Below, one piece after another: positions 1 through 51,063 of a stretch of 51,063 nucleotides of DNA. Every line of letters begins with the position of its first letter. Position 1 is the stretch's first letter. The translations under genes were made by a program, and so were the position numbers. The DNA is from Sulfurimonas sp. Lineage in GTDB: Bacteria > Campylobacterota > Campylobacteria > Campylobacterales > Sulfurimonadaceae. The stretch is taken from assembly GCA_002899765.1 (NCBI GenBank), contig PPDH01000022.1, forward strand, positions 14,614 to 65,676, written 5' to 3'. Below the pieces are notes generated by a model that saw nothing but the letters and a program-made list of their open reading frames with translations, was not told the DNA's origin and searched no databases.

Positions 1-70
1 CTAGTGTCAAGTACCATGGAGTATTTTATTACTATGCCCTACTTACAGTTGTTTTAGAAAGCATATCGAT

Positions 71-94
71 TAAAATTAGGTGCGAAAGCTCAGT
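71..94. repeat. 24-bp inverted repeat, left copy
   Basis: The 24 bases from 71 to 94 recur exactly, in inverted orientation, at 50974-50997 near the other end of the window. The stop codon of the HUH-like gene fragment (90-92) lies inside this copy, so the repeat marks the point where that gene is cut off. The right copy is inside a coding frame of a GGDEF-EAL gene. A chance match of this length in 51 kb is very unlikely. What the repeat is (recombination site, remnant of a duplicated gene piece) is not known. Confidence 0.7.
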
Positions 95-428
95 TATTAT
101 ATATCTTTTCTAATTTTGAAAAATCTTTTGAATCAAAAAAAAGTTGCACATGCAGATGAGGATTATTTTTTTTACTACCAAGTTCAATGACACTAAATTG
201 GCTCACATCAATTTTTAAATTGCTTAAGAGTTTTGAGAAATACTTTTTGATCAACCTGATCTCATCAAGCTTCTCTCGGATTGTTTTTGAAGTAGTAAAA
301 GTAATAAGTGCTTTTTCTCGTTCTTTATTTTTATCAAATAAATACAAATAACTAGACCAAATTTTTTTATTCTTTGCTCTTTGCTTATTTATTATATTCG
401 TTTCATATCCATGCAATTGACTTGTCAT
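90..428 (-). CDS. Truncated HUH-type (Rep/relaxase-like) protein fragment
   Basis: A 112-residue lysine-rich protein. Near its C-terminus it has N-P-H-L-H-V-Q followed by a hydrophobic strand, the His-hydrophobic-His signature of HUH endonucleases such as plasmid Rep proteins. Those proteins need a catalytic Tyr further downstream. Here the frame ends about 20 residues after the motif, inside the 24-bp repeat, so the gene is probably a fragment and inactive as an endonuclease. It is transcribed away from the methyltransferase gene on its other side. The family call rests on one motif and is tentative. Confidence 0.45.
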   Translation of the reverse strand: MTSQLHGYETNIINKQRAKNKKIWSSYLYLFDKNKEREKALITFTTSKTIREKLDEIRLIKKYFSKLLSNLKIDVSQFSVIELGSKKNNPHLHVQLFFDSKDFSKLEKIYNN

Positions 429-568
429 AATCTTAATCCAAACTTAAATTAATGAAAGTTTAATATTAAAATTAAAAATAATCAAGTTTTTTATTTTTTT
501 TAATTTATGGGTTGTTTATGAAAAAAAAGAATGCTATTCTTTCATAAATTTTAAGAAAGGAGATTAGT

Positions 569-1438
569 ATGGAAAATAAAACTTTAATTAATAATTATAG
601 TAACAAGGCAATTTTGGATAAGTTTTACACAAAAAAAGAGGTGGCTTTGGAGTGTATAAAACAATTGGATTTAAGTGACTATGACTTTATAATAGAGCCA
701 TCTGCAGGTAATGGAAGTTTTTTTAAACAGATAGAACACCTAAATAAAGAAGCTATTGATTTATTGCCTGAAGATCCATCAATTAAGCAAAAAAATTGGT
801 TTACATACAGTATTGAAGAAAAATACAACAATGTTTTAGTGATTGGAAATCCACCGTTTGGAATACGCAATCAATTAAGTAAAGCTTTTATTTTACATGC
901 AGCATCTTTTCCAAATGTAAAAACAATTGCTTTTATCTTGCCGGATGTATTTAAAAAACACACTCTTCAAAAAATATTTCCGCTTGACTTTAGATTAAAA
1001 CAAATACTGGATTTACCAGATGAAGCGTTTTTGTTGAAAGGTAAGCCTTATCATGTGCCTTGTTCTTTTTTTATTTTTGAAAGAAGCGACGGTAAATGTT
1101 TACGATTTGATCAAACTAAGTATATAAAAACAAGACACTTTTCTTTTAGTACAAAAGATGATTTTGATTTTTTTATTAAAGGCGCAGCTCCGGCAAGAGT
1201 TATTGAAACACCAAGTTCTACCAATCGTGGTTATTTTATTAAAGTGCAAGATGGGTTTAGTGTTGAAGAGATCAAGGCAAATTTTAGAACAATCAAATGG
1301 AATGGTTTTTCATAAGTTAATGGTGGGGTGGCGTGGCTCACAAAAGCCGAAATAGTAAAAATATATCAAGAGATTATTTTCGGACAATGTGCTAATAGTA
1401 TCTATTACCATAACGATCAACTACAAGAGGCTTCATAA
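569..1438 (+). pseudogene. Orphan N6-adenine DNA methyltransferase with in-frame stop
   Basis: The first frame (569-1315, 248 residues) has the two hallmark motifs of N6-adenine methyltransferases: the SAM-binding E-P-S-A-G-N-G near residue 45 and the catalytic N-P-P-F-G near residue 94. A good Shine-Dalgarno (AAGGAG) precedes the ATG. The frame stops at TAA 1313-1315 but continues without a shift for 40 more codons (V-N-G-G-V-A-W-L-T-K...) to TAA at 1436-1438, which looks like the natural C-terminus. No restriction enzyme is adjacent, so it is an orphan methylase, a kind of gene common in leading regions of conjugative elements. It may still work if the last 41 residues are dispensable. Confidence 0.7.
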
Positions 1439-1439
1439 T

Positions 1440-1779
1440 AATTGATACAAAAAGCTAAGAGTGCACCTCAAAAAGTCTTTGATTTTTTTTGGAGGTGCAG
1501 GTCAATATGAAAATTTCAGATTGACAAATATATAGGGGGCACGAATCGACATCTATGTCGTGCTTGCTTGATTCCGCTCCAAAGAGCGTAAACAAGATGG
1601 TTTTATGCGGTGGATTAAAATAGAAATTTGGAAATATTTGATTTTCTAGAATATTGAATTCATTTACTTTTTTTCTGGTCTCATTCGTATTTTAGGTGAA
1701 TTCAAAAGATTTCGCAGCATATGTAAGATTTTTTTCATATTACACATATATTACATATAAAAATTAGGAGGTATTAACG
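1440..1779. other. Candidate origin of transfer region (oriT)
   Basis: This 340-base stretch has no convincing gene. It contains an 8-bp inverted repeat, TGCACCTC (1462-1469) with GAGGTGCA (1492-1499), and a tight hairpin CGACAT-CT-ATGTCG (1547-1560) whose flanks GCA/TGC can extend the pairing. It lies directly before the trwA-trwB-trwC-like genes, the position of oriT in R388 and relatives, whose MobF relaxases nick next to inverted repeats. The placement is inference from that layout; no nic site can be assigned by eye. Confidence 0.4.
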
Positions 1780-2250
1780 ATGGCAAAAGAAAATTGGTCG
1801 GCAAGAATTGAAGTAAAATTTAAAAAGGATCTGCAAGAGTTTATGAAAGACTCAAACTACACAAACGAAGATATAGTGATTCAAGGGTATGAAACATTAA
1901 AACATTTACAAAATAATCATGCTGGTGTGGCTTCAACAGTTGCGCCATCAAATCAAGAAGTTTTTACTTCTGAAGCGTTTGATATCAATCTTTTTGAAGA
2001 GATGAATATATCAAACTTCAGTAGAAGTGATTTGCAATACAAACTATCAAGGATAAGTTTTTGGAAACCTTACAATACTCTTTTAAAGATGAATAACGGT
2101 AGATATCTATTTGTCAAAAGTGTTGATAACTCAATCGATGAGATCATATTTGGTGTGATTGGTGAAGCGCTTGAGAGTGTTATATCTTTGCAAAGGATTA
2201 TAAACGAAGTGGAAAATATCAGCCAGATATTTGAGCTAAAGGTTAGGTGA
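1780..2250 (+). CDS. TrwA-like ribbon-helix-helix relaxosome accessory protein
   Basis: A 156-residue protein preceded by a strong ribosome binding site (AGGAGG). Residues 1-45 begin with a short strand-like segment (W-S-A-R-I-E-V-K-F) followed by two helices, the pattern of ribbon-helix-helix DNA-binding proteins such as TrwA and TraY, which bind oriT and assist the relaxase. The rest has no recognised domain. It sits first in an operon with the coupling ATPase (4 bases downstream) and the MobF relaxase, matching the R388 order. The fold is inferred from sequence pattern and gene order, so the role is likely but not certain. Confidence 0.55.
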   Translation: MAKENWSARIEVKFKKDLQEFMKDSNYTNEDIVIQGYETLKHLQNNHAGVASTVAPSNQEVFTSEAFDINLFEEMNISNFSRSDLQYKLSRISFWKPYNTLLKMNNGRYLFVKSVDNSIDEIIFGVIGEALESVISLQRIINEVENISQIFELKVR

Positions 2251-2254
2251 TGCT

Positions 2255-3955
2255 ATGAGTACATTTATACAAAGTTTTAATGTGGGTGCAAACAGTGTAT
2301 CGATGACCGCAAAATATTTTAAGTTCATCATCATAGGTTCGATACTTTTTTCGATCATCATTATATTTTTGAGTGCAACTCTGTTTCAAGAGTTTTTTGA
2401 TTTAAAGATGGAGCCACAAATTACATCCATACTCGAAGATCTTTCGACACTTATCAATATTTTTTTAATGAGTTTTGGAGTTGGAGTAGTACTCACAACC
2501 TTAATAGCATATAGATTCGCAAGTGTGTATAAAAATAAGATTGAAGATGAACACATCAAGGGGAGCAGTGTCTTGTCTGAAAATGCTTTTGCAGACTATC
2601 AATCCCAAAACAGTATCCAAGGGTATGCAATTTCCAAAAAGGTGAAACTCAATCAAGACGATTTAACTCGGATGCTGGGAGTTTATGGCTCTACAGGCAC
2701 GGGGAAGTCTGTGTTACTCAGAAAACTGTTTAAACAGATATATGGCGATAATCATGATGCTAAGATTATTTTTTATGACACAAAACCTGAGTTCTTTACA
2801 GAGTTTTATCAACCAAATCAAGATTTGATTTTAAGCTTGGAGGACAAGCGAAGCGTTCATATAAATTTATTAAAGCTCATTACAAGCACAAGAGATTTGA
2901 ATCGAATCGTTGCTTCAATTATACCTGCGGCTATCAAAGGGGAGGATGAAGGCTGGGTGGTGATGAGTAGATCAATGCTTAGCGGAATATTTATCTACTG
3001 CATTAAACAAAATATCAAAACGATGCAAGAGTTGCGATCTCTTTGTATCCTTCCTTTTAATAAGCTGCTTGAAAAACTATCTGAGATTGAAGGGACTGAA
3101 GCGGCACTCCAATTTTTAGATATAGATGAAAAGCAACAAACCATATATCAAGGTGTATTTAGCTCCAAAATCTCTTTTATAGCAGATTATCCCTGCTTGG
3201 ATTGTCCGCCTCTTGAAAATGGACACATAAACTTTGAAGAGTTTTTTACGTCTAAGGGGAGAAGAGTTTTGTGGATACTCGGAGATGATAACGATGAAAA
3301 AGAGAGATTAAAACGAACCGTAAGCGTTGTTATTGAATTAGCTTCTAATAGTGTTTTTGCACTCGGAGAGAATCAGGCGAGAAAGATTTTTTTCTTTATT
3401 GATGAGTTTTCAGAGCTTAAAAAGATGGACTCACTGCAAAAACTTATAGTAAAAGGTAGAAGCTTTGGATGTAGCATTTTTCTTCTCATGCAAAACCCAT
3501 TTCAGCTGCAAAAAACATACGGCAGAGAAGATGCAGAAACTATCCTCTCTTGTTTAAATACCAACATCATCTTCAAAAGCAATGGCGATAAAACACTTGA
3601 GATACTCTCCAACATGATTGGTAAAAGTAAAGTCAAAGAGGTAAATAGCAACCAATCCTATGGATTATCGCTGATGCGTGACGGTGCAAGTCATAATGAG
3701 AGTCGCAAGATTGAAAACGCAGTTCTGTGAAGCGAAATTCAAAAGCTTAAACGCGGAGAGGTGTATTTCGGTGACATTGAAGGCAACTGGGTAAAAACTC
3801 AAGTTGCTTTCAATCCTATCACTGACAAAGCAGTTGAGAAGTTTTCAGCGCACGAGTATTGTGAGAACCTAATTTTATTAGCGCAAAAAACGACAGAGCA
3901 AGAGGTAATCGAAGAGATTCAAACCAAATCAGACAAAGGAGATATATGGAGTTAA
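2255..3955 (+). pseudogene. TrwB/TraD-like type IV coupling protein ATPase, in-frame stop
   Basis: This is the membrane ATPase that links a relaxosome to a type IV secretion channel. Two N-terminal membrane segments (about residues 22-45 and 68-90) are followed by a Walker A motif (G-S-T-G-T-G-K-S, near 148-155) and a Walker B (F-F-F-I-D-E-F). The first frame ends at TGA 3728-3730 after 491 residues, but the same frame continues S-E-I-Q-K-L-K-R-G-E-V-Y-F and on to 3955, the usual C-terminal segment of this family. A single base change (for example CGA to TGA) would explain the stop. The relaxase gene starts 3 bases after 3955. Confidence 0.8.
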
Positions 3956-3958
3956 TAC

Positions 3959-6718
3959 ATGGCAAAAATCATAAAGTTAGGAGTGAAATCCGCATCAGAA
4001 TACTACTTTGAAAATGACAAAATTATGAATGAAGATGGGCGTGGAGACAATCTTCAAATAACAGGAACACTCGCCAAAGATTTAGGTCTGAAAGAGGGAG
4101 CAAAACTTGAACAAGAGCAAATGAGAAATCTACTCAAAGGTTTTTCTGCCGATGGAGAAGAACAGTACATTGACAGGCTGAAACATAGTTCCACAGGTAA
4201 AGAAAACGCAGCTTATGACATTGTATTCAGTGCCCCAAAAAGTGTAAGTATGCTCTCTTTAACAGTTGACTCAATGTTGCAAAACGCACACAATGAAGCA
4301 GTAGCAGAGGTTCTTACATACATAAATGATAAGTATGCAAAAACAAACGGTTATGATAAAGAGGGAAATCGCACTCTCAATAAAGGCTCAGGTCTTTTAA
4401 TCGCAACAGCAAAACACTCTATTGCAAGGGATGAAATCAAGGGAGTAGAAGATCCACATCTACATACACACAGCTTAGTGTTTAACATAACTAAAGATGC
4501 AAGAGATGGTAAATTTAAAGCACTTGCAGTAAATGATATGCTTAGAGATGCGAATAAGTTTCAAGAAATGTATCGCTCTGCTCTTGCTTTAAAGGTAAAA
4601 GAGCTTGGCTATCAAATAGAAAAACATAGCAGTCAATCGTCGGCTTGGGATATAGCTGGAATAGATAGAGAAAATGTCTTGCACTTCTCGCAGAGGCACA
4701 ACAAGATTGTAGAAAACGCCACAATCTTGCAAGAGCAAGAACATGTACAGCACAAAGGTAAAAAAGACAAATCAGACTTGACAAAAACGGAACTGCTTGA
4801 GAGCTGGAACAAACAACAATCTGAAAATTTTGGAATGAGCTTCAATGAACTTAAAGAGCACTGTCTAAACAATGTAGAGAAAACTCAAAACCATTACGAA
4901 AACCCAAAGCAAGTTTTAGAATCCGCAATGCAAGCCCTCACTCAAAACGAAGCCGTTATTAAAGAGGAGGATGTTTTAAAATTATCTCGTAAATTATCAA
5001 TCGGTGAATTCTCAGACAAGCAACTCAGTGAAGAACTCTCTCACGTTAAAAAAACGGGGCAAGAGAACTCACAAGATATAAAACTATTGGGAGTAGACGA
5101 AAAAGGCAATAAACTCTTCACGACAAAAGCAATGCACGATACAGAACGAGACAATATGAGAATGATAAAAAATCAATATGACATAAAGCCCGTGATGCAA
5201 AATAAAGATGCCACACGGGCAATCAAAGCCTTTAACGACAAACAATCTTGGAACATGAGCAAAGGGCAAACAGAAGCAGTCAATGCGATGCTCACCAACG
5301 ACAAGCAGTTTTTAATCATTAATGGAGATCCCGGTGTAGGAAAAACGACACTCATGGCCGCTTTTGCGGATGCTACAAGCAATCGTAAAGATTTAGAAGT
5401 TAAAATCCTTGCACCCACTGGAAAAGCAGCCAAAGAAGCAAGCGAAGCCTCTGGATTGCAGGCTTCAACTATTGATAGCTTTTTACTCCAAAAAAGATCT
5501 ATGGACGATAAACAAAAAGTCTACATAGTGGATGAGAGCAGTATGCTTGATGCTCAAAAAGCAAATGCACTTTTAAAAATTGCAAGAAAAGAACACGCAC
5601 AGATAGTATTTGTAGGGGATCAAAAACAGCTAAAGAGCATTGGTAGTGGAGATTTTTTCTCCCAAATTCAAGGTCATGTAAAATCAGTAGACATTACAGA
5701 GGCTAACCGCTTTAAAACGGATTTGCAAAAGGAGGTTGCAAAACTTGCCAACAGCAAACAACTTGACAAGGTTGTAGATCTACTTGATGCACATAAAAAA
5801 GTGATTGAGATAGATTCAAAATCAAGCTAAAAAGGGTTATCGCAAGAGCAGATGAGAGAAGAAAAAAAAATAGCCTTGGCAAAAGAGGCTTCAAAAATTA
5901 TCTCTCAAAATTACAAAGAGATCAATGCTTATGCCGCCGACAACAAACAAGTTGATGTAATCAATAAACAAGTTAGACAAGAGATTGGATTTTCTGCAAA
6001 AGAGGGGATGGAGTTTGAGAACATAAAACCAAAAGCGAGTATGAACCAGCTTCACAACAAAGCTCATGCAGCAAATTATACTCTTGGTGATGTAGTTCAA
6101 GTCAATCGCAGTATTAAAGGCTTAAAAAGATTTGCAGAATATGAAGTGAAGGAGATAGATGCACATAACAACAAATTGACACTTCACGCGAATATCAAAG
6201 ATAAAAAAAGTGGCACCACAAAAGAGCATACGGTACAGGTAGATGCAAGAAAACTTTTAAGTGCAAGTATTGGTGAAAAGTCAACCATGGCGGTAGTTGA
6301 GGGTGAAAAAATTCTTATTACTCGAAACAACAAAGAGTTGGGTGTCAATAATGGCGACATTGGATTTGTGAAGTCATTTAATGAGCGAAAAGGAGAAATA
6401 ACACTTAACATCAATGAAAAAGAGGTGACCCTCAATACGAATGAATTTAAAAATATAAGCTATGCCTATGCCACTTCTATTCACAAATCGCAAGGAGCAA
6501 CAGTAGAGAAAGCAGTATTGGTGCTTGATTCAGAAAATCAACAACAAAACGCTTATAACCTTGGCGAAGTGGGTGTGACTCGTCAAAAACATGATCTTGT
6601 GCTTATCACAGACGACAAAGAGCTTATTAAAGAACAGCTCAAAAATGAGCAGGTCAAAACTTCAACGCTGAATCATGAAACCGATTCTAAAAGCAATGTA
6701 AAAAGCACTTATGTATAA
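3959..6718 (+). pseudogene. MobF-family (TrwC/TraI-like) relaxase-helicase, in-frame stop
   Basis: This enzyme nicks oriT, stays bound to the 5' end and unwinds the transferred strand. The N-terminal relaxase domain shows the paired catalytic tyrosines (Tyr15-Tyr16 in S-A-S-E-Y-Y-F) and the metal-binding histidine cluster D-P-H-L-H-T-H. The helicase part has Walker A (G-D-P-G-V-G-K-T), Walker B (V-D-E-S-S-M-L), G-D-Q-K-Q-L and a late S-I-H-K-S-Q-G motif. The frame is broken by TAA at 5828-5830 (623 residues) and continues in the same frame through 5852 to 6718. The relaxase domain and helicase motifs up to G-D-Q-K-Q-L would be made alone; the final motif lies beyond the stop. Confidence 0.85.
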
Positions 6719-6771
6719 TGGATAAAATACAATTATGAGCTTTTTATAGCCCAAAAAGTGATTATATAAAT

Positions 6772-6790
6772 ATGTTATCGTGGATAACAT
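6772..6790. repeat. Perfect 8-bp inverted repeat between convergent genes
   Basis: ATGTTATC (6772-6779), a 3-base spacer, and GATAACAT (6783-6790) form a perfect palindrome in the 200-base gap between the convergent relaxase and the 97-residue gene. It has no T-run, so it is not a typical terminator. A protein-binding or recombination site is possible. Further on, a short A-run/T-run hairpin at about 6850-6868 may act as a bidirectional terminator. Confidence 0.4.
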
Positions 6791-6918
6791 GCTCTTTAGA
6801 ACCACAAGAGCAGAGATAAAAATCAACTTCATAAGGAAGCGCTATCTCTGAAAAAAAGACTTTTTTTCATTGATATCGCAAGATAACTTCCATAAAAATC
6901 CTTGTTATTTGCAATGGG

Positions 6919-7212
6919 TTATTTGCGTTTTCTAAAAATAGTTGGCTCATCAAAATCTGCACTTAGATCTATTTTATTCCCCTTGCCTTCATTCATTCGC
7001 AATGACTCATTTCCTAAAATAGGCTCTTTTATCTTCATCATCTCTTCTACGCTTACTCCGCCATAAGCTGACAAAATCTGCTCTAGCGTTGTGCAAAATC
7101 CCTTAATATGTGCTAAGATGACCTCGCTTTTACCCTCAGTTTTAGATTTTTTATACTCTTTATAACCCTCTTCAAGGCTCTGTAGCATCTCTTGAGTTGG
7201 TATTTGCATCAT
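6919..7212 (-). CDS. Hypothetical helical protein downstream of WYL regulator
   Basis: A 97-residue, mostly helical charged protein with a Lys/Arg-rich C-terminus (I-F-R-K-R-K). There is no signal peptide or membrane segment, so it is probably cytosolic. An AAAGGAAT ribosome binding site precedes the ATG. It lies 41 bases downstream of the WYL regulator gene on the same strand, and is probably the last gene of the operon that starts at the promoter at 8612-8644. I do not recognise a family, and its function is unknown. Confidence 0.6.
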   Translation of the reverse strand: MMQIPTQEMLQSLEEGYKEYKKSKTEGKSEVILAHIKGFCTTLEQILSAYGGVSVEEMMKIKEPILGNESLRMNEGKGNKIDLSADFDEPTIFRKRK

Positions 7213-7253
7213 TGGTTTATTCCTTTTTTTGGTATTTTAATATCTCTGATTAA

Positions 7254-8213
7254 TCATTCAGGTAAAAGATACTCTCTTAGTTCGTTTTCTATCTTCTCTT
7301 TAAGTGATAACGGTTCTATAACCCTTATATATGGCAGCCATTTCTTTATAAGTTCCTCTATCTCAAGCTCTTGTGTTACTCTAAAGGAGAGAACTAAATC
7401 CCCATCTGCTTTTTGTTCAACGATGCGTTGTGATGGAAGAGCATTTTTGGCTTTAAAAAAACGAGCTTTGGCTTTTTTTACCTCTACAACAACATCGATC
7501 ATATGCTTTTTATAGCCACTTCTAAAGATAGAAAACGGCGTTTGTATCTCTTTGATGAAATCTTCTATCTCATAGTTTTTATGAAACTGTTTGGGAACCA
7601 TCTGCGCTTCGGTAATATTGGAGATTCTAAGCTGTGTGAGTTCATACTGACTATCTACAACTTCACAAACAAGATAGAAGTTTTGGTTGATAAAGAGGAT
7701 TTTGTAGGGCTTTACATCCATAACCTCTGTTTTATCGTTTACACTGTATTTGACCATCAAGTGTTGTTGATGATGGATAGCGTTTTCCATCTCTTTAAAG
7801 AGTTGGTAGTCACTCTTTTTATTCTCATAAGGCTTGTCGATGAACATGTAGCAATCTTTTGATTTTTTGAGCTGTGATTCTAGGAGTCTTTTGTCTGAAT
7901 CGCAAAGGTCGATGTTGGAAAAAAGATTACTCTTTTGCGCCACATTGTAAACCTGCGCCATCATTGAAATGGTCTCTGGAGTAAAAAAGTTCTCAAACGC
8001 TTTTTTGGTGATGGCTTTGTAACACCCTTTGTCACCACGAATCAGCTCAAATGATTCAGGAAAAACAAGCTTTATGACATCCAAATCTCTACGAATAGTT
8101 TTTTCGTGCTTGCCTTCCCATAAAACTTCGTTTTGCAGAGCTTCAATACACACTTTTTTTCCGTCGTTAAATCGTTTTAAAAGTTCCAAGACTCTTGCTG
8201 TTTGGTTTGTCAT
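7254..8213 (-). CDS. WYL-domain transcriptional regulator
   Basis: A 319-residue three-part regulator. Residues 1-70 form a winged helix-turn-helix (…H-E-K-T-I-R-R-D-L-D-V-I…). Residues of about 145-215 match the WYL ligand-sensing domain (V-K-P-Y-K-I-L-F-I-N-Q-N-F-Y-L-V). Residues of about 235-315 match the WCX C-terminal extension. WYL proteins such as BrxR and CapW control phage-defence operons through palindromic operators. The gene is second in an operon whose promoter carries the TAGACA-type element shared by eight promoters on this island, so it is the best candidate for the regulator of all of them, including its own gene. Whether it represses or activates cannot be read from sequence. 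Confidence 0.85.
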   Translation of the reverse strand: MTNQTARVLELLKRFNDGKKVCIEALQNEVLWEGKHEKTIRRDLDVIKLVFPESFELIRGDKGCYKAITKKAFENFFTPETISMMAQVYNVAQKSNLFSNIDLCDSDKRLLESQLKKSKDCYMFIDKPYENKKSDYQLFKEMENAIHHQQHLMVKYSVNDKTEVMDVKPYKILFINQNFYLVCEVVDSQYELTQLRISNITEAQMVPKQFHKNYEIEDFIKEIQTPFSIFRSGYKKHMIDVVVEVKKAKARFFKAKNALPSQRIVEQKADGDLVLSFRVTQELEIEELIKKWLPYIRVIEPLSLKEKIENELREYLLPE

Positions 8214-8236
8214 ATCTATTTTTCCTTCTTTATTTT

Positions 8237-8572
8237 TTACTCATCGACAGTAGTAAATGTTCCATTGCTATGATAGTAAGTGTTGCCAACTTTATTGGAG
8301 TAGGAGCCATCACTGTTGTAGATGCTGCTACCGACTTTGTTGCTGTAAGAACCATCGCTACGATACACACTGCTTCCGTTTATATTGCTATAAGAGCCGT
8401 CACTATGATAGATACTGTTGCCACTTTTTGTACTATAACTTCCATCGCTATGGTACATGCTATTACCACTACGAGTACCGTAACTGCCATCACTATTTCT
8501 ATAGCCCTCAGCATTTACTGCTTGAATACCAACAACTGCCAACAACCCCACTAATACTAATCTCTTGTACAT
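8237..8572 (-). CDS. Secreted protein built of 15-residue SDGSYS repeats
   Basis: A 111-residue protein with a Sec signal peptide (about residues 1-21, cleavage after V-N-A). The mature part is almost entirely six copies of a 15-residue unit with the core Y-[HRN]-S-D-G-S-Y-S followed by G-[NS]-S. The spacing of Asp, Gly and Tyr suggests a short beta-strand repeat that could form a beta-solenoid or bind sugar or metal in the periplasm. It is the first gene of the operon encoding the WYL regulator, with the shared TAGACA promoter 40 bases upstream. I do not recognise a named family. Confidence 0.7.
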   Translation of the reverse strand: MYKRLVLVGLLAVVGIQAVNAEGYRNSDGSYGTRSGNSMYHSDGSYSTKSGNSIYHSDGSYSNINGSSVYRSDGSYSNKVGSSIYNSDGSYSNKVGNTYYHSNGTFTTVDE

Positions 8573-8611
8573 AAATCTCCTTTTTGAAAAGCTTTTTGCT
8601 TTTATGGGAGA

Positions 8612-8644
8612 ATTGTAGTTTTAATTATAGACATATTTTGTCAA
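8612..8644 (-). promoter_or_regulatory. Shared TAGACA-type promoter/operator, site 1
   Basis: On the minus strand the 16-base element reads TTGACAAAATATGTCT (8644 to 8629). Eleven bases later comes TACAAT (8617 to 8612), a good -10 box. The element is near-palindromic (GAC-7-GTC). It drives the secreted repeat protein, the WYL regulator and the 97-residue gene. The same element-to-box spacing is found at seven other promoters of the island. Confidence 0.8.
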
Positions 8645-8652
8645 CTTATTAA

Positions 8653-10179
8653 TTAAAGTAAAGAGGTTTCCATATCTCTTTTTTGCACGACATTCTCATC
8701 AAACCAAGCACTGATAAGTTCAGTATCTTCACTTGAGAGTTGTTGGTTATACTTTGAGTTGGCTTCTACTATTTGATTGTTATTAATCTCTACTGCTATC
8801 TGCAAAATACCATCTTTAAAGAATCCATACACTGTGGTGCGTTTGTTTTTTATAAGTTCTGCATATCCTGAGAGACAGTTTTGCAGCGTTTGTGACCACT
8901 CATAGAGTTCACGACCATTTTGTGGCAACTGTATGCTATAAGGCTCTTTTTTTACACATCCTCTTAGTTGCCAGTCACTATATTTAAAATTTATATGGAA
9001 ATTTTTTTTAGCAACTGCCAATCCATGATACCTGACAATCGCATCGTGCAATTCATAACATTTTGGTTTAACTTTTTCTATCTCTTGTATCATATCGTCT
9101 TCAAATTGACTCAACATATGCAGTATGATAAAATATGTATCAGCATAATCTTTACTAAAATCACGCATTAGCCTCTCGATCTGCTTTTGCGTATAGTTGT
9201 TTTGTACCAAATAAGTAAAAAGCTTTTCTTCCCCTGAATCATGGCGAAGTTCCATGTTCAAGCCATTAAATGTAAATGCCGCCATCCTTGTTGCAATATT
9301 GACATCAGATATATATTTGCACACACAATAGGCATAGGCAAAATAGTATTTTTTAGTTGTGCTGATCTGCCATGCATAGTTTTGAAATACCGCTTTTTTA
9401 AGTGACTTCTCTTTTCTGTAGTTTAAAACATACTTAAGTGCTTTTCTAATAGTGAGTGGTTTGTCATCAGGAAGCAAAAACGGCTCTTGCCATGTAAGGA
9501 ATGCATACTCTTTAAGATGTGGGTATGGCAGAAAAAATAAGATATCGTTGATAGATTTACAATCGTATTTGACAGACTCCAAATCATCACATAAGGGGTG
9601 CTTGATTAAGAAGTCTAGCATCTGCTTTTTAAAAAAAGCGAGTAAGGGGTGTCTTTCTGTAATTTCACTTTGGGATGGACATATATCATAAAAAAAATAA
9701 TCCTCTAGCAAATATTCCAAATCAAATTGAACCATCAACTCTTCGGAGCGATCAGTAGATTTATCTACAGACATAGTTAAAATGGCTTTATCACAATATT
9801 CAACATCATGGCTATAGTAATTAATAGCATTTGGAATCTGAAGGTTAAGTAAAAACGACAAATCATTTTTATCGGCATCATACTTGATATCTATTTTTAG
9901 ATTCTCTTGTAACAAGTCATAAAATGAGTCCTTCTCTGCAGTCTTATACCACTCATAGTGAGTGAGATAATAAGCGGCATCGTAAAAAACCTCATTGCCA
10001 CATTCACTGCATTTATATTTTTCCAGCTCTTGTTTTGCTTTTTTGATGATTCTCTTTTGCTCTCCACATGAGCAGATATAGAGTTCTATCTCATAAGGTA
10101 AACTTTCATTGTTTAAAGAAAAGAGGTTTCTCGTGGTGTTGATGTCGATAGCGGATTTCCACGGTATAGTGTTTTTCAT
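8653..10179 (-). CDS. PcfJ-like protein with N-terminal zinc ribbon
   Basis: About 508 residues from the ATG at 10179, chosen because an ideal Shine-Dalgarno (AAGGAGGAG) stands just before it; the frame is open up to 10236. Residues near 30-60 hold C-x-C ... C-x-x-C, a zinc ribbon. The C-terminal 120 residues (L-P-Q-N-G-R-E-L-Y-E-W-S, then N-C-L-S-G-Y, then Y-G-F-F ... I-A-V-E-I) match the PcfJ-like family, named after a gene of the conjugative plasmid pCF10 and common on plasmids and phages; its biochemical role is unknown. It has its own promoter, a degenerate member of the TAGACA set. Confidence 0.75.
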   Translation of the reverse strand: MKNTIPWKSAIDINTTRNLFSLNNESLPYEIELYICSCGEQKRIIKKAKQELEKYKCSECGNEVFYDAAYYLTHYEWYKTAEKDSFYDLLQENLKIDIKYDADKNDLSFLLNLQIPNAINYYSHDVEYCDKAILTMSVDKSTDRSEELMVQFDLEYLLEDYFFYDICPSQSEITERHPLLAFFKKQMLDFLIKHPLCDDLESVKYDCKSINDILFFLPYPHLKEYAFLTWQEPFLLPDDKPLTIRKALKYVLNYRKEKSLKKAVFQNYAWQISTTKKYYFAYAYCVCKYISDVNIATRMAAFTFNGLNMELRHDSGEEKLFTYLVQNNYTQKQIERLMRDFSKDYADTYFIILHMLSQFEDDMIQEIEKVKPKCYELHDAIVRYHGLAVAKKNFHINFKYSDWQLRGCVKKEPYSIQLPQNGRELYEWSQTLQNCLSGYAELIKNKRTTVYGFFKDGILQIAVEINNNQIVEANSKYNQQLSSEDTELISAWFDENVVQKRDMETSLL

Positions 10180-10237
10180 ACTTACTTCTCCTCCTTTTAA
10201 TACATTAGCATAAAATTTACTTCCAAAACCCTGCACT

Positions 10238-10268
10238 AAAATAGAACCAATTTTTATAATTTTGTCTA
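10238..10268 (-). promoter_or_regulatory. Degenerate TAGACA-type promoter, site 2 (half-site)
   Basis: On the minus strand TAGACAAAAT (10268 to 10259) matches the first half of the shared element exactly, but the second half (NGWCC) is lost. A TATTTT box follows about two bases closer than in the other sites. It precedes the PcfJ-like gene. It may be a weakened operator or a promoter that escaped control. Confidence 0.45.
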
Positions 10269-10277
10269 TATATTAAA

Positions 10278-11339
10278 TTACTTTACAGTAAACCCATCTC
10301 TGCTATTTGATCTTATGATAGTGACATTAGGATTTGCTTTTGCATAGAGCTGTGCTTCTTGAGCTGTTTTGAAAAAAATTTCATCATTGCAAAGCAAGCC
10401 GACTTGCTCATAATTTTCAAATATATATTCAAAATCATCTTGAAAATCTATCGTTACTTTATCGCTTTGTTTGAAACGACCAAATAAAAGTTCATGGGCT
10501 AATTTTTGCTTGATGGTATCGTTGATAATTTTACTTATATATCTAGCACCAAGCTTTGAATCAATTGCACGATTAAGAATCTCTTCTCTAGCTCTGGCGG
10601 TAACTATCATCATTTTACAGTGTGTATGTATTTTGTCCGATAATTCTTTCAAAAATTTATCTGTTATGGCTTGAATCATCTCTTTTGTTAATGAATTAAA
10701 CTCTATCTTAGATTCAATTCTGCCTCTAAGTTCCGGTGATAAAAACTCATTTACTTCATCATCTCTATTTATGCAACTGCTTGAACCAAAACCAACTGTG
10801 CTTTTGGTGGTTGCTCCGAGATTTGATGTCATGATGATAATCACATCTTTAAAACTTACTTTATTTCCTTTTTTATCTGTTAATGTGCCATAATCAAGCA
10901 CTTGCAAAAAAGTATTTAAGATCATAGGATGTGCTTTTTCTATTTCATCTAAAAGTAAAACACATAAAGGATTTTTTCTTATTGCATTCGTTAAAAGTCC
11001 TCCTTCTTCATGCCCGACCAAACTTTTTTCACCACCTATTAGCGTACTTACCCCATACTTACCAGAATACTCACTCATATCAAATCTTTCAAAGTGAAGA
11101 TTGAGATTATTGGCTAACTCTATGGCAAGTTCAGTTTTTCCTACACCTGTTGGTCCTGTAAACAAAAACGATGCTATGGGCTTATGGGCATCACCAAGCC
11201 CCGCTTCTCGTATCATGATTCTACTAGATATCTCTTTTATGGCATGGTCTTGACCAAATACGGATAATTTCAAGTTATTTTCTAAGTTTTGAATGGATGT
11301 TGTGTAATGCATGTTTTGATGGTTATTATGCTCACTCAT
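10278..11339 (-). CDS. ClpA/ClpB D2-like AAA+ ATPase, single domain
   Basis: A 353-residue protein equivalent to only the second ATPase domain of ClpA/ClpB. Walker A is G-P-T-G-V-G-K-T, Walker B is L-L-L-D-E-I-E-K-A-H, sensor-1 is M-T-S-N-L-G, and the Arg finger region S-P-E-L-R-G-R is present. The family's N-terminal substrate domain and first ATPase domain are absent. The last 60 residues form an extra tail rich in aromatic and acidic residues. It is probably a hexameric unfoldase or remodelling ATPase whose adaptor could be the 85-residue protein encoded 13 bases upstream in the same operon. I see no I-G-F/L ClpP-docking loop, so ClpP coupling is doubtful. Confidence 0.85.
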   Translation of the reverse strand: MSEHNNHQNMHYTTSIQNLENNLKLSVFGQDHAIKEISSRIMIREAGLGDAHKPIASFLFTGPTGVGKTELAIELANNLNLHFERFDMSEYSGKYGVSTLIGGEKSLVGHEEGGLLTNAIRKNPLCVLLLDEIEKAHPMILNTFLQVLDYGTLTDKKGNKVSFKDVIIIMTSNLGATTKSTVGFGSSSCINRDDEVNEFLSPELRGRIESKIEFNSLTKEMIQAITDKFLKELSDKIHTHCKMMIVTARAREEILNRAIDSKLGARYISKIINDTIKQKLAHELLFGRFKQSDKVTIDFQDDFEYIFENYEQVGLLCNDEIFFKTAQEAQLYAKANPNVTIIRSNSRDGFTVK

Positions 11340-11352
11340 AAATATTTGCCTC

Positions 11353-11610
11353 TCAATGCGTTTTATAGTATGTAGCTACATCGTAGCCCATCTCTTCAAC
11401 TACATTATCATCATAAATACAAAGCTGTCTTCTTAAAGCTGCAATATTATGAATCCATTTTTTATTATCTTTTATGAAGTATCTGCCATTGTAAGCATTT
11501 GCATCAAGCACGACTTTAAATCCATTTTTTAAAGCTAGATTTTCACTTCCGTTAAACCTTAGCTCCTGAGTGAATTGTTTTGTAGGTTCTTGGTAGTTAT
11601 ATGCGACCAT
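11353..11610 (-). CDS. Small hypothetical protein paired with ClpA-like ATPase
   Basis: An 85-residue soluble protein rich in Asn, Tyr and aromatic residues, with no signal peptide. It starts at ATG 11610 with GAAGGA just upstream. The ribosome binding site lies inside a perfect 12-bp inverted repeat (11615-11643). It is the first gene of a two-gene operon with the ClpA-like ATPase and is controlled by the shared promoter at 11641-11673. I do not recognise a family; an adaptor or substrate role for the ATPase is a guess from the pairing. Confidence 0.6.
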   Translation of the reverse strand: MVAYNYQEPTKQFTQELRFNGSENLALKNGFKVVLDANAYNGRYFIKDNKKWIHNIAALRRQLCIYDDNVVEEMGYDVATYYKTH

Positions 11611-11614
11611 TTCA

Positions 11615-11643
11615 AATCCTTCTATATTTTGTATAGAAGGATT
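11615..11643. promoter_or_regulatory. Perfect 12-bp palindrome over promoter start and RBS
   Basis: AATCCTTCTATA (11615-11626), five bases, then TATAGAAGGATT (11632-11643). On the minus strand the first arm overlaps the end of the TATAAT -10 box and the likely transcription start, and the second arm contains the GAAGGA ribosome binding site of the 85-residue gene. It could be an operator for a second, dimeric regulator, or, if transcription starts earlier, a hairpin hiding the ribosome binding site. No other promoter of the set has it. Confidence 0.6.
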
Positions 11644-11673
11644 ATAGAGAGCTTTATGGACTTATTTTGTCTA
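11641..11673 (-). promoter_or_regulatory. Shared TAGACA-type promoter/operator, site 3
   Basis: On the minus strand TAGACAAAATAAGTCC (11673 to 11658) matches the consensus exactly, with TATAAT (11646 to 11641) eleven bases later. It drives the 85-residue protein and the ClpA-like ATPase. Confidence 0.85.
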
Positions 11674-11769
11674 TAAATAAATTAATTTTTGAAATAGCCA
11701 ATCTAAATTATGTATTGTGTTCAGATTTTTTAATGCCTTTGAAAAATATTATAATTATTAATATTAACT

Positions 11770-12708
11770 CTAGAAACCAAACAATCCATCATTGTCATTT
11801 TGCCCTTTGCCATAATTTGGCATCTGCTTTTTTTCTTGAATTGTATTAATTAGTTTTTCCAGACTTTGAGGAGTTAAAATTATAGTATCTTGTTGTTCTG
11901 CGATTAATTGTCTATTTAAATCAAACATTGGATTATTAATATCAATATCTTTTTTATACATAACAGCACGAGGAATATTATAATTTTTTGCATATTCCAT
12001 TGCAAGTCTAGCCCCGCTATCAAGTTTTTGATTATGTATATTCCAACGAGTTGCTGAATCTTGAGCATAACTTGCAGCTAAAATTATTGTATCACTAAAT
12101 AAAGCCTGCAACCTGTCACGCTCTTTATAGCGACTGCTTAATTCCATGCCAGATTTAAATTGATTGTAGTACTCCGTTATTAACAAACCTCCTTCCTCTA
12201 CAATTTCATATGCTAAACCCTTATTTTTAGCAGGTAAAATATCATTAAGAGGACTTGGTAAAATTGCAATAGTTTTACCACCATTTATAGCTTGTTGATG
12301 AGCGATGCTATCACAACCCATAGCTAAGCCACTTACAATAGTAATATTATTTTTTACAATCTCTTCAACAAGCTTTTGTTCTCTCATCTCTATTTGTTCA
12401 TCAGGATTAAGCAACCCTATTACTGCAATATTACACTTATCAATACTTAAGAGTTCAATATCGCCTTTATAAAAGAGAAAAATAGGTTGCTCACTAGGTT
12501 TTACATTGCCTCTGCATTGTGGGAAATTTTTATCACCAATTGCTATCAACCCATCACAACTATCTTTCAAATTATTTAGTTGTGACTTTATATTATCTTT
12601 TTCAATTTCAAAATCATCAATCGTGACTACATCATTCTGCTTCGATTTATCATTTAACAATGAAACAAGCACTTCTAAACTCTCATTACCTTTTACATTA
12701 TTAACCAC
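11770..12708 (-). CDS. DprA/Smf-family DNA-processing protein
   Basis: A 312-residue member of the DprA Rossmann-fold family, whose classical members bind incoming ssDNA and load RecA. The core G-L-A-M-G-C-D-S-I-A-H-Q-Q and the following strand A-I-L-P-S-P-L are recognisable. The first standard start is GTG at 12708, but the same frame runs upstream with a DprA-like helix (L-T-Y-K-G-I-G-R-A-W) to a TAA at 12766-12768. Before that stands an ATG (12777) overlapping the stop of the upstream gene. The true start is therefore unclear, and one nonsense change may have cut the gene. It is third in an operon with HAD and PRTase genes, which suggests a defence or DNA-processing role rather than housekeeping competence. 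Confidence 0.8.
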   Translation of the reverse strand: MVNNVKGNESLEVLVSLLNDKSKQNDVVTIDDFEIEKDNIKSQLNNLKDSCDGLIAIGDKNFPQCRGNVKPSEQPIFLFYKGDIELLSIDKCNIAVIGLLNPDEQIEMREQKLVEEIVKNNITIVSGLAMGCDSIAHQQAINGGKTIAILPSPLNDILPAKNKGLAYEIVEEGGLLITEYYNQFKSGMELSSRYKERDRLQALFSDTIILAASYAQDSATRWNIHNQKLDSGARLAMEYAKNYNIPRAVMYKKDIDINNPMFDLNRQLIAEQQDTIILTPQSLEKLINTIQEKKQMPNYGKGQNDNDGLFGF

Positions 12709-12773
12709 CCAAGCTCTACCAATACCCTTATAGGTTAGTATGGTTAAAATATTTATTGCATTATCTTAATATA

Positions 12774-13373
12774 TCATATTGTTTTTCCTACTGAATAAAA
12801 TATTACTGAATTCGCACCTTTGTCATAAAGCGACTGAATCACATCTTCATCTATATTAATACCATTGGTATAAATATCATCAATTAACAAAATATTTTTA
12901 CTGCGTACATCATTTGAAATACGACAAGTTTTTTGTGTAATTCCAGGATATGGTAAATCTCCACTTCCTGCATATTGGGATCCCCTTTGAGAATGAGCGA
13001 GATGCGTTGTTTTAGTATCTGTATGCCTAATTATATAGTTAGAACCATCTCTAAAACCTAACTCACCAATAACTTTTTGGATAGTTTTTTTAAATAAAAT
13101 TTGATTTTGCGCATATGTATTTTCAGCTTTTGATCTTGGAACAATACAGATGGTTAGATTTCTCTCAAAATGAACTAAATCATTTTTTAGAACATTATGG
13201 AGTTGATTTGTAGCACTGTTTAATTTGTCCATTGAATAATCATTAAAAGTATTTTTTAAATCATTCAAATAGTCAGGATTACCTGGATTTTTATATCGAG
13301 TATAGTTTGTGTGATAAAAACCTTGAACATTATATGATAAATACTCATTAGTACCAATTGTAAATTTATTCAT
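12774..13373 (-). CDS. ComF-like phosphoribosyltransferase
   Basis: A 199-residue protein with a type I phosphoribosyltransferase signature near its end (I-L-L-I-D-D-I-Y-T-N-G, the PRPP-binding loop), followed by a strand and the typical C-terminal G-A-N-S-V-I-F-Y. The general form resembles ComF-type PRTases, but the N-terminal zinc-binding cysteines of ComF are missing. A good Shine-Dalgarno (AAGGAG) precedes ATG 13373. It lies between a HAD hydrolase and a DprA homologue in one operon. PRTase and DprA domains also occur together in the RqlH/RqlI (PsyrTA) module, which makes a nucleotide-sensing or toxin-antitoxin role possible. Confidence 0.75.
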   Translation of the reverse strand: MNKFTIGTNEYLSYNVQGFYHTNYTRYKNPGNPDYLNDLKNTFNDYSMDKLNSATNQLHNVLKNDLVHFERNLTICIVPRSKAENTYAQNQILFKKTIQKVIGELGFRDGSNYIIRHTDTKTTHLAHSQRGSQYAGSGDLPYPGITQKTCRISNDVRSKNILLIDDIYTNGINIDEDVIQSLYDKGANSVIFYSVGKTI

Positions 13374-13393
13374 TTTTGTAGTCTCCTTTTGAT

Positions 13394-13993
13394 TTATGAT
13401 TTCATTATATTTTTAGCAGGTATGCCAGAAAGTTGAGCATTGGTTAATTCTGATTGTTCATTATCAAAAATTATCACCGACTTTGGATTAAGTTTTAAAG
13501 CATTCAATACATGTTCATATTTCCCAATTTTATAATCATGGTAATCTTCCTTATAAAATATAAAGTCGAACATCTCCGCTAAATTATGAAATTTTAATAT
13601 CAATTCTGCTCTTACTTTAGAACTATTTGTAGCCAAAATTATTTTATTTGTTTTGGAGTATTGTCTTATAAAATCTAAATATATTATATTTATTTTGGTT
13701 TTATTTAAATATTTATGAAACACATTATCTTTTATTTCTATGATTTTTATATATTCTAACTCTGTTATGCTTGGAATTATTTTTTTTAGTTTTTCTCTTG
13801 TGAATCTTTCTGCATCTGAGTATAGTAAATCCAAATCTAATCCTTTTATTTTTAGCACAGCTTCATTGTATGCTAAAAAATTAGCATTATCTGTATTTAC
13901 CAATGTTCCATCTAAATCAAATATCAATGTGCTTTGATTATCTATTTTGCCAAGTGTTTCTTCTTCTATGTATTGTTCCATCTTGTTTCCCAT
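13394..13993 (-). CDS. HAD-superfamily hydrolase
   Basis: A 199-residue phosphatase-type HAD protein. Motif I is D-L-D-G-T-L near residue 27, motif II is A-T-N-S-S near residue 120, and the acidic motif IV is V-I-I-F-D-N-E. The helical cap between motifs I and II resembles small phosphoglycolate-phosphatase-like enzymes, so the substrate is probably a small phosphorylated metabolite or nucleotide. It is the first gene of the HAD-PRTase-DprA operon; spacing to the PRTase is 20 bases. The ATG at 13993 has a weak ribosome binding site, and an ATG four codons later is an alternative. Confidence 0.8.
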   Translation of the reverse strand: MGNKMEQYIEEETLGKIDNQSTLIFDLDGTLVNTDNANFLAYNEAVLKIKGLDLDLLYSDAERFTREKLKKIIPSITELEYIKIIEIKDNVFHKYLNKTKINIIYLDFIRQYSKTNKIILATNSSKVRAELILKFHNLAEMFDFIFYKEDYHDYKIGKYEHVLNALKLNPKSVIIFDNEQSELTNAQLSGIPAKNIMKS

Positions 13994-14008
13994 TTTTATG
14001 ATGAAGAA

Positions 14009-14041
14009 ATTATAAAAAATTATATGGTCATATTTTGTCTA
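14009..14041 (-). promoter_or_regulatory. Shared TAGACA-type promoter/operator, site 4
   Basis: On the minus strand TAGACAAAATATGACC (14041 to 14026) is followed after eleven bases by TATAAT (14014 to 14009). It drives the HAD-PRTase-DprA operon. The second half-site is GAC instead of the palindromic GTC. Confidence 0.85.
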
Positions 14042-14050
14042 TAATAGAAT

Positions 14051-17000
14051 TTACTTTTTCTCTCCTGTTAAAATAAAATTTTGATTTAACTTTGCTTGAG
14101 GAGTTTGTGAAAAATGAAATTTCTCTTGTGTGATTCTAGGTACAATTTCAGATATATGATCAGCAAGTCCCCAGACTTTTAATTTATCGTTATTTATAAA
14201 CGCATCCAATACACCATATGTAAATACACCATGATCTTTATACCCCTCCAATGCTACTTGGTTTTTACTACTAGCAACTATATAGTTTCTATTATCGTCA
14301 TGGGAGAGTCGATTTACGGTGGTAATTTCATCCACCATGCTATCAATAGCGGCACCGCTTTGGCAAGTATCAAGAAGCACGAGCGATTTATTATTTTCCA
14401 GTTTTGATAAATTTGTTTTTATCTCATGGATAGATATTTTCTCAGCCTGGTCATATGGAATAAAGTGGTAAATGCTATCTTTTGAAACGCCATGCCCGGC
14501 TATATAGAGCACAAAAGCATCGTTGATATTTATTTTATCTTTTATCTCATCAAATGTTTTATTAATATTTTCAAGATTAACATCTCTATCATGAAGCTCA
14601 TAAGTAAAGATGCTTTCATAGACTGATTTGCTTTTTTGTTGCAGTTTTTCTTTTACCTTTTTCACATCATTAACAGGATATTTTAAATCTAAGTTATCAT
14701 CTTTATAGTTACTTACTGCAATTGAGAAGAAATATAAATTTTGTTTTTCTTCTATTCTATAGTTTGCTATTACTTTTATAGGCTCACTCTGATTAGCTAT
14801 GTTTTTATCTTTATCATAAGCTTTGAGTGAGATTATATTTTCACCAGAATTCAGAGTATGGGTGCTTTTATAAATTTTACATTTTTCATCTTTAGCTTCA
14901 ATCTTCTCTATGCTAAACCCTCTACTACTTGGCGGATTTATAACTTGTTCATTGATTATAAGTTTTGTATCTGCAACCCCATTTCCTGCATCGCATACTT
15001 GATAAACAAGATCTATCTCTTTTTCATTTATCATCTGATTTGAAAGGATTTGTAGTTCAGGCGGTTTAATATTTAAGATGACTGATTTTACATCCATTGG
15101 AACATCTACTTTTTGACCTGCAAGTATCTTTTTTATCAAATCAGGTCTATAAAATTTATCAAATAGTTGATCATTTTCTATGATTTTTGCTTCTTTATAA
15201 AGTCCTTGGTTTTGGTGGTATTTTAAAAGTTTATGTCCTTCCCCTCCATAGGTAAAGAGTCCTTCTGGAGTATAAAGTATCCAATCTTTTTCGTTTTTAA
15301 TGTAGAGAGAAGCTATAGGTTGAATTTCTTGCTTCTCAAGTAGAAACAACTCAAAGTAAGCTCTTATTTGATTTGCAGTAGGATTAAACCCAAATTGCTG
15401 TATACGATTTTGTAAAACTTTTACAATATCTTCATCGCTTTCACTAAGAATTTCTAAGGGATCCCCTCCAAAAATTTTACTTATCCCCTGAAGTGTTTCC
15501 TGGTGATATCTTTTCTCTTTTTTTGCATATCTATCTAAATGTTTTAAATCAAAAATATTAACCACATTATCAGCTCCGTAAGTTAAAAGTTTTTTATCTT
15601 GAAAATGCCAATTCATTTGTAAAGAATTAAATCCACGAAGATTGGCAACAGGCTTACCATCAAGTGAAAAAATTAACATATTAGTTGGATCAGATGTTGC
15701 AACTATAATATATTTTTCATCTATTACTTCATATTTTAAAGCACTTACAGACAAAAAACTAATCTCAGATAATAATCTGTTATTTTCATCATACAACTCC
15801 AAAATTCTATTTCCATGCTTAGGAATAACCTTAATTAAAGAAGTCTTATTTTTTTTATTCAATTCAGTGTTATCTTTCTCTTTTAAGCTCAATTGTTTGA
15901 GATCAAAACTCAATAAACTATTTTTTGATTTAATATCTATAACATTACGGTTTTTTTTCAAACCTTGAATCTCAAAAGCTTCCAAGCTAAATAGTTGAGT
16001 TACATCACTACTTGAGTGGTTTACAGTATTTATTAACTTTTTATCAAAAGAGATTTGCCCTCTATATACTTCTTTCGATATCCTTTTTTGTTGATTAATA
16101 GAAAAAGTATAAAGTTGATAATCTGATGAAACTGCATATACTAAATAATCATTTTCTTTCTTTACAACTTTTGCTTTTAAAAACTGCCCTTGACCATTTA
16201 GATTATAATGTTGAGCTGAATCAGTCTTCGTATTGATAATGTTTAATAAATTAAAATTATTAATTGCTACAACATACTTTCCATCTTCACTAAGGGCTAA
16301 GTATGTATTTTTCATAGCTTTTTTATTTTTGATAGTTTTGATAACTTTGCCAGTATTGATGTCAAAAACTTTTATTAAATAATTTTTTGAAAAATCTTTA
16401 TCACTGTTCAATGTAGCCGTATATAATAGCTCGTCTTTTTCATCATAATCCATTGTAATGAAAAGGCCTAAAAGTCCATCTGAAATCCAAGATCTTAATT
16501 CTTTTATATACTCTAAACTAAACTTATCATAAAATCTAATTGATTTGCTATCGGTAGATATGAAATAATACTTCTCTGATTCAAGATAAGTAGCAACCTG
16601 CTCTTTTTTTGCAAAGTTCTTTAAAATTGGGATAATATCTTGTTTAGTTTTTTTATCAACAGTATAAATAGGTTTGGATTTTTTGTAGTTTTCAACTATT
16701 GATAGATATTTAATGTCTTTAGTTAGTTTATAAACTGTTTCATACCATTTTTGTGCATTTTCATAATCTTCAAGATCTTCAAGATATATTTCTGCTATTT
16801 TTTCTGCCATTTCATCTTTAACAAATGATTTAGATATTTGAAATGATTTTTTATACATTTCAATCGCTTTATGAAAATCTTGAGCAACAAAACCTCCAGA
16901 TCTATACATATATGCTAAATTATCATAACAAATATATATTTCGTTATTATTTGGATTCTTATTTGTAATATGAGATGCTATTGAAAATGCTTTTTTATCA

Positions 17001-17944
17001 CTTTTATCAAAATTATGATCCTGAGAAAGATTTAGATAGTATGATGAAAGCTGACAACCCATATCTAATCGATTATCTTCGTTATATGACTGTGTTAAAA
17101 ATGTTTTTAGATTTTTATACTCTTTTTTGTCACTATAGTACATCTGTAAAGGTAAATATGCTAAATTTAATTTGCGCTTAACACCTTCTTTTAACCAATG
17201 TAAATATTCTTTTTCTGAAACAATGTCTTTTTTATCAAAATATATTATGGCTATAATGGCATCTTTATTGTCAAGTTCTGCAGACTTTTTATAATATTCA
17301 TATGTTTTTGAATAATCATTAATTTTTTCATATGCGTCACCCATCCTTAGATATATAAAATCTATATCCTTTGGCTTTGTATCAAGGTATAAGTTATAAT
17401 ATTTTAAAGACTCTTCATACTTATTTATTTCATTTGAATTTAGCACATTAGCCAAAACTTTTAAAGATTCTTGATCACCTGTTTCAACAGCTTTTTTTAG
17501 CCATTTAACAGACTTATCGTAATTTTTCTGAATGAAACTTGATTCTACTCCTGCATACATTTGTGCAATATTTCTCATGGCTTTAGCATTTCCAAGATTT
17601 GCAGCTCTTTTATAATACATTAATGCTTGCAGTTCATCTTTATCAACTCCTTCGCCATTTCCATATATTAAACCGAGTAAATTCAAACCAAAGGAATCAT
17701 TTTTTTCTGAAGATTTTTTAGCATATTCAAAAGCTTTTTTAGTATCTTTTTCCACACCCATACCATATAAATAAGCTTTGCCAAGATAGTAAAGTGCCTC
17801 GCCATCATTTGGATATTTTTTAAAAATTTCTATAGCTTCTTTGTGTTTTTGAGTGTCATCAAAAAGCTTTTTTGCTTCATCTATAGTTTGTGCATAAATA
17901 GATATGCTAAGTATTAAAAAATACCAAATAATTTTTTTCATCAA
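14051..17944 (-). CDS. Secreted caspase-like (C14) protease with Sel1/TPR and propeller repeats
   Basis: A 1297-residue protein with an N-terminal Sec signal (about residues 1-19). Residues of roughly 30-420 are Sel1/TPR helical repeats (A-L-Y-Y-L-G-K-A-Y-L-Y-G-M-G). Residues of roughly 440-880 look like a WD40-type beta-propeller. The C-terminal 230 residues are a caspase domain with catalytic His near 1151 (A-G-H-G-V-S) and Cys near 1194 (L-D-T-C-Q-S-G), both intact. The repeats probably sense or bind a protein partner and release the protease. It is last in an operon with a trypsin-like protease and a membrane protein. A periplasmic location is unusual for a defence caspase. Confidence 0.9.
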   Translation of the reverse strand: MMKKIIWYFLILSISIYAQTIDEAKKLFDDTQKHKEAIEIFKKYPNDGEALYYLGKAYLYGMGVEKDTKKAFEYAKKSSEKNDSFGLNLLGLIYGNGEGVDKDELQALMYYKRAANLGNAKAMRNIAQMYAGVESSFIQKNYDKSVKWLKKAVETGDQESLKVLANVLNSNEINKYEESLKYYNLYLDTKPKDIDFIYLRMGDAYEKINDYSKTYEYYKKSAELDNKDAIIAIIYFDKKDIVSEKEYLHWLKEGVKRKLNLAYLPLQMYYSDKKEYKNLKTFLTQSYNEDNRLDMGCQLSSYYLNLSQDHNFDKSDKKAFSIASHITNKNPNNNEIYICYDNLAYMYRSGGFVAQDFHKAIEMYKKSFQISKSFVKDEMAEKIAEIYLEDLEDYENAQKWYETVYKLTKDIKYLSIVENYKKSKPIYTVDKKTKQDIIPILKNFAKKEQVATYLESEKYYFISTDSKSIRFYDKFSLEYIKELRSWISDGLLGLFITMDYDEKDELLYTATLNSDKDFSKNYLIKVFDINTGKVIKTIKNKKAMKNTYLALSEDGKYVVAINNFNLLNIINTKTDSAQHYNLNGQGQFLKAKVVKKENDYLVYAVSSDYQLYTFSINQQKRISKEVYRGQISFDKKLINTVNHSSSDVTQLFSLEAFEIQGLKKNRNVIDIKSKNSLLSFDLKQLSLKEKDNTELNKKNKTSLIKVIPKHGNRILELYDENNRLLSEISFLSVSALKYEVIDEKYIIVATSDPTNMLIFSLDGKPVANLRGFNSLQMNWHFQDKKLLTYGADNVVNIFDLKHLDRYAKKEKRYHQETLQGISKIFGGDPLEILSESDEDIVKVLQNRIQQFGFNPTANQIRAYFELFLLEKQEIQPIASLYIKNEKDWILYTPEGLFTYGGEGHKLLKYHQNQGLYKEAKIIENDQLFDKFYRPDLIKKILAGQKVDVPMDVKSVILNIKPPELQILSNQMINEKEIDLVYQVCDAGNGVADTKLIINEQVINPPSSRGFSIEKIEAKDEKCKIYKSTHTLNSGENIISLKAYDKDKNIANQSEPIKVIANYRIEEKQNLYFFSIAVSNYKDDNLDLKYPVNDVKKVKEKLQQKSKSVYESIFTYELHDRDVNLENINKTFDEIKDKININDAFVLYIAGHGVSKDSIYHFIPYDQAEKISIHEIKTNLSKLENNKSLVLLDTCQSGAAIDSMVDEITTVNRLSHDDNRNYIVASSKNQVALEGYKDHGVFTYGVLDAFINNDKLKVWGLADHISEIVPRITQEKFHFSQTPQAKLNQNFILTGEKK

Positions 17945-18004
17945 TCATTACTCTCTTAGTTTTATAAAATAATCAAACATGTCTATCTCAATCGTAAAAT
18001 TTTA

Positions 18005-19321
18005 TCAATATACAACAACTCTTTCTATTATCCCATCGCCATCTTTGTCATATGCTTTTTTCTCAAAACTTCCATCTTCATCTTCATCAAAAAGTAAATA
18101 ATTATAAACTCCGTTATTACCAGTATCGATGGCAAGCAAATCCATGATACTATTTTTATTTCCGTCTAATTCAAACTGAGTAAGTGGTATGTTTTCTTTA
18201 TCGTAACCACTTTTAGAAGAGAGTTTTGTATATTCTTTATATTGATTGTCTAGTTTTATTTGAAAAGTATCATTTGCTTTTTTTTCTAAAAACTCATTTA
18301 TATCATCGATTGATACTGCAAAGTTAAGATTTTGTCCTTGCGTGTTGCTAAAAGAGTTTAATCCTATGAGCTTATAATCCTCTCCAAGAAGTGGTCCACC
18401 GGAGTTTCCTTTACTTGTAGCACTTTGTGTTTGTATCACAAAGTTTGCTTTATGAGTGTTCCAACTATAGTTTTGTCTTATTGAGCTTACCGTTCCCCAT
18501 CCAAGGGTAAAATACTCTTTTTGAGGATGCCCCATAGTGTAAATATCTTCCCCAATTTCCACATCATCCAAAGATGCAAACGCTACAGGAGTAAGATCTT
18601 TTAAAAAGCTTGTGTCCAATATTTGTAAAAGTGCTAAATCTTTGAGTGGATCAACTTTTAGAATTTTTGCTTTTAAAAAGCTATTTTTATTGGGGTTTGT
18701 GGCATATTTTGATTTTGGTTTAAAAGCTATATTTGCACTATTTTGATTTTTTACTACATGATAATTTGTAAGGATCTTTCCATCTTTTGAGATAACTACA
18801 CCGCTTCCTATTTCATCTTGAGTTTCTACAACAACAGTACTTTTTACTAAGTGGCTATAAGCCTCTTTTTCTTTCACTCCTCTACTATTGCCAATGACAT
18901 CATTTGGATTAAGAGCATATTTTGCATCACCTTTAGTTTGTGCCATTCTTTTAAACTTATTTTTGATATATTTTAGATGAAAAATTTCAGTAGTTTTATC
19001 ATTTTTGAATTCAAATATTACATCACCCTCTTGATCAAAGTTGAGAAAATTTTCTTTTGGAAACTTTACTATCTCATCCTTTTTAAGTTCTATAGTTTTC
19101 ATATGATTTGTACTATTTTTATAAACACTATTGATTTGGATTGTGGTGTCTGTTTTTGATAAAAAAGTAAATTGAATTTTGTCTTGATTTGTAAATAATA
19201 TATCGCCATCATAAACATCATAAGAGTTTTTATCCTCTGTAACACTTATTGTTTTAACATCAAATGCCATCACTCCCATGCTGGCTACAAAGCTCAATAA
19301 AAAGAGCGTTTTAAACATCAA
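18005..19321 (-). CDS. Secreted trypsin-like (HtrA-type) serine protease with EF-hand-like tail
   Basis: A 438-residue protein with a signal peptide (cleavage near residue 19, V-M-A). The trypsin-fold domain carries His188 (L-T-N-Y-H-V-V), Asp228 (K-D-L-A-L-L) and Ser307 (G-N-S-G-G-P), so the catalytic triad is complete. No PDZ domain is visible. The last 50 residues contain D-x-D-x-D-G repeats like EF-hand or dockerin calcium sites. An N-terminal region of about 130 residues before the protease is probably a beta-rich binding domain. Its start overlaps the upstream membrane-protein gene by 11 bases, indicating translational coupling, and the caspase gene follows after 60 bases. Confidence 0.88.
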   Translation of the reverse strand: MMFKTLFLLSFVASMGVMAFDVKTISVTEDKNSYDVYDGDILFTNQDKIQFTFLSKTDTTIQINSVYKNSTNHMKTIELKKDEIVKFPKENFLNFDQEGDVIFEFKNDKTTEIFHLKYIKNKFKRMAQTKGDAKYALNPNDVIGNSRGVKEKEAYSHLVKSTVVVETQDEIGSGVVISKDGKILTNYHVVKNQNSANIAFKPKSKYATNPNKNSFLKAKILKVDPLKDLALLQILDTSFLKDLTPVAFASLDDVEIGEDIYTMGHPQKEYFTLGWGTVSSIRQNYSWNTHKANFVIQTQSATSKGNSGGPLLGEDYKLIGLNSFSNTQGQNLNFAVSIDDINEFLEKKANDTFQIKLDNQYKEYTKLSSKSGYDKENIPLTQFELDGNKNSIMDLLAIDTGNNGVYNYLLFDEDEDGSFEKKAYDKDGDGIIERVVVY

Positions 19322-20111
19322 GTTCTCCTAAAATTCCTTTGCTATCAAGCTCTTTTAAAAATTCAATGAGATTGCTTATAGTAAGTATCGCTTCTCTTGA
19401 GTCAAATATTTTACCCGTATGGTTTGCCTTGTTTCCAAATGCTTTTATGATATGTGCATAGTTATTTGTATCATGACCAAGTTTTCTGCTTCTATATAAA
19501 TCTGTGAGCATAATATTTAAATTTGCATTGTCGAGATTAAGATATCTTTTGTACATCTTAGTAACTATTTGCTCTATAATGTTTTTAGAAGCAATCACGA
19601 CATATTTTGGTTCTTTTTCAATTCTTTCATTAAGTGCATCTAAATTTATGTCATGTTTTATGAGCTCTTTATATTTTTCAAGCTCCTTGACAATGTCTTT
19701 ATAAACCGTAGTTGATTGTTTTGCAAGTTGAATATTTAACTCATCTTCGACTTTTTCAAGTTGATATATTTTGCTTCTGTTTTGTTTTTCTCTATAAATA
19801 AATAGTATTGATACCACAAAACCATACGAAAGTGTGTAGAAGTTTTCCCAAGATGCTATCGATTCAACTTTTTTTGAAAAAGAGAGCTCTTCAATGTTTT
19901 TATGGATGAAGTCACCACTCTTTTTTGCAGATTCTATTTTGTCTAAATCTATTATGTAGTCATTTTGTTTTTTGGAAAAAGACTGCTCTTTTATTGTAGG
20001 TTCTTGAGCTGATTTTGCAATTGAAAATGTGTTGAATAAAACTATGAGAGTTGTTAGAGCTATAACAAGCAACCAAAATATAAATGGATTTGAAAGATTG
20101 ATTTTAAACAT
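19311..20111 (-). CDS. Two-segment membrane protein with DUF4145-like cytosolic domain
   Basis: A 266-residue protein with membrane helices at about residues 10-28 and 88-107, a short periplasmic loop between them and a cytosolic coiled coil. The C-terminal 90 residues end in an all-helical domain with G-N-K-A-N-H-T-G, resembling DUF4145 domains that are frequent in restriction and defence proteins. It is the first gene of the operon with the trypsin- and caspase-like proteases. The likely role is an inner-membrane sensor that passes a cytosolic signal to the periplasmic proteases; this is inference. The upstream sequence contains GATACAAT as a possible -10 box, without the shared operator. 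Confidence 0.65.
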   Translation of the reverse strand: MFKINLSNPFIFWLLVIALTTLIVLFNTFSIAKSAQEPTIKEQSFSKKQNDYIIDLDKIESAKKSGDFIHKNIEELSFSKKVESIASWENFYTLSYGFVVSILFIYREKQNRSKIYQLEKVEDELNIQLAKQSTTVYKDIVKELEKYKELIKHDINLDALNERIEKEPKYVVIASKNIIEQIVTKMYKRYLNLDNANLNIMLTDLYRSRKLGHDTNNYAHIIKAFGNKANHTGKIFDSREAILTISNLIEFLKELDSKGILGELDV

Positions 20112-20200
20112 TATTAGACTCCGAAAATTCTAAAGATTGTATCCAAATATCACTAAATTTAATTTATGCAATTTTTTGTTCAAATAAAAAAAATTAAATA

Positions 20201-20233
20201 TAGACAAAATACGACCACAATACTTAATACACT
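20201..20233 (+). promoter_or_regulatory. Shared TAGACA-type promoter/operator, site 5
   Basis: TAGACAAAATACGACC (20201-20216) is followed after eleven bases by TACACT (20228-20233). It drives the two small genes at 20264 and 20491. It is the first plus-strand site and lies in the divergent gap with the caspase/trypsin operon, so a bound regulator could also affect that operon. Confidence 0.85.
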
Positions 20234-20263
20234 TCTATCATAAAATAAAACTAAGGATTTAAA

Positions 20264-20491
20264 ATGCAAGTAACAGTTCACGCAGCGCAAAGATTTTTAG
20301 AGAGAGTAATGTCTAAGACAAACTACACTTGTCAAGATGTAGGTATGGCTATAGAACTTTTAGAAAAAACATTGAGAGATGTAGTTGTAACTAGCAAGGT
20401 TAAACACTTTGTTCTTCCTGGATTTAAAGACTTTAGAGTTGTTTTCCGTGAGAACACAGCTATAACCATCATACCAAAGGATCAAAAATAA
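20264..20491 (+). CDS. Small hypothetical protein, first gene of right-arm module
   Basis: A 75-residue basic protein starting V-T-V-H-A-A-Q-R-F-L-E-R and ending in a beta-rich stretch (F-R-V-V-F-R-E-N-T-A-I-T-I-I). The pattern of an N-terminal helix with H-A-x-x-R-F plus C-terminal strands resembles small RelE/DUF4258-like folds, but the match is too weak for a name. An A-rich ribosome binding site (AAGGATT) precedes the ATG. Its stop overlaps the next start by one base (TAATG), so the two are translationally coupled. Confidence 0.65.
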   Translation: MQVTVHAAQRFLERVMSKTNYTCQDVGMAIELLEKTLRDVVVTSKVKHFVLPGFKDFRVVFRENTAITIIPKDQK

Positions 20492-20760
20492 TGAAAAGTT
20501 TTTTATCAAGCAGCATGGATAGTATAACTGATACAGCCAAAAGCGTTACAGATGCCTATGATGCACATATCAAAGAAAAAGCTATAAGAGTAGTCAATGA
20601 AAAGATTGAAGCAAAAGGGTTGCAAATAGATCGTATTGAACAAGAGGACTATGAGACAATGATTAGCGATTTATCTAAAGATATAAAAGAAGATTATGCT
20701 AAAAAAGCCGCACAAGGACTTCTAGCGTTTATTGGACTTGATATGCTGTTTGGACTATAA
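20491..20760 (+). CDS. Small helical protein with C-terminal membrane tail
   Basis: An 89-residue, highly charged helical protein whose last 20 residues (A-A-Q-G-L-L-A-F-I-G-L-D-M-L-F-G-L) are hydrophobic and could anchor it as a tail-anchored protein. The layout, with a short acidic helix, the words E-D/D-D and a final F-I-G-L-x-x-L-F, resembles the 82-residue protein at 24190 (ending G-I-F-L-F-L-E-L-L-G), so the two are likely distant paralogues within the same regulon. Its function is unknown. Confidence 0.65.
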   Translation: MKSFLSSSMDSITDTAKSVTDAYDAHIKEKAIRVVNEKIEAKGLQIDRIEQEDYETMISDLSKDIKEDYAKKAAQGLLAFIGLDMLFGL

Positions 20761-20762
20761 AA

Positions 20763-20843
20763 ATGCTCGGATTTATCTTTAAAAGCGGTATTTACTATCT
20801 TTTTTGGAATAAGTATAAAAGCAGATCAAATACACTGTATTAA
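20763..20843 (+). pseudogene. Truncated copy of the 22623 membrane-protein gene
   Basis: Only 26 codons. The first 15 (M-L-G-F-I-F-K-S-G-I-Y-Y-L-F-W) are nearly identical in protein and DNA to the start of the gene at 22623, and similarity ends sharply after AGCAGAT in both. Directly after the break lies the opposite-strand ATPase gene at 20847-22049. The gene at 22623 therefore once had a copy here, and an insertion or deletion involving the ATPase removed the rest. Confidence 0.75.
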
Positions 20844-20846
20844 AAA

Positions 20847-22049
20847 TCACAAAAACATCCCAAACGGAATTGCTACTAAGTTTTCTTCAAACTCCACAAC
20901 CATTTCACCATTGTAAAACACTATGCCCAAGCACTTTTGCTCACATCTGTTTTGAAAGTCGATGATGTGTTTAAAGTCATCTTTTTTGACACTGCTGCTC
21001 TGTTTTACCTCAATGGCTAGTATTTCATTATCAACTTCTACTATAAAATCTATCTCTTTTTTGTCATTTGTTCTATAGTGGTAAAGTGTAGCACTTTTTT
21101 GCATGTAAGAGATATGCTTTTGAAGTTCACAAAAGATATAAGTCTCGTAAACTTGTCCGCTATATGGCGAACTAAGCAGCTTCTCTTTTGAGTCGATTCT
21201 AAGTAAAGAGCAAAGCACTCCAGTATCGTTAAAAAAAACTTTAGGCGATTTTGCAAACTGTTTGCCGATGTTTGCAAAATAGGGTTTAAGAAGTGTCGCT
21301 TGATAGATGCGACTTATAATAGAGAGATAGTTATCGGTTGTGATATCTTTTATCCCTATGTCGTTGCTTAGGCTTGATTTGTTAAGCAGCGTGCCGCTTC
21401 TTGAAGCCAACACATTTACAAACTTGATAAAGCTATCAATATCTCGTATGTCCGCCAAGTCTCTTGCATCTCGCTCTATGTAAGTTGCTATGTAAGACTT
21501 AAACCACAAATCTCTTTGTAACCCATCAAGCATTAAAATTTCAGGATATCCGCCGTCGATAATATGTCTGATAGTCTCCTCGCTATACTCTTTTTTGGCA
21601 AGCTTAAACTCTCTTTTTAAAAGTTTTTCTATCACATTTTCATGCGGTTTGTCGTTTTTTTCTTTTGAACTAAGAGGATGAAGTCTTAGCTCACAAAGTC
21701 TCCCTGCAAGGGTGTCCTTTGCATCTTTATGGTCAAGCACATTTGAACTGCCTGTAAGTAAAAAACTTCCGTTTACCCTCTCTTTGTCTATTTGCATTTT
21801 CAAGTATTCAAGAAGTGTAGGCACTTTTTGTATCTCATCTAGGCAGATGGGGAGTTCAAGATTTTTAAGAAACGCCTTTGGATTCTCTTTTGCGTAGAGC
21901 CTTAACTCTCCATCATCAAATGTAAGATAGTTTTTAAAGTTTTTAAGTGCAAGAGTTGATTTACCGACTTGTCTAGCACCATTGAGAAGAACAACAGGAA
22001 ATGTATCGAGAGCTATTTTAAGAATAGGTTCGAGTGTTCTTTTTTTCAT
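20847..22049 (-). CDS. AAA_14/DUF4143-family ATPase
   Basis: A 400-residue member of the widespread AAA ATPase family with an N-terminal P-loop (G-A-R-Q-V-G-K-S) and Walker B (L-D-E-I-Q-K), and a C-terminal DUF4143 nuclease-like domain (Y-H-Y-R-T-N-D-K-K-E-I-D-F-I-V with E-V-K-Q). The D/E-V-K pattern is typical of PD-(D/E)XK-like folds. These proteins are very common in genomes with many mobile genes, and their function is not established. It is on the strand opposite to all its neighbours, without the shared promoter, and interrupts the right-arm gene series. It therefore looks like a later insertion. Confidence 0.85.
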   Translation of the reverse strand: MKKRTLEPILKIALDTFPVVLLNGARQVGKSTLALKNFKNYLTFDDGELRLYAKENPKAFLKNLELPICLDEIQKVPTLLEYLKMQIDKERVNGSFLLTGSSNVLDHKDAKDTLAGRLCELRLHPLSSKEKNDKPHENVIEKLLKREFKLAKKEYSEETIRHIIDGGYPEILMLDGLQRDLWFKSYIATYIERDARDLADIRDIDSFIKFVNVLASRSGTLLNKSSLSNDIGIKDITTDNYLSIISRIYQATLLKPYFANIGKQFAKSPKVFFNDTGVLCSLLRIDSKEKLLSSPYSGQVYETYIFCELQKHISYMQKSATLYHYRTNDKKEIDFIVEVDNEILAIEVKQSSSVKKDDFKHIIDFQNRCEQKCLGIVFYNGEMVVEFEENLVAIPFGMFL

Positions 22050-22165
22050 TTTATCCCTTTAAGTGGTATATATTTTACCATTATACTACATAAATTTAAA
22101 AAATTAGTTTTATAATGTCAAGCTGTACCTTCACTTTTATCCAAAATCATACAATATTTTATATA

Positions 22166-22198
22166 CAGTCAAAATGTGTCCATACAAATACCTACAAT
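22166..22198 (+). promoter_or_regulatory. Shared TAGACA-type promoter/operator, site 6
   Basis: CAGTCAAAATGTGTCC (22166-22181), a slightly diverged element, with TACAAT (22193-22198) at exactly the standard 11-base spacing. It drives the 105-residue gene at 22229. The position of the promoter rules out the longer open frame that begins at 22115. Confidence 0.75.
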
Positions 22199-22228
22199 TT
22201 CTTTATCTTAAAAAAAGAGAGGAAGTTT

Positions 22229-22546
22229 ATGAAACTAAACAAAGAATCAATCAAAACTCTTGGACAAAACATTGAATTTACAATAGTGAGCATTCGCAAA
22301 AATAGTGATATAACAAATCTGGACAAAATCATAGCTGATTTAAAATCACTCATAAATGAAAATCAAAACAAAGCGGATTTTTCAGAGTTACAATCTGACA
22401 TGGAATTTTTGCAAGAGTATTATGAAGAAGCTTCTTGGAATGATGTCACAAGATGGCTATCCAACATAAACTCAACCGTGCGTAACATCTACTATGACTA
22501 TCTTGCAAAAATTAGAGAGTACCACAATAACAAATCTAGTCATTAA
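22229..22546 (+). CDS. Hypothetical coiled-coil protein
   Basis: A 105-residue acidic helical protein (M-K-L-N-K-E-S-I-K...). The ATG at 22229 has a good ribosome binding site (GAGAGGAAG); an open frame extends back to 22115 but would start before the promoter. It has no signal peptide or membrane segment. It is a single-gene transcription unit between the ATPase insertion and the 22623-24139 operon. I do not recognise a family. Confidence 0.65.
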   Translation: MKLNKESIKTLGQNIEFTIVSIRKNSDITNLDKIIADLKSLINENQNKADFSELQSDMEFLQEYYEEASWNDVTRWLSNINSTVRNIYYDYLAKIREYHNNKSSH

Positions 22547-22556
22547 TGTTTATCTA

Positions 22557-22589
22557 TAGACAAAATAAGACCAGATAAAACTTTACACT
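22557..22589 (+). promoter_or_regulatory. Shared TAGACA-type promoter/operator, site 7
   Basis: TAGACAAAATAAGACC (22557-22572) followed after eleven bases by TACACT (22584-22589). It drives the membrane-protein and phospholipase-D genes at 22623 and 23024. Confidence 0.85.
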
Positions 22590-22622
22590 TTTTCCAATAA
22601 AAATATTAATGAGGAAATAACG

Positions 22623-23027
22623 ATGCTAGGATTTATCTTTAAAAGCGGCACTTACTACATTTTTTGGCAAAAGTTTAAAAAGCAGATTATTACGCTTCTT
22701 GTCTCTGTGGGACTTGTTCTGATAATCATGGGTGTTTATAACGACCTCTTTAGCGTACTTAAAATATCCAACAAAGAGAGCATACTTTATCTGCTATTTT
22801 TAAAATGGGTTTTAATAGTCTTTATTGTTGGCTTCAATATCTTTATGCTCAAAAGACTCAGCACCAAAGAGTTTAAACAGGCTATAAAAACAGAGGAAGC
22901 AAAAGAGGTCAAGCAAGTAAAACAACCGCTTACACAAGAAGAAAAACTGCTCCAAAAAGAGAAGCTACTCACTACTACCGATCTTATCTTGGCAAAATAT
23001 GCAAAGAAAAAAGATGAGCAAAGATGA
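22623..23027 (+). CDS. Two-segment membrane protein with charged tail
   Basis: A 134-residue protein with membrane helices at about residues 20-38 and 54-74 and a long Lys/Glu-rich cytosolic C-terminus (E-E-A-K-E-V-K-Q-V-K-Q ... K-L-L-Q-K-E-K). Its last four bases overlap the start of the secreted PLD gene (ATGA), so the two are translated together; it may anchor, export or restrain the PLD protein. A broken copy of its 5' end is found at 20763. The family is not recognised. Confidence 0.7.
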   Translation: MLGFIFKSGTYYIFWQKFKKQIITLLVSVGLVLIIMGVYNDLFSVLKISNKESILYLLFLKWVLIVFIVGFNIFMLKRLSTKEFKQAIKTEEAKEVKQVKQPLTQEEKLLQKEKLLTTTDLILAKYAKKKDEQR

Positions 23028-24139
23028 AAAAACTTCTTTTTTTACTCCTTGGGGTTGTTCTCATTGCAAAAGAGCAGCTTTATGTACATGTACCGAGTGC
23101 TCTGCCTTCTAGTGCCACAAATACATCTTTTGGCAGAGAGCTTTTAGTGCTTATTGATGATGCAAAAGAGGAGATCAGTTTTGCTATCTATGGACTTAGA
23201 GGACAAGATGCGGTTTTAGAAGCACTTCTAAGAGCAAAAAAAAGAGGCGTTAGCATAAAAGCGGTTGTCGATAGCGATGCACACGGCAACAACTACTATA
23301 CAGATACACATAAGCTTTATGAGCATTTTCAAGTTGTGAGTGATGGTAAAAGCTACATCATGCATAACAAATTTTTCATCATAGACAAAAAAACTCTTTG
23401 GAGCGGCTCGGCAAATATAAGTGATACCGGCACAGGCGGCTACAACGCAAACAATGCTATAACAACTGATGATAAAAGAGTTGTATCACTCTATCAAGAG
23501 GAGTTTGATGAGATGTTTGATGCAAAAAAGTTCTCCACAAAAAAGAGTAAAAGAGGCTATGAGCAGATAAAAACAGAGGAGTCACTCATCTCTGTTTACT
23601 TCTCTCCAAAATCAAACACTTATGAAGAAGGGATAAAAGAGCTTATCCAGAACGCCAAAAAGTACATCTTTGTACCGATTTTTTATCTCACACACAAAGG
23701 GCTCTCTTATGAGCTTATACGAGCAAAAAAGAGAGGTGTCGATGCAAAAATCATCCTAGATGCAAGTGCCGCAGGCAATAAGTACTCCATGCATAAAAAA
23801 CTAAGAGAAGAAGGCATAGAAGTAAAAGTTGAGAACTTTGGCGGCAAAATGCATTGTAAATCTATGATTATAGATGACAACTACATCATCAACGGCTCCA
23901 TGAACTTCACAAAAGCAGGCAATAGTAAAAACGATGAAAACACGCTCATCATACAAAACAGCACTTTAGCTATCAAGTATAAAAACTACTTTTTAGAGCT
24001 TTGGCAAAAAATACCAGAGCGATATCTCTACTATGACACATCTCCTGAGAGCCATGAGAGCATTAACTCGTGTAAAGACGGGGTTGATAATAACTTTGAT
24101 GGCGAAGTAGATTCAAAAGATAAAAAATGTAATAAATAG
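23024..24139 (+). CDS. Secreted phospholipase-D-superfamily nuclease/phosphodiesterase
   Basis: A 371-residue protein with an N-terminal Sec signal (about residues 1-15). It has two complete HKD catalytic motifs: His114-x-Lys-x4-Asp...G-S and His277-x-Lys-x4-Asp...G-S. The enzyme could cleave DNA (as the periplasmic Nuc endonuclease does) or phospholipids. The C-terminus (C-K-D-G-V-D-N-N-F-D-G-E-V-D) is a Cys-bounded, Asp-rich calcium-type motif. It is in one operon with the membrane protein at 22623 and is followed by the ZorAB-like operon. Its own stop codon TAG (24137-24139) forms the first three bases of the next shared promoter element. Confidence 0.88.
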   Translation: MKKLLFLLLGVVLIAKEQLYVHVPSALPSSATNTSFGRELLVLIDDAKEEISFAIYGLRGQDAVLEALLRAKKRGVSIKAVVDSDAHGNNYYTDTHKLYEHFQVVSDGKSYIMHNKFFIIDKKTLWSGSANISDTGTGGYNANNAITTDDKRVVSLYQEEFDEMFDAKKFSTKKSKRGYEQIKTEESLISVYFSPKSNTYEEGIKELIQNAKKYIFVPIFYLTHKGLSYELIRAKKRGVDAKIILDASAAGNKYSMHKKLREEGIEVKVENFGGKMHCKSMIIDDNYIINGSMNFTKAGNSKNDENTLIIQNSTLAIKYKNYFLELWQKIPERYLYYDTSPESHESINSCKDGVDNNFDGEVDSKDKKCNK

Positions 24140-24169
24140 ACAAAATAAGTCCAACTAAATATCTACAAT
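24137..24169 (+). promoter_or_regulatory. Shared TAGACA-type promoter/operator, site 8
   Basis: TAGACAAAATAAGTCC (24137-24152), then TACAAT (24164-24169) after eleven bases. The 16-base element is identical to site 3 on the other strand, 12.5 kb away. It drives the four-gene operon 24190-26274 with the ZorA/ZorB-like pair. Confidence 0.85.
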
Positions 24170-24189
24170 TATACCAAAAGGAGTCAACT

Positions 24190-24438
24190 ATGCAAGAATT
24201 GATTGAAAAACTTAAAGGGATGAAAAACGCAACAGAGGCGCAATATGATGCAATGATTGAGAGCCATGCTCACAAAGAAGTGATAAAAAACCTCAAAGAG
24301 GCAGGACTTGAAAAAGATGATTTATCTGATGAGGAGTTCAATGCACTTTTAAGCGAGCAAAAAAAGAGAGCAAACTCATTTGCAAAAGGTGCTTTGGGTG
24401 CATCTGGGATATTTCTCTTTTTAGAACTTTTAGGTTAA
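24190..24438 (+). CDS. Small charged protein with hydrophobic C-terminus
   Basis: An 82-residue protein starting with amphipathic helices (M-Q-E-L-I-E-K-L-K-G-M-K) and ending in a hydrophobic stretch (G-A-S-G-I-F-L-F-L-E-L-L-G). It is similar in design to the 89-residue protein at 20491. The ribosome binding site is AAAAGGAG. It is first in the operon with the ZorAB-like genes. A regulator or anchor of the neighbouring channel is possible, but nothing in the sequence proves it. Confidence 0.65.
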   Translation: MQELIEKLKGMKNATEAQYDAMIESHAHKEVIKNLKEAGLEKDDLSDEEFNALLSEQKKRANSFAKGALGASGIFLFLELLG

Positions 24439-24440
24439 GC

Positions 24441-25016
24441 ATGTCAAAGATAGCACTGCTAGATAGCCTCTTAAAAGAGTATCGTAAATGGACGCTCAAG
24501 CTAAAGAGTGCTTCTCAAAGTATAGAAGACAACATTTTGCAAAAGGACTCAAGTGCGGTACTTGAAGAGAAGGTTGTAAGCATTGTCATCTCTTCTGTGC
24601 GTGTTTATATAGTCGTTGGGATTGTCGGTCTCTTTGGCATAAGTGTGGGCGGAGTTTGGGGCGTAATTGTTTTTGCTATTGGGTGGGTTTTATCGAAAAT
24701 AATCAATAAAAAAGTATTTGGCAGCCAAAGAGCGGTTGAATCACTCAAAGAGGATGAAAAGCTGCTTTTAGAGAAGCTAGAGAGACTCAACGAAAAACAT
24801 GAAGAGATACGAAAGCATCTTGGCAAAACTCCTGTCTTTTTTACTGACTATCCGTTACTAAAAAGAGAGTTTGGGGATATGATAAACAGACTTTTGACAT
24901 ATAACGCCTCAAATTTGGCGCTTAAATATAGATACAGACATGCATATCTGGTTAAAAAGTATCAAAATGAAGTAAATACATTTCATAAAATCTATGCAAA
25001 CAAAAAAGGAATTTAG
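24441..25016 (+). CDS. Coiled-coil membrane protein upstream of ZorA-like gene
   Basis: A 191-residue protein. An N-terminal helical segment is followed by two adjacent membrane helices (about residues 42-80, V-Y-I-V-V-G-I-V-G-L-F-G-I) and a long C-terminal coiled coil with many Lys and Glu. It lies 2 bases after the 82-residue gene and 3 bases before the ZorA-like gene, so it is surely co-translated with them. No known family is recognised. It may be an accessory subunit of the channel complex. Confidence 0.7.
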   Translation: MSKIALLDSLLKEYRKWTLKLKSASQSIEDNILQKDSSAVLEEKVVSIVISSVRVYIVVGIVGLFGISVGGVWGVIVFAIGWVLSKIINKKVFGSQRAVESLKEDEKLLLEKLERLNEKHEEIRKHLGKTPVFFTDYPLLKREFGDMINRLLTYNASNLALKYRYRHAYLVKKYQNEVNTFHKIYANKKGI

Positions 25017-25019
25017 TAA

Positions 25020-25652
25020 ATGACTACCAATGCCATAACTTTAACAATCAGCATAATGATAGTAGCTCTCTTTATCCAGAGCATGAAAAACAGAGGAAGA
25101 AGTTTCAAAAACGAGATAGTAAGCCTTGGAATACTAGGAACTTTTATTGGTATCGCTATCGGTCTTTACCACTTTGATGTGACAAACATAAAAGAGAGCA
25201 TGCCACAGCTTCTTGAAGGGCTTAAAACCGCATTTGTGACCTCCGGAATGGGGATATTTTTCTCCATACTCCTCTCTATCTTTAAGCCGCAAGCCACAAA
25301 AAAAGAGGAAGTTATCTACGCACTTGAAGAAGTTGTAAAAGATTTTAACAAAAACCTGACAGAGCAGTTTGGAGACAACTTCAAGCAGTTAAATGAAGCA
25401 GTGAAAAATATGATTCTCTGGCAAGATAACTACAAAAGCTATATTATAGAGAGTGAACAAAGCATTAGCCATATCATCAAAGAGCTCAAGCAGATATCGC
25501 TTGCAAAAGAGAGTGAACAGGCAAATATCCAAAAACTCATAGACAATCTTACAGCTTCAAGCGATAAAGTAAAAACCTCACTTGAAGAAACAACTGAGAT
25601 CGTCAAAGAAAATATGCAGCTGTTACTGCGTGAAGCAAACGGGAGACTCTAA
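25020..25652 (+). CDS. ZorA-like / MotA-ExbB-like proton-channel subunit
   Basis: A 210-residue membrane protein with three predicted helices (about residues 5-22, 34-50 and 66-87) and a coiled-coil cytosolic tail. The sequence L-G-I-L-G-T-F-I-G-I-A-I-G-L, then L-L-E-G-L-K-T-A-F-V-T-S-G-M-G, is the core of the MotA/TolQ/ExbB superfamily and most like ZorA. Known ZorA proteins are far longer, with tails of several hundred residues; here the tail is about 120 residues. It is followed after one base by the ZorB-like gene. Together they should form an inner-membrane ion-driven motor. Confidence 0.78.
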   Translation: MTTNAITLTISIMIVALFIQSMKNRGRSFKNEIVSLGILGTFIGIAIGLYHFDVTNIKESMPQLLEGLKTAFVTSGMGIFFSILLSIFKPQATKKEEVIYALEEVVKDFNKNLTEQFGDNFKQLNEAVKNMILWQDNYKSYIIESEQSISHIIKELKQISLAKESEQANIQKLIDNLTASSDKVKTSLEETTEIVKENMQLLLREANGRL

Positions 25653-25653
25653 G

Positions 25654-26274
25654 ATGCAAGATAGTGAGAGCAACTGGATCAATATAGCAGATGTTATGTC
25701 AGCGCTTATGATGATATTTATGTTTATATCTATCTCTTTTTTATACCAACTCCTTAGTGAAAAAGAGAACTATAAAATAGAGTTAAATAAAGCACTCCAT
25801 AAAGAGTTTGACAAGGATTTAGTTAAATGGCAAGCTCTTATTACAGATGATAATATTATGCGCTTCAATTCGCCTTTTCCAACAGGCGGTGCTAATGTAC
25901 CGCAAGCTTTTTATGAAATACTTCAAGATTTTTTCCCTCGCTATATCAAAGTCTTAAGCAACGCTAAGTTTAAGAGCGAAATAGAAGAGATACGAGTTGA
26001 AGGACACACTTCAAATGGATGGGGAAATGTTTCAGAAGCCAAAGAAGTTTATCTCAAAAATATGCATCTCTCTCAAGAAAGAGCCAGTAATGTACTTTCA
26101 CTTTGCTACGGTTTGGATGATTTTTTTATCAGAAGTAACATCAAATGGCTTGAAGCAAACCTAAGAGCAAACGGGATGGCTTTTTCAAAACCGCTTTATG
26201 TTGATGGGTCTAAAACAGAGGATACCGAACGCTCGAAAAGAGTCGAATTTAAAGTTATTACTAAAGATAAATAG
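25654..26274 (+). CDS. ZorB-like / MotB-OmpA-like channel and peptidoglycan-binding subunit
   Basis: A 206-residue protein from ATG 25654 (one base after the ZorA-like stop; the frame is open further upstream but that part overlaps). A single membrane helix (about residues 10-33) contains Asp13, the position of the ion-binding Asp in MotB and ZorB. The periplasmic domain has the OmpA-like pattern V-E-G-H-T-S ... L-S-Q-E-R-A ... R-S-K-R-V-E-F-K-V that binds peptidoglycan. No ZorC or ZorD gene is nearby. The TAA stop is five bases before the next shared promoter. Confidence 0.82.
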   Translation: MQDSESNWINIADVMSALMMIFMFISISFLYQLLSEKENYKIELNKALHKEFDKDLVKWQALITDDNIMRFNSPFPTGGANVPQAFYEILQDFFPRYIKVLSNAKFKSEIEEIRVEGHTSNGWGNVSEAKEVYLKNMHLSQERASNVLSLCYGLDDFFIRSNIKWLEANLRANGMAFSKPLYVDGSKTEDTERSKRVEFKVITKDK

Positions 26275-26279
26275 GTTCA

Positions 26280-26312
26280 TAGACAATATGCGTCCATAAT
26301 TTTTTCTACACT
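26280..26312 (+). promoter_or_regulatory. Shared TAGACA-type promoter/operator, site 9
   Basis: TAGACAATATGCGTCC (26280-26295) followed after eleven bases by TACACT (26307-26312). It drives the two lipoprotein genes. Two substitutions in the central A-rich part show that the flanking GAC/GTC are the conserved contacts. Confidence 0.8.
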
Positions 26313-26399
26313 TTCTTTATATTTGAGTATCAAGGGGGTAAATATGTAAAAACATTCTTCGGCTATAAAAATAAAATCACAATACAAGGAAAATGCAAA

Positions 26400-26750
26400 A
26401 TGAGAAAAATAAGTTTGCCCCTAGCGTCAGCAGCAACACTCTTTATACTATCTGGTTGTTCATCGCACAATGTTACTATTGCGCCGCAGCAGCCAAAAAA
26501 ATATGAAGTTTTAGGAAAAGCAGAGGGAGGTGCAAGCGGCTCTTTGGGAGTGCTTGGCACAGCGTATTATTTTATCCCGATGGGATTAAATACTAGGATG
26601 GAGAGAGCATACGCAAATGCGATAGAGAGCGTTCCTGGAGCTACGGGACTTATAAATGTCACCTATCAAGAAGATTGGCTCTGGTGGATTATTGGCACAA
26701 GCAAAGATGTGACAATCAAAGGTGATGCAATAAGGGAGATAAAAGAATGA
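26400..26750 (+). CDS. Lipoprotein (paralogue of next gene)
   Basis: A 116-residue protein with a lipoprotein signal peptide and lipobox L-S-G-C (Cys near residue 20). The mature domain has a G-x-A-x-G-x-x-G region, then Y-F-I-P-M-x-x-N-x-R-x-E-x-A-Y, and a C-terminal beta-rich part with E-D-W-L-W-W. The next gene encodes a protein with the same order of motifs, so they are tandem paralogues. Its last four bases overlap the next start. An outer- or inner-membrane-anchored partner of the envelope module is likely; the function is unknown. Confidence 0.75.
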   Translation: MRKISLPLASAATLFILSGCSSHNVTIAPQQPKKYEVLGKAEGGASGSLGVLGTAYYFIPMGLNTRMERAYANAIESVPGATGLINVTYQEDWLWWIIGTSKDVTIKGDAIREIKE

Positions 26751-27094
26751 AATACATAAAAAAAATAGTCGCAATTGCCTCTTTGGGTATCTTTGGTTTT
26801 TTTATTACAGGATGTTCCGGCACACCAATCTATATAGAAACTCCTGATCCAAAAGCATATGAGAGCTCAAAGGACAAAGGCAGAGAAATAAGTGCTTCTG
26901 CAAGTGGATTTCAACTATTGCTTTTTATACCGATTGATATAAATGATCGTCATGAAAAAGCCTACCAACTCTTAAAGGCTCAAGCTGGCAACGGCTACTT
27001 GACAGATGTGAAGATTAAAGAGTCCTGGACATATGCGTTTGTAGGAACAGTGTACAAAACAACACTAACTGCAACGGTTTATCCTAGAGAGTAA
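26747..27094 (+). CDS. Lipoprotein (paralogue of previous gene)
   Basis: A 115-residue protein with lipobox I-T-G-C near residue 23. It shares with its neighbour the pattern F-I-P-I-x-I-N-x-R-x-E-K-A-Y, then E-S-W-T-Y-A-x-V-G-T, and a final strand. It starts by overlapping the stop of the previous gene (ATGA), so both are made from one message under site 9. Two copies with moderate divergence suggest a heteromeric pair. It is the last gene of the co-regulated island. Confidence 0.75.
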   Translation: MKYIKKIVAIASLGIFGFFITGCSGTPIYIETPDPKAYESSKDKGREISASASGFQLLLFIPIDINDRHEKAYQLLKAQAGNGYLTDVKIKESWTYAFVGTVYKTTLTATVYPRE

Positions 27095-27333
27095 CTCAAA
27101 AAATACCCAGTTTTCGTCATTCGGAAACTGGACTCTGTTTAAATGCTTATTTTTGTAAATGGATTTATTTATAATAGAAAAATTAACAAGACAACTAAGA
27201 CAAGTCTATTTTATTTTATAAAAAAAGCAAAAATTGGGATGAAAAACTATAGAGAAAAATAACTCCAATTTAGATTATTTGTAAAAAACAGTATTAATAG
27301 ACTGATGGGGTGTATAAATTATATAAATTTTTA
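27095..27333. other. Non-coding junction after the co-regulated island
   Basis: I see no gene here. The stretch is very AT-rich and has a hairpin (AAATTGGGA near 27230 with TCCAATTT near 27266) and an imperfect one just after the last lipoprotein stop (CCCAGTTTTC...GGAAACTGG, near 27110-27131). The latter could end the lipoprotein transcript. The region separates the envelope module from the ArdC module. Confidence 0.4.
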
Positions 27334-27755
27334 TAAGCCTCACCCTTAATCCACACACACACACACGAATAAGGGGTGCAAGTTTCACTCCCTTAAATAT
27401 CCCCTTGCATTGCAAACAATGATCTTAAAACGCTTCGCTCGACTCCCTTTCTCACTTAGATTTTTTAATCGTAAAAGTCAACAACCATCCTATAATCTTT
27501 TCATCATCTCGATCATTATCAGCACGTTTTTTTAAAGTATTAAATTCTTTTCATAAAAAAATTGACTCTTCTAATAACCAGTAGCTTATTGAAGACAAAA
27601 TTATTTTTAGAATTTATGCATACTGTAAAAAACATACGTGCCGATAGACTCAGCGGAAAAATGAAGATTAAGAGGTCTTCTCTTCTTTTACTTAAAATCT
27701 TTAAGTGAGAAAGAGAAAAAACACCATGCCTCTAAATCTAACAAAAAAATAAATT
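27334..27755 (+). promoter_or_regulatory. Long foldable leader, copy A (candidate ssDNA promoter or structured RNA)
   Basis: This segment shares an ordered set of short conserved blocks with 28662-29015: TAAGCC-CACCCTTAATCC; a hairpin with loop CCAGTAGC (27568-27594, stem AATAA/TTATT plus CTTC/GAAG); CTGTAAAA-CATAC; ACTCA-CGGAA; and ATCTAACAAAA. Between blocks the sequence differs but pairing is kept: CTTTCTCACTTA (27447-27458) pairs with TAAGTGAGAAAG (27702-27713). Such a conserved fold with changed bases signals a structured element. It precedes an ArdC-type gene. Frpo-like single-stranded promoters in conjugative leading regions have this size and place. A (CA)n run is at 27352-27365. Confidence 0.6.
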
Positions 27756-27770
27756 GCAAAAGGATATAAA

Positions 27771-28148
27771 ATGCAAACTCAAAACAACAACACAACAGAA
27801 CAAAGACACTACAGAAAAACTGTAATTGAACTATACACAGAAGCAGTTGACAAAGTAACAAGCAGCAGATTATCTGCTCAACAAGTAAGTGCGAGCGGTA
27901 ATAATTTTACTGGCTTAAACAACAATATTCTTGCAAATGCTCAAAAAGAGCTTGGATACAAAAGCAATGTCTGGTTTACAGAAAAACAAATGCAAGAGCA
28001 AAATCTTGTTCAAATAGATGAAGACAATTACGGAGTAATCTTGTTTTCTACATATCTCAAAGATATTGAGGGAACAAATCGTAAAGAAAAGGCACTTCGC
28101 TTTTATAAAGTGTTCAATAAAGATGCACTTGAAACAATCCCTCTTTAA
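27771..28148 (+). CDS. ArdC N-terminal-domain-like protein
   Basis: A 125-residue protein. The middle (N-N-N-I-L, then Y-K-S-N-V-W-F-T-E-K-Q-M-Q-E-Q, and Y-G-V-I-L-F) follows the layout of the ArdC N-terminal ssDNA-binding domain found in antirestriction proteins, as does the end (F-Y-K-V-F-N-K-D-A-L; compare V-F-N-K-D in the full ArdC gene at 29029). It lacks the metalloprotease part. A ribosome binding site (AAAAGGATA) precedes the ATG. It stands right after leader copy A, so early expression on conjugative entry is a likely purpose. The match is by pattern, without a database search. Confidence 0.6.
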   Translation: MQTQNNNTTEQRHYRKTVIELYTEAVDKVTSSRLSAQQVSASGNNFTGLNNNILANAQKELGYKSNVWFTEKQMQEQNLVQIDEDNYGVILFSTYLKDIEGTNRKEKALRFYKVFNKDALETIPL

Positions 28149-28233
28149 GGGATTGTGATTATTTTTTAGCACAATACTTTTGTGTTAAACATTCATAAAT
28201 CTACGATCTAAAAATAAATATGGAGAAGACAAA

Positions 28234-28632
28234 ATGACACTGCAAGACTTGAAAGCACTTGAATACACAACAGAGTTAGAGCAAGAGATAAAAGAGATTA
28301 TCTTAAACAATGCCAAAAACTATGATGAGCCAACCGTTTTTTTTGAAGATCTCTTATCTTATGGATGCAAAAGCGGAATGATAAGCGAGCTTTTTTATTA
28401 TACAGATACAGTTGATTTTTGCAAAAGACACTCATCAGACATCAACGAAGTTATATCTGATTTGTTAAGCTTATATGATCTAAAAGATATTAGAGAATTA
28501 CTTGCAGATAACTTTGATGTAAATGATCCGTTATGCATAAATAATCATAATTTAAATTTGATCGCTTGGTTTGTATTTGAAGAGACGTGCAGAAGCGTTT
28601 ACGAGAGCTCAAGAGCATCAGAAGCAGCATAA
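28234..28632 (+). CDS. Hypothetical plasmid/phage-type protein (DUF7222-like)
   Basis: A 132-residue acidic protein. The segment F-F-E-D-L-L-S-Y-G-C-K-S-G-M-I-S followed by Y-Y-T-D-T resembles a family of uncharacterised proteins on phages and plasmids (similar to DUF7222, from memory). It lies between the two ArdC-type genes, has a ribosome binding site (GGAGAAG), and ends just before leader copy B. It is probably part of the same leading-region antirestriction cargo. The function is unknown. Confidence 0.5.
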   Translation: MTLQDLKALEYTTELEQEIKEIILNNAKNYDEPTVFFEDLLSYGCKSGMISELFYYTDTVDFCKRHSSDINEVISDLLSLYDLKDIRELLADNFDVNDPLCINNHNLNLIAWFVFEETCRSVYESSRASEAA

Positions 28633-28661
28633 CTGATAGAGAAATCTATCAGCTGCATTTT

Positions 28662-29015
28662 TAAGCCACACCCTTAATCCCACCAAAATTTGCAACTGTA
28701 TTACAGCTGCAACGACTTTCTTTTTTCAAATTTTTTAAATCAGAAAAAACCACTTCTTCAATATCTAACTATCCGTTTTTTGTGTTCATCAAAATGTTTT
28801 AAGTGTTTAAGTATGTATTCAAATCAACTGATAAGCAAATCACCAGTAGCCAATTTGCTTCTAAGCTGTTTTGATACTGAAACACCCTGTAAAACATACC
28901 CGACAAACTCAACGGAAGAAAAGTTAGACAAAGAAAGTGACTTGTTTTTTCTTAAAAATTTGAAAAAAGAAAGAATAAAAACACCCCTCAAAATCTAACA
29001 AAAGAAAAATTAAAT
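28662..29015 (+). promoter_or_regulatory. Long foldable leader, copy B (candidate ssDNA promoter or structured RNA)
   Basis: This is the second copy of the element at 27334. CTTTCTTTTTTCAAATTTTT (28716-28735) is perfectly complementary to the 20 bases at 28954-28973, replacing a different pair of arms in copy A. The hairpin AAGCAAAT (28833-28840) / ATTTGCTT (28853-28860) again shows CCAGTAGC in its loop. CTGTAAAACATAC and ACTCAACGGAA follow. It ends just before the ArdC gene. An internal hairpin TTGCA-CTGT-ATT-ACAG-TGCAA is at about 28690-28712. The short frame at 28690-28998 crosses these structures and is unlikely to be a gene. Confidence 0.6.
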
Positions 29016-29028
29016 TAAGGAAGACAAA

Positions 29029-29880
29029 ATGAACTTAGAACACGTAATGAACAGACTAATCGAAAAAATAGAGAACAGCGAAGGCAACTGGATACAACCG
29101 TTTAATAATTCAATGCCAAGCAATTTCACAAACAATACTGAATATTCAGGAATTAACATTATCAATTTATGGATAGAAGCAGAAGAAAGAGGCTACACAA
29201 CGAACGAATGGGCGACATTTAAGCAAATTAAAGCGATGAATGGAACTGTAGATAAAGGCGAAAAAGGAACAACAATCTTCTTTTTTAAACCAACCAAAAT
29301 TAAAGAGATAGATGAAGAAACAAGCGAAGAGACAGAAAAAACTATTCCAATGCTAAAGACTTATTTAGTTTTTAACAAAGATCAAACGAGCTTAAAAGAC
29401 ACTGCAACAAGCAACGAGATTTTAGAACTTGAAGAGCTTAAAAGCAATCTATTTGTAGAGCTAAAACATAGCAATAAGGGAGCTTTTTACAATCCGAAAA
29501 GCGATTATATAAATATGCCGCACATTGACTCTTTTATTAGTTCAGATTTTTATTATGCAGTATTGCTTCATGAATTAGCACACAGCACAGCACATAAAAT
29601 AAGACTAAACAGAGACTTAAACGGAAGAGTAAACGGAACAAAAGCAGAGCTTATAAGCTATGCAAAAGAAGAGCTAATAGCAGAGACAACACGCTCTTTT
29701 TTACAAGTAAGAATGGGGCTAAACAGCACGAAGATGGAAGAGCAAAATGCTTTATATTTAAAGAGCTGGTTAAAGCCATTAAAAGAAAATCCAAAAATCC
29801 TTTGGTCTATATTTAGCGAAGCTTCAAAAGCTTACAACTTTATTCTTGAAAATACAAAAGCAAAGGAGGAAGCAGCATGA
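29029..29880 (+). CDS. ardC: ArdC-family antirestriction protein (ssDNA-binding metalloprotease-like)
   Basis: A 283-residue protein. Residues of about 1-120 are the ArdC N-terminal ssDNA-binding domain (N-I-I-N-L-W, then W-A-T-F-K-Q-I). Residues 181-189 (H-E-L-A-H-S-T-A-H) are a zincin-type zinc site, followed by a Y-A-K-E-E-L-I-A-E helix that supplies the third ligand. ArdC protects incoming single-stranded conjugative DNA from restriction. The gene follows leader copy B with a good ribosome binding site (AAGGAAG). A tiny gene overlaps its stop. Confidence 0.85.
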   Translation: MNLEHVMNRLIEKIENSEGNWIQPFNNSMPSNFTNNTEYSGINIINLWIEAEERGYTTNEWATFKQIKAMNGTVDKGEKGTTIFFFKPTKIKEIDEETSEETEKTIPMLKTYLVFNKDQTSLKDTATSNEILELEELKSNLFVELKHSNKGAFYNPKSDYINMPHIDSFISSDFYYAVLLHELAHSTAHKIRLNRDLNGRVNGTKAELISYAKEELIAETTRSFLQVRMGLNSTKMEEQNALYLKSWLKPLKENPKILWSIFSEASKAYNFILENTKAKEEAA

Positions 29881-29972
29881 GAGATATTGCCTCAATCGCC
29901 ACCTTAGCTTTAAACTCAGGTGAATGTGCCTTACGTTTAGCTGCTCCCATTTTTCTATGCTCCTCTTTCTAA
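29877..29972 (+). CDS. Tiny ORF overlapping ardC stop
   Basis: A 31-residue frame that starts with an ATGA overlap at the end of ardC and is preceded by a strong Shine-Dalgarno (AAGGAGGAAG). The peptide is hydrophobic toward its end (A-A-P-I-F-L-C-S-S-F). The overlap and the ribosome binding site argue for translation, but the gene could also be a truncated remnant. The function is unknown. Confidence 0.35.
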   Translation: MRDIASIATLALNSGECALRLAAPIFLCSSF

Positions 29973-29987
29973 AAAAGTTATCTTAGC

Positions 29988-30119
29988 ATGTTGTTTGAAA
30001 ATGGGGACCAGCTCTTTTTTGAGTTTTTGAGCGGCTTATCACTGCTCATTTTATCAATATTAATAATCTTATTTTTAGCAAGAAGATTATTGATGTTTAC
30101 ACTAATTTTTAATCATTGA
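29988..30119 (+). CDS. Small single-pass membrane ORF
   Basis: A 43-residue frame (M-L-F-E-N-G-D-Q-L-F-F ...) with a long hydrophobic stretch (L-S-L-L-I-L-S-I-L-I-I-L-F-L-A) and two Arg after it, as expected for a small inner-membrane protein. The ribosome binding site is weak. It is followed after 10 bases by another small membrane ORF, and both may be late cargo of the ArdC transcript. Confidence 0.35.
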   Translation: MLFENGDQLFFEFLSGLSLLILSILIILFLARRLLMFTLIFNH

Positions 30120-30129
30120 AGGAACTAAT

Positions 30130-30291
30130 ATGGAAACTATGATAATTTTGATCATCATAATAGCGGCATTATTTGGCATAACAATATTTTTACCATTCTT
30201 TTTTGGCGGTGACTTTTCAAGCAAAGAAGAAGCGGAAGCTGATTCAGAAGATGAAAACGGAGAAGATTTTGATTTTTTAGATGCTTTTTAG
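30130..30291 (+). CDS. Small membrane protein with acidic tail
   Basis: A 53-residue protein with an AAGGA ribosome binding site just upstream. The N-terminal helix (I-I-L-I-I-I-I-A-A-L-F-G-I) is followed by a strongly acidic tail (E-E-A-E-A-D-S-E-D-E-N-G-E-D). This design, a membrane anchor plus a DNA-mimic-like acidic tail, is often seen in phage and plasmid micro-proteins. It is the last gene before the tRNA. Confidence 0.5.
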   Translation: METMIILIIIIAALFGITIFLPFFFGGDFSSKEEAEADSEDENGEDFDFLDAF

Positions 30292-30550
30292 CTAAAAAGC
30301 AAAAGATAAATAAAATTTCTATCTACCTAAGTTTTGTATTTTACTAAATACAATGCTTAAAATCTTGACTTATTTAAGGGACTCCGATATACTTCCGACA
30401 CTTGAATAAATAGAGACAAATCTTGTCACAACTTATCAAGTGAATTTGTCAATTTCAATCATTTTTCATCAACTTTAATCTTTAAAGTATAGGAAAAGGT
30501 TGGGTAAATTTGATAAAACACAAAACTTAAACGGCTTATAAAGCCCATAT
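30292..30550. other. Non-coding gap between element and tRNA
   Basis: I see no gene here. The gap contains an imperfect inverted repeat (TTATTTAAG near 30370 and CTTGAATAA near 30401) and a pair of short TTGTCA/TGACAA-like words. It is the most likely place for the right end of the mobile element, but no repeat shared with the left end was found. Confidence 0.3.
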
Positions 30551-30627
<77 letters not shown>

Positions 30628-30644
30628 AAATCATATAAATCTAC

Positions 30645-33206
30645 TTATTCTAAGATTGTAAATGTATTTTTTGGTCTTCCTATGTGAAATCCTTGAAGAT
30701 AATCCACTCCCATCTCTTTTAGTGTTTTAACTATCTCTTCATTTTCTACATACTCTGCGACTGTTTTAACATTAAGCTCTTTTGCAAGCGTAAGTATACT
30801 ATGAACAAATGCTTTATCTTTTTTATCTTTATTTATATTCATAATAAACTCACCGTCAATTTTAAGGTAGTCAATCGGGAATTTTTTAATATAATGAAAA
30901 GAAGAGAAGCCTGAACCAAAATCATCTATAGCAAATTTGTAACCTGCTATCTTTAAATTCATTACAAATTTTTCCAAAAGAGAGAAATTTTTAACAGTTT
31001 CCCTCTCTGTTATTTCAAAAACAATATGGTCTTTAGATATATCATACTGTCTTATCAGCTGCGTTATTGAATCTGCGTAATTGCCTACTATAAGAGATTT
31101 CGGGGATAAATTTATAAATAAAATTCCTTGATAGTTCTCTTCTTTCATCTTTACAAATGCATTTTCTATTACCATTAAATCCATACGATTTATTATACTC
31201 ATGCTCTCTGCAACTTCTATAAACTCATACGCTGAAACCACTTTACCATCTACTTCAATTCTCATAAGAAGCTCATGTATTTCATTTTTACCGCTAATGG
31301 TAGTTTGAATCGGTTGAAAATATGGAACAATACGATTGTTTGCAACGGCATCTATAAGAAGCGAAGATTTTGCTTTTTGTTCTTTTATAACAGAGACGAT
31401 ATCATCTCCCGAAGGAACCCTAATACTGTTTTTACCGTCTTCTTTAGCTTTATACATCATTCCGTCAGCTATGACAAAAAGTTCTTTTTGTGTTTTTGCA
31501 TGTTCAGGATAAATAGATATTCCGATAGAGACGGTAACACCTGCATGACTTCCATCGCTAGTTAATAGTTTAAAATCTTCTATGGATCTTGCTATATTAT
31601 GCGCAACTGCAAGAGCACCCTCTAGTCCACACTCAGGTAAAATTAAAGTAAATTCATCACCGCCGTAGCGTGAGAGTATATCTTCATTCCTTTTTGATTT
31701 TTCAAGAACTCTAGAAAACTCTTGTAGATATAGATCTCCAAAAGCATGCCCGTATCTGTCGTTAATAGGTTTGAAATTATCACAGTCTATAACCATAAGA
31801 GCAAATTCGTATCCATGAGCATCTGCACGCTTTATTTCATACTCTAAAAAGTCAACAAACACACGTTGATTAAAGAGTCCCGTGAGCGGGTCATGTGCTG
31901 CGTAGTACTCTAAATCATTTGTATATTTATTTATAGCTTTAACCGAACCGACAAGATTTGCCATTGTTGTTAAAATACTGTCTATTACTATATGTTTAAT
32001 AGGATCTGTTGCCATCTCTGACTGCACGCTAAGTCCTACAATTCCACCTATTTTTGGAGTATCTAAAAAGAGAGATTTTGTTCTGTATGCAAAATTTCCA
32101 TAGTCTCTTGCCGTAATACAACAATTGTAATCAGAAACATTATGACGAACCGAGTAGTCGGTATAACCAAGAAAATGGTTGCTTGATTGAACAGACTCTC
32201 TTACATACTCTTCAAACCGCACTTTTACATCGGCATCAGGAACGCCGTACCAGAAAATATCGACTTCAAACTGATCATCGCCGATTCTAAAAATAGTCAT
32301 AAGGGTATAAGTCGGCATAATTTTGTTTATATCTATCAATAGTTCATTCATAAAATCACGCCAATCTTGAACAACTTCTGAAGTTATAATAAATTTATCG
32401 AGCAACTGTACTTCAAACTCGAGCAAATCTTTGTCAACTGCAATTGCTTTTAGTTTTTGAGCCAATTCATTGACATTTAATATAATCGCATTAATCTCAT
32501 CAAACCTTTAATCTATATCGGTGGAATCAAACTCTTTAAAATCTTGCATCGAGTTGATAGATTGTACTTTTTTATCGAAAAGTTTAAGCGACTGGGTTAT
32601 TCTAGACGTGGTGTATCTAGAACTCATGTATGCGGCAAATATAAAAATCGGCAATACGATTAAGAAAAAATAGACATAATCTAAAAATGTCTCTTTAATA
32701 ACTTCAACAAAATTTTGCTCTACATCTATTAAGCCTAGCGTATCACCGACATTTGCGTTTACATTACAACCCAAACACTCCTGTTTGGCATTGAGAGGTA
32801 AAAGATTTCTGATTTTACCCATATCGCTAATACTTACCTTTTCCCCGCTTGCTAAAACAGAATTTGCCAAATCATCTCTTGGATTTTCCTGCACCTCTCC
32901 AAAAAGCTCTTTGATCTTATCCGTACGGTATATATTTACAGAGTAGTGGCTCTCATCAAAGTTCTCTTTGAGTGAGTGCATAAAATCATTTAAATCTTCT
33001 CTGCTCCACCCTTTTTTCATCACCTGATACATTGATGAAAAAATCTGATTTGAGACGGTATTGGCATTTTTGATAGCATTTTCCCGCGCAAGTGATGTAT
33101 GGAGGTAGGCTGTAAAAACCAAAACAACTATAAAGAGAGAAGATAGAAGAACAATATTGATTGAAAATATAAAATTTTTTAGTGTTTTTGGCATTATTTT
33201 TTCCAT
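30645..33206 (-). pseudogene. GGDEF-EAL c-di-GMP enzyme with periplasmic sensor, split by an in-frame stop
   Basis: Read as one gene, this encodes about 853 residues: an N-terminal membrane helix, a periplasmic domain with C-L-G-C, a second helix (about 175-195), a coiled coil, a GAF-like region, GGDEF (R-Y-G-G-D-E-F) and EAL (E-L-L-M-R-I-E; D-D-F-G-S-G). TAA at 32508-32510 stops the first frame after 232 residues; the same frame goes on R-F-D-E-I-N-A-I-I and can restart at 32465. The downstream part alone (606 residues) retains both catalytic domains but loses its membrane sensor. The EAL domain starts E-L-L rather than E-A-L, still compatible with activity. Confidence 0.8.
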
Positions 33207-33314
33207 ATAAAATGTTTTTTTGAAATGCCTAAATTATATCTGTAAATTATTTTTCTAAACTTAATTTATATAAAAAAAACTCTTTATTACAAAATAATAA
33301 GATGCAAGATGAAG

Positions 33315-33338
33315 TTGATACGAGGAACCTCGTATCAA
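33315..33338. terminator. Stem-loop terminator downstream of efp
   Basis: TTGATACGAGG (33315-33325) and CCTCGTATCAA (33328-33338) form a perfect 11-bp stem with a 2-base loop, 7 bases after the efp stop on the minus strand. The T-run after it is weak (CTTCATCTT), so the efficiency is uncertain. Confidence 0.6.
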
Positions 33339-33344
33339 GTGGGA

Positions 33345-33911
33345 TTATTTAACTTTTTCTAAGTATTCGCACTCTACGGTATTTACTTTAACGGTATCAC
33401 CTTCAAGAACGTGATAAGGTACTTGAATAACCGCGCCTGTTTCTAATGTAGCAGGTTTTTTACTTCCGCTTGAAGTATCACCTTTGAAGTTTGGCGGTGT
33501 ATCGGTAATAACAAGTTCCATTACTTCAGGAGCCGTTACGGAAATAGCTTTGCCTTTATAGAAGATAATATCAACATTTATACCGTCTTTAAACCATTTT
33601 GAAGCATCATCGCACTGCTCGTAGCTCAGCCCCAACTGTTCGTACGTTTCATTATCCATAAACTGATACTGTTCACCGTCATCATAAAGATACTGCATAG
33701 TTTTATACGTTATTTCGGGAACTTCAAATTTATCACCTGCATGAACAGTTTTATCGACAACTTTGCCGTTTAAAAAACTCTTAACCTTCATACGCACAAA
33801 TGCAGCGCCTTTGCCCGGCTTAACATGTTGAAACTCTACCACTCTATATGGAACTTCGCCTATAATTAGACGAACACCTTTTTTAATATCACTCATACCT
33901 ACAGTTGCCAT
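33345..33911 (-). CDS. efp: Translation elongation factor P
   Basis: A 188-residue protein of the usual length. EF-P relieves ribosomes stalled at polyproline stretches. The KOW-like N-terminal domain carries K-P-G-K-G-A-A-F, whose Lys at the loop tip is the modified residue in many bacteria. The C-terminal OB domain has the expected P-P-N-F-K-G-D-T-S-S-G motif. It is a single-gene unit with a stem-loop after its stop. There is nothing unusual. Confidence 0.97.
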   Translation of the reverse strand: MATVGMSDIKKGVRLIIGEVPYRVVEFQHVKPGKGAAFVRMKVKSFLNGKVVDKTVHAGDKFEVPEITYKTMQYLYDDGEQYQFMDNETYEQLGLSYEQCDDASKWFKDGINVDIIFYKGKAISVTAPEVMELVITDTPPNFKGDTSSGSKKPATLETGAVIQVPYHVLEGDTVKVNTVECEYLEKVK

Positions 33912-33913
33912 AA

Positions 33914-35131
<1,218 letters not shown>

Positions 35132-35142
35132 TGAGAGTGTCA

Positions 35143-35165
35143 CCGCGAGGCTTAAAAAGCCGCGG
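35143..35165. terminator. GC-rich stem-loop between convergent genes
   Basis: CCGCG-A-GGCTT (35143-35153), a short loop and AAGCCGCGG (35157-35165) form a stem with one bulge between tgt and the convergent DUF465 gene. It has no clear U-run; it probably works as a shared terminator. Confidence 0.5.
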
Positions 35166-35170
35166 GAGTC

Positions 35171-35407
35171 TTAGAGGTTGTGCTCTTTTTTATATTTTAT
35201 AAGAATAGCGTAAGCCTCATCTTTTAACAACAGCTTCTCTTTTTTAAGGGTCTCTACCTCTTTGTCGGTTAGTATGATTTCACTCTTCTCAGCTTTAGCA
35301 ATCTTGTCGTCAAGCTCATTGTGCTTGTTAAAAATTCTTAAAAAGTGAGCATTCTCGGCACCTGTTTCTTTCATATGTGTAATAATATCTCTATATTCAT
35401 GTAGCAT
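35171..35407 (-). CDS. YdcH/DUF465-family small protein
   Basis: A 78-residue, all-helical, Lys/Glu-rich protein. The pattern L-H-E-Y-R-D-I-I, then H-F-L-R-I-F-N-K-H-N-E-L-D-D-K-I, and L-K-K-E-K-L-x-L-K-D-E matches the YdcH (DUF465) family of short coiled-coil proteins with no known biochemical function. It starts 38 bases downstream of the pyrC-like gene on the same strand, so it may be in its operon. Confidence 0.85.
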   Translation of the reverse strand: MLHEYRDIITHMKETGAENAHFLRIFNKHNELDDKIAKAEKSEIILTDKEVETLKKEKLLLKDEAYAILIKYKKEHNL

Positions 35408-35444
35408 TTTTTATCCTTGATTTTTTTGTGATTTTACCATATTG

Positions 35445-36641
35445 TCAATTAAAAATCTGCTCGATTTTGCCGTAAAGTTCTTCACCGCAATATAAATAGA
35501 GTTTTTCATCCATTACAACTTTTTTATCTGGATTAAAAAGCATTGCATTTACCCTCTCTCCCACTTTTATCTCCCCTGCACTTTGCCCAATTGCTTTTGA
35601 GGGATTTTTCACGCAGAGACTCACAAGCTCTTGCATAGATATAATACCGCTCTTTACAAGTTTTGTATAGTAAACGCTCACGGCATCTTTAAGACCTTCA
35701 CATCCGTAAGCCGCATCATAAAATGCAACTTCTTTGTTTAGAGGAGAGCTTGGCTGGTGAAGAGTCGTAAGAATATCTATTTTCCCTGCCCTAAGAGCTT
35801 CTTGCAAAAACTGCATATCCTCTTTTGAAGAGAGCGGCGGATTTAATTTTGCGGTTGTATTGAAATTTTTACATGCTTCATCAGAGTTGCTTAAGTGATG
35901 GATAGAAACCTCACATGTAACATTCACGCCCTCTTTTTTTGCTTTATCTATAAGCAAGACTGAACGAGGCGAAGCAATTGCTTTGAAAAGTATCTTTATA
36001 TTAAAGTGCCTTGCTATCTCAATCATACGAGAAACATGTAAAACTTCACTCAAGTCAGGAATCCCTGCAAGTCCTAATTTTGAACTTACATCTCCTTCTA
36101 ACATTACACCGATGTTTATAAGCGAGTTGTCTTCCGCCTTGCAAAAGAGCGTTACCCCGTACATCTGAGTATACTGCGCTATTTTGATGGCGACATCATT
36201 TTTTGCGATGGTACTCATGTATGGAACAACTGCTCCGCGCTTTAGCAAAATTGCAATATTACTAAGAGTGTTATCCTCTTTTAGAGCATTGAGCATCAAA
36301 TCAACCTTTGCTCCCTTTAAGTCATGTAGTCCGTTTTGGGCAAACTCTAAAACTATCTCATTATCTATTGCAGGGGTACTCTGGGCATTAAGTACGATAT
36401 GCCCTATTCCACCCGCAAGAGCCTCATCTGATAAGTCTTTTATATTTTTTGCATTAAGAGAAGAGTCTTGAACCCTTACATTTGTATCTACTAAAAGAGG
36501 CAAAAAATAGAGTCCTGCGGCATCTATGGTTTCATCACAATGAAGGTCTGTGTCTATCTCTATAACCACACCCTCTTCTATACGTATATCAACCTCTCTT
36601 TGCCCATTTACATCACAAACTGTCGCATTTTTTACTACCAT
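35445..36641 (-). CDS. Dihydroorotase-like protein lacking metal ligands (PyrC')
   Basis: A 398-residue amidohydrolase-fold protein of dihydroorotase size. In active enzymes the strand after the N-terminal beta-domain reads D-x-H-V-H-x-R. Here the same place reads D-T-N-V-R-V, and the later H/D sites (usual T-D-H-A-P-H) read T-L-H-Q-P, so key zinc ligands are gone. Non-catalytic PyrC' proteins of this kind serve as structural partners of aspartate carbamoyltransferase in several bacteria. A catalytic PyrC should be encoded elsewhere in the genome. Confidence 0.8.
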   Translation of the reverse strand: MVVKNATVCDVNGQREVDIRIEEGVVIEIDTDLHCDETIDAAGLYFLPLLVDTNVRVQDSSLNAKNIKDLSDEALAGGIGHIVLNAQSTPAIDNEIVLEFAQNGLHDLKGAKVDLMLNALKEDNTLSNIAILLKRGAVVPYMSTIAKNDVAIKIAQYTQMYGVTLFCKAEDNSLINIGVMLEGDVSSKLGLAGIPDLSEVLHVSRMIEIARHFNIKILFKAIASPRSVLLIDKAKKEGVNVTCEVSIHHLSNSDEACKNFNTTAKLNPPLSSKEDMQFLQEALRAGKIDILTTLHQPSSPLNKEVAFYDAAYGCEGLKDAVSVYYTKLVKSGIISMQELVSLCVKNPSKAIGQSAGEIKVGERVNAMLFNPDKKVVMDEKLYLYCGEELYGKIEQIFN

Positions 36642-36750
36642 AACCTAACCCTTTGATTTGATAACGAAATTGTAGTCGATTATCCCTTATAAATAAGATT
36701 AATTTTAGAACCTTTTAATCAATTTTGGTTATACTAATCCGACATATATT

Positions 36751-38988
36751 TTGCAAGCAAGGCAACTGTTGAGATACTCTTTAAAAATAATCAAAATATT
36801 TATTGTTATTCTCTTTTTGTCTATTTACTTTAGCGTTTATATCATCACAACAACAGACAAAAACTCACGTCTGGAGCTTCTTTTAAATCAAGAAGTTGAG
36901 AATCTGACAAATAGTTACGAAGTAACAAAAGACAGATATAACGTCATATCCAAGATTATAAACCAAGAGGTTTTTAACAGCGAGAGAGTTTTAGAACTTT
37001 TTTATAACGCAAAAAATACAAATGATGAAAATGAGCGCGATATATTTCGTACAATGCTCTACAAAGAACTTTTACCTCACTTTGAGAATCTTCGAGAGAC
37101 AGGTGTAAATATTATTCATTTTGCTTTTAGAGACAACAAATCATTTCTAAGAGTACATGACAAAGATATGTATAATGACGATCTCTCCCTCTCCCGTCCA
37201 TCTATTGCACATGTAAATAAAACAAAAGAACCCATAAGCGGTTTTGAGCAGGATAAACAAATGCACGCTTTTCGCAATATTTTTCCTCTGTTTTATAACT
37301 ATAAATTTATCGGAAGCGCAGAGGTTTCATTTTCATCTCAAAGTATGCAAAAAGCGATGCTTGAGCTTCATAATACATACACAAATTTTATAATTAAAAA
37401 AAATCTACTTGACTCAAATGCTTATAAAAATAACTTTTATACAAACTACATCCAAAGCATTGAACACAAAGATTTTATATTTTTAAACATAAAAAGCAAT
37501 AAGAAAAACATAGATGTCAAAAATATACTCTCAGATAAAAAATTAAAAGCCGATATTGTTGAAAATATAAAACATCAAAACTCTTTTTCACTCTACACAC
37601 ACTATCTTGACGACTCATATATTGTTTCATTTTTACCTATTAAAGACATAAAAGAAAAAAAGACTTTGGCATATCTGGTCTCTTATAAAAAAAGTAAATA
37701 TATCTATGACATGACACATGAATATATCATACTAAACAGTGTAGCATTTTTTGGTTTTTTAATCCTTTTTGTTGTAGTTTATTTCAACATAAAACAGCGT
37801 GTAAACCTAGAAGAGATAGTAAAAAAAAGAACGCAGGAATTGGAAAATGAAAAAACCGTAGCTCAAAATGCGACAAAAACAAAATCACAATTTTTGGCAA
37901 ATATGTCGCATGAAATCAGGACGCCGATGAATGGGATTTTAGGAATAAGTCATCTGCTTTTTAAAACTAAATTAAGTGAAAATCAAAAAAACTATCTCAC
38001 GAAAATAGATAACTCGGCGAAATCACTTCTCAATATTATTAATGATATTTTAGACCTATCAAAAATAGAAGCAGGGAAGTTTACTATTGAAAGTGTAGAG
38101 TTTAATCTCAAAAAGGCAATAAGTCAGACTTTGGCTCCCCTAGAGATAATTGCTAATCAAAAACATATAAAAATCACAACTGATTATGCTAAAAATGTAG
38201 GAGACTTTTTTATCGGGGATAGTCTGAGAATTTCTCAGGTTTTGACAAATCTCATAGGAAATGCAATTAAATTTACAAATGAAGAGGGCAAAATAAGCAT
38301 CTATGTTGTAAAAATTAAGGATTCTGTATACAGATTTAAAATTGAAGATTCAGGAATCGGTCTTAATGAAAATGAGCAAAAAAAACTCTTTAAGCTATTT
38401 TCGCAAGCCGACAACAGCACGACAAGAAAATATGGCGTAACAGGACTTGGTTTGGCAATCTCTAAAGAACTTGTAGAGCTAATGGGCGGTACGATTTGGG
38501 TTGAGAGCCAAGAGGGTCTGGGAAGCAGTTTTATCTTTGAAATCAAGCTAAAAGAGATAGATCCGCCTAAACCTAAAGATGAAATAAAAAAAATAGAACA
38601 TGACAAAGAGTTCATAAAAGCAAAAAAAATACTTATTGTTGAAGACAACACTACAAATCAACTTGTTCTGCTTGGTCTTTTAGAAGATTATGTAGAAGAA
38701 ATAGATGTAGCAAAAAATGGAAAAGAGGCAGTTGAGATGTTTGAAAAAGGCAAATATGAGCTTATCTTTATGGACTTGCAGATGCCTGTCATGGATGGAT
38801 ACGAAGCAACAAAAATTATTAGAGAGATAGACAAAGAAATTCCTATCATAGCACTTACGGCAAATGCCATGCAAGAAGAGATACAAAAGACGAAATCTCT
38901 TGGTATGAATACACACCTGACAAAACCGATAGATTTAGAAAAATTTTTTCATACCATTGATAAATATATTAACCAAAATGCTAGATAG
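36751..38988 (+). CDS. Hybrid sensor histidine kinase with receiver domain
   Basis: A 745-residue protein. Membrane helices at about residues 10-30 and 325-345 enclose a 290-residue periplasmic sensor. The kinase core has the H-box (N-M-S-H-E-I-R-T-P), N-box (L-I-G-N-A-I-K-F-T-N) and the G-boxes (D-S-G-I-G-L and G-L-G-L-A-I). The C-terminal receiver has the phospho-Asp in F-M-D-L-Q-M-P and a conserved L-T-A-N-A / T-K-P-I. The start is TTG 36751 with no good ribosome binding site; another TTG lies six codons later. No dedicated response regulator is adjacent. Confidence 0.9.
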   Translation: MQARQLLRYSLKIIKIFIVILFLSIYFSVYIITTTDKNSRLELLLNQEVENLTNSYEVTKDRYNVISKIINQEVFNSERVLELFYNAKNTNDENERDIFRTMLYKELLPHFENLRETGVNIIHFAFRDNKSFLRVHDKDMYNDDLSLSRPSIAHVNKTKEPISGFEQDKQMHAFRNIFPLFYNYKFIGSAEVSFSSQSMQKAMLELHNTYTNFIIKKNLLDSNAYKNNFYTNYIQSIEHKDFIFLNIKSNKKNIDVKNILSDKKLKADIVENIKHQNSFSLYTHYLDDSYIVSFLPIKDIKEKKTLAYLVSYKKSKYIYDMTHEYIILNSVAFFGFLILFVVVYFNIKQRVNLEEIVKKRTQELENEKTVAQNATKTKSQFLANMSHEIRTPMNGILGISHLLFKTKLSENQKNYLTKIDNSAKSLLNIINDILDLSKIEAGKFTIESVEFNLKKAISQTLAPLEIIANQKHIKITTDYAKNVGDFFIGDSLRISQVLTNLIGNAIKFTNEEGKISIYVVKIKDSVYRFKIEDSGIGLNENEQKKLFKLFSQADNSTTRKYGVTGLGLAISKELVELMGGTIWVESQEGLGSSFIFEIKLKEIDPPKPKDEIKKIEHDKEFIKAKKILIVEDNTTNQLVLLGLLEDYVEEIDVAKNGKEAVEMFEKGKYELIFMDLQMPVMDGYEATKIIREIDKEIPIIALTANAMQEEIQKTKSLGMNTHLTKPIDLEKFFHTIDKYINQNAR

Positions 38989-39015
38989 TTTCACTATAAA
39001 ATAGAGGTAAAAAAA

Positions 39016-39378
39016 TTGAAAGTACTATTTTTACATATTCTTTTACTCCTTACTTTAAATGCACAGAGTGCTTATGAGAGTGGAAAAAAACTCTATATAA
39101 AAAACGGCTGTTACAGCTGTCATGGAATGAAACTAGAGGGTCTTCATAAATACCCCTATCTTGCAAATCGCGCAAAAGGCTACATGTCATACAAACTAAA
39201 GAGATTTCGCTCAAAACTCTCCGACAATCAGCAGCAGGAGATGATGATACCTTTTGCGGCAGGTCTTAGCGATGAAGATATAGAGAATCTATCAGTCTAT
39301 ATGAATGAGTATGTAGAAGAAAAAAATAAAGAGAGGTATGATGACAGTTATAAAACACATGGAGACGGCGGATCATGA
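39016..39378 (+). CDS. Small periplasmic c-type cytochrome
   Basis: A 120-residue protein with a signal peptide (about residues 1-17, A-Q-S-A). The heme site is C-Y-S-C-H near residues 32-36, and a distal Met is likely at M-M-I-P-F. It is a class I monoheme cytochrome. The start is TTG at 39016 behind AGAGGT. It lies 27 bases after the hybrid kinase and overlaps lpxB by 4 bases. Confidence 0.85.
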   Translation: MKVLFLHILLLLTLNAQSAYESGKKLYIKNGCYSCHGMKLEGLHKYPYLANRAKGYMSYKLKRFRSKLSDNQQQEMMIPFAAGLSDEDIENLSVYMNEYVEEKNKERYDDSYKTHGDGGS

Positions 39379-40430
39379 AAATATTAGTTAGCGCACTGGA
39401 ACACTCGGCAAATGTTCATCTCAAATCTCTCAAAAAAGAGTTAAGCGAAGACACAGAGTTTATCGGCATATTTGATAATGAGCTAGGAAGCAGCATAATA
39501 GATTTGAGAAGTTTGGCAATAATGGGTTTTGTAGATGCCGTTAAAAAATTAAAATTTTTCTTAAAACTAAACAACGATATGTTAAAACTTGCACATGATG
39601 CTGATAAAGTTCTGCTGATTGACTCTTCGGGATTCAATCTCCCGCTTGCCAAAAAAATTAAGAAAAAGTATCCCAACAAAGAGATTATCTACTACATTTT
39701 GCCGCAGGCTTGGGCATGGAAGAAAAAAAGAATCCCTGTTTTAACAAAGACGATAGATCACCTGGCTTCCATTCTCCCGTTTGAAAAAGATTATTACTCA
39801 AAAGAAGCGCCCATCGAGTATGTCGGACATCCACTCTTAGATCAGATAACAGAATTTAAAGAGAACTTAGAGGACGAAGTAAAAAACATAGTCTTTATGC
39901 CCGGAAGCCGAAAGGGCGAGATAAGCAAACTTATGCCCATTTTTAGAGAGGTTCAAAAAGAGCTTGGAGTTGAAGCCACAATCATCATCCCAAAACACTT
40001 TTCTAAAGAAGATATAAAAGAAGTTTATGGTAGCCTTTCGGGTTTTAAAACGGCTCACGATGCGCACAAAACACTTCTTGAAGCGGACTTTGCATTTATT
40101 TGCAGCGGTACGGCAACTTTGGAGGCATCGCTCATCGGGATACCTTTTGTATTAACATATATTGCAAAACCGCTTGATTACTTTATAGCTAGCAAGCTTG
40201 TAAAACTGGAGTATATAGGGTTGGCAAATATAATGTTTAACAAGTTTAAAAACAGAACACTGCATCCTGAGTTTATACAAAAAGATGTAACTGCTAAAAA
40301 TCTGCTCAAAGCGTATAAAGAGTATGACAGAAGCAGATTTTTAAGTGACTCAAAAGCACTAAGAGAGTACCTTGTACACGGCAGTTCAAAAAGAGTAGCA
40401 GCAATAATAGAGGACAGAGATGAAAATTAA
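39375..40430 (+). CDS. lpxB: Lipid-A-disaccharide synthase
   Basis: A 351-residue glycosyltransferase (family GT19) that joins UDP-diacyl-GlcN(3N) and lipid X in the cytosol. The typical I-L-P-Q-A-W-A-W-K motif, M-P-G-S-R and C-S-G-T-A-T-L-E-A are all visible, and the length is usual for Campylobacterota. It overlaps the cytochrome gene by 4 bases and the next gene by 11 bases, in an lpxB-gnnB-gnnA-lpxA operon. Confidence 0.93.
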   Translation: MKILVSALEHSANVHLKSLKKELSEDTEFIGIFDNELGSSIIDLRSLAIMGFVDAVKKLKFFLKLNNDMLKLAHDADKVLLIDSSGFNLPLAKKIKKKYPNKEIIYYILPQAWAWKKKRIPVLTKTIDHLASILPFEKDYYSKEAPIEYVGHPLLDQITEFKENLEDEVKNIVFMPGSRKGEISKLMPIFREVQKELGVEATIIIPKHFSKEDIKEVYGSLSGFKTAHDAHKTLLEADFAFICSGTATLEASLIGIPFVLTYIAKPLDYFIASKLVKLEYIGLANIMFNKFKNRTLHPEFIQKDVTAKNLLKAYKEYDRSRFLSDSKALREYLVHGSSKRVAAIIEDRDEN

Positions 40431-41511
40431 TTTTATAGATTTACAGGCACAGTATCAAGAGTATAAACAAGAGATTGACAAAGAGGTTTTAGAGGTTTTT
40501 GCTTCAGCGCAATTTATAGGCGGAGAGAAGCTAAACTCATTAGAGAGAAATCTTGCCGCATATACGGGTGCAAAACATGCCATTGGCTGCAGCAGCGGAA
40601 CAGATGCTCTTTTGTTAGCACTTATGGCGCTTGGCGTAGGACCGGGAGATGAAGTAATTACCACTCCTTTTACTTTTATATCTACCGCCGAAGTTATAGC
40701 TCTTTTGGGTGCGAAAAGTGTCTTTGTTGACATAGACGAGCAGAGCTATAACATAGACCCTTCAAAAATTGAGTCGCACATAACTGAGAGAACAAAAGCG
40801 ATTATGCCCGTCTCACTTTACGGGCAGTGCGCCGACATGGAAGCTATCAACGAGATAGCCGCAAAATATGAACTTCCTGTTATAGAAGATGCTTGTCAGA
40901 GTTTTGGCGCTACGTACAAGGGCAAAAAATCATGTAACCTCTCAACTATAGGATGTACAAGTTTCTTTCCTTCAAAACCACTTGGTGCTTACGGTGACGG
41001 CGGGGCAATATTTACCGACGATGATGAGCTTGCAACAAAAATGAGGATGCTTCTAAATCACGGTCAAAACGAGAGATATAAACACAAATACATCGGTATA
41101 AACGGTCGTCTTGATGCTGTTCAAGCAGCTATTTTGGATGTAAAACTAAAATATTTTGACAAAGAGGTAAAACTCAGAGACGAGATAGGCACAAGATATA
41201 GCGATCTGCTTGAAGATGCCGACGTTATAACTCCAAAAATTGCCGAAGCAAACAGAAGCGTTTATGCACAGTACTCCATTAGAGTGCAAGAGAGAGAAGA
41301 GATGATTGCAAAACTCGGCGAACAAGGCATCCCTACAGCAGTGCACTATCCTGTTCCGCTTCATCTGCAAGAGGCATTTGTTAATCTTGGATATACCCAG
41401 GGAGATTTTCCAATCAGCGAGCTTATCTCAAAACAGATAATGTCTCTGCCGATGAGTGCGTATCTTAGCGAAGCGGAACAAGATTTTGTAGTTCACGCAA
41501 TCAAGGGTTGA
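40420..41511 (+). CDS. gnnB: DegT/DnrJ/EryC1 aminotransferase (GnnB-like)
   Basis: A 363-residue PLP-dependent sugar aminotransferase. The phosphate-binding segment G-C-S-S-G-T-D-A and the lysine region F-F-P-S-K-P-L-G are present. Next to an oxidoreductase of the GnnA type and lpxA, the expected role is to make UDP-GlcNAc3N, the diamino sugar that gives amide-linked acyl chains in Campylobacter lipid A. Without that context it could equally be assigned to O-antigen sugar synthesis (WbpE-like). Confidence 0.82.
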   Translation: MKINFIDLQAQYQEYKQEIDKEVLEVFASAQFIGGEKLNSLERNLAAYTGAKHAIGCSSGTDALLLALMALGVGPGDEVITTPFTFISTAEVIALLGAKSVFVDIDEQSYNIDPSKIESHITERTKAIMPVSLYGQCADMEAINEIAAKYELPVIEDACQSFGATYKGKKSCNLSTIGCTSFFPSKPLGAYGDGGAIFTDDDELATKMRMLLNHGQNERYKHKYIGINGRLDAVQAAILDVKLKYFDKEVKLRDEIGTRYSDLLEDADVITPKIAEANRSVYAQYSIRVQEREEMIAKLGEQGIPTAVHYPVPLHLQEAFVNLGYTQGDFPISELISKQIMSLPMSAYLSEAEQDFVVHAIKG

Positions 41512-41514
41512 AAA

Positions 41515-42423
41515 TTGAAAAAAATCGCAATTCTCGGGCTTGGTGCAATGGGAAGAAACCACTACAACACGCTCAAAAAGATAGATAGCGCAGAAATCGT
41601 CGGACTCTGTGATGTTATAAAAAACGGCGAGTTCGCGGAGCCTTTTTTTTATGATTTAGAGACGATGTTGGATGAGACAAAACCAGATGCGGTTATTATC
41701 GTAACACCTACCTTTTTGCATAAAGACGCAGCACTTAAATGTGCCGCGCGCAAAGTAGACATCTTCATAGAAAAGCCGGCAGCTTCGAGTGTCGAGGATG
41801 CAAAAGAGATAAAAAAAGCGGTTGAAGAAAACGGCATAAAAAGCTGTGTCGGACATATTGAAAGGTACAACCCCGTCGTAAAATCTCTTATAAACGAAAT
41901 AGCAGACCATGAGATCTTATCCATTTCAATCATGCGCAGCGGCTCTTTCCCTGAGCGTATAGCCGATGTAGGTATACTTACCGACCTCTCTGTTCATGAC
42001 AGCGATTTGATACGCTTTATAACAAAAAAAGATATTATAAACAGTGCAGTATTTAAGTCTCAAAAAATTCACAAAACACATGAAGACAACGCTATACTTG
42101 CATTTGAGTTAGAAGGTCAGATTATCGGTGATATCTATACAAACTAGCTCACTCCTTACAGAAAAAGAACTATTTCTCTGGCATGCAGAGCAGATGAGAA
42201 CAGCAAGATAAAATATTTTGAAGCTGATTTAATCTCTCAAACTCTTAAAGAGCGCATCAATATAAATCCTTCTTCACACATAACAAAAAACTGCTTTGTA
42301 AACATAAGCAACGCACTGCATGATGAACTAGAAGCATTTATAAACTACTTGCAAACTGGCGAGAGCGGTTCACTGGCAACAGTACATGACAGCATAATCA
42401 CCCTAGAAATTGCGAGTAAATAA
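41515..42423 (+). pseudogene. gnnA: Gfo/Idh/MocA-family UDP-GlcNAc oxidoreductase (GnnA-like), amber-interrupted
   Basis: The first 210 residues contain the Rossmann NAD site G-L-G-A-M-G-R-N and the family signature F-I-E-K-P. TAG at 42145-42147 then stops the frame, but it continues uninterrupted for 91 codons beginning L-T-P-Y-R-K-R-T-I, exactly where relatives read N-W-L-T-P-Y. The stop thus replaces the conserved Trp: TGG to TAG, a single G-to-A change. The natural end at 42421-42423 overlaps lpxA. The start is TTG 41515. If real, the stop should block UDP-GlcNAc3N synthesis. Confidence 0.88.
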
Positions 42424-43172
42424 TGTCAGATAAAACAGTAAATATTCACAAATCGACTATTGTAGAAGATGGTGCAAAGATAGCTCCGGATGTTACAATA
42501 GGTCCGTTTTGTTTTATCGGCAGAGATGTTGAACTAAAATCTGGATGCACACTAGAGTCAAATGTTATACTCAAAGGTTCCCTTACGGTTGGTGAGAATG
42601 TAAAAATTTTCAGCTTTGCGGTTATAGGGTGTGAAGATTCAGAGATAGTTATAGGCGAGAAAACACATGTGAGAGAGTTTACTCAAATCGGTACGCAAGA
42701 GAGCCTAGATGCCAAAAGTAAAAAAATAATCATCGGTGCTAACAATTTTCTTATGGGTTATGTTCAAATTCTGGGCGGTGTAAAGTTGGGTGATTTTTGT
42801 ATTATAACAAATGCTGTCAGACTTTATGAAAATGTCAAATGCGAAGAGAGAGTAATCATCGGCGGGCTTAGTACGGTTGAAGCAAACAACAACATTGGAA
42901 CAGGAGTCATGATAGGCGGAGCATCCGTCGTAAACTCAGACATTCCTCCGTTTATGCTGGTTGAGGGCAATAAAGCAACCATCAAAGGCTTAAACGTGAT
43001 TGGGCTTAGAAGAAGACTGGAAAAAAAAGGCGACATTGAAGAGATAAAAGCCGTATTCAAAAAGATACTCGGTGACGGCGCAGATAAAATCTTAGCTCAA
43101 GAGATAGCAGATACAAACCCAAATGAGTTTATCAAAAAATTAGCCTCTTTTGTCGCTTCAAGCAATCTTTAG
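42423..43172 (+). CDS. lpxA: LpxA-like acyl-ACP:UDP-GlcNAc(3N) acyltransferase
   Basis: A 249-residue left-handed beta-helix protein with hexapeptide repeats through residue 185, and a C-terminal helical domain (G-L-R-R-R ... A-V-F-K-K-I-L) typical of LpxA. The usual catalytic His of LpxA (T-H-I-A-H-D) is not plainly in place here, where the sequence is F-L-M-G-Y-V-Q-I-L-G-G. This variant may act on a different substrate or be a paralogue, so the symbol is provisional. It overlaps the gnnA stop by one base, placing it in the lipid A operon. Confidence 0.7.
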   Translation: MSDKTVNIHKSTIVEDGAKIAPDVTIGPFCFIGRDVELKSGCTLESNVILKGSLTVGENVKIFSFAVIGCEDSEIVIGEKTHVREFTQIGTQESLDAKSKKIIIGANNFLMGYVQILGGVKLGDFCIITNAVRLYENVKCEERVIIGGLSTVEANNNIGTGVMIGGASVVNSDIPPFMLVEGNKATIKGLNVIGLRRRLEKKGDIEEIKAVFKKILGDGADKILAQEIADTNPNEFIKKLASFVASSNL

Positions 43173-43189
43173 CAAAAGATACTATTCGT

Positions 43190-43248
43190 CTCTTGCCTTG
43201 TAGGCTTTTTTCTGTTTGAGCGTAATTTACTTCTATAATTTTTGTCAT
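43190..43248 (-). pseudogene. N-terminal remnant of a helicase-like gene
   Basis: An ATG (43248) overlaps the stop of the RhuM-like gene (ATGA), and the first 17 codons (M-T-K-I-I-E-V-N-Y-A-Q-T-E-K-S-L) resemble the start of a DEAD-box helicase family often found with restriction genes. The frame then runs into unrelated sequence next to lpxA. The remainder was deleted. The family assignment is from memory and weak. Confidence 0.3.
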
Positions 43249-43841
43249 TTCAATCTCCCCAAAATCTCCAAAGCTTCCATCTTAAACTTATAAAATGCAA
43301 ACCATTTTTTACCCAAATCGTTTATAAAAGCATAAGCATCGTATGTTTGCCCATTGAAGAATATCCCCCTGCTTGGTTTGATACTATCATCTTTAATGAG
43401 TGCTTTCATCTCTCCCATTTGAGACTTTAACACAAATACTTCTTTTTCCAAAGATACAAACCTGTCATTTGTGATTTTTTCAGAGTTTATAACATAACCG
43501 TTTTGGATGTAGTTTTTGAGTACTGAAGTTGCCCATTGTCTAAATCTTATTGCCTTAGATGAATTTGTTCTGTATCCTACAGCTAAAACAATATCTAAGC
43601 TATAAAAACTTACGGGTTTATCAGAATTTGCAATATGCATTTTTTGCATATTGCTTTTTTCATCCACTTCATTGTCTCTGAAAATATTATTGATATGCCT
43701 GCTGATGACGCTTTGGTCTTTTTCAAAAATATCACACAACTGTGCTTGCGTAAGCCAAATAGTATCTTCATTAACCGAGACATTCAGTTCTAACTCACCG
43801 TCGTTATAGATAACCATATCCGATTTATTTACCTTCTTCAT
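43245..43841 (-). CDS. RhuM-family protein, shortened
   Basis: About 198 residues from ATG 43841 (the frame is open to TTG 43856). The pattern W-L-T-Q-A-Q-L-C-D-I-F, then V-I-S-R-H-I-N-N-I-F, Y-R-T-N-S-S-K-A-I-R-F-R-Q-W-A-T is the RhuM family (N-terminal helix-turn-helix, then an A-I-R-F-R domain). Full-length members reach 300 or more residues; this one ends soon after F-N-G-Q-T-Y-D-A-Y-A-F. It stands in a decayed restriction/defence locus on the strand opposite to the lipid A genes. Confidence 0.7.
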   Translation of the reverse strand: MKKVNKSDMVIYNDGELELNVSVNEDTIWLTQAQLCDIFEKDQSVISRHINNIFRDNEVDEKSNMQKMHIANSDKPVSFYSLDIVLAVGYRTNSSKAIRFRQWATSVLKNYIQNGYVINSEKITNDRFVSLEKEVFVLKSQMGEMKALIKDDSIKPSRGIFFNGQTYDAYAFINDLGKKWFAFYKFKMEALEILGRLK

Positions 43842-43937
43842 AGTTGAGAGTTCCAAGTGTTGATTTTGTACATCATACTAAAACAATTTATTTTTATTGA
43901 AAAGTATGTCATTTTGAAATATTTTTATTTTTTACCT

Positions 43938-44027
43938 CTATTGTAAAAAGCTCCGCCAAGTCACACAACCTTGTATCACTTGAAGCTCTCCAATGGTGTG
44001 GGGTTTGTTTGAGATGGTGTCGGTCAT
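43938..44027 (-). pseudogene. Short remnant ORF in decayed defence locus
   Basis: 29 codons starting with an ATGA overlap at the end of the preceding remnant (M-T-D-T-I-S-N-K-P-H-T-I-G-E-L-Q...). The stop-start overlaps in this stretch show that a compact operon once ran through here. Only the 5' end of this gene is left, and its product cannot be named. Confidence 0.3.
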
Positions 44028-44078
44028 TTAATATTCTCATCTATTTCATCAAATAAACTTCCTTGCTTTTCTTCTCTT
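44024..44078 (-). pseudogene. C-terminal remnant (R-E-E-K-Q-G-S-L-F-D-E)
   Basis: A short open stretch ending at TGA 44024-44026 encodes Q-G-S-L-F-D-E-I-D-E-N-I-K, which looks like an authentic hydrophilic C-terminus. It is one frame off from the ATPase remnant just upstream, so a deletion or frameshift separates them. It may be the tail of the same gene or of another restriction gene. Confidence 0.25.
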
Positions 44079-44403
44079 ATTTTTCAATTTCAACTTTCGC
44101 ATTTTTTACATTTTCTTCGGCTATAACATTTTGTTCTGATATTGTAAAAACACCTTTTAAATCATCTTTTTCATAAAAATTTTCATTAATAAACTCTTAA
44201 TTATATACTCCTTTTTTTGCTGTTTCTCCACCAGAGATTGAACAATCATTAAATTTATTATTGCTTTTATCTTTTAAAAAATTTGACAAAGTTGTTTTCC
44301 CTGTTCCATTTAGGCCATAAACAAGATTTATTTTCTTATCTGTATTTAATGCTCTTTCATGCGTATAACTAGCAATATTTTTTACTTTTATAGAAGTAAT
44401 CAT
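44077..44403 (-). pseudogene. PrrC/AAA_13-like ATPase, N-terminal remnant with in-frame stop
   Basis: The first 68 residues hold I-K-N-I-A-S-Y and the P-loop G-L-N-G-T-G-K-T-T. TAA at 44197-44199 is followed in the same frame by E-F-I-N-E-N-F-Y-E-K-D-D-L-K-G-V-F-T, which is exactly the continuation (V-Y-N-x-x-F-I-x-E-N-F) seen in PrrC-type anticodon nuclease and related AAA_13 ATPases. The frame ends for good at 44077. Only about 15% of a normal gene is present, so it is dead. Confidence 0.6.
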
Positions 44404-44558
44404 TTTTTACTCTCCTTGCTCGTCATCTTATGATACATTTTAAAGAGGTATTCTAAGCGTTCTTCGTCGGTTTCAAATGGTTCTCGGTAGCATTGTTCTA
44501 TGGCGGTGTCTAGGGTTTAGTGGCAGTATAAGTTGTTTTTTATTTCTATGATGGTCAT
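44400..44558 (-). pseudogene. Small hypothetical gene with in-frame stop
   Basis: 52 codons from ATG 44558 to TGA 44400-44402, with a TAA at 44517-44519. Around it the frame reads N-N-L-Y-C-H-[stop]-T-L-D-T-A-I-E-Q-C-Y-R-E-P-F-E-T, an obviously coding segment. Gln (CAA to TAA) would fit. Its end overlaps the start of the ATPase remnant by four bases, so both belonged to the same former operon. Confidence 0.5.
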
Positions 44559-44790
44559 AAAAAATATGCCTTATGATTATTGTTTGTGATTGTTTTTTAT
44601 TATATCTAAATTTATGTAAGAGTTTTGAGAGTCGATTTTGATTTAATTGAATTCTCTGAATTTAGATTGCCGCGCTTTTAAAGAAGCTCGCAATGTACTG
44701 TCATTTGCCAAGGAGTTTACGACAAAGCAATCTATATTTAATCAGAGTATTCAATTCGCATAGCATGCAAAAGCGCATGCTATATTTTTG

Positions 44791-47070
44791 CTAGCTTTGT
44801 AGTTTTGTTCTTACTATTTTCACTGCCTCAACCATGTTTTTAAGTGAGGGTTTTACCTCCTCCCATTTTCTGGTTTTAAGTCCGCAATCCGGGTTTATCC
44901 AGAGTTGCTCTTTTGGCAGAACTTCAAGCAGAAGCTCTATCTGTTTTACTATCTCCTCAACGCTTGGGATTCTTGGGCTATGGATGTCATAAACTCCCGG
45001 TCCTACCTCTTTTGTATAGCCAACTTTTTTAAAGATTTTCAGTAGTTCATTACCGCTTCTTGCAGTCTCTATAGAGATAACATCTGCATCCATATCTTCT
45101 ATGGTGTTTATGATATCGTTAAACTCGCTATAGCACATGTGAGTATGGATTTGCGTCTCTTTTTTTGCACTGCTAACGGCGATTTTGAAGTCTCTCGTTG
45201 CCCACGCTTCATACGCTTTTATCTTCGCGCTTCTTAGCGGATAACCCTCTTTAAATGCCGCTTCATCGACCTGTATGATTTTTATCCCAGCTTTTTGCAA
45301 GTCGTCTATCTCATCACTTAGTGCCACAGCTATCTGTTTTGAAACTTCGCCTCTTGGCATATCGTCTCTTACAAACGACCAGTTGAGTATGGTTACGGGT
45401 CCCGTTAACATCCCTTTCATTATGTTGCTTGTGCTGCTTTGTGCATAAGTTATCCAATCAACCGTCATAGGTTTTGGTCTGCTTATATCTCCGTAGATAA
45501 AGGGCGGTTTTACACATCTGCTTCCGTAACTCTGCACCCATCCGTTTTGGCTAAATCCATATCCCTTTAGCTGCTCACCGAAATACTCAACCATATCATT
45601 TCTCTCAGGCTCACCGTGGACTAAAATCTCCAAACCGCACTCCTCCTGAAATGCCACACACTCATCTATGTACTTTTTCATCTCTTTTTCATAACTCTCT
45701 TTTGAGATATGAGCGGCTTTAAAATCGCTTCTTGCACATCGTAGCTCCGAAGTTTGCGGAAATGAGCCTATGGTTGTCGTTACCAAATCGCCGTATCCCA
45801 AAATCTCTCTTTGAAGTTTTAGTCTCTCTTTTGCATCGCCTTCTCTTTGGAGTTTAGTATGCTTCTTTACTCTCTCTTGTACGGTTTTGTCATGGATGAG
45901 AGGCGAATTTTTTCTGCTTTGGTTTGCATTTGCATTGTTCTGTAAAGCCTCTTTTTGAGCCTCATCCAAACTACTCTCTGCATCAAAAAAGATTTTTGAG
46001 ATAAGCGAAATCTCATCTAACTTTTCAAGTGCAAAACTTAACCACTCTTTTATATCATGACTCATCTTTTCTTCATACTTTAACGTAAAAGGAGAGTGAA
46101 GAAGCGAGCATGACGAACTTATCAAGATATTCTCTTTTTTCACTACTTTTGCAATATGTTCTAAAAGTGTGATAGTTTTTGCGATATCACATCTCCATAT
46201 ATTTCTGCCATCCACTACTCCCGCTAAAAGCTTTTTACCGCTAGAGGCGATAATGTCAAGCGAATTAAGATTTTCATCTCCATGTAAAAAGTCCAGTCCC
46301 AATGCCCAGATTGGCGTATGAACTAAAATCTTTGTCGCTTCGTTTGAGTGTTCAAAATATGTAACGAGTGCGATTTTTATATTTGATGCAACTTTCCCTA
46401 GTCTGTCATAAGTAGGTTTTATAAGACTAAGAACTTTTGTCTCAAGCTCCTTTACAAAAATAGGCTCATCAATCTGAATCGTTATCTCATCATCAAGAGT
46501 GCTTATGGCTTTTAAAAGCTCTTCATAAACGGGAATTATTTTGCTCCAAAGTTCATAAACATCGCCGCGGTCAACTCTTTTGCTAAGTCCTAAATATGTT
46601 ATAGGACCGATGATATTTATCTTTGTTTTTATACCAAGAGCTTTTGCTTCTTTATACTCCTCTATAATTTTTGAAGCATTAAGTGAGTAGTTGTCCTCAA
46701 GACTTAGTTCGGGAACGATATAGTGGTAATTTGTGTTAAACCACTTTGTCATCTCCATAGCAACGCTTGAAGCATTGCCTCTTGCCATTGCAAAGTACAA
46801 CTCCTCATCTTTTAGTTCTTTAAATCTTTTTGGAATTGCACCTAACATGATAGAAGTATCAAGCATATTGTCATAGAGCGAAAAATCATTAGAACTTATA
46901 AACTCAATTCCCGCATCCCTTTGATACTCCCAGTGTCTTTTTTTTAGCTCAAGTGCTACTTTTAGGACATCATCAAATGAGCATTTTTTTGCCCAAAACT
47001 CCTCTAAAACTCTTTTTAATTCCCTTTGTTCCCCTATTCTAGGGAATCCTACTATGTAATTTTTTGACAT
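44791..47070 (-). CDS. metE: Cobalamin-independent methionine synthase
   Basis: A 759-residue protein from ATG 47070, preceded by AAGGA; a further seven codons upstream are open. MetE transfers the methyl group of 5-methyl-THF-polyglutamate to homocysteine. The N-terminal half-repeat begins G-F-P-R-I-G-E-Q-R-E-L-K, and the C-terminal catalytic half has the zinc ligands in H-M-C-Y-S-E-F and N-P-D-C-G-L-K-T-R. Intact and of usual length. No riboswitch is apparent upstream. Confidence 0.96.
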   Translation of the reverse strand: MSKNYIVGFPRIGEQRELKRVLEEFWAKKCSFDDVLKVALELKKRHWEYQRDAGIEFISSNDFSLYDNMLDTSIMLGAIPKRFKELKDEELYFAMARGNASSVAMEMTKWFNTNYHYIVPELSLEDNYSLNASKIIEEYKEAKALGIKTKINIIGPITYLGLSKRVDRGDVYELWSKIIPVYEELLKAISTLDDEITIQIDEPIFVKELETKVLSLIKPTYDRLGKVASNIKIALVTYFEHSNEATKILVHTPIWALGLDFLHGDENLNSLDIIASSGKKLLAGVVDGRNIWRCDIAKTITLLEHIAKVVKKENILISSSCSLLHSPFTLKYEEKMSHDIKEWLSFALEKLDEISLISKIFFDAESSLDEAQKEALQNNANANQSRKNSPLIHDKTVQERVKKHTKLQREGDAKERLKLQREILGYGDLVTTTIGSFPQTSELRCARSDFKAAHISKESYEKEMKKYIDECVAFQEECGLEILVHGEPERNDMVEYFGEQLKGYGFSQNGWVQSYGSRCVKPPFIYGDISRPKPMTVDWITYAQSSTSNIMKGMLTGPVTILNWSFVRDDMPRGEVSKQIAVALSDEIDDLQKAGIKIIQVDEAAFKEGYPLRSAKIKAYEAWATRDFKIAVSSAKKETQIHTHMCYSEFNDIINTIEDMDADVISIETARSGNELLKIFKKVGYTKEVGPGVYDIHSPRIPSVEEIVKQIELLLEVLPKEQLWINPDCGLKTRKWEEVKPSLKNMVEAVKIVRTKLQS

Positions 47071-47138
47071 GTAAATATCCTTGTGTGTCATTATTTTTTT
47101 ATTTTGTATTTTTTGTAATGATTTTGTAAAAAAGGATA

Positions 47139-47339
47139 TTAAAGTGGAGGATGTACACCCGTGCGTCTAAATGCGAAATAAGTCGTGTAGTATGGACATC
47201 TTGGAATAAAATGGTTTAACAGAAGAACAAGCCGTATCTTGCGTTTAAAAAAAAGATTGCAGTGACATGGCTTAGAAAAGAGGAGGTGTAATAGTCTTGA
47301 TTTTGCTATCTCATAAGTATCGCTAAAGAGCTTCAACAT
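47139..47339 (-). CDS. Small Cys- and Arg-rich hypothetical protein
   Basis: A 66-residue frame 32 bases downstream of dsbD, starting ATG 47339 behind GGAGGAAG. It contains K-P-C-H-C-N-L-F-F-K-R-K and ends C-P-Y-Y-T-T-Y-F-A-F-R-R-T-G-V-H-P-P-L. The placement after dsbD on the same strand and the good ribosome binding site support a real gene. I do not recognise the family, and a spurious frame cannot be ruled out. Confidence 0.4.
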   Translation of the reverse strand: MLKLFSDTYEIAKSRLLHLLFSKPCHCNLFFKRKIRLVLLLNHFIPRCPYYTTYFAFRRTGVHPPL

Positions 47340-47370
47340 CTTCCTCCATCTTTTTTTTCAGAATTATACA

Positions 47371-49143
47371 TTAAATACTACTTAAATGTTCCAAAAAATT
47401 CTCTGGTTCTATAAATCCTACTATAGTTTTTGACTCAATAACATGTAACTCTTTATCAAAAAATATTAATACTGGCGGACCGAATACTCCGTACTTTTTA
47501 CTTAACTCTTTTTGCTCTTTGCTATTTTGTGTAACATCGGCTTGAATCAGCACATATTCGCCCAGCTTTTCTTTGACTGCTTCATTAGAGAATGTTTTTT
47601 TATCAAGCTCTTTACACACCGCACACCACTCTGCACTAAAATCAAGCATAATTTTTTTGCATCTGTTTGCTTCTAAAATCTTATCAAGCTCTTTGATTGA
47701 AGTTATTTTTTCAAACTTTAAATGCGAAGATAAAGCGGCATCAGATGAAATTGATATGGAAGGCTTTAAAAATTCCAGCGGTTTTGTCATACTGTTTGAA
47801 CCGCCTAGAACTCCTATAAAAAGAGATACTGAATAGATAAAGACTATGATTGCGGTGCTTTTTCTAAATGTATGCGCATCCTTCTCAAATGCGCCGAAAT
47901 AGACTGCAAAACCTATCCCCAAAATAGAGTACAGAAGCATTATGATATAGCTGTCTAAAACTCTCTCAAGCATCCAAATAGCAACGCCTAGCATCATCAC
48001 GCCGAATATTGCGCTAACCATAGTCATCCATGCACCCGGTTTAGGCATAAATTTACCTGCACTCACACCCACTAAAATAAGCGGAACACCCATTCCCATG
48101 CTCATGGCAAAAAGTGCCGCACCGCCTAGAAGTGCATCTCCCGTCTGTCCTATGTAAACCAAAGCACCTGCAAGCGGAGCCGCGACACATGGACCCACAA
48201 TCAAAGCCGATAGAAATCCCATCACTGCAACACCGATATAACCGCCGCGGTTTGTGTGGTGATTTGAGCTAATCTTAGAAACAAAAGAGTCAGGAAGTTT
48301 CAGCTCATAAAACCCAAACATGCTAAATGCGAGTGCGACAAAAATTGCTGAAAATGTATATATAGCCCACGGTGCTTGAAGAGCGGCTTGCAGATTTGAA
48401 CCAAACAGTCCCGCTAAAACTCCTGCTATCGTGTAAGCAACCGCCATAGCAAGAACATAAACAAGAGAGAGCATAAACGCTCTTTTAGTCGTTATTCCCT
48501 CGCCTTGAGAAATAATTATCCCGGAAATAATAGGAATCATAGGAAAAGTACATGGCGTAAGTGCAAGAAGAAGTCCAAAACCTAAAAACGTAAGAAGAAC
48601 AAGAGCAATACTTCCCTCTTTGATAGTGTCGGCAATAGAGTCGCTTTCCGAGAGCTCTTTTTTAACTTCGATATTTACTTCAATCTTCTCTTTCCCGCTC
48701 TTCTCTTTACTCAGACTATCGGCAAGCTTTGCGCTATCTACTTCAAACACAAATGTTTCAGTATACGGCTCATAACAAAGACCCTGTTCCGAGCATCCCT
48801 GATAAGAGAGTTCAAACTCTACGCTTACCAAACCGTTAACTTCCGTCTCTTTTTCCAAACTTATGCTAAATATCGGAGATTCCAAGTAGACCATGTCGCC
48901 ATGATGCTCTACACTTTTTGGCTTTTTTACATCTTTTATGCGGATACCGCTTTGGTTTTTTATCTCAAATTTCAGAGCATCTTCGTAAAGATATATATCT
49001 TTGCCCAGTTCAATTGTTGCCTCTATCTGCATCTTATCGTTTAATTTTGCAGCTGGTTTAAAAGCTTCCTCGGGCATTAAAAATTTAGGCTGTGCGCCAA
49101 AAAGTAAAATAGATGAGACAAGAAGCAAAAGAAGTTTTTTCAT
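47371..49143 (-). CDS. dsbD: Thiol:disulfide interchange protein DsbD
   Basis: A 590-residue membrane protein that carries electrons from cytosolic thioredoxin to the periplasm, for example for cytochrome c maturation. It has a signal peptide; the N-terminal alpha domain with Y-Q-G-C-S-E-Q-G-L-C; eight membrane helices with the buried cysteines (L-T-P-C-T-F-P and V-G-P-C-V-A-A-P); and a C-terminal thioredoxin domain with W-C-A-V-C-K-E-L-D. All six functional cysteines are present. Confidence 0.96.
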   Translation of the reverse strand: MKKLLLLLVSSILLFGAQPKFLMPEEAFKPAAKLNDKMQIEATIELGKDIYLYEDALKFEIKNQSGIRIKDVKKPKSVEHHGDMVYLESPIFSISLEKETEVNGLVSVEFELSYQGCSEQGLCYEPYTETFVFEVDSAKLADSLSKEKSGKEKIEVNIEVKKELSESDSIADTIKEGSIALVLLTFLGFGLLLALTPCTFPMIPIISGIIISQGEGITTKRAFMLSLVYVLAMAVAYTIAGVLAGLFGSNLQAALQAPWAIYTFSAIFVALAFSMFGFYELKLPDSFVSKISSNHHTNRGGYIGVAVMGFLSALIVGPCVAAPLAGALVYIGQTGDALLGGAALFAMSMGMGVPLILVGVSAGKFMPKPGAWMTMVSAIFGVMMLGVAIWMLERVLDSYIIMLLYSILGIGFAVYFGAFEKDAHTFRKSTAIIVFIYSVSLFIGVLGGSNSMTKPLEFLKPSISISSDAALSSHLKFEKITSIKELDKILEANRCKKIMLDFSAEWCAVCKELDKKTFSNEAVKEKLGEYVLIQADVTQNSKEQKELSKKYGVFGPPVLIFFDKELHVIESKTIVGFIEPENFLEHLSSI

Positions 49144-49213
49144 GATTATTTTTTCCGATTTTGTAATGTGGCAAAATTATAACAAATAAAAGAAAAATGC
49201 CTTGCATCGATAT

Positions 49214-50959
49214 CTATTTTTTAGTCCTATTCTTTAACATCTCTTCCATTTCCTCTACCGATATTGCCTTAGAATAGTAATAACCTTGAATGTAGTCACA
49301 TCCGTTTTCAACCAAAAACTCTTTTTGCTCTAGAGTTTCAACTCCCTCGGCAATTACACTGAGTTTTAAGCTCTTTGCCAAAGCTATGATTGCTATTGCT
49401 ATGCTTACATCTTCTTCATTGTTTGGCAGACCGTCTATAAAAGATTTGTCTATTTTTAACTTATCTATCGGCAGGTGTTTTAAGTATGAAAGTGATGAGT
49501 AACCTGTTCCAAAATCATCAACGGCAAGCTCAATCCCCATTTGGCTGATTTTACCTAAAACTTCTATCGCACTTTGCGGGTTCTTCATAATTTCACCCTC
49601 CGTAACTTCAAGTTCTATCCATTGAGGTTTACACCCACTCTCTATTAAAATCAGGTTTAATTTATCTGCAAAACCTTTTTGATCCAATTGTTTCATGGAG
49701 AGATTTAAAGCTAAAATTCCAGGGTCTAGCCCCATCTCATACCACTTCGCTACTTGAGTCATTGCACTTTTCATCACCCAACTATCAATCGCTAAAATAA
49801 GACCTGTTTCTTGCGCAAGAGGAATAAATTTATCGGGAAAAATCATCCCAACATCAGGATGCTGCCATCTAACAAGCGCTTCCATTCCAATCATTTTGTC
49901 TGTTTTGCCGTTGACTTGAGGTTGAAAATAGACACTAAACTCATCATTAGCCAATGCTTTTCTAAGACTCGTTTCCATCATGACTCTTTTAAACGCAAGC
50001 TCTGTCATATCTGATGAATAGAATTGAAAATTATTTCTTCCTTCTTCTTTAGCTTTAAACATTGCGGCATCTGCGTTTTTTAACAAATTATCAGATTCAA
50101 TCCCATCATCCGGAAATATACTGATTCCTATACTTGAAGTTACATATAGGGTATGCCTATCAATATAAATAGCGTTTGATAATGATAAAATTATTTTTTG
50201 TGCAAGAACTGAAGCGTCTTCTCCCTTTTTTAAACTTTGAGCCAAAATCGTAAATTCATCTCCGCCTAAGCGCGAAATTGTATCTTCCTTGCGTATAATC
50301 CTCTGAAGTCTTTTAGAGATAATTTGAAGAACTTTGTCTCCGATAACATGACCCAGCGAGTCATTTATCTGTTTAAACCTATCTAAATCTACAAAGAGCA
50401 ACGCAAACGTAGCATTTTTCCGTTTTGCCACCTCGATTAAATGTTGCAGTCTATCATTAAATAAAACTCTATTTGGAAGTCCCGTTAGCGAATCATAATG
50501 AGTCTGATAGTCCAAAATATTTTTCTGTTCTGTAATCTCATCAGCATAATCTCTTATAAGCTTGTACATCAACACAATGACAACTATCATCAGAAGTATG
50601 GTGGTTATAATAGACACCCATCTTACAAATACAATGGTATCCATATAGTAATCCATCCTATCCATAAATGCAAAATAACCTATAGGAGTGTTTTTATAAT
50701 CACGCAAATCATATCCGCGAAAAAGCAGATACTCTTTGTTGTCTTTATTTACAAAATAACTGCTTTTGTCGATAATCTGCTTATCAACGACATCGGTAAT
50801 TGAAACATCTTCATCACGCGGTATATCAAACTTTAATAATGAGTATTCATTTGTAAATTCATCTAAATAATCGGTTGCATTTTCATCATACATGTACATT
50901 TGTGCAGCCGCTTTTTTTGTCAATAACAGCATAGGCGTATTTAAATTTAAAATTGACAA
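49214..50959 (-). CDS. GGDEF-EAL c-di-GMP enzyme with periplasmic domain, N-terminus disturbed
   Basis: About 581 residues. A short periplasmic part and one membrane helix (about residues 110-132) are followed by GGDEF (R-L-G-G-D-E-F, intact) and EAL (M-E-A-L-V-R-W; D-D-F-G-T-G-Y). The frame is open up to 51028, with only TTG as a start at 50959. In another frame a 19-codon ORF from ATG 51054 ends at 50995 and, with one base added, would join to K-L-G-A-K-A-Q-Y-L-I-S-R. The gene is therefore probably frameshifted at its start, next to the 24-bp repeat. Confidence 0.85.
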   Translation of the reverse strand: MSILNLNTPMLLLTKKAAAQMYMYDENATDYLDEFTNEYSLLKFDIPRDEDVSITDVVDKQIIDKSSYFVNKDNKEYLLFRGYDLRDYKNTPIGYFAFMDRMDYYMDTIVFVRWVSIITTILLMIVVIVLMYKLIRDYADEITEQKNILDYQTHYDSLTGLPNRVLFNDRLQHLIEVAKRKNATFALLFVDLDRFKQINDSLGHVIGDKVLQIISKRLQRIIRKEDTISRLGGDEFTILAQSLKKGEDASVLAQKIILSLSNAIYIDRHTLYVTSSIGISIFPDDGIESDNLLKNADAAMFKAKEEGRNNFQFYSSDMTELAFKRVMMETSLRKALANDEFSVYFQPQVNGKTDKMIGMEALVRWQHPDVGMIFPDKFIPLAQETGLILAIDSWVMKSAMTQVAKWYEMGLDPGILALNLSMKQLDQKGFADKLNLILIESGCKPQWIELEVTEGEIMKNPQSAIEVLGKISQMGIELAVDDFGTGYSSLSYLKHLPIDKLKIDKSFIDGLPNNEEDVSIAIAIIALAKSLKLSVIAEGVETLEQKEFLVENGCDYIQGYYYSKAISVEEMEEMLKNRTKK

Positions 50960-50973
50960 TCTAGATATTAGAT

Positions 50974-50997
50974 ACTGAGCTTTCGCACCTAATTTTA
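50974..50997. repeat. 24-bp inverted repeat, right copy
   Basis: This copy is exactly complementary to 71-94. Here the sequence is part of the open frame of the GGDEF-EAL gene (K-L-G-A-K-A-Q on the minus strand), at the point where the frame is disturbed. Because the two copies are inverted, recombination between them would flip the whole 50.9 kb between them. Confidence 0.7.
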
Positions 50998-51063
50998 TAG
51001 TGTTACATTCGGTAGTAGCGGTATTCTCTCAGCATTTGTCATATCTATTGACATGTATTTTTC

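Follow-up and report, generated by a model that had tools for sequence, protein, structure and literature searches.

Introduction

When single-stranded, Frpo1 and Frpo2 adopt a folded structure, and deletion of either of them abolishes the early expression of the genes located behind it (PMC9849209). Anti-defence genes of leading regions are found in the T-strand orientation, and relaxase genes are typically located in the lagging region (PMC11541004). The latter study (Samuel et al. 2024) described Frpo' and Frpo*, which are, like the elements reported here, candidate single-stranded DNA (ssDNA) promoters recognized by their fold and position in anti-defence islands. Frpo' and Frpo* were sought by means of a -35/-10 consensus and of similarity to Frpo, whereas the present evidence consists of covariation and strand bias in 44 copies belonging to two families. 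The word "Campylobacter" does not appear in the main text of PMC11541004. Searches of the open-access literature, limited to titles and to the starts of abstracts, retrieved nothing on Frpo or ssDNA promoters in Campylobacter, Sulfurimonas, or Helicobacter, nothing on such elements in connection with antirestriction or conjugation in Sulfurimonas, and nothing on ssDNA promoters since 2019. Whether conjugative DNA outside enterobacterial plasmids uses single strands to switch on anti-defence genes is largely open, and we describe here a conserved candidate in another phylum.

Two copies of a hairpin module upstream from ArdC-type genes

The window, i.e., the whole stretch of 51,063 nucleotides that was analyzed, originates from contig PPDH01000022.1 of Sulfurimonas sp. 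(assembly GCA_002899765.1). It contains two non-coding elements of interest, A and B, each preceding an ArdC-type gene (Table 1). The original prediction, made from the sequence alone, was that A (27334 to 27755) and B (28662 to 29015) have blocks and pairings in common, including a perfect 20-bp pair in B and one hairpin motif presented by different stems. These claims held, the blocks being found at the places given. The block CACCCTTAATCC is the 5' block shared by the two copies. The arms of A pair CTTTCTCACTTA (27447 to 27458) with TAAGTGAGAAAG (27702 to 27713), and the motif CCAGTAGC is present in the apical hairpin of both elements (27578 to 27585 in A and 28843 to 28850 in B), although the stems that present it differ. 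The sequences of A and B align across the region, and the hairpin module has a length of approximately 330 bases. A and B are diverged copies of this single module.

Structure prediction afforded 132 pairs for A and 125 for B, with the small flanking helices counted in. The minus-strand fold was more stable than that of shuffled sequences (z of -6.0 for A and -7.8 for B), as was the plus-strand fold (z of -5.2 and -8.2, respectively), which is expected of any palindrome. The minus-strand and plus-strand energies were -102.0 versus -74.4 kcal/mol for A and -110.2 versus -79.2 kcal/mol for B.

Table 1. Positions in the window of elements A and B, of their parts, and of the associated genes
Feature	Position	Strand	Remarks
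Small protein at the TrwA position	1780..2250	+	5' of TrwB; no match in Pfam; role inferred from its location
Intergenic stretch, putative oriT place	1316..1779		Inferred by analogy with R388; inverted repeat 1462-1469/1492-1499; nic not found
TrwB-like coupling protein	2255..3730	+	Profile match extends only to 359 of 387; probable premature end of the frame
MobF/TrwC relaxase and first helicase part	3959..5830	+	Split gene
C-terminal helicase part of the split relaxase gene	5852..6718	+
Block CACCCTTAATCC at A	27341..27352		Common to A and B; outside the main hairpin
Element A	27397..27770	-	Long hairpin on the minus strand, directly 5' of the ArdC N-domain gene
Element A, arms	27421-27548 and 27609-27738
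Element A, apical hairpin	27562-27598
Element A, closing helix	27397-27408/27756-27767
Gene after A	27771..28148	+	ArdC N-terminal domain only (PF08401)
Terminator-like site	28134..28156	+	End of the gene after A
DUF7222 protein gene	28234..28632	+
Terminator-like site	28633..28652	+	Between the DUF7222 gene and element B
Element B	28655..29028	-	Long hairpin on the minus strand, directly 5' of ardC
Block CACCCTTAATCC at B	28669..28680		Second copy
Element B, perfect 20-bp helix	28716-28735/28954-28973
Element B, apical hairpin	28819-28874
Element B, small flanking hairpins	28690-28712 and 28985-29021
Gene after B	29029..29880	+	ArdC (PF08401 and zincin PF18818)

Since terminator-like sites end both of the genes that precede B, ardC probably depends on a promoter of its own. 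Comparison of the window with Rfam, a check that the original prediction had called for and that would have refuted it had the copies matched a known family, returned nothing above the gathering score except a tRNA (30551 to 30624); four weak matches were found below threshold (E of 0.058 to 0.53).

A family of related elements in Campylobacterota

Searches with nhmmer retrieved 15 distinct full-length copies of the module, designated family I, of which four are present in the source genome. Besides A and B, contig C14 of that genome carries a copy that is 95% identical to B and precedes ardC, and contig C33 carries a copy that precedes a 65-residue open reading frame (ORF) with a J-domain gene behind it. 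When one arm was modeled from sequence alone, the search recovered these four copies in the source genome and no others at an E value of ≤0.001. At the same threshold, this model matched 25 of 398 genomes of the order, some of them weakly; the matches (E ≤1e-3) span 12 of the 87 genera sampled, the strongest ones outside the genus being found in one family. The related element L016 had matches in 19 of 135 Sulfurimonas genomes at an E value of ≤1e-4, several of which were weak. Sixteen newly found loci (L129 to L144) were examined among the matches of the arm model, bringing family I to 31 copies with the 15 found earlier; a partial copy (L069), the remnant in L061, and the weak copy L073 were not used, and L140 was omitted from one alignment. 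The module formed by A and B is thus a member of an order-wide family in Campylobacterota.

Other probes were less useful. A tail pattern with at most one mismatch was found in 7 of 398 genomes, and 3 of the 8 places were true elements (two in the source genome and L016). In viral contigs, the pattern occurred at two places, both judged to be chance matches, and among 14 places in genome contigs, 3 of the 10 inspected were true (L023, L027, and L032; L027 and L032 are the same as L063 and L064). The tail alone is a poor probe for these elements. The first BLAST matches in other families (L008 to L011) were short and, on reading, were judged to be due to chance.

The hairpin fold is under selection

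Covariation was analyzed in a set of 11 relatives from which A, B, the C14 copy, and the second G349 copy were left out. For the 105 pairs of the fold, 94.5% of the cells were paired in these relatives versus 91.1% in shuffles. Compensatory double changes were found at 22 pairs, against a mean of 7.8 in shuffles, and none of 500 shuffles reached 22. Sliding the partner along the sequence left only 2 to 7 pairs with double changes. These results show that the hairpin fold is under selection. The original prediction had taken covariation between A and B as proof of such selection and would have been refuted by the absence of significant covariation upon addition of homologues. This did not occur, since the 11 relatives gave a significant excess, but the claim holds only by virtue of these relatives, the two copies alone being insufficient. 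RNAalifold applied to all 15 copies recovered no more than 25 pairs, the arms being displaced by gaps.

The palindrome score exceeded the 99th percentile of the controls for 15 of the first 15 and for 13 of the 16 further elements of family I, and G378 had a z of only -0.6, which counts against the ssDNA-promoter reading discussed below.

Selection appears to act on the strand complementary to the mRNA

In a folded single strand, G·T mismatches are less disruptive than A·C mismatches, and counting these two mismatches is therefore a simple evolutionary test for which strand works. With the arms aligned under equal mismatch penalties, the strand complementary to the mRNA contained 69 G·T versus 5 A·C in the first 15 elements, for which base composition predicts a ratio of 185:125. 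The same method gave 64 G·T versus 17 A·C in the 16 further elements, and counting by alignment columns of the 11 relatives gave 35 and 5, respectively. The P value for the first 15 elements (9e-11) is too good, since the sequences are related and the counts were not corrected for relatedness. Selection appears to act on the strand complementary to the mRNA.

Folding energies gave the same answer. The minus-strand fold was the more stable one in 43 of 43 elements (15/15, 16/16, and 12/12) versus 93 of 240 control regions. The controls were drawn at random from 440 upstream regions of the same loci as 370-base stretches, which may include coding DNA; L105, which is short, was excluded. The consensus fold of the 11 relatives had an energy of -57.2 kcal/mol for the plus strand versus -97.4 kcal/mol for the minus strand. 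The strand on which the fold is kept is the template strand of the downstream gene.

Two alternative explanations bear on this result. The elements could be structured 5' leaders of the mRNA, as the word "leader" in the original prediction implied, and act as attenuators or in a riboswitch-like manner. The position directly 5' of the start codon is in favor of this possibility, as is the fact that the plus strand beats shuffles in several copies, B among them. However, each G·T of the minus strand is an A·C on the mRNA, so that an mRNA leader would show the opposite bias, and both the consensus energies and the 43 individual comparisons favor the minus strand. A leader is accordingly very unlikely, and that part of the prediction had to be corrected. 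The elements could also function as double-stranded DNA, as a cruciform, a protein-binding palindrome, or a palindromic MITE. The high palindrome scores of family I are in favor of this explanation, together with a remnant in L061 (7745 to 7819) that keeps the basal stem without the apical part. However, a double-stranded palindrome would show no bias and offers no reason for the 69:5 ratio, and the fixed register at gene starts and the covariation do not fit a palindromic MITE or other transposable element. This alternative is also highly improbable.

Genes located behind the elements

In family I, a gene follows immediately behind 30 of the 31 elements, the exception lacking a following ORF of at least 60 amino acids. 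According to Pfam searches run on examples, the first gene codes for a J-domain protein in 13 copies, ArdA in 8, ArdC in 4, the ArdC N-terminal domain in 1, and a DUF7222 protein in 1. The remaining copies precede a 65-residue ORF (two copies), another ORF (one copy), or no ORF of ≥60 amino acids (one copy). Antirestriction genes encoding ArdA, ArdC, or the ArdC N-terminal domain are thus the first gene in 13 of 31 elements, the ArdA gene of L071 being broken by a stop codon. One locus, L160, resembles the window in containing, in order, an element, an ArdC N-domain gene, a small ORF, an element, and a DUF7222 gene.

The position of the genes bears on a further alternative, in which the module would be only a single-strand origin, the hairpin providing an RNA that primes synthesis of the second strand (sso/ssi-like) and the proximity of genes being incidental. 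Folding on one strand is compatible with this function, and Frpo is reported, in the title of Masai and Arai 1997, to combine the two roles. However, in 15 of the 16 loci detected with the arm model, the start of the gene is located between -10 and +4 nucleotides from the projected end of the element, and the two copies that lie close together in the window and in L160 would not be needed by an origin. We regard an origin function alone as unlikely.

A decayed conjugative element in the window

In R388, a small gene, the TrwB gene, and the relaxase gene follow one another, an order that is also present in the window, and the place of oriT was inferred by analogy with the R388 layout. In the window, the relaxase gene is divided between two ORFs and the TrwB-like frame is probably truncated, indicating that the conjugative element is decayed. 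The TrwB/TrwC operon is on the same strand as A and B. Contig C14 contains the ardC end of the element followed by an integrase gene and, beyond it, a stretch of 49 bases that is 92% identical to DNA located approximately 1.3 kb to the left of the window. Based on this similarity, the element is inferred to run from approximately 1.3 kb left of the window to approximately 30.3 kb. The C14 similarity also suggests that, in the circular form, a distance of about 3.5 kb would separate ardC from the mob operon, toward which ardC would be directed. With oriT upstream of the mob operon, as inferred, the minus strand would be the one transferred, and the leading region would include A and B, an arrangement like that of F. 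The location of A and B in the leading region of the element to which the decayed operon belongs is probable, the place of oriT being itself an inference.

Other loci provide mixed support for this orientation. A recognized relaxase or coupling gene was present in 16 loci (15 of 43 loci plus the window), on the same strand as the gene behind the element in 12 and on the opposite strand in 4. In L151, an element, a J-domain gene, a mobC-like gene, a relaxase gene, and a TraD gene are found in that order on one strand, the relaxase differing from that of the window. In the four opposite loci (L065, L066, L067, and L071), the mobilization gene converges on the gene behind the element; because the mobilization genes are on the other strand, these loci would need a different place of oriT or direction of transfer, given that an oriT upstream of the relaxase gene would make the folded strand the one that is not transferred. 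An oriT-like stretch is present upstream of the mobC-like gene of L071 and, if confirmed, would count against the identity of the folded and transferred strands. Some of the mobilization matches are fragments at contig or locus ends (L152, L154, L158, and L161), and L152 and L154 come from one genome. The count of mobilization genes excludes an unidentified protein (Mob325) encoded by the opposite strand of L060, L062, L063, and L146.

Searching for the RP4-type motif YATCCTGY as an indication of oriT revealed no convincing site, and the nic site was not located. Four hairpins in a row are present in L065 (2522 to 2759) and L071 (6930 to 7163), between TraD and the putatively element-driven genes; the arrangement is conserved, although the sequences differ, as do the relaxases. 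This block was considered as a possible oriT, although its location beside two different relaxase types counts against this; it matches 4 of 135 genomes, two of them convincingly. The tRNA-Met was rejected as an attachment site, no convincing shared repeat being found apart from one 14-base AT-rich match.

Several other features of the source genome were recorded. A second MobF match above the cutoff is present on contig C8, and contig C2 has a relaxase match of the PF03432 type. Both ends of the window (1 to 97 and 50962 to 51063) match positions 427 to 643 of C14, as if an insertion-like sequence were repeated at both ends. The island contains PcfJ-like, ClpX/ClpB-like AAA, and DprA-like genes (8656 to 12708). 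A gene for a large Sel1-repeat protein with a caspase domain is located beside a trypsin-like protease gene (14051 to 19321), possibly forming a defence system.

Comparison with Frpo and proposed mechanism

Frpo2 of the F plasmid, located before ssb, and a second F copy, which we take to be Frpo1, each had 10 G·T versus 4 A·C on the folded strand and a minus-strand fold more stable by 27 to 30 kcal/mol. Four related plasmid regions had 6 to 8 G·T versus 1 to 4 A·C, and two other upstream regions of F had G·T:A·C ratios of 1:1 and 5:7. The elements thus resemble Frpo1 and Frpo2 in being non-coding and directly 5' of leading-region genes, in forming a long imperfect hairpin on the template strand with an excess of G·T over A·C, and in the occurrence of two copies in one mobile element. 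They differ from Frpo1 and Frpo2 in that they are AT-rich, display a stronger bias, have no recognizable promoter boxes, and, in the loci found, are located on Campylobacterota genome contigs.

The elements are not Frpo by sequence. Comparison of three of them with 72,556 plasmid records by blastn revealed no match at an E value of ≤0.01, whereas Frpo2 matched at least 5,000 records, and the profiles of families I and II (see below) did not match Frpo1 or Frpo2 at E values up to 1. Sigma-70-like matches in the region were at the chance level (8 found versus 7.9 expected). No conserved -35/-10 pair was found in the elements by a simple scan, which was also nearly silent on Frpo of F.

The original prediction offered two readings, a Frpo-like ssDNA promoter or a structured RNA of unknown type. 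The first is supported, because the fold is selected on the template strand, Frpo1 and Frpo2 have the same bias, and the MobF operon is on the same strand. The second is contradicted by the strand bias in its mRNA-leader form and survives only as a possible RNA from the minus strand. Such a cis-antisense RNA of approximately 330 nucleotides would start near or in the gene and act as a repressor through hairpins overlapping the ribosome-binding site. In its favor, folding is on the minus strand, which also forms G·U pairs in the small hairpin at the ribosome-binding site, and 3 of 15 elements, namely, B (28712 to 28690), the near-identical C14 copy, and G372, carry a terminator-like site behind the hairpin on the minus strand. 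Against it, 12 of the 15 elements, including A, lack such a site, the 5' end of the RNA would sit in or beside the coding sequence, the known Frpo has the same strand signature, and no Rfam family matches. An antisense RNA is therefore an unlikely explanation.

We consider the ssDNA-promoter reading of A and B to be likely, although promoter activity, a transcription start, and a nic site have not been shown. According to this reading, A and B would be ssDNA promoters belonging to the leading region of an integrative conjugative element that has since decayed. Upon entry of the single strand, each copy would fold into a long hairpin, and the host RNA polymerase would start inside the double-stranded stem, leave the hairpin at its base, and transcribe ardC and the neighboring genes, with the transferred strand as the template. 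The antirestriction proteins would be made before the complementary strand exists, and conversion to double-stranded DNA would abolish the hairpin and switch the promoter off. That A and B work in this manner, as Frpo does, is probable; the identity of the folded and transferred strands, the start by RNA polymerase, and the timing are all inferred, and no transcription has been shown.

A second hairpin family and the J-domain protein

ArdA matches were found in 9 of 298 genomes examined. Among nine other ArdA loci of the order, three, all from Sulfurimonas, had a second type of long hairpin before ArdA; the signal was weaker in L085 (z of -3.6), nothing clear was seen in L081, L083, L084, and L086, and L087 fell outside the assessment since a different ORF had been taken. 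This second hairpin (family II) had matches in 13 of 135 Sulfurimonas genomes. Thirteen of 15 places were examined. The 13 copies precede ArdA (nine copies), a J-domain gene (two copies), another small ORF (one copy), or a J-domain gene cut by the contig end (one copy, L097). All 13 fold better on the minus strand, with 73 G·T versus 31 A·C in total. None of 12 palindrome scores exceeded the 99th percentile of the controls.

Comparison of the family I and II profiles gave no significant match in a very small set (best E value of 0.055). The weak matches fall on the same stretch near the apex, and a distant kinship of the two families cannot be excluded. The presence of two such sequences in front of similar sets of genes is an argument that the function resides in the fold and in the strand that forms it. 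A bolder reading, toward which we lean only slightly, is that mobile elements of Campylobacterota contain at least two sequence families of ssDNA promoters unrelated to Frpo and perhaps to each other, which share their leading-region genes. In each family, the conserved feature would be the fold of the transferred strand, recognizable in genomes because G·T outnumbers A·C in the stem. If this is true, ssDNA promoters would recur as a type of element, and searches for them could rely on strand-biased covariation instead of sequence.

The leading-region genes ardA, ssb, and psiB of enterobacterial plasmids overlap with the cargo of these elements (ardA in ColIb-P9; PMC9849209). Unlike in enterobacterial leading regions, the commonest cargo is here a J-domain protein of unknown role, found behind 15 of 44 elements of both families in addition to the gene cut by a contig end. 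Its frequency behind the elements makes it a candidate anti-defence protein. The Pfam match to the J-domain is below the cutoff (22.6 versus 27.8 bits), and the protein strongly matches a PHROG of unknown function. A tblastn search with one representative (L066, 5738 to 6199) detected relatives on 2,695 plasmid records, 2,204 of which are typed as conjugative.
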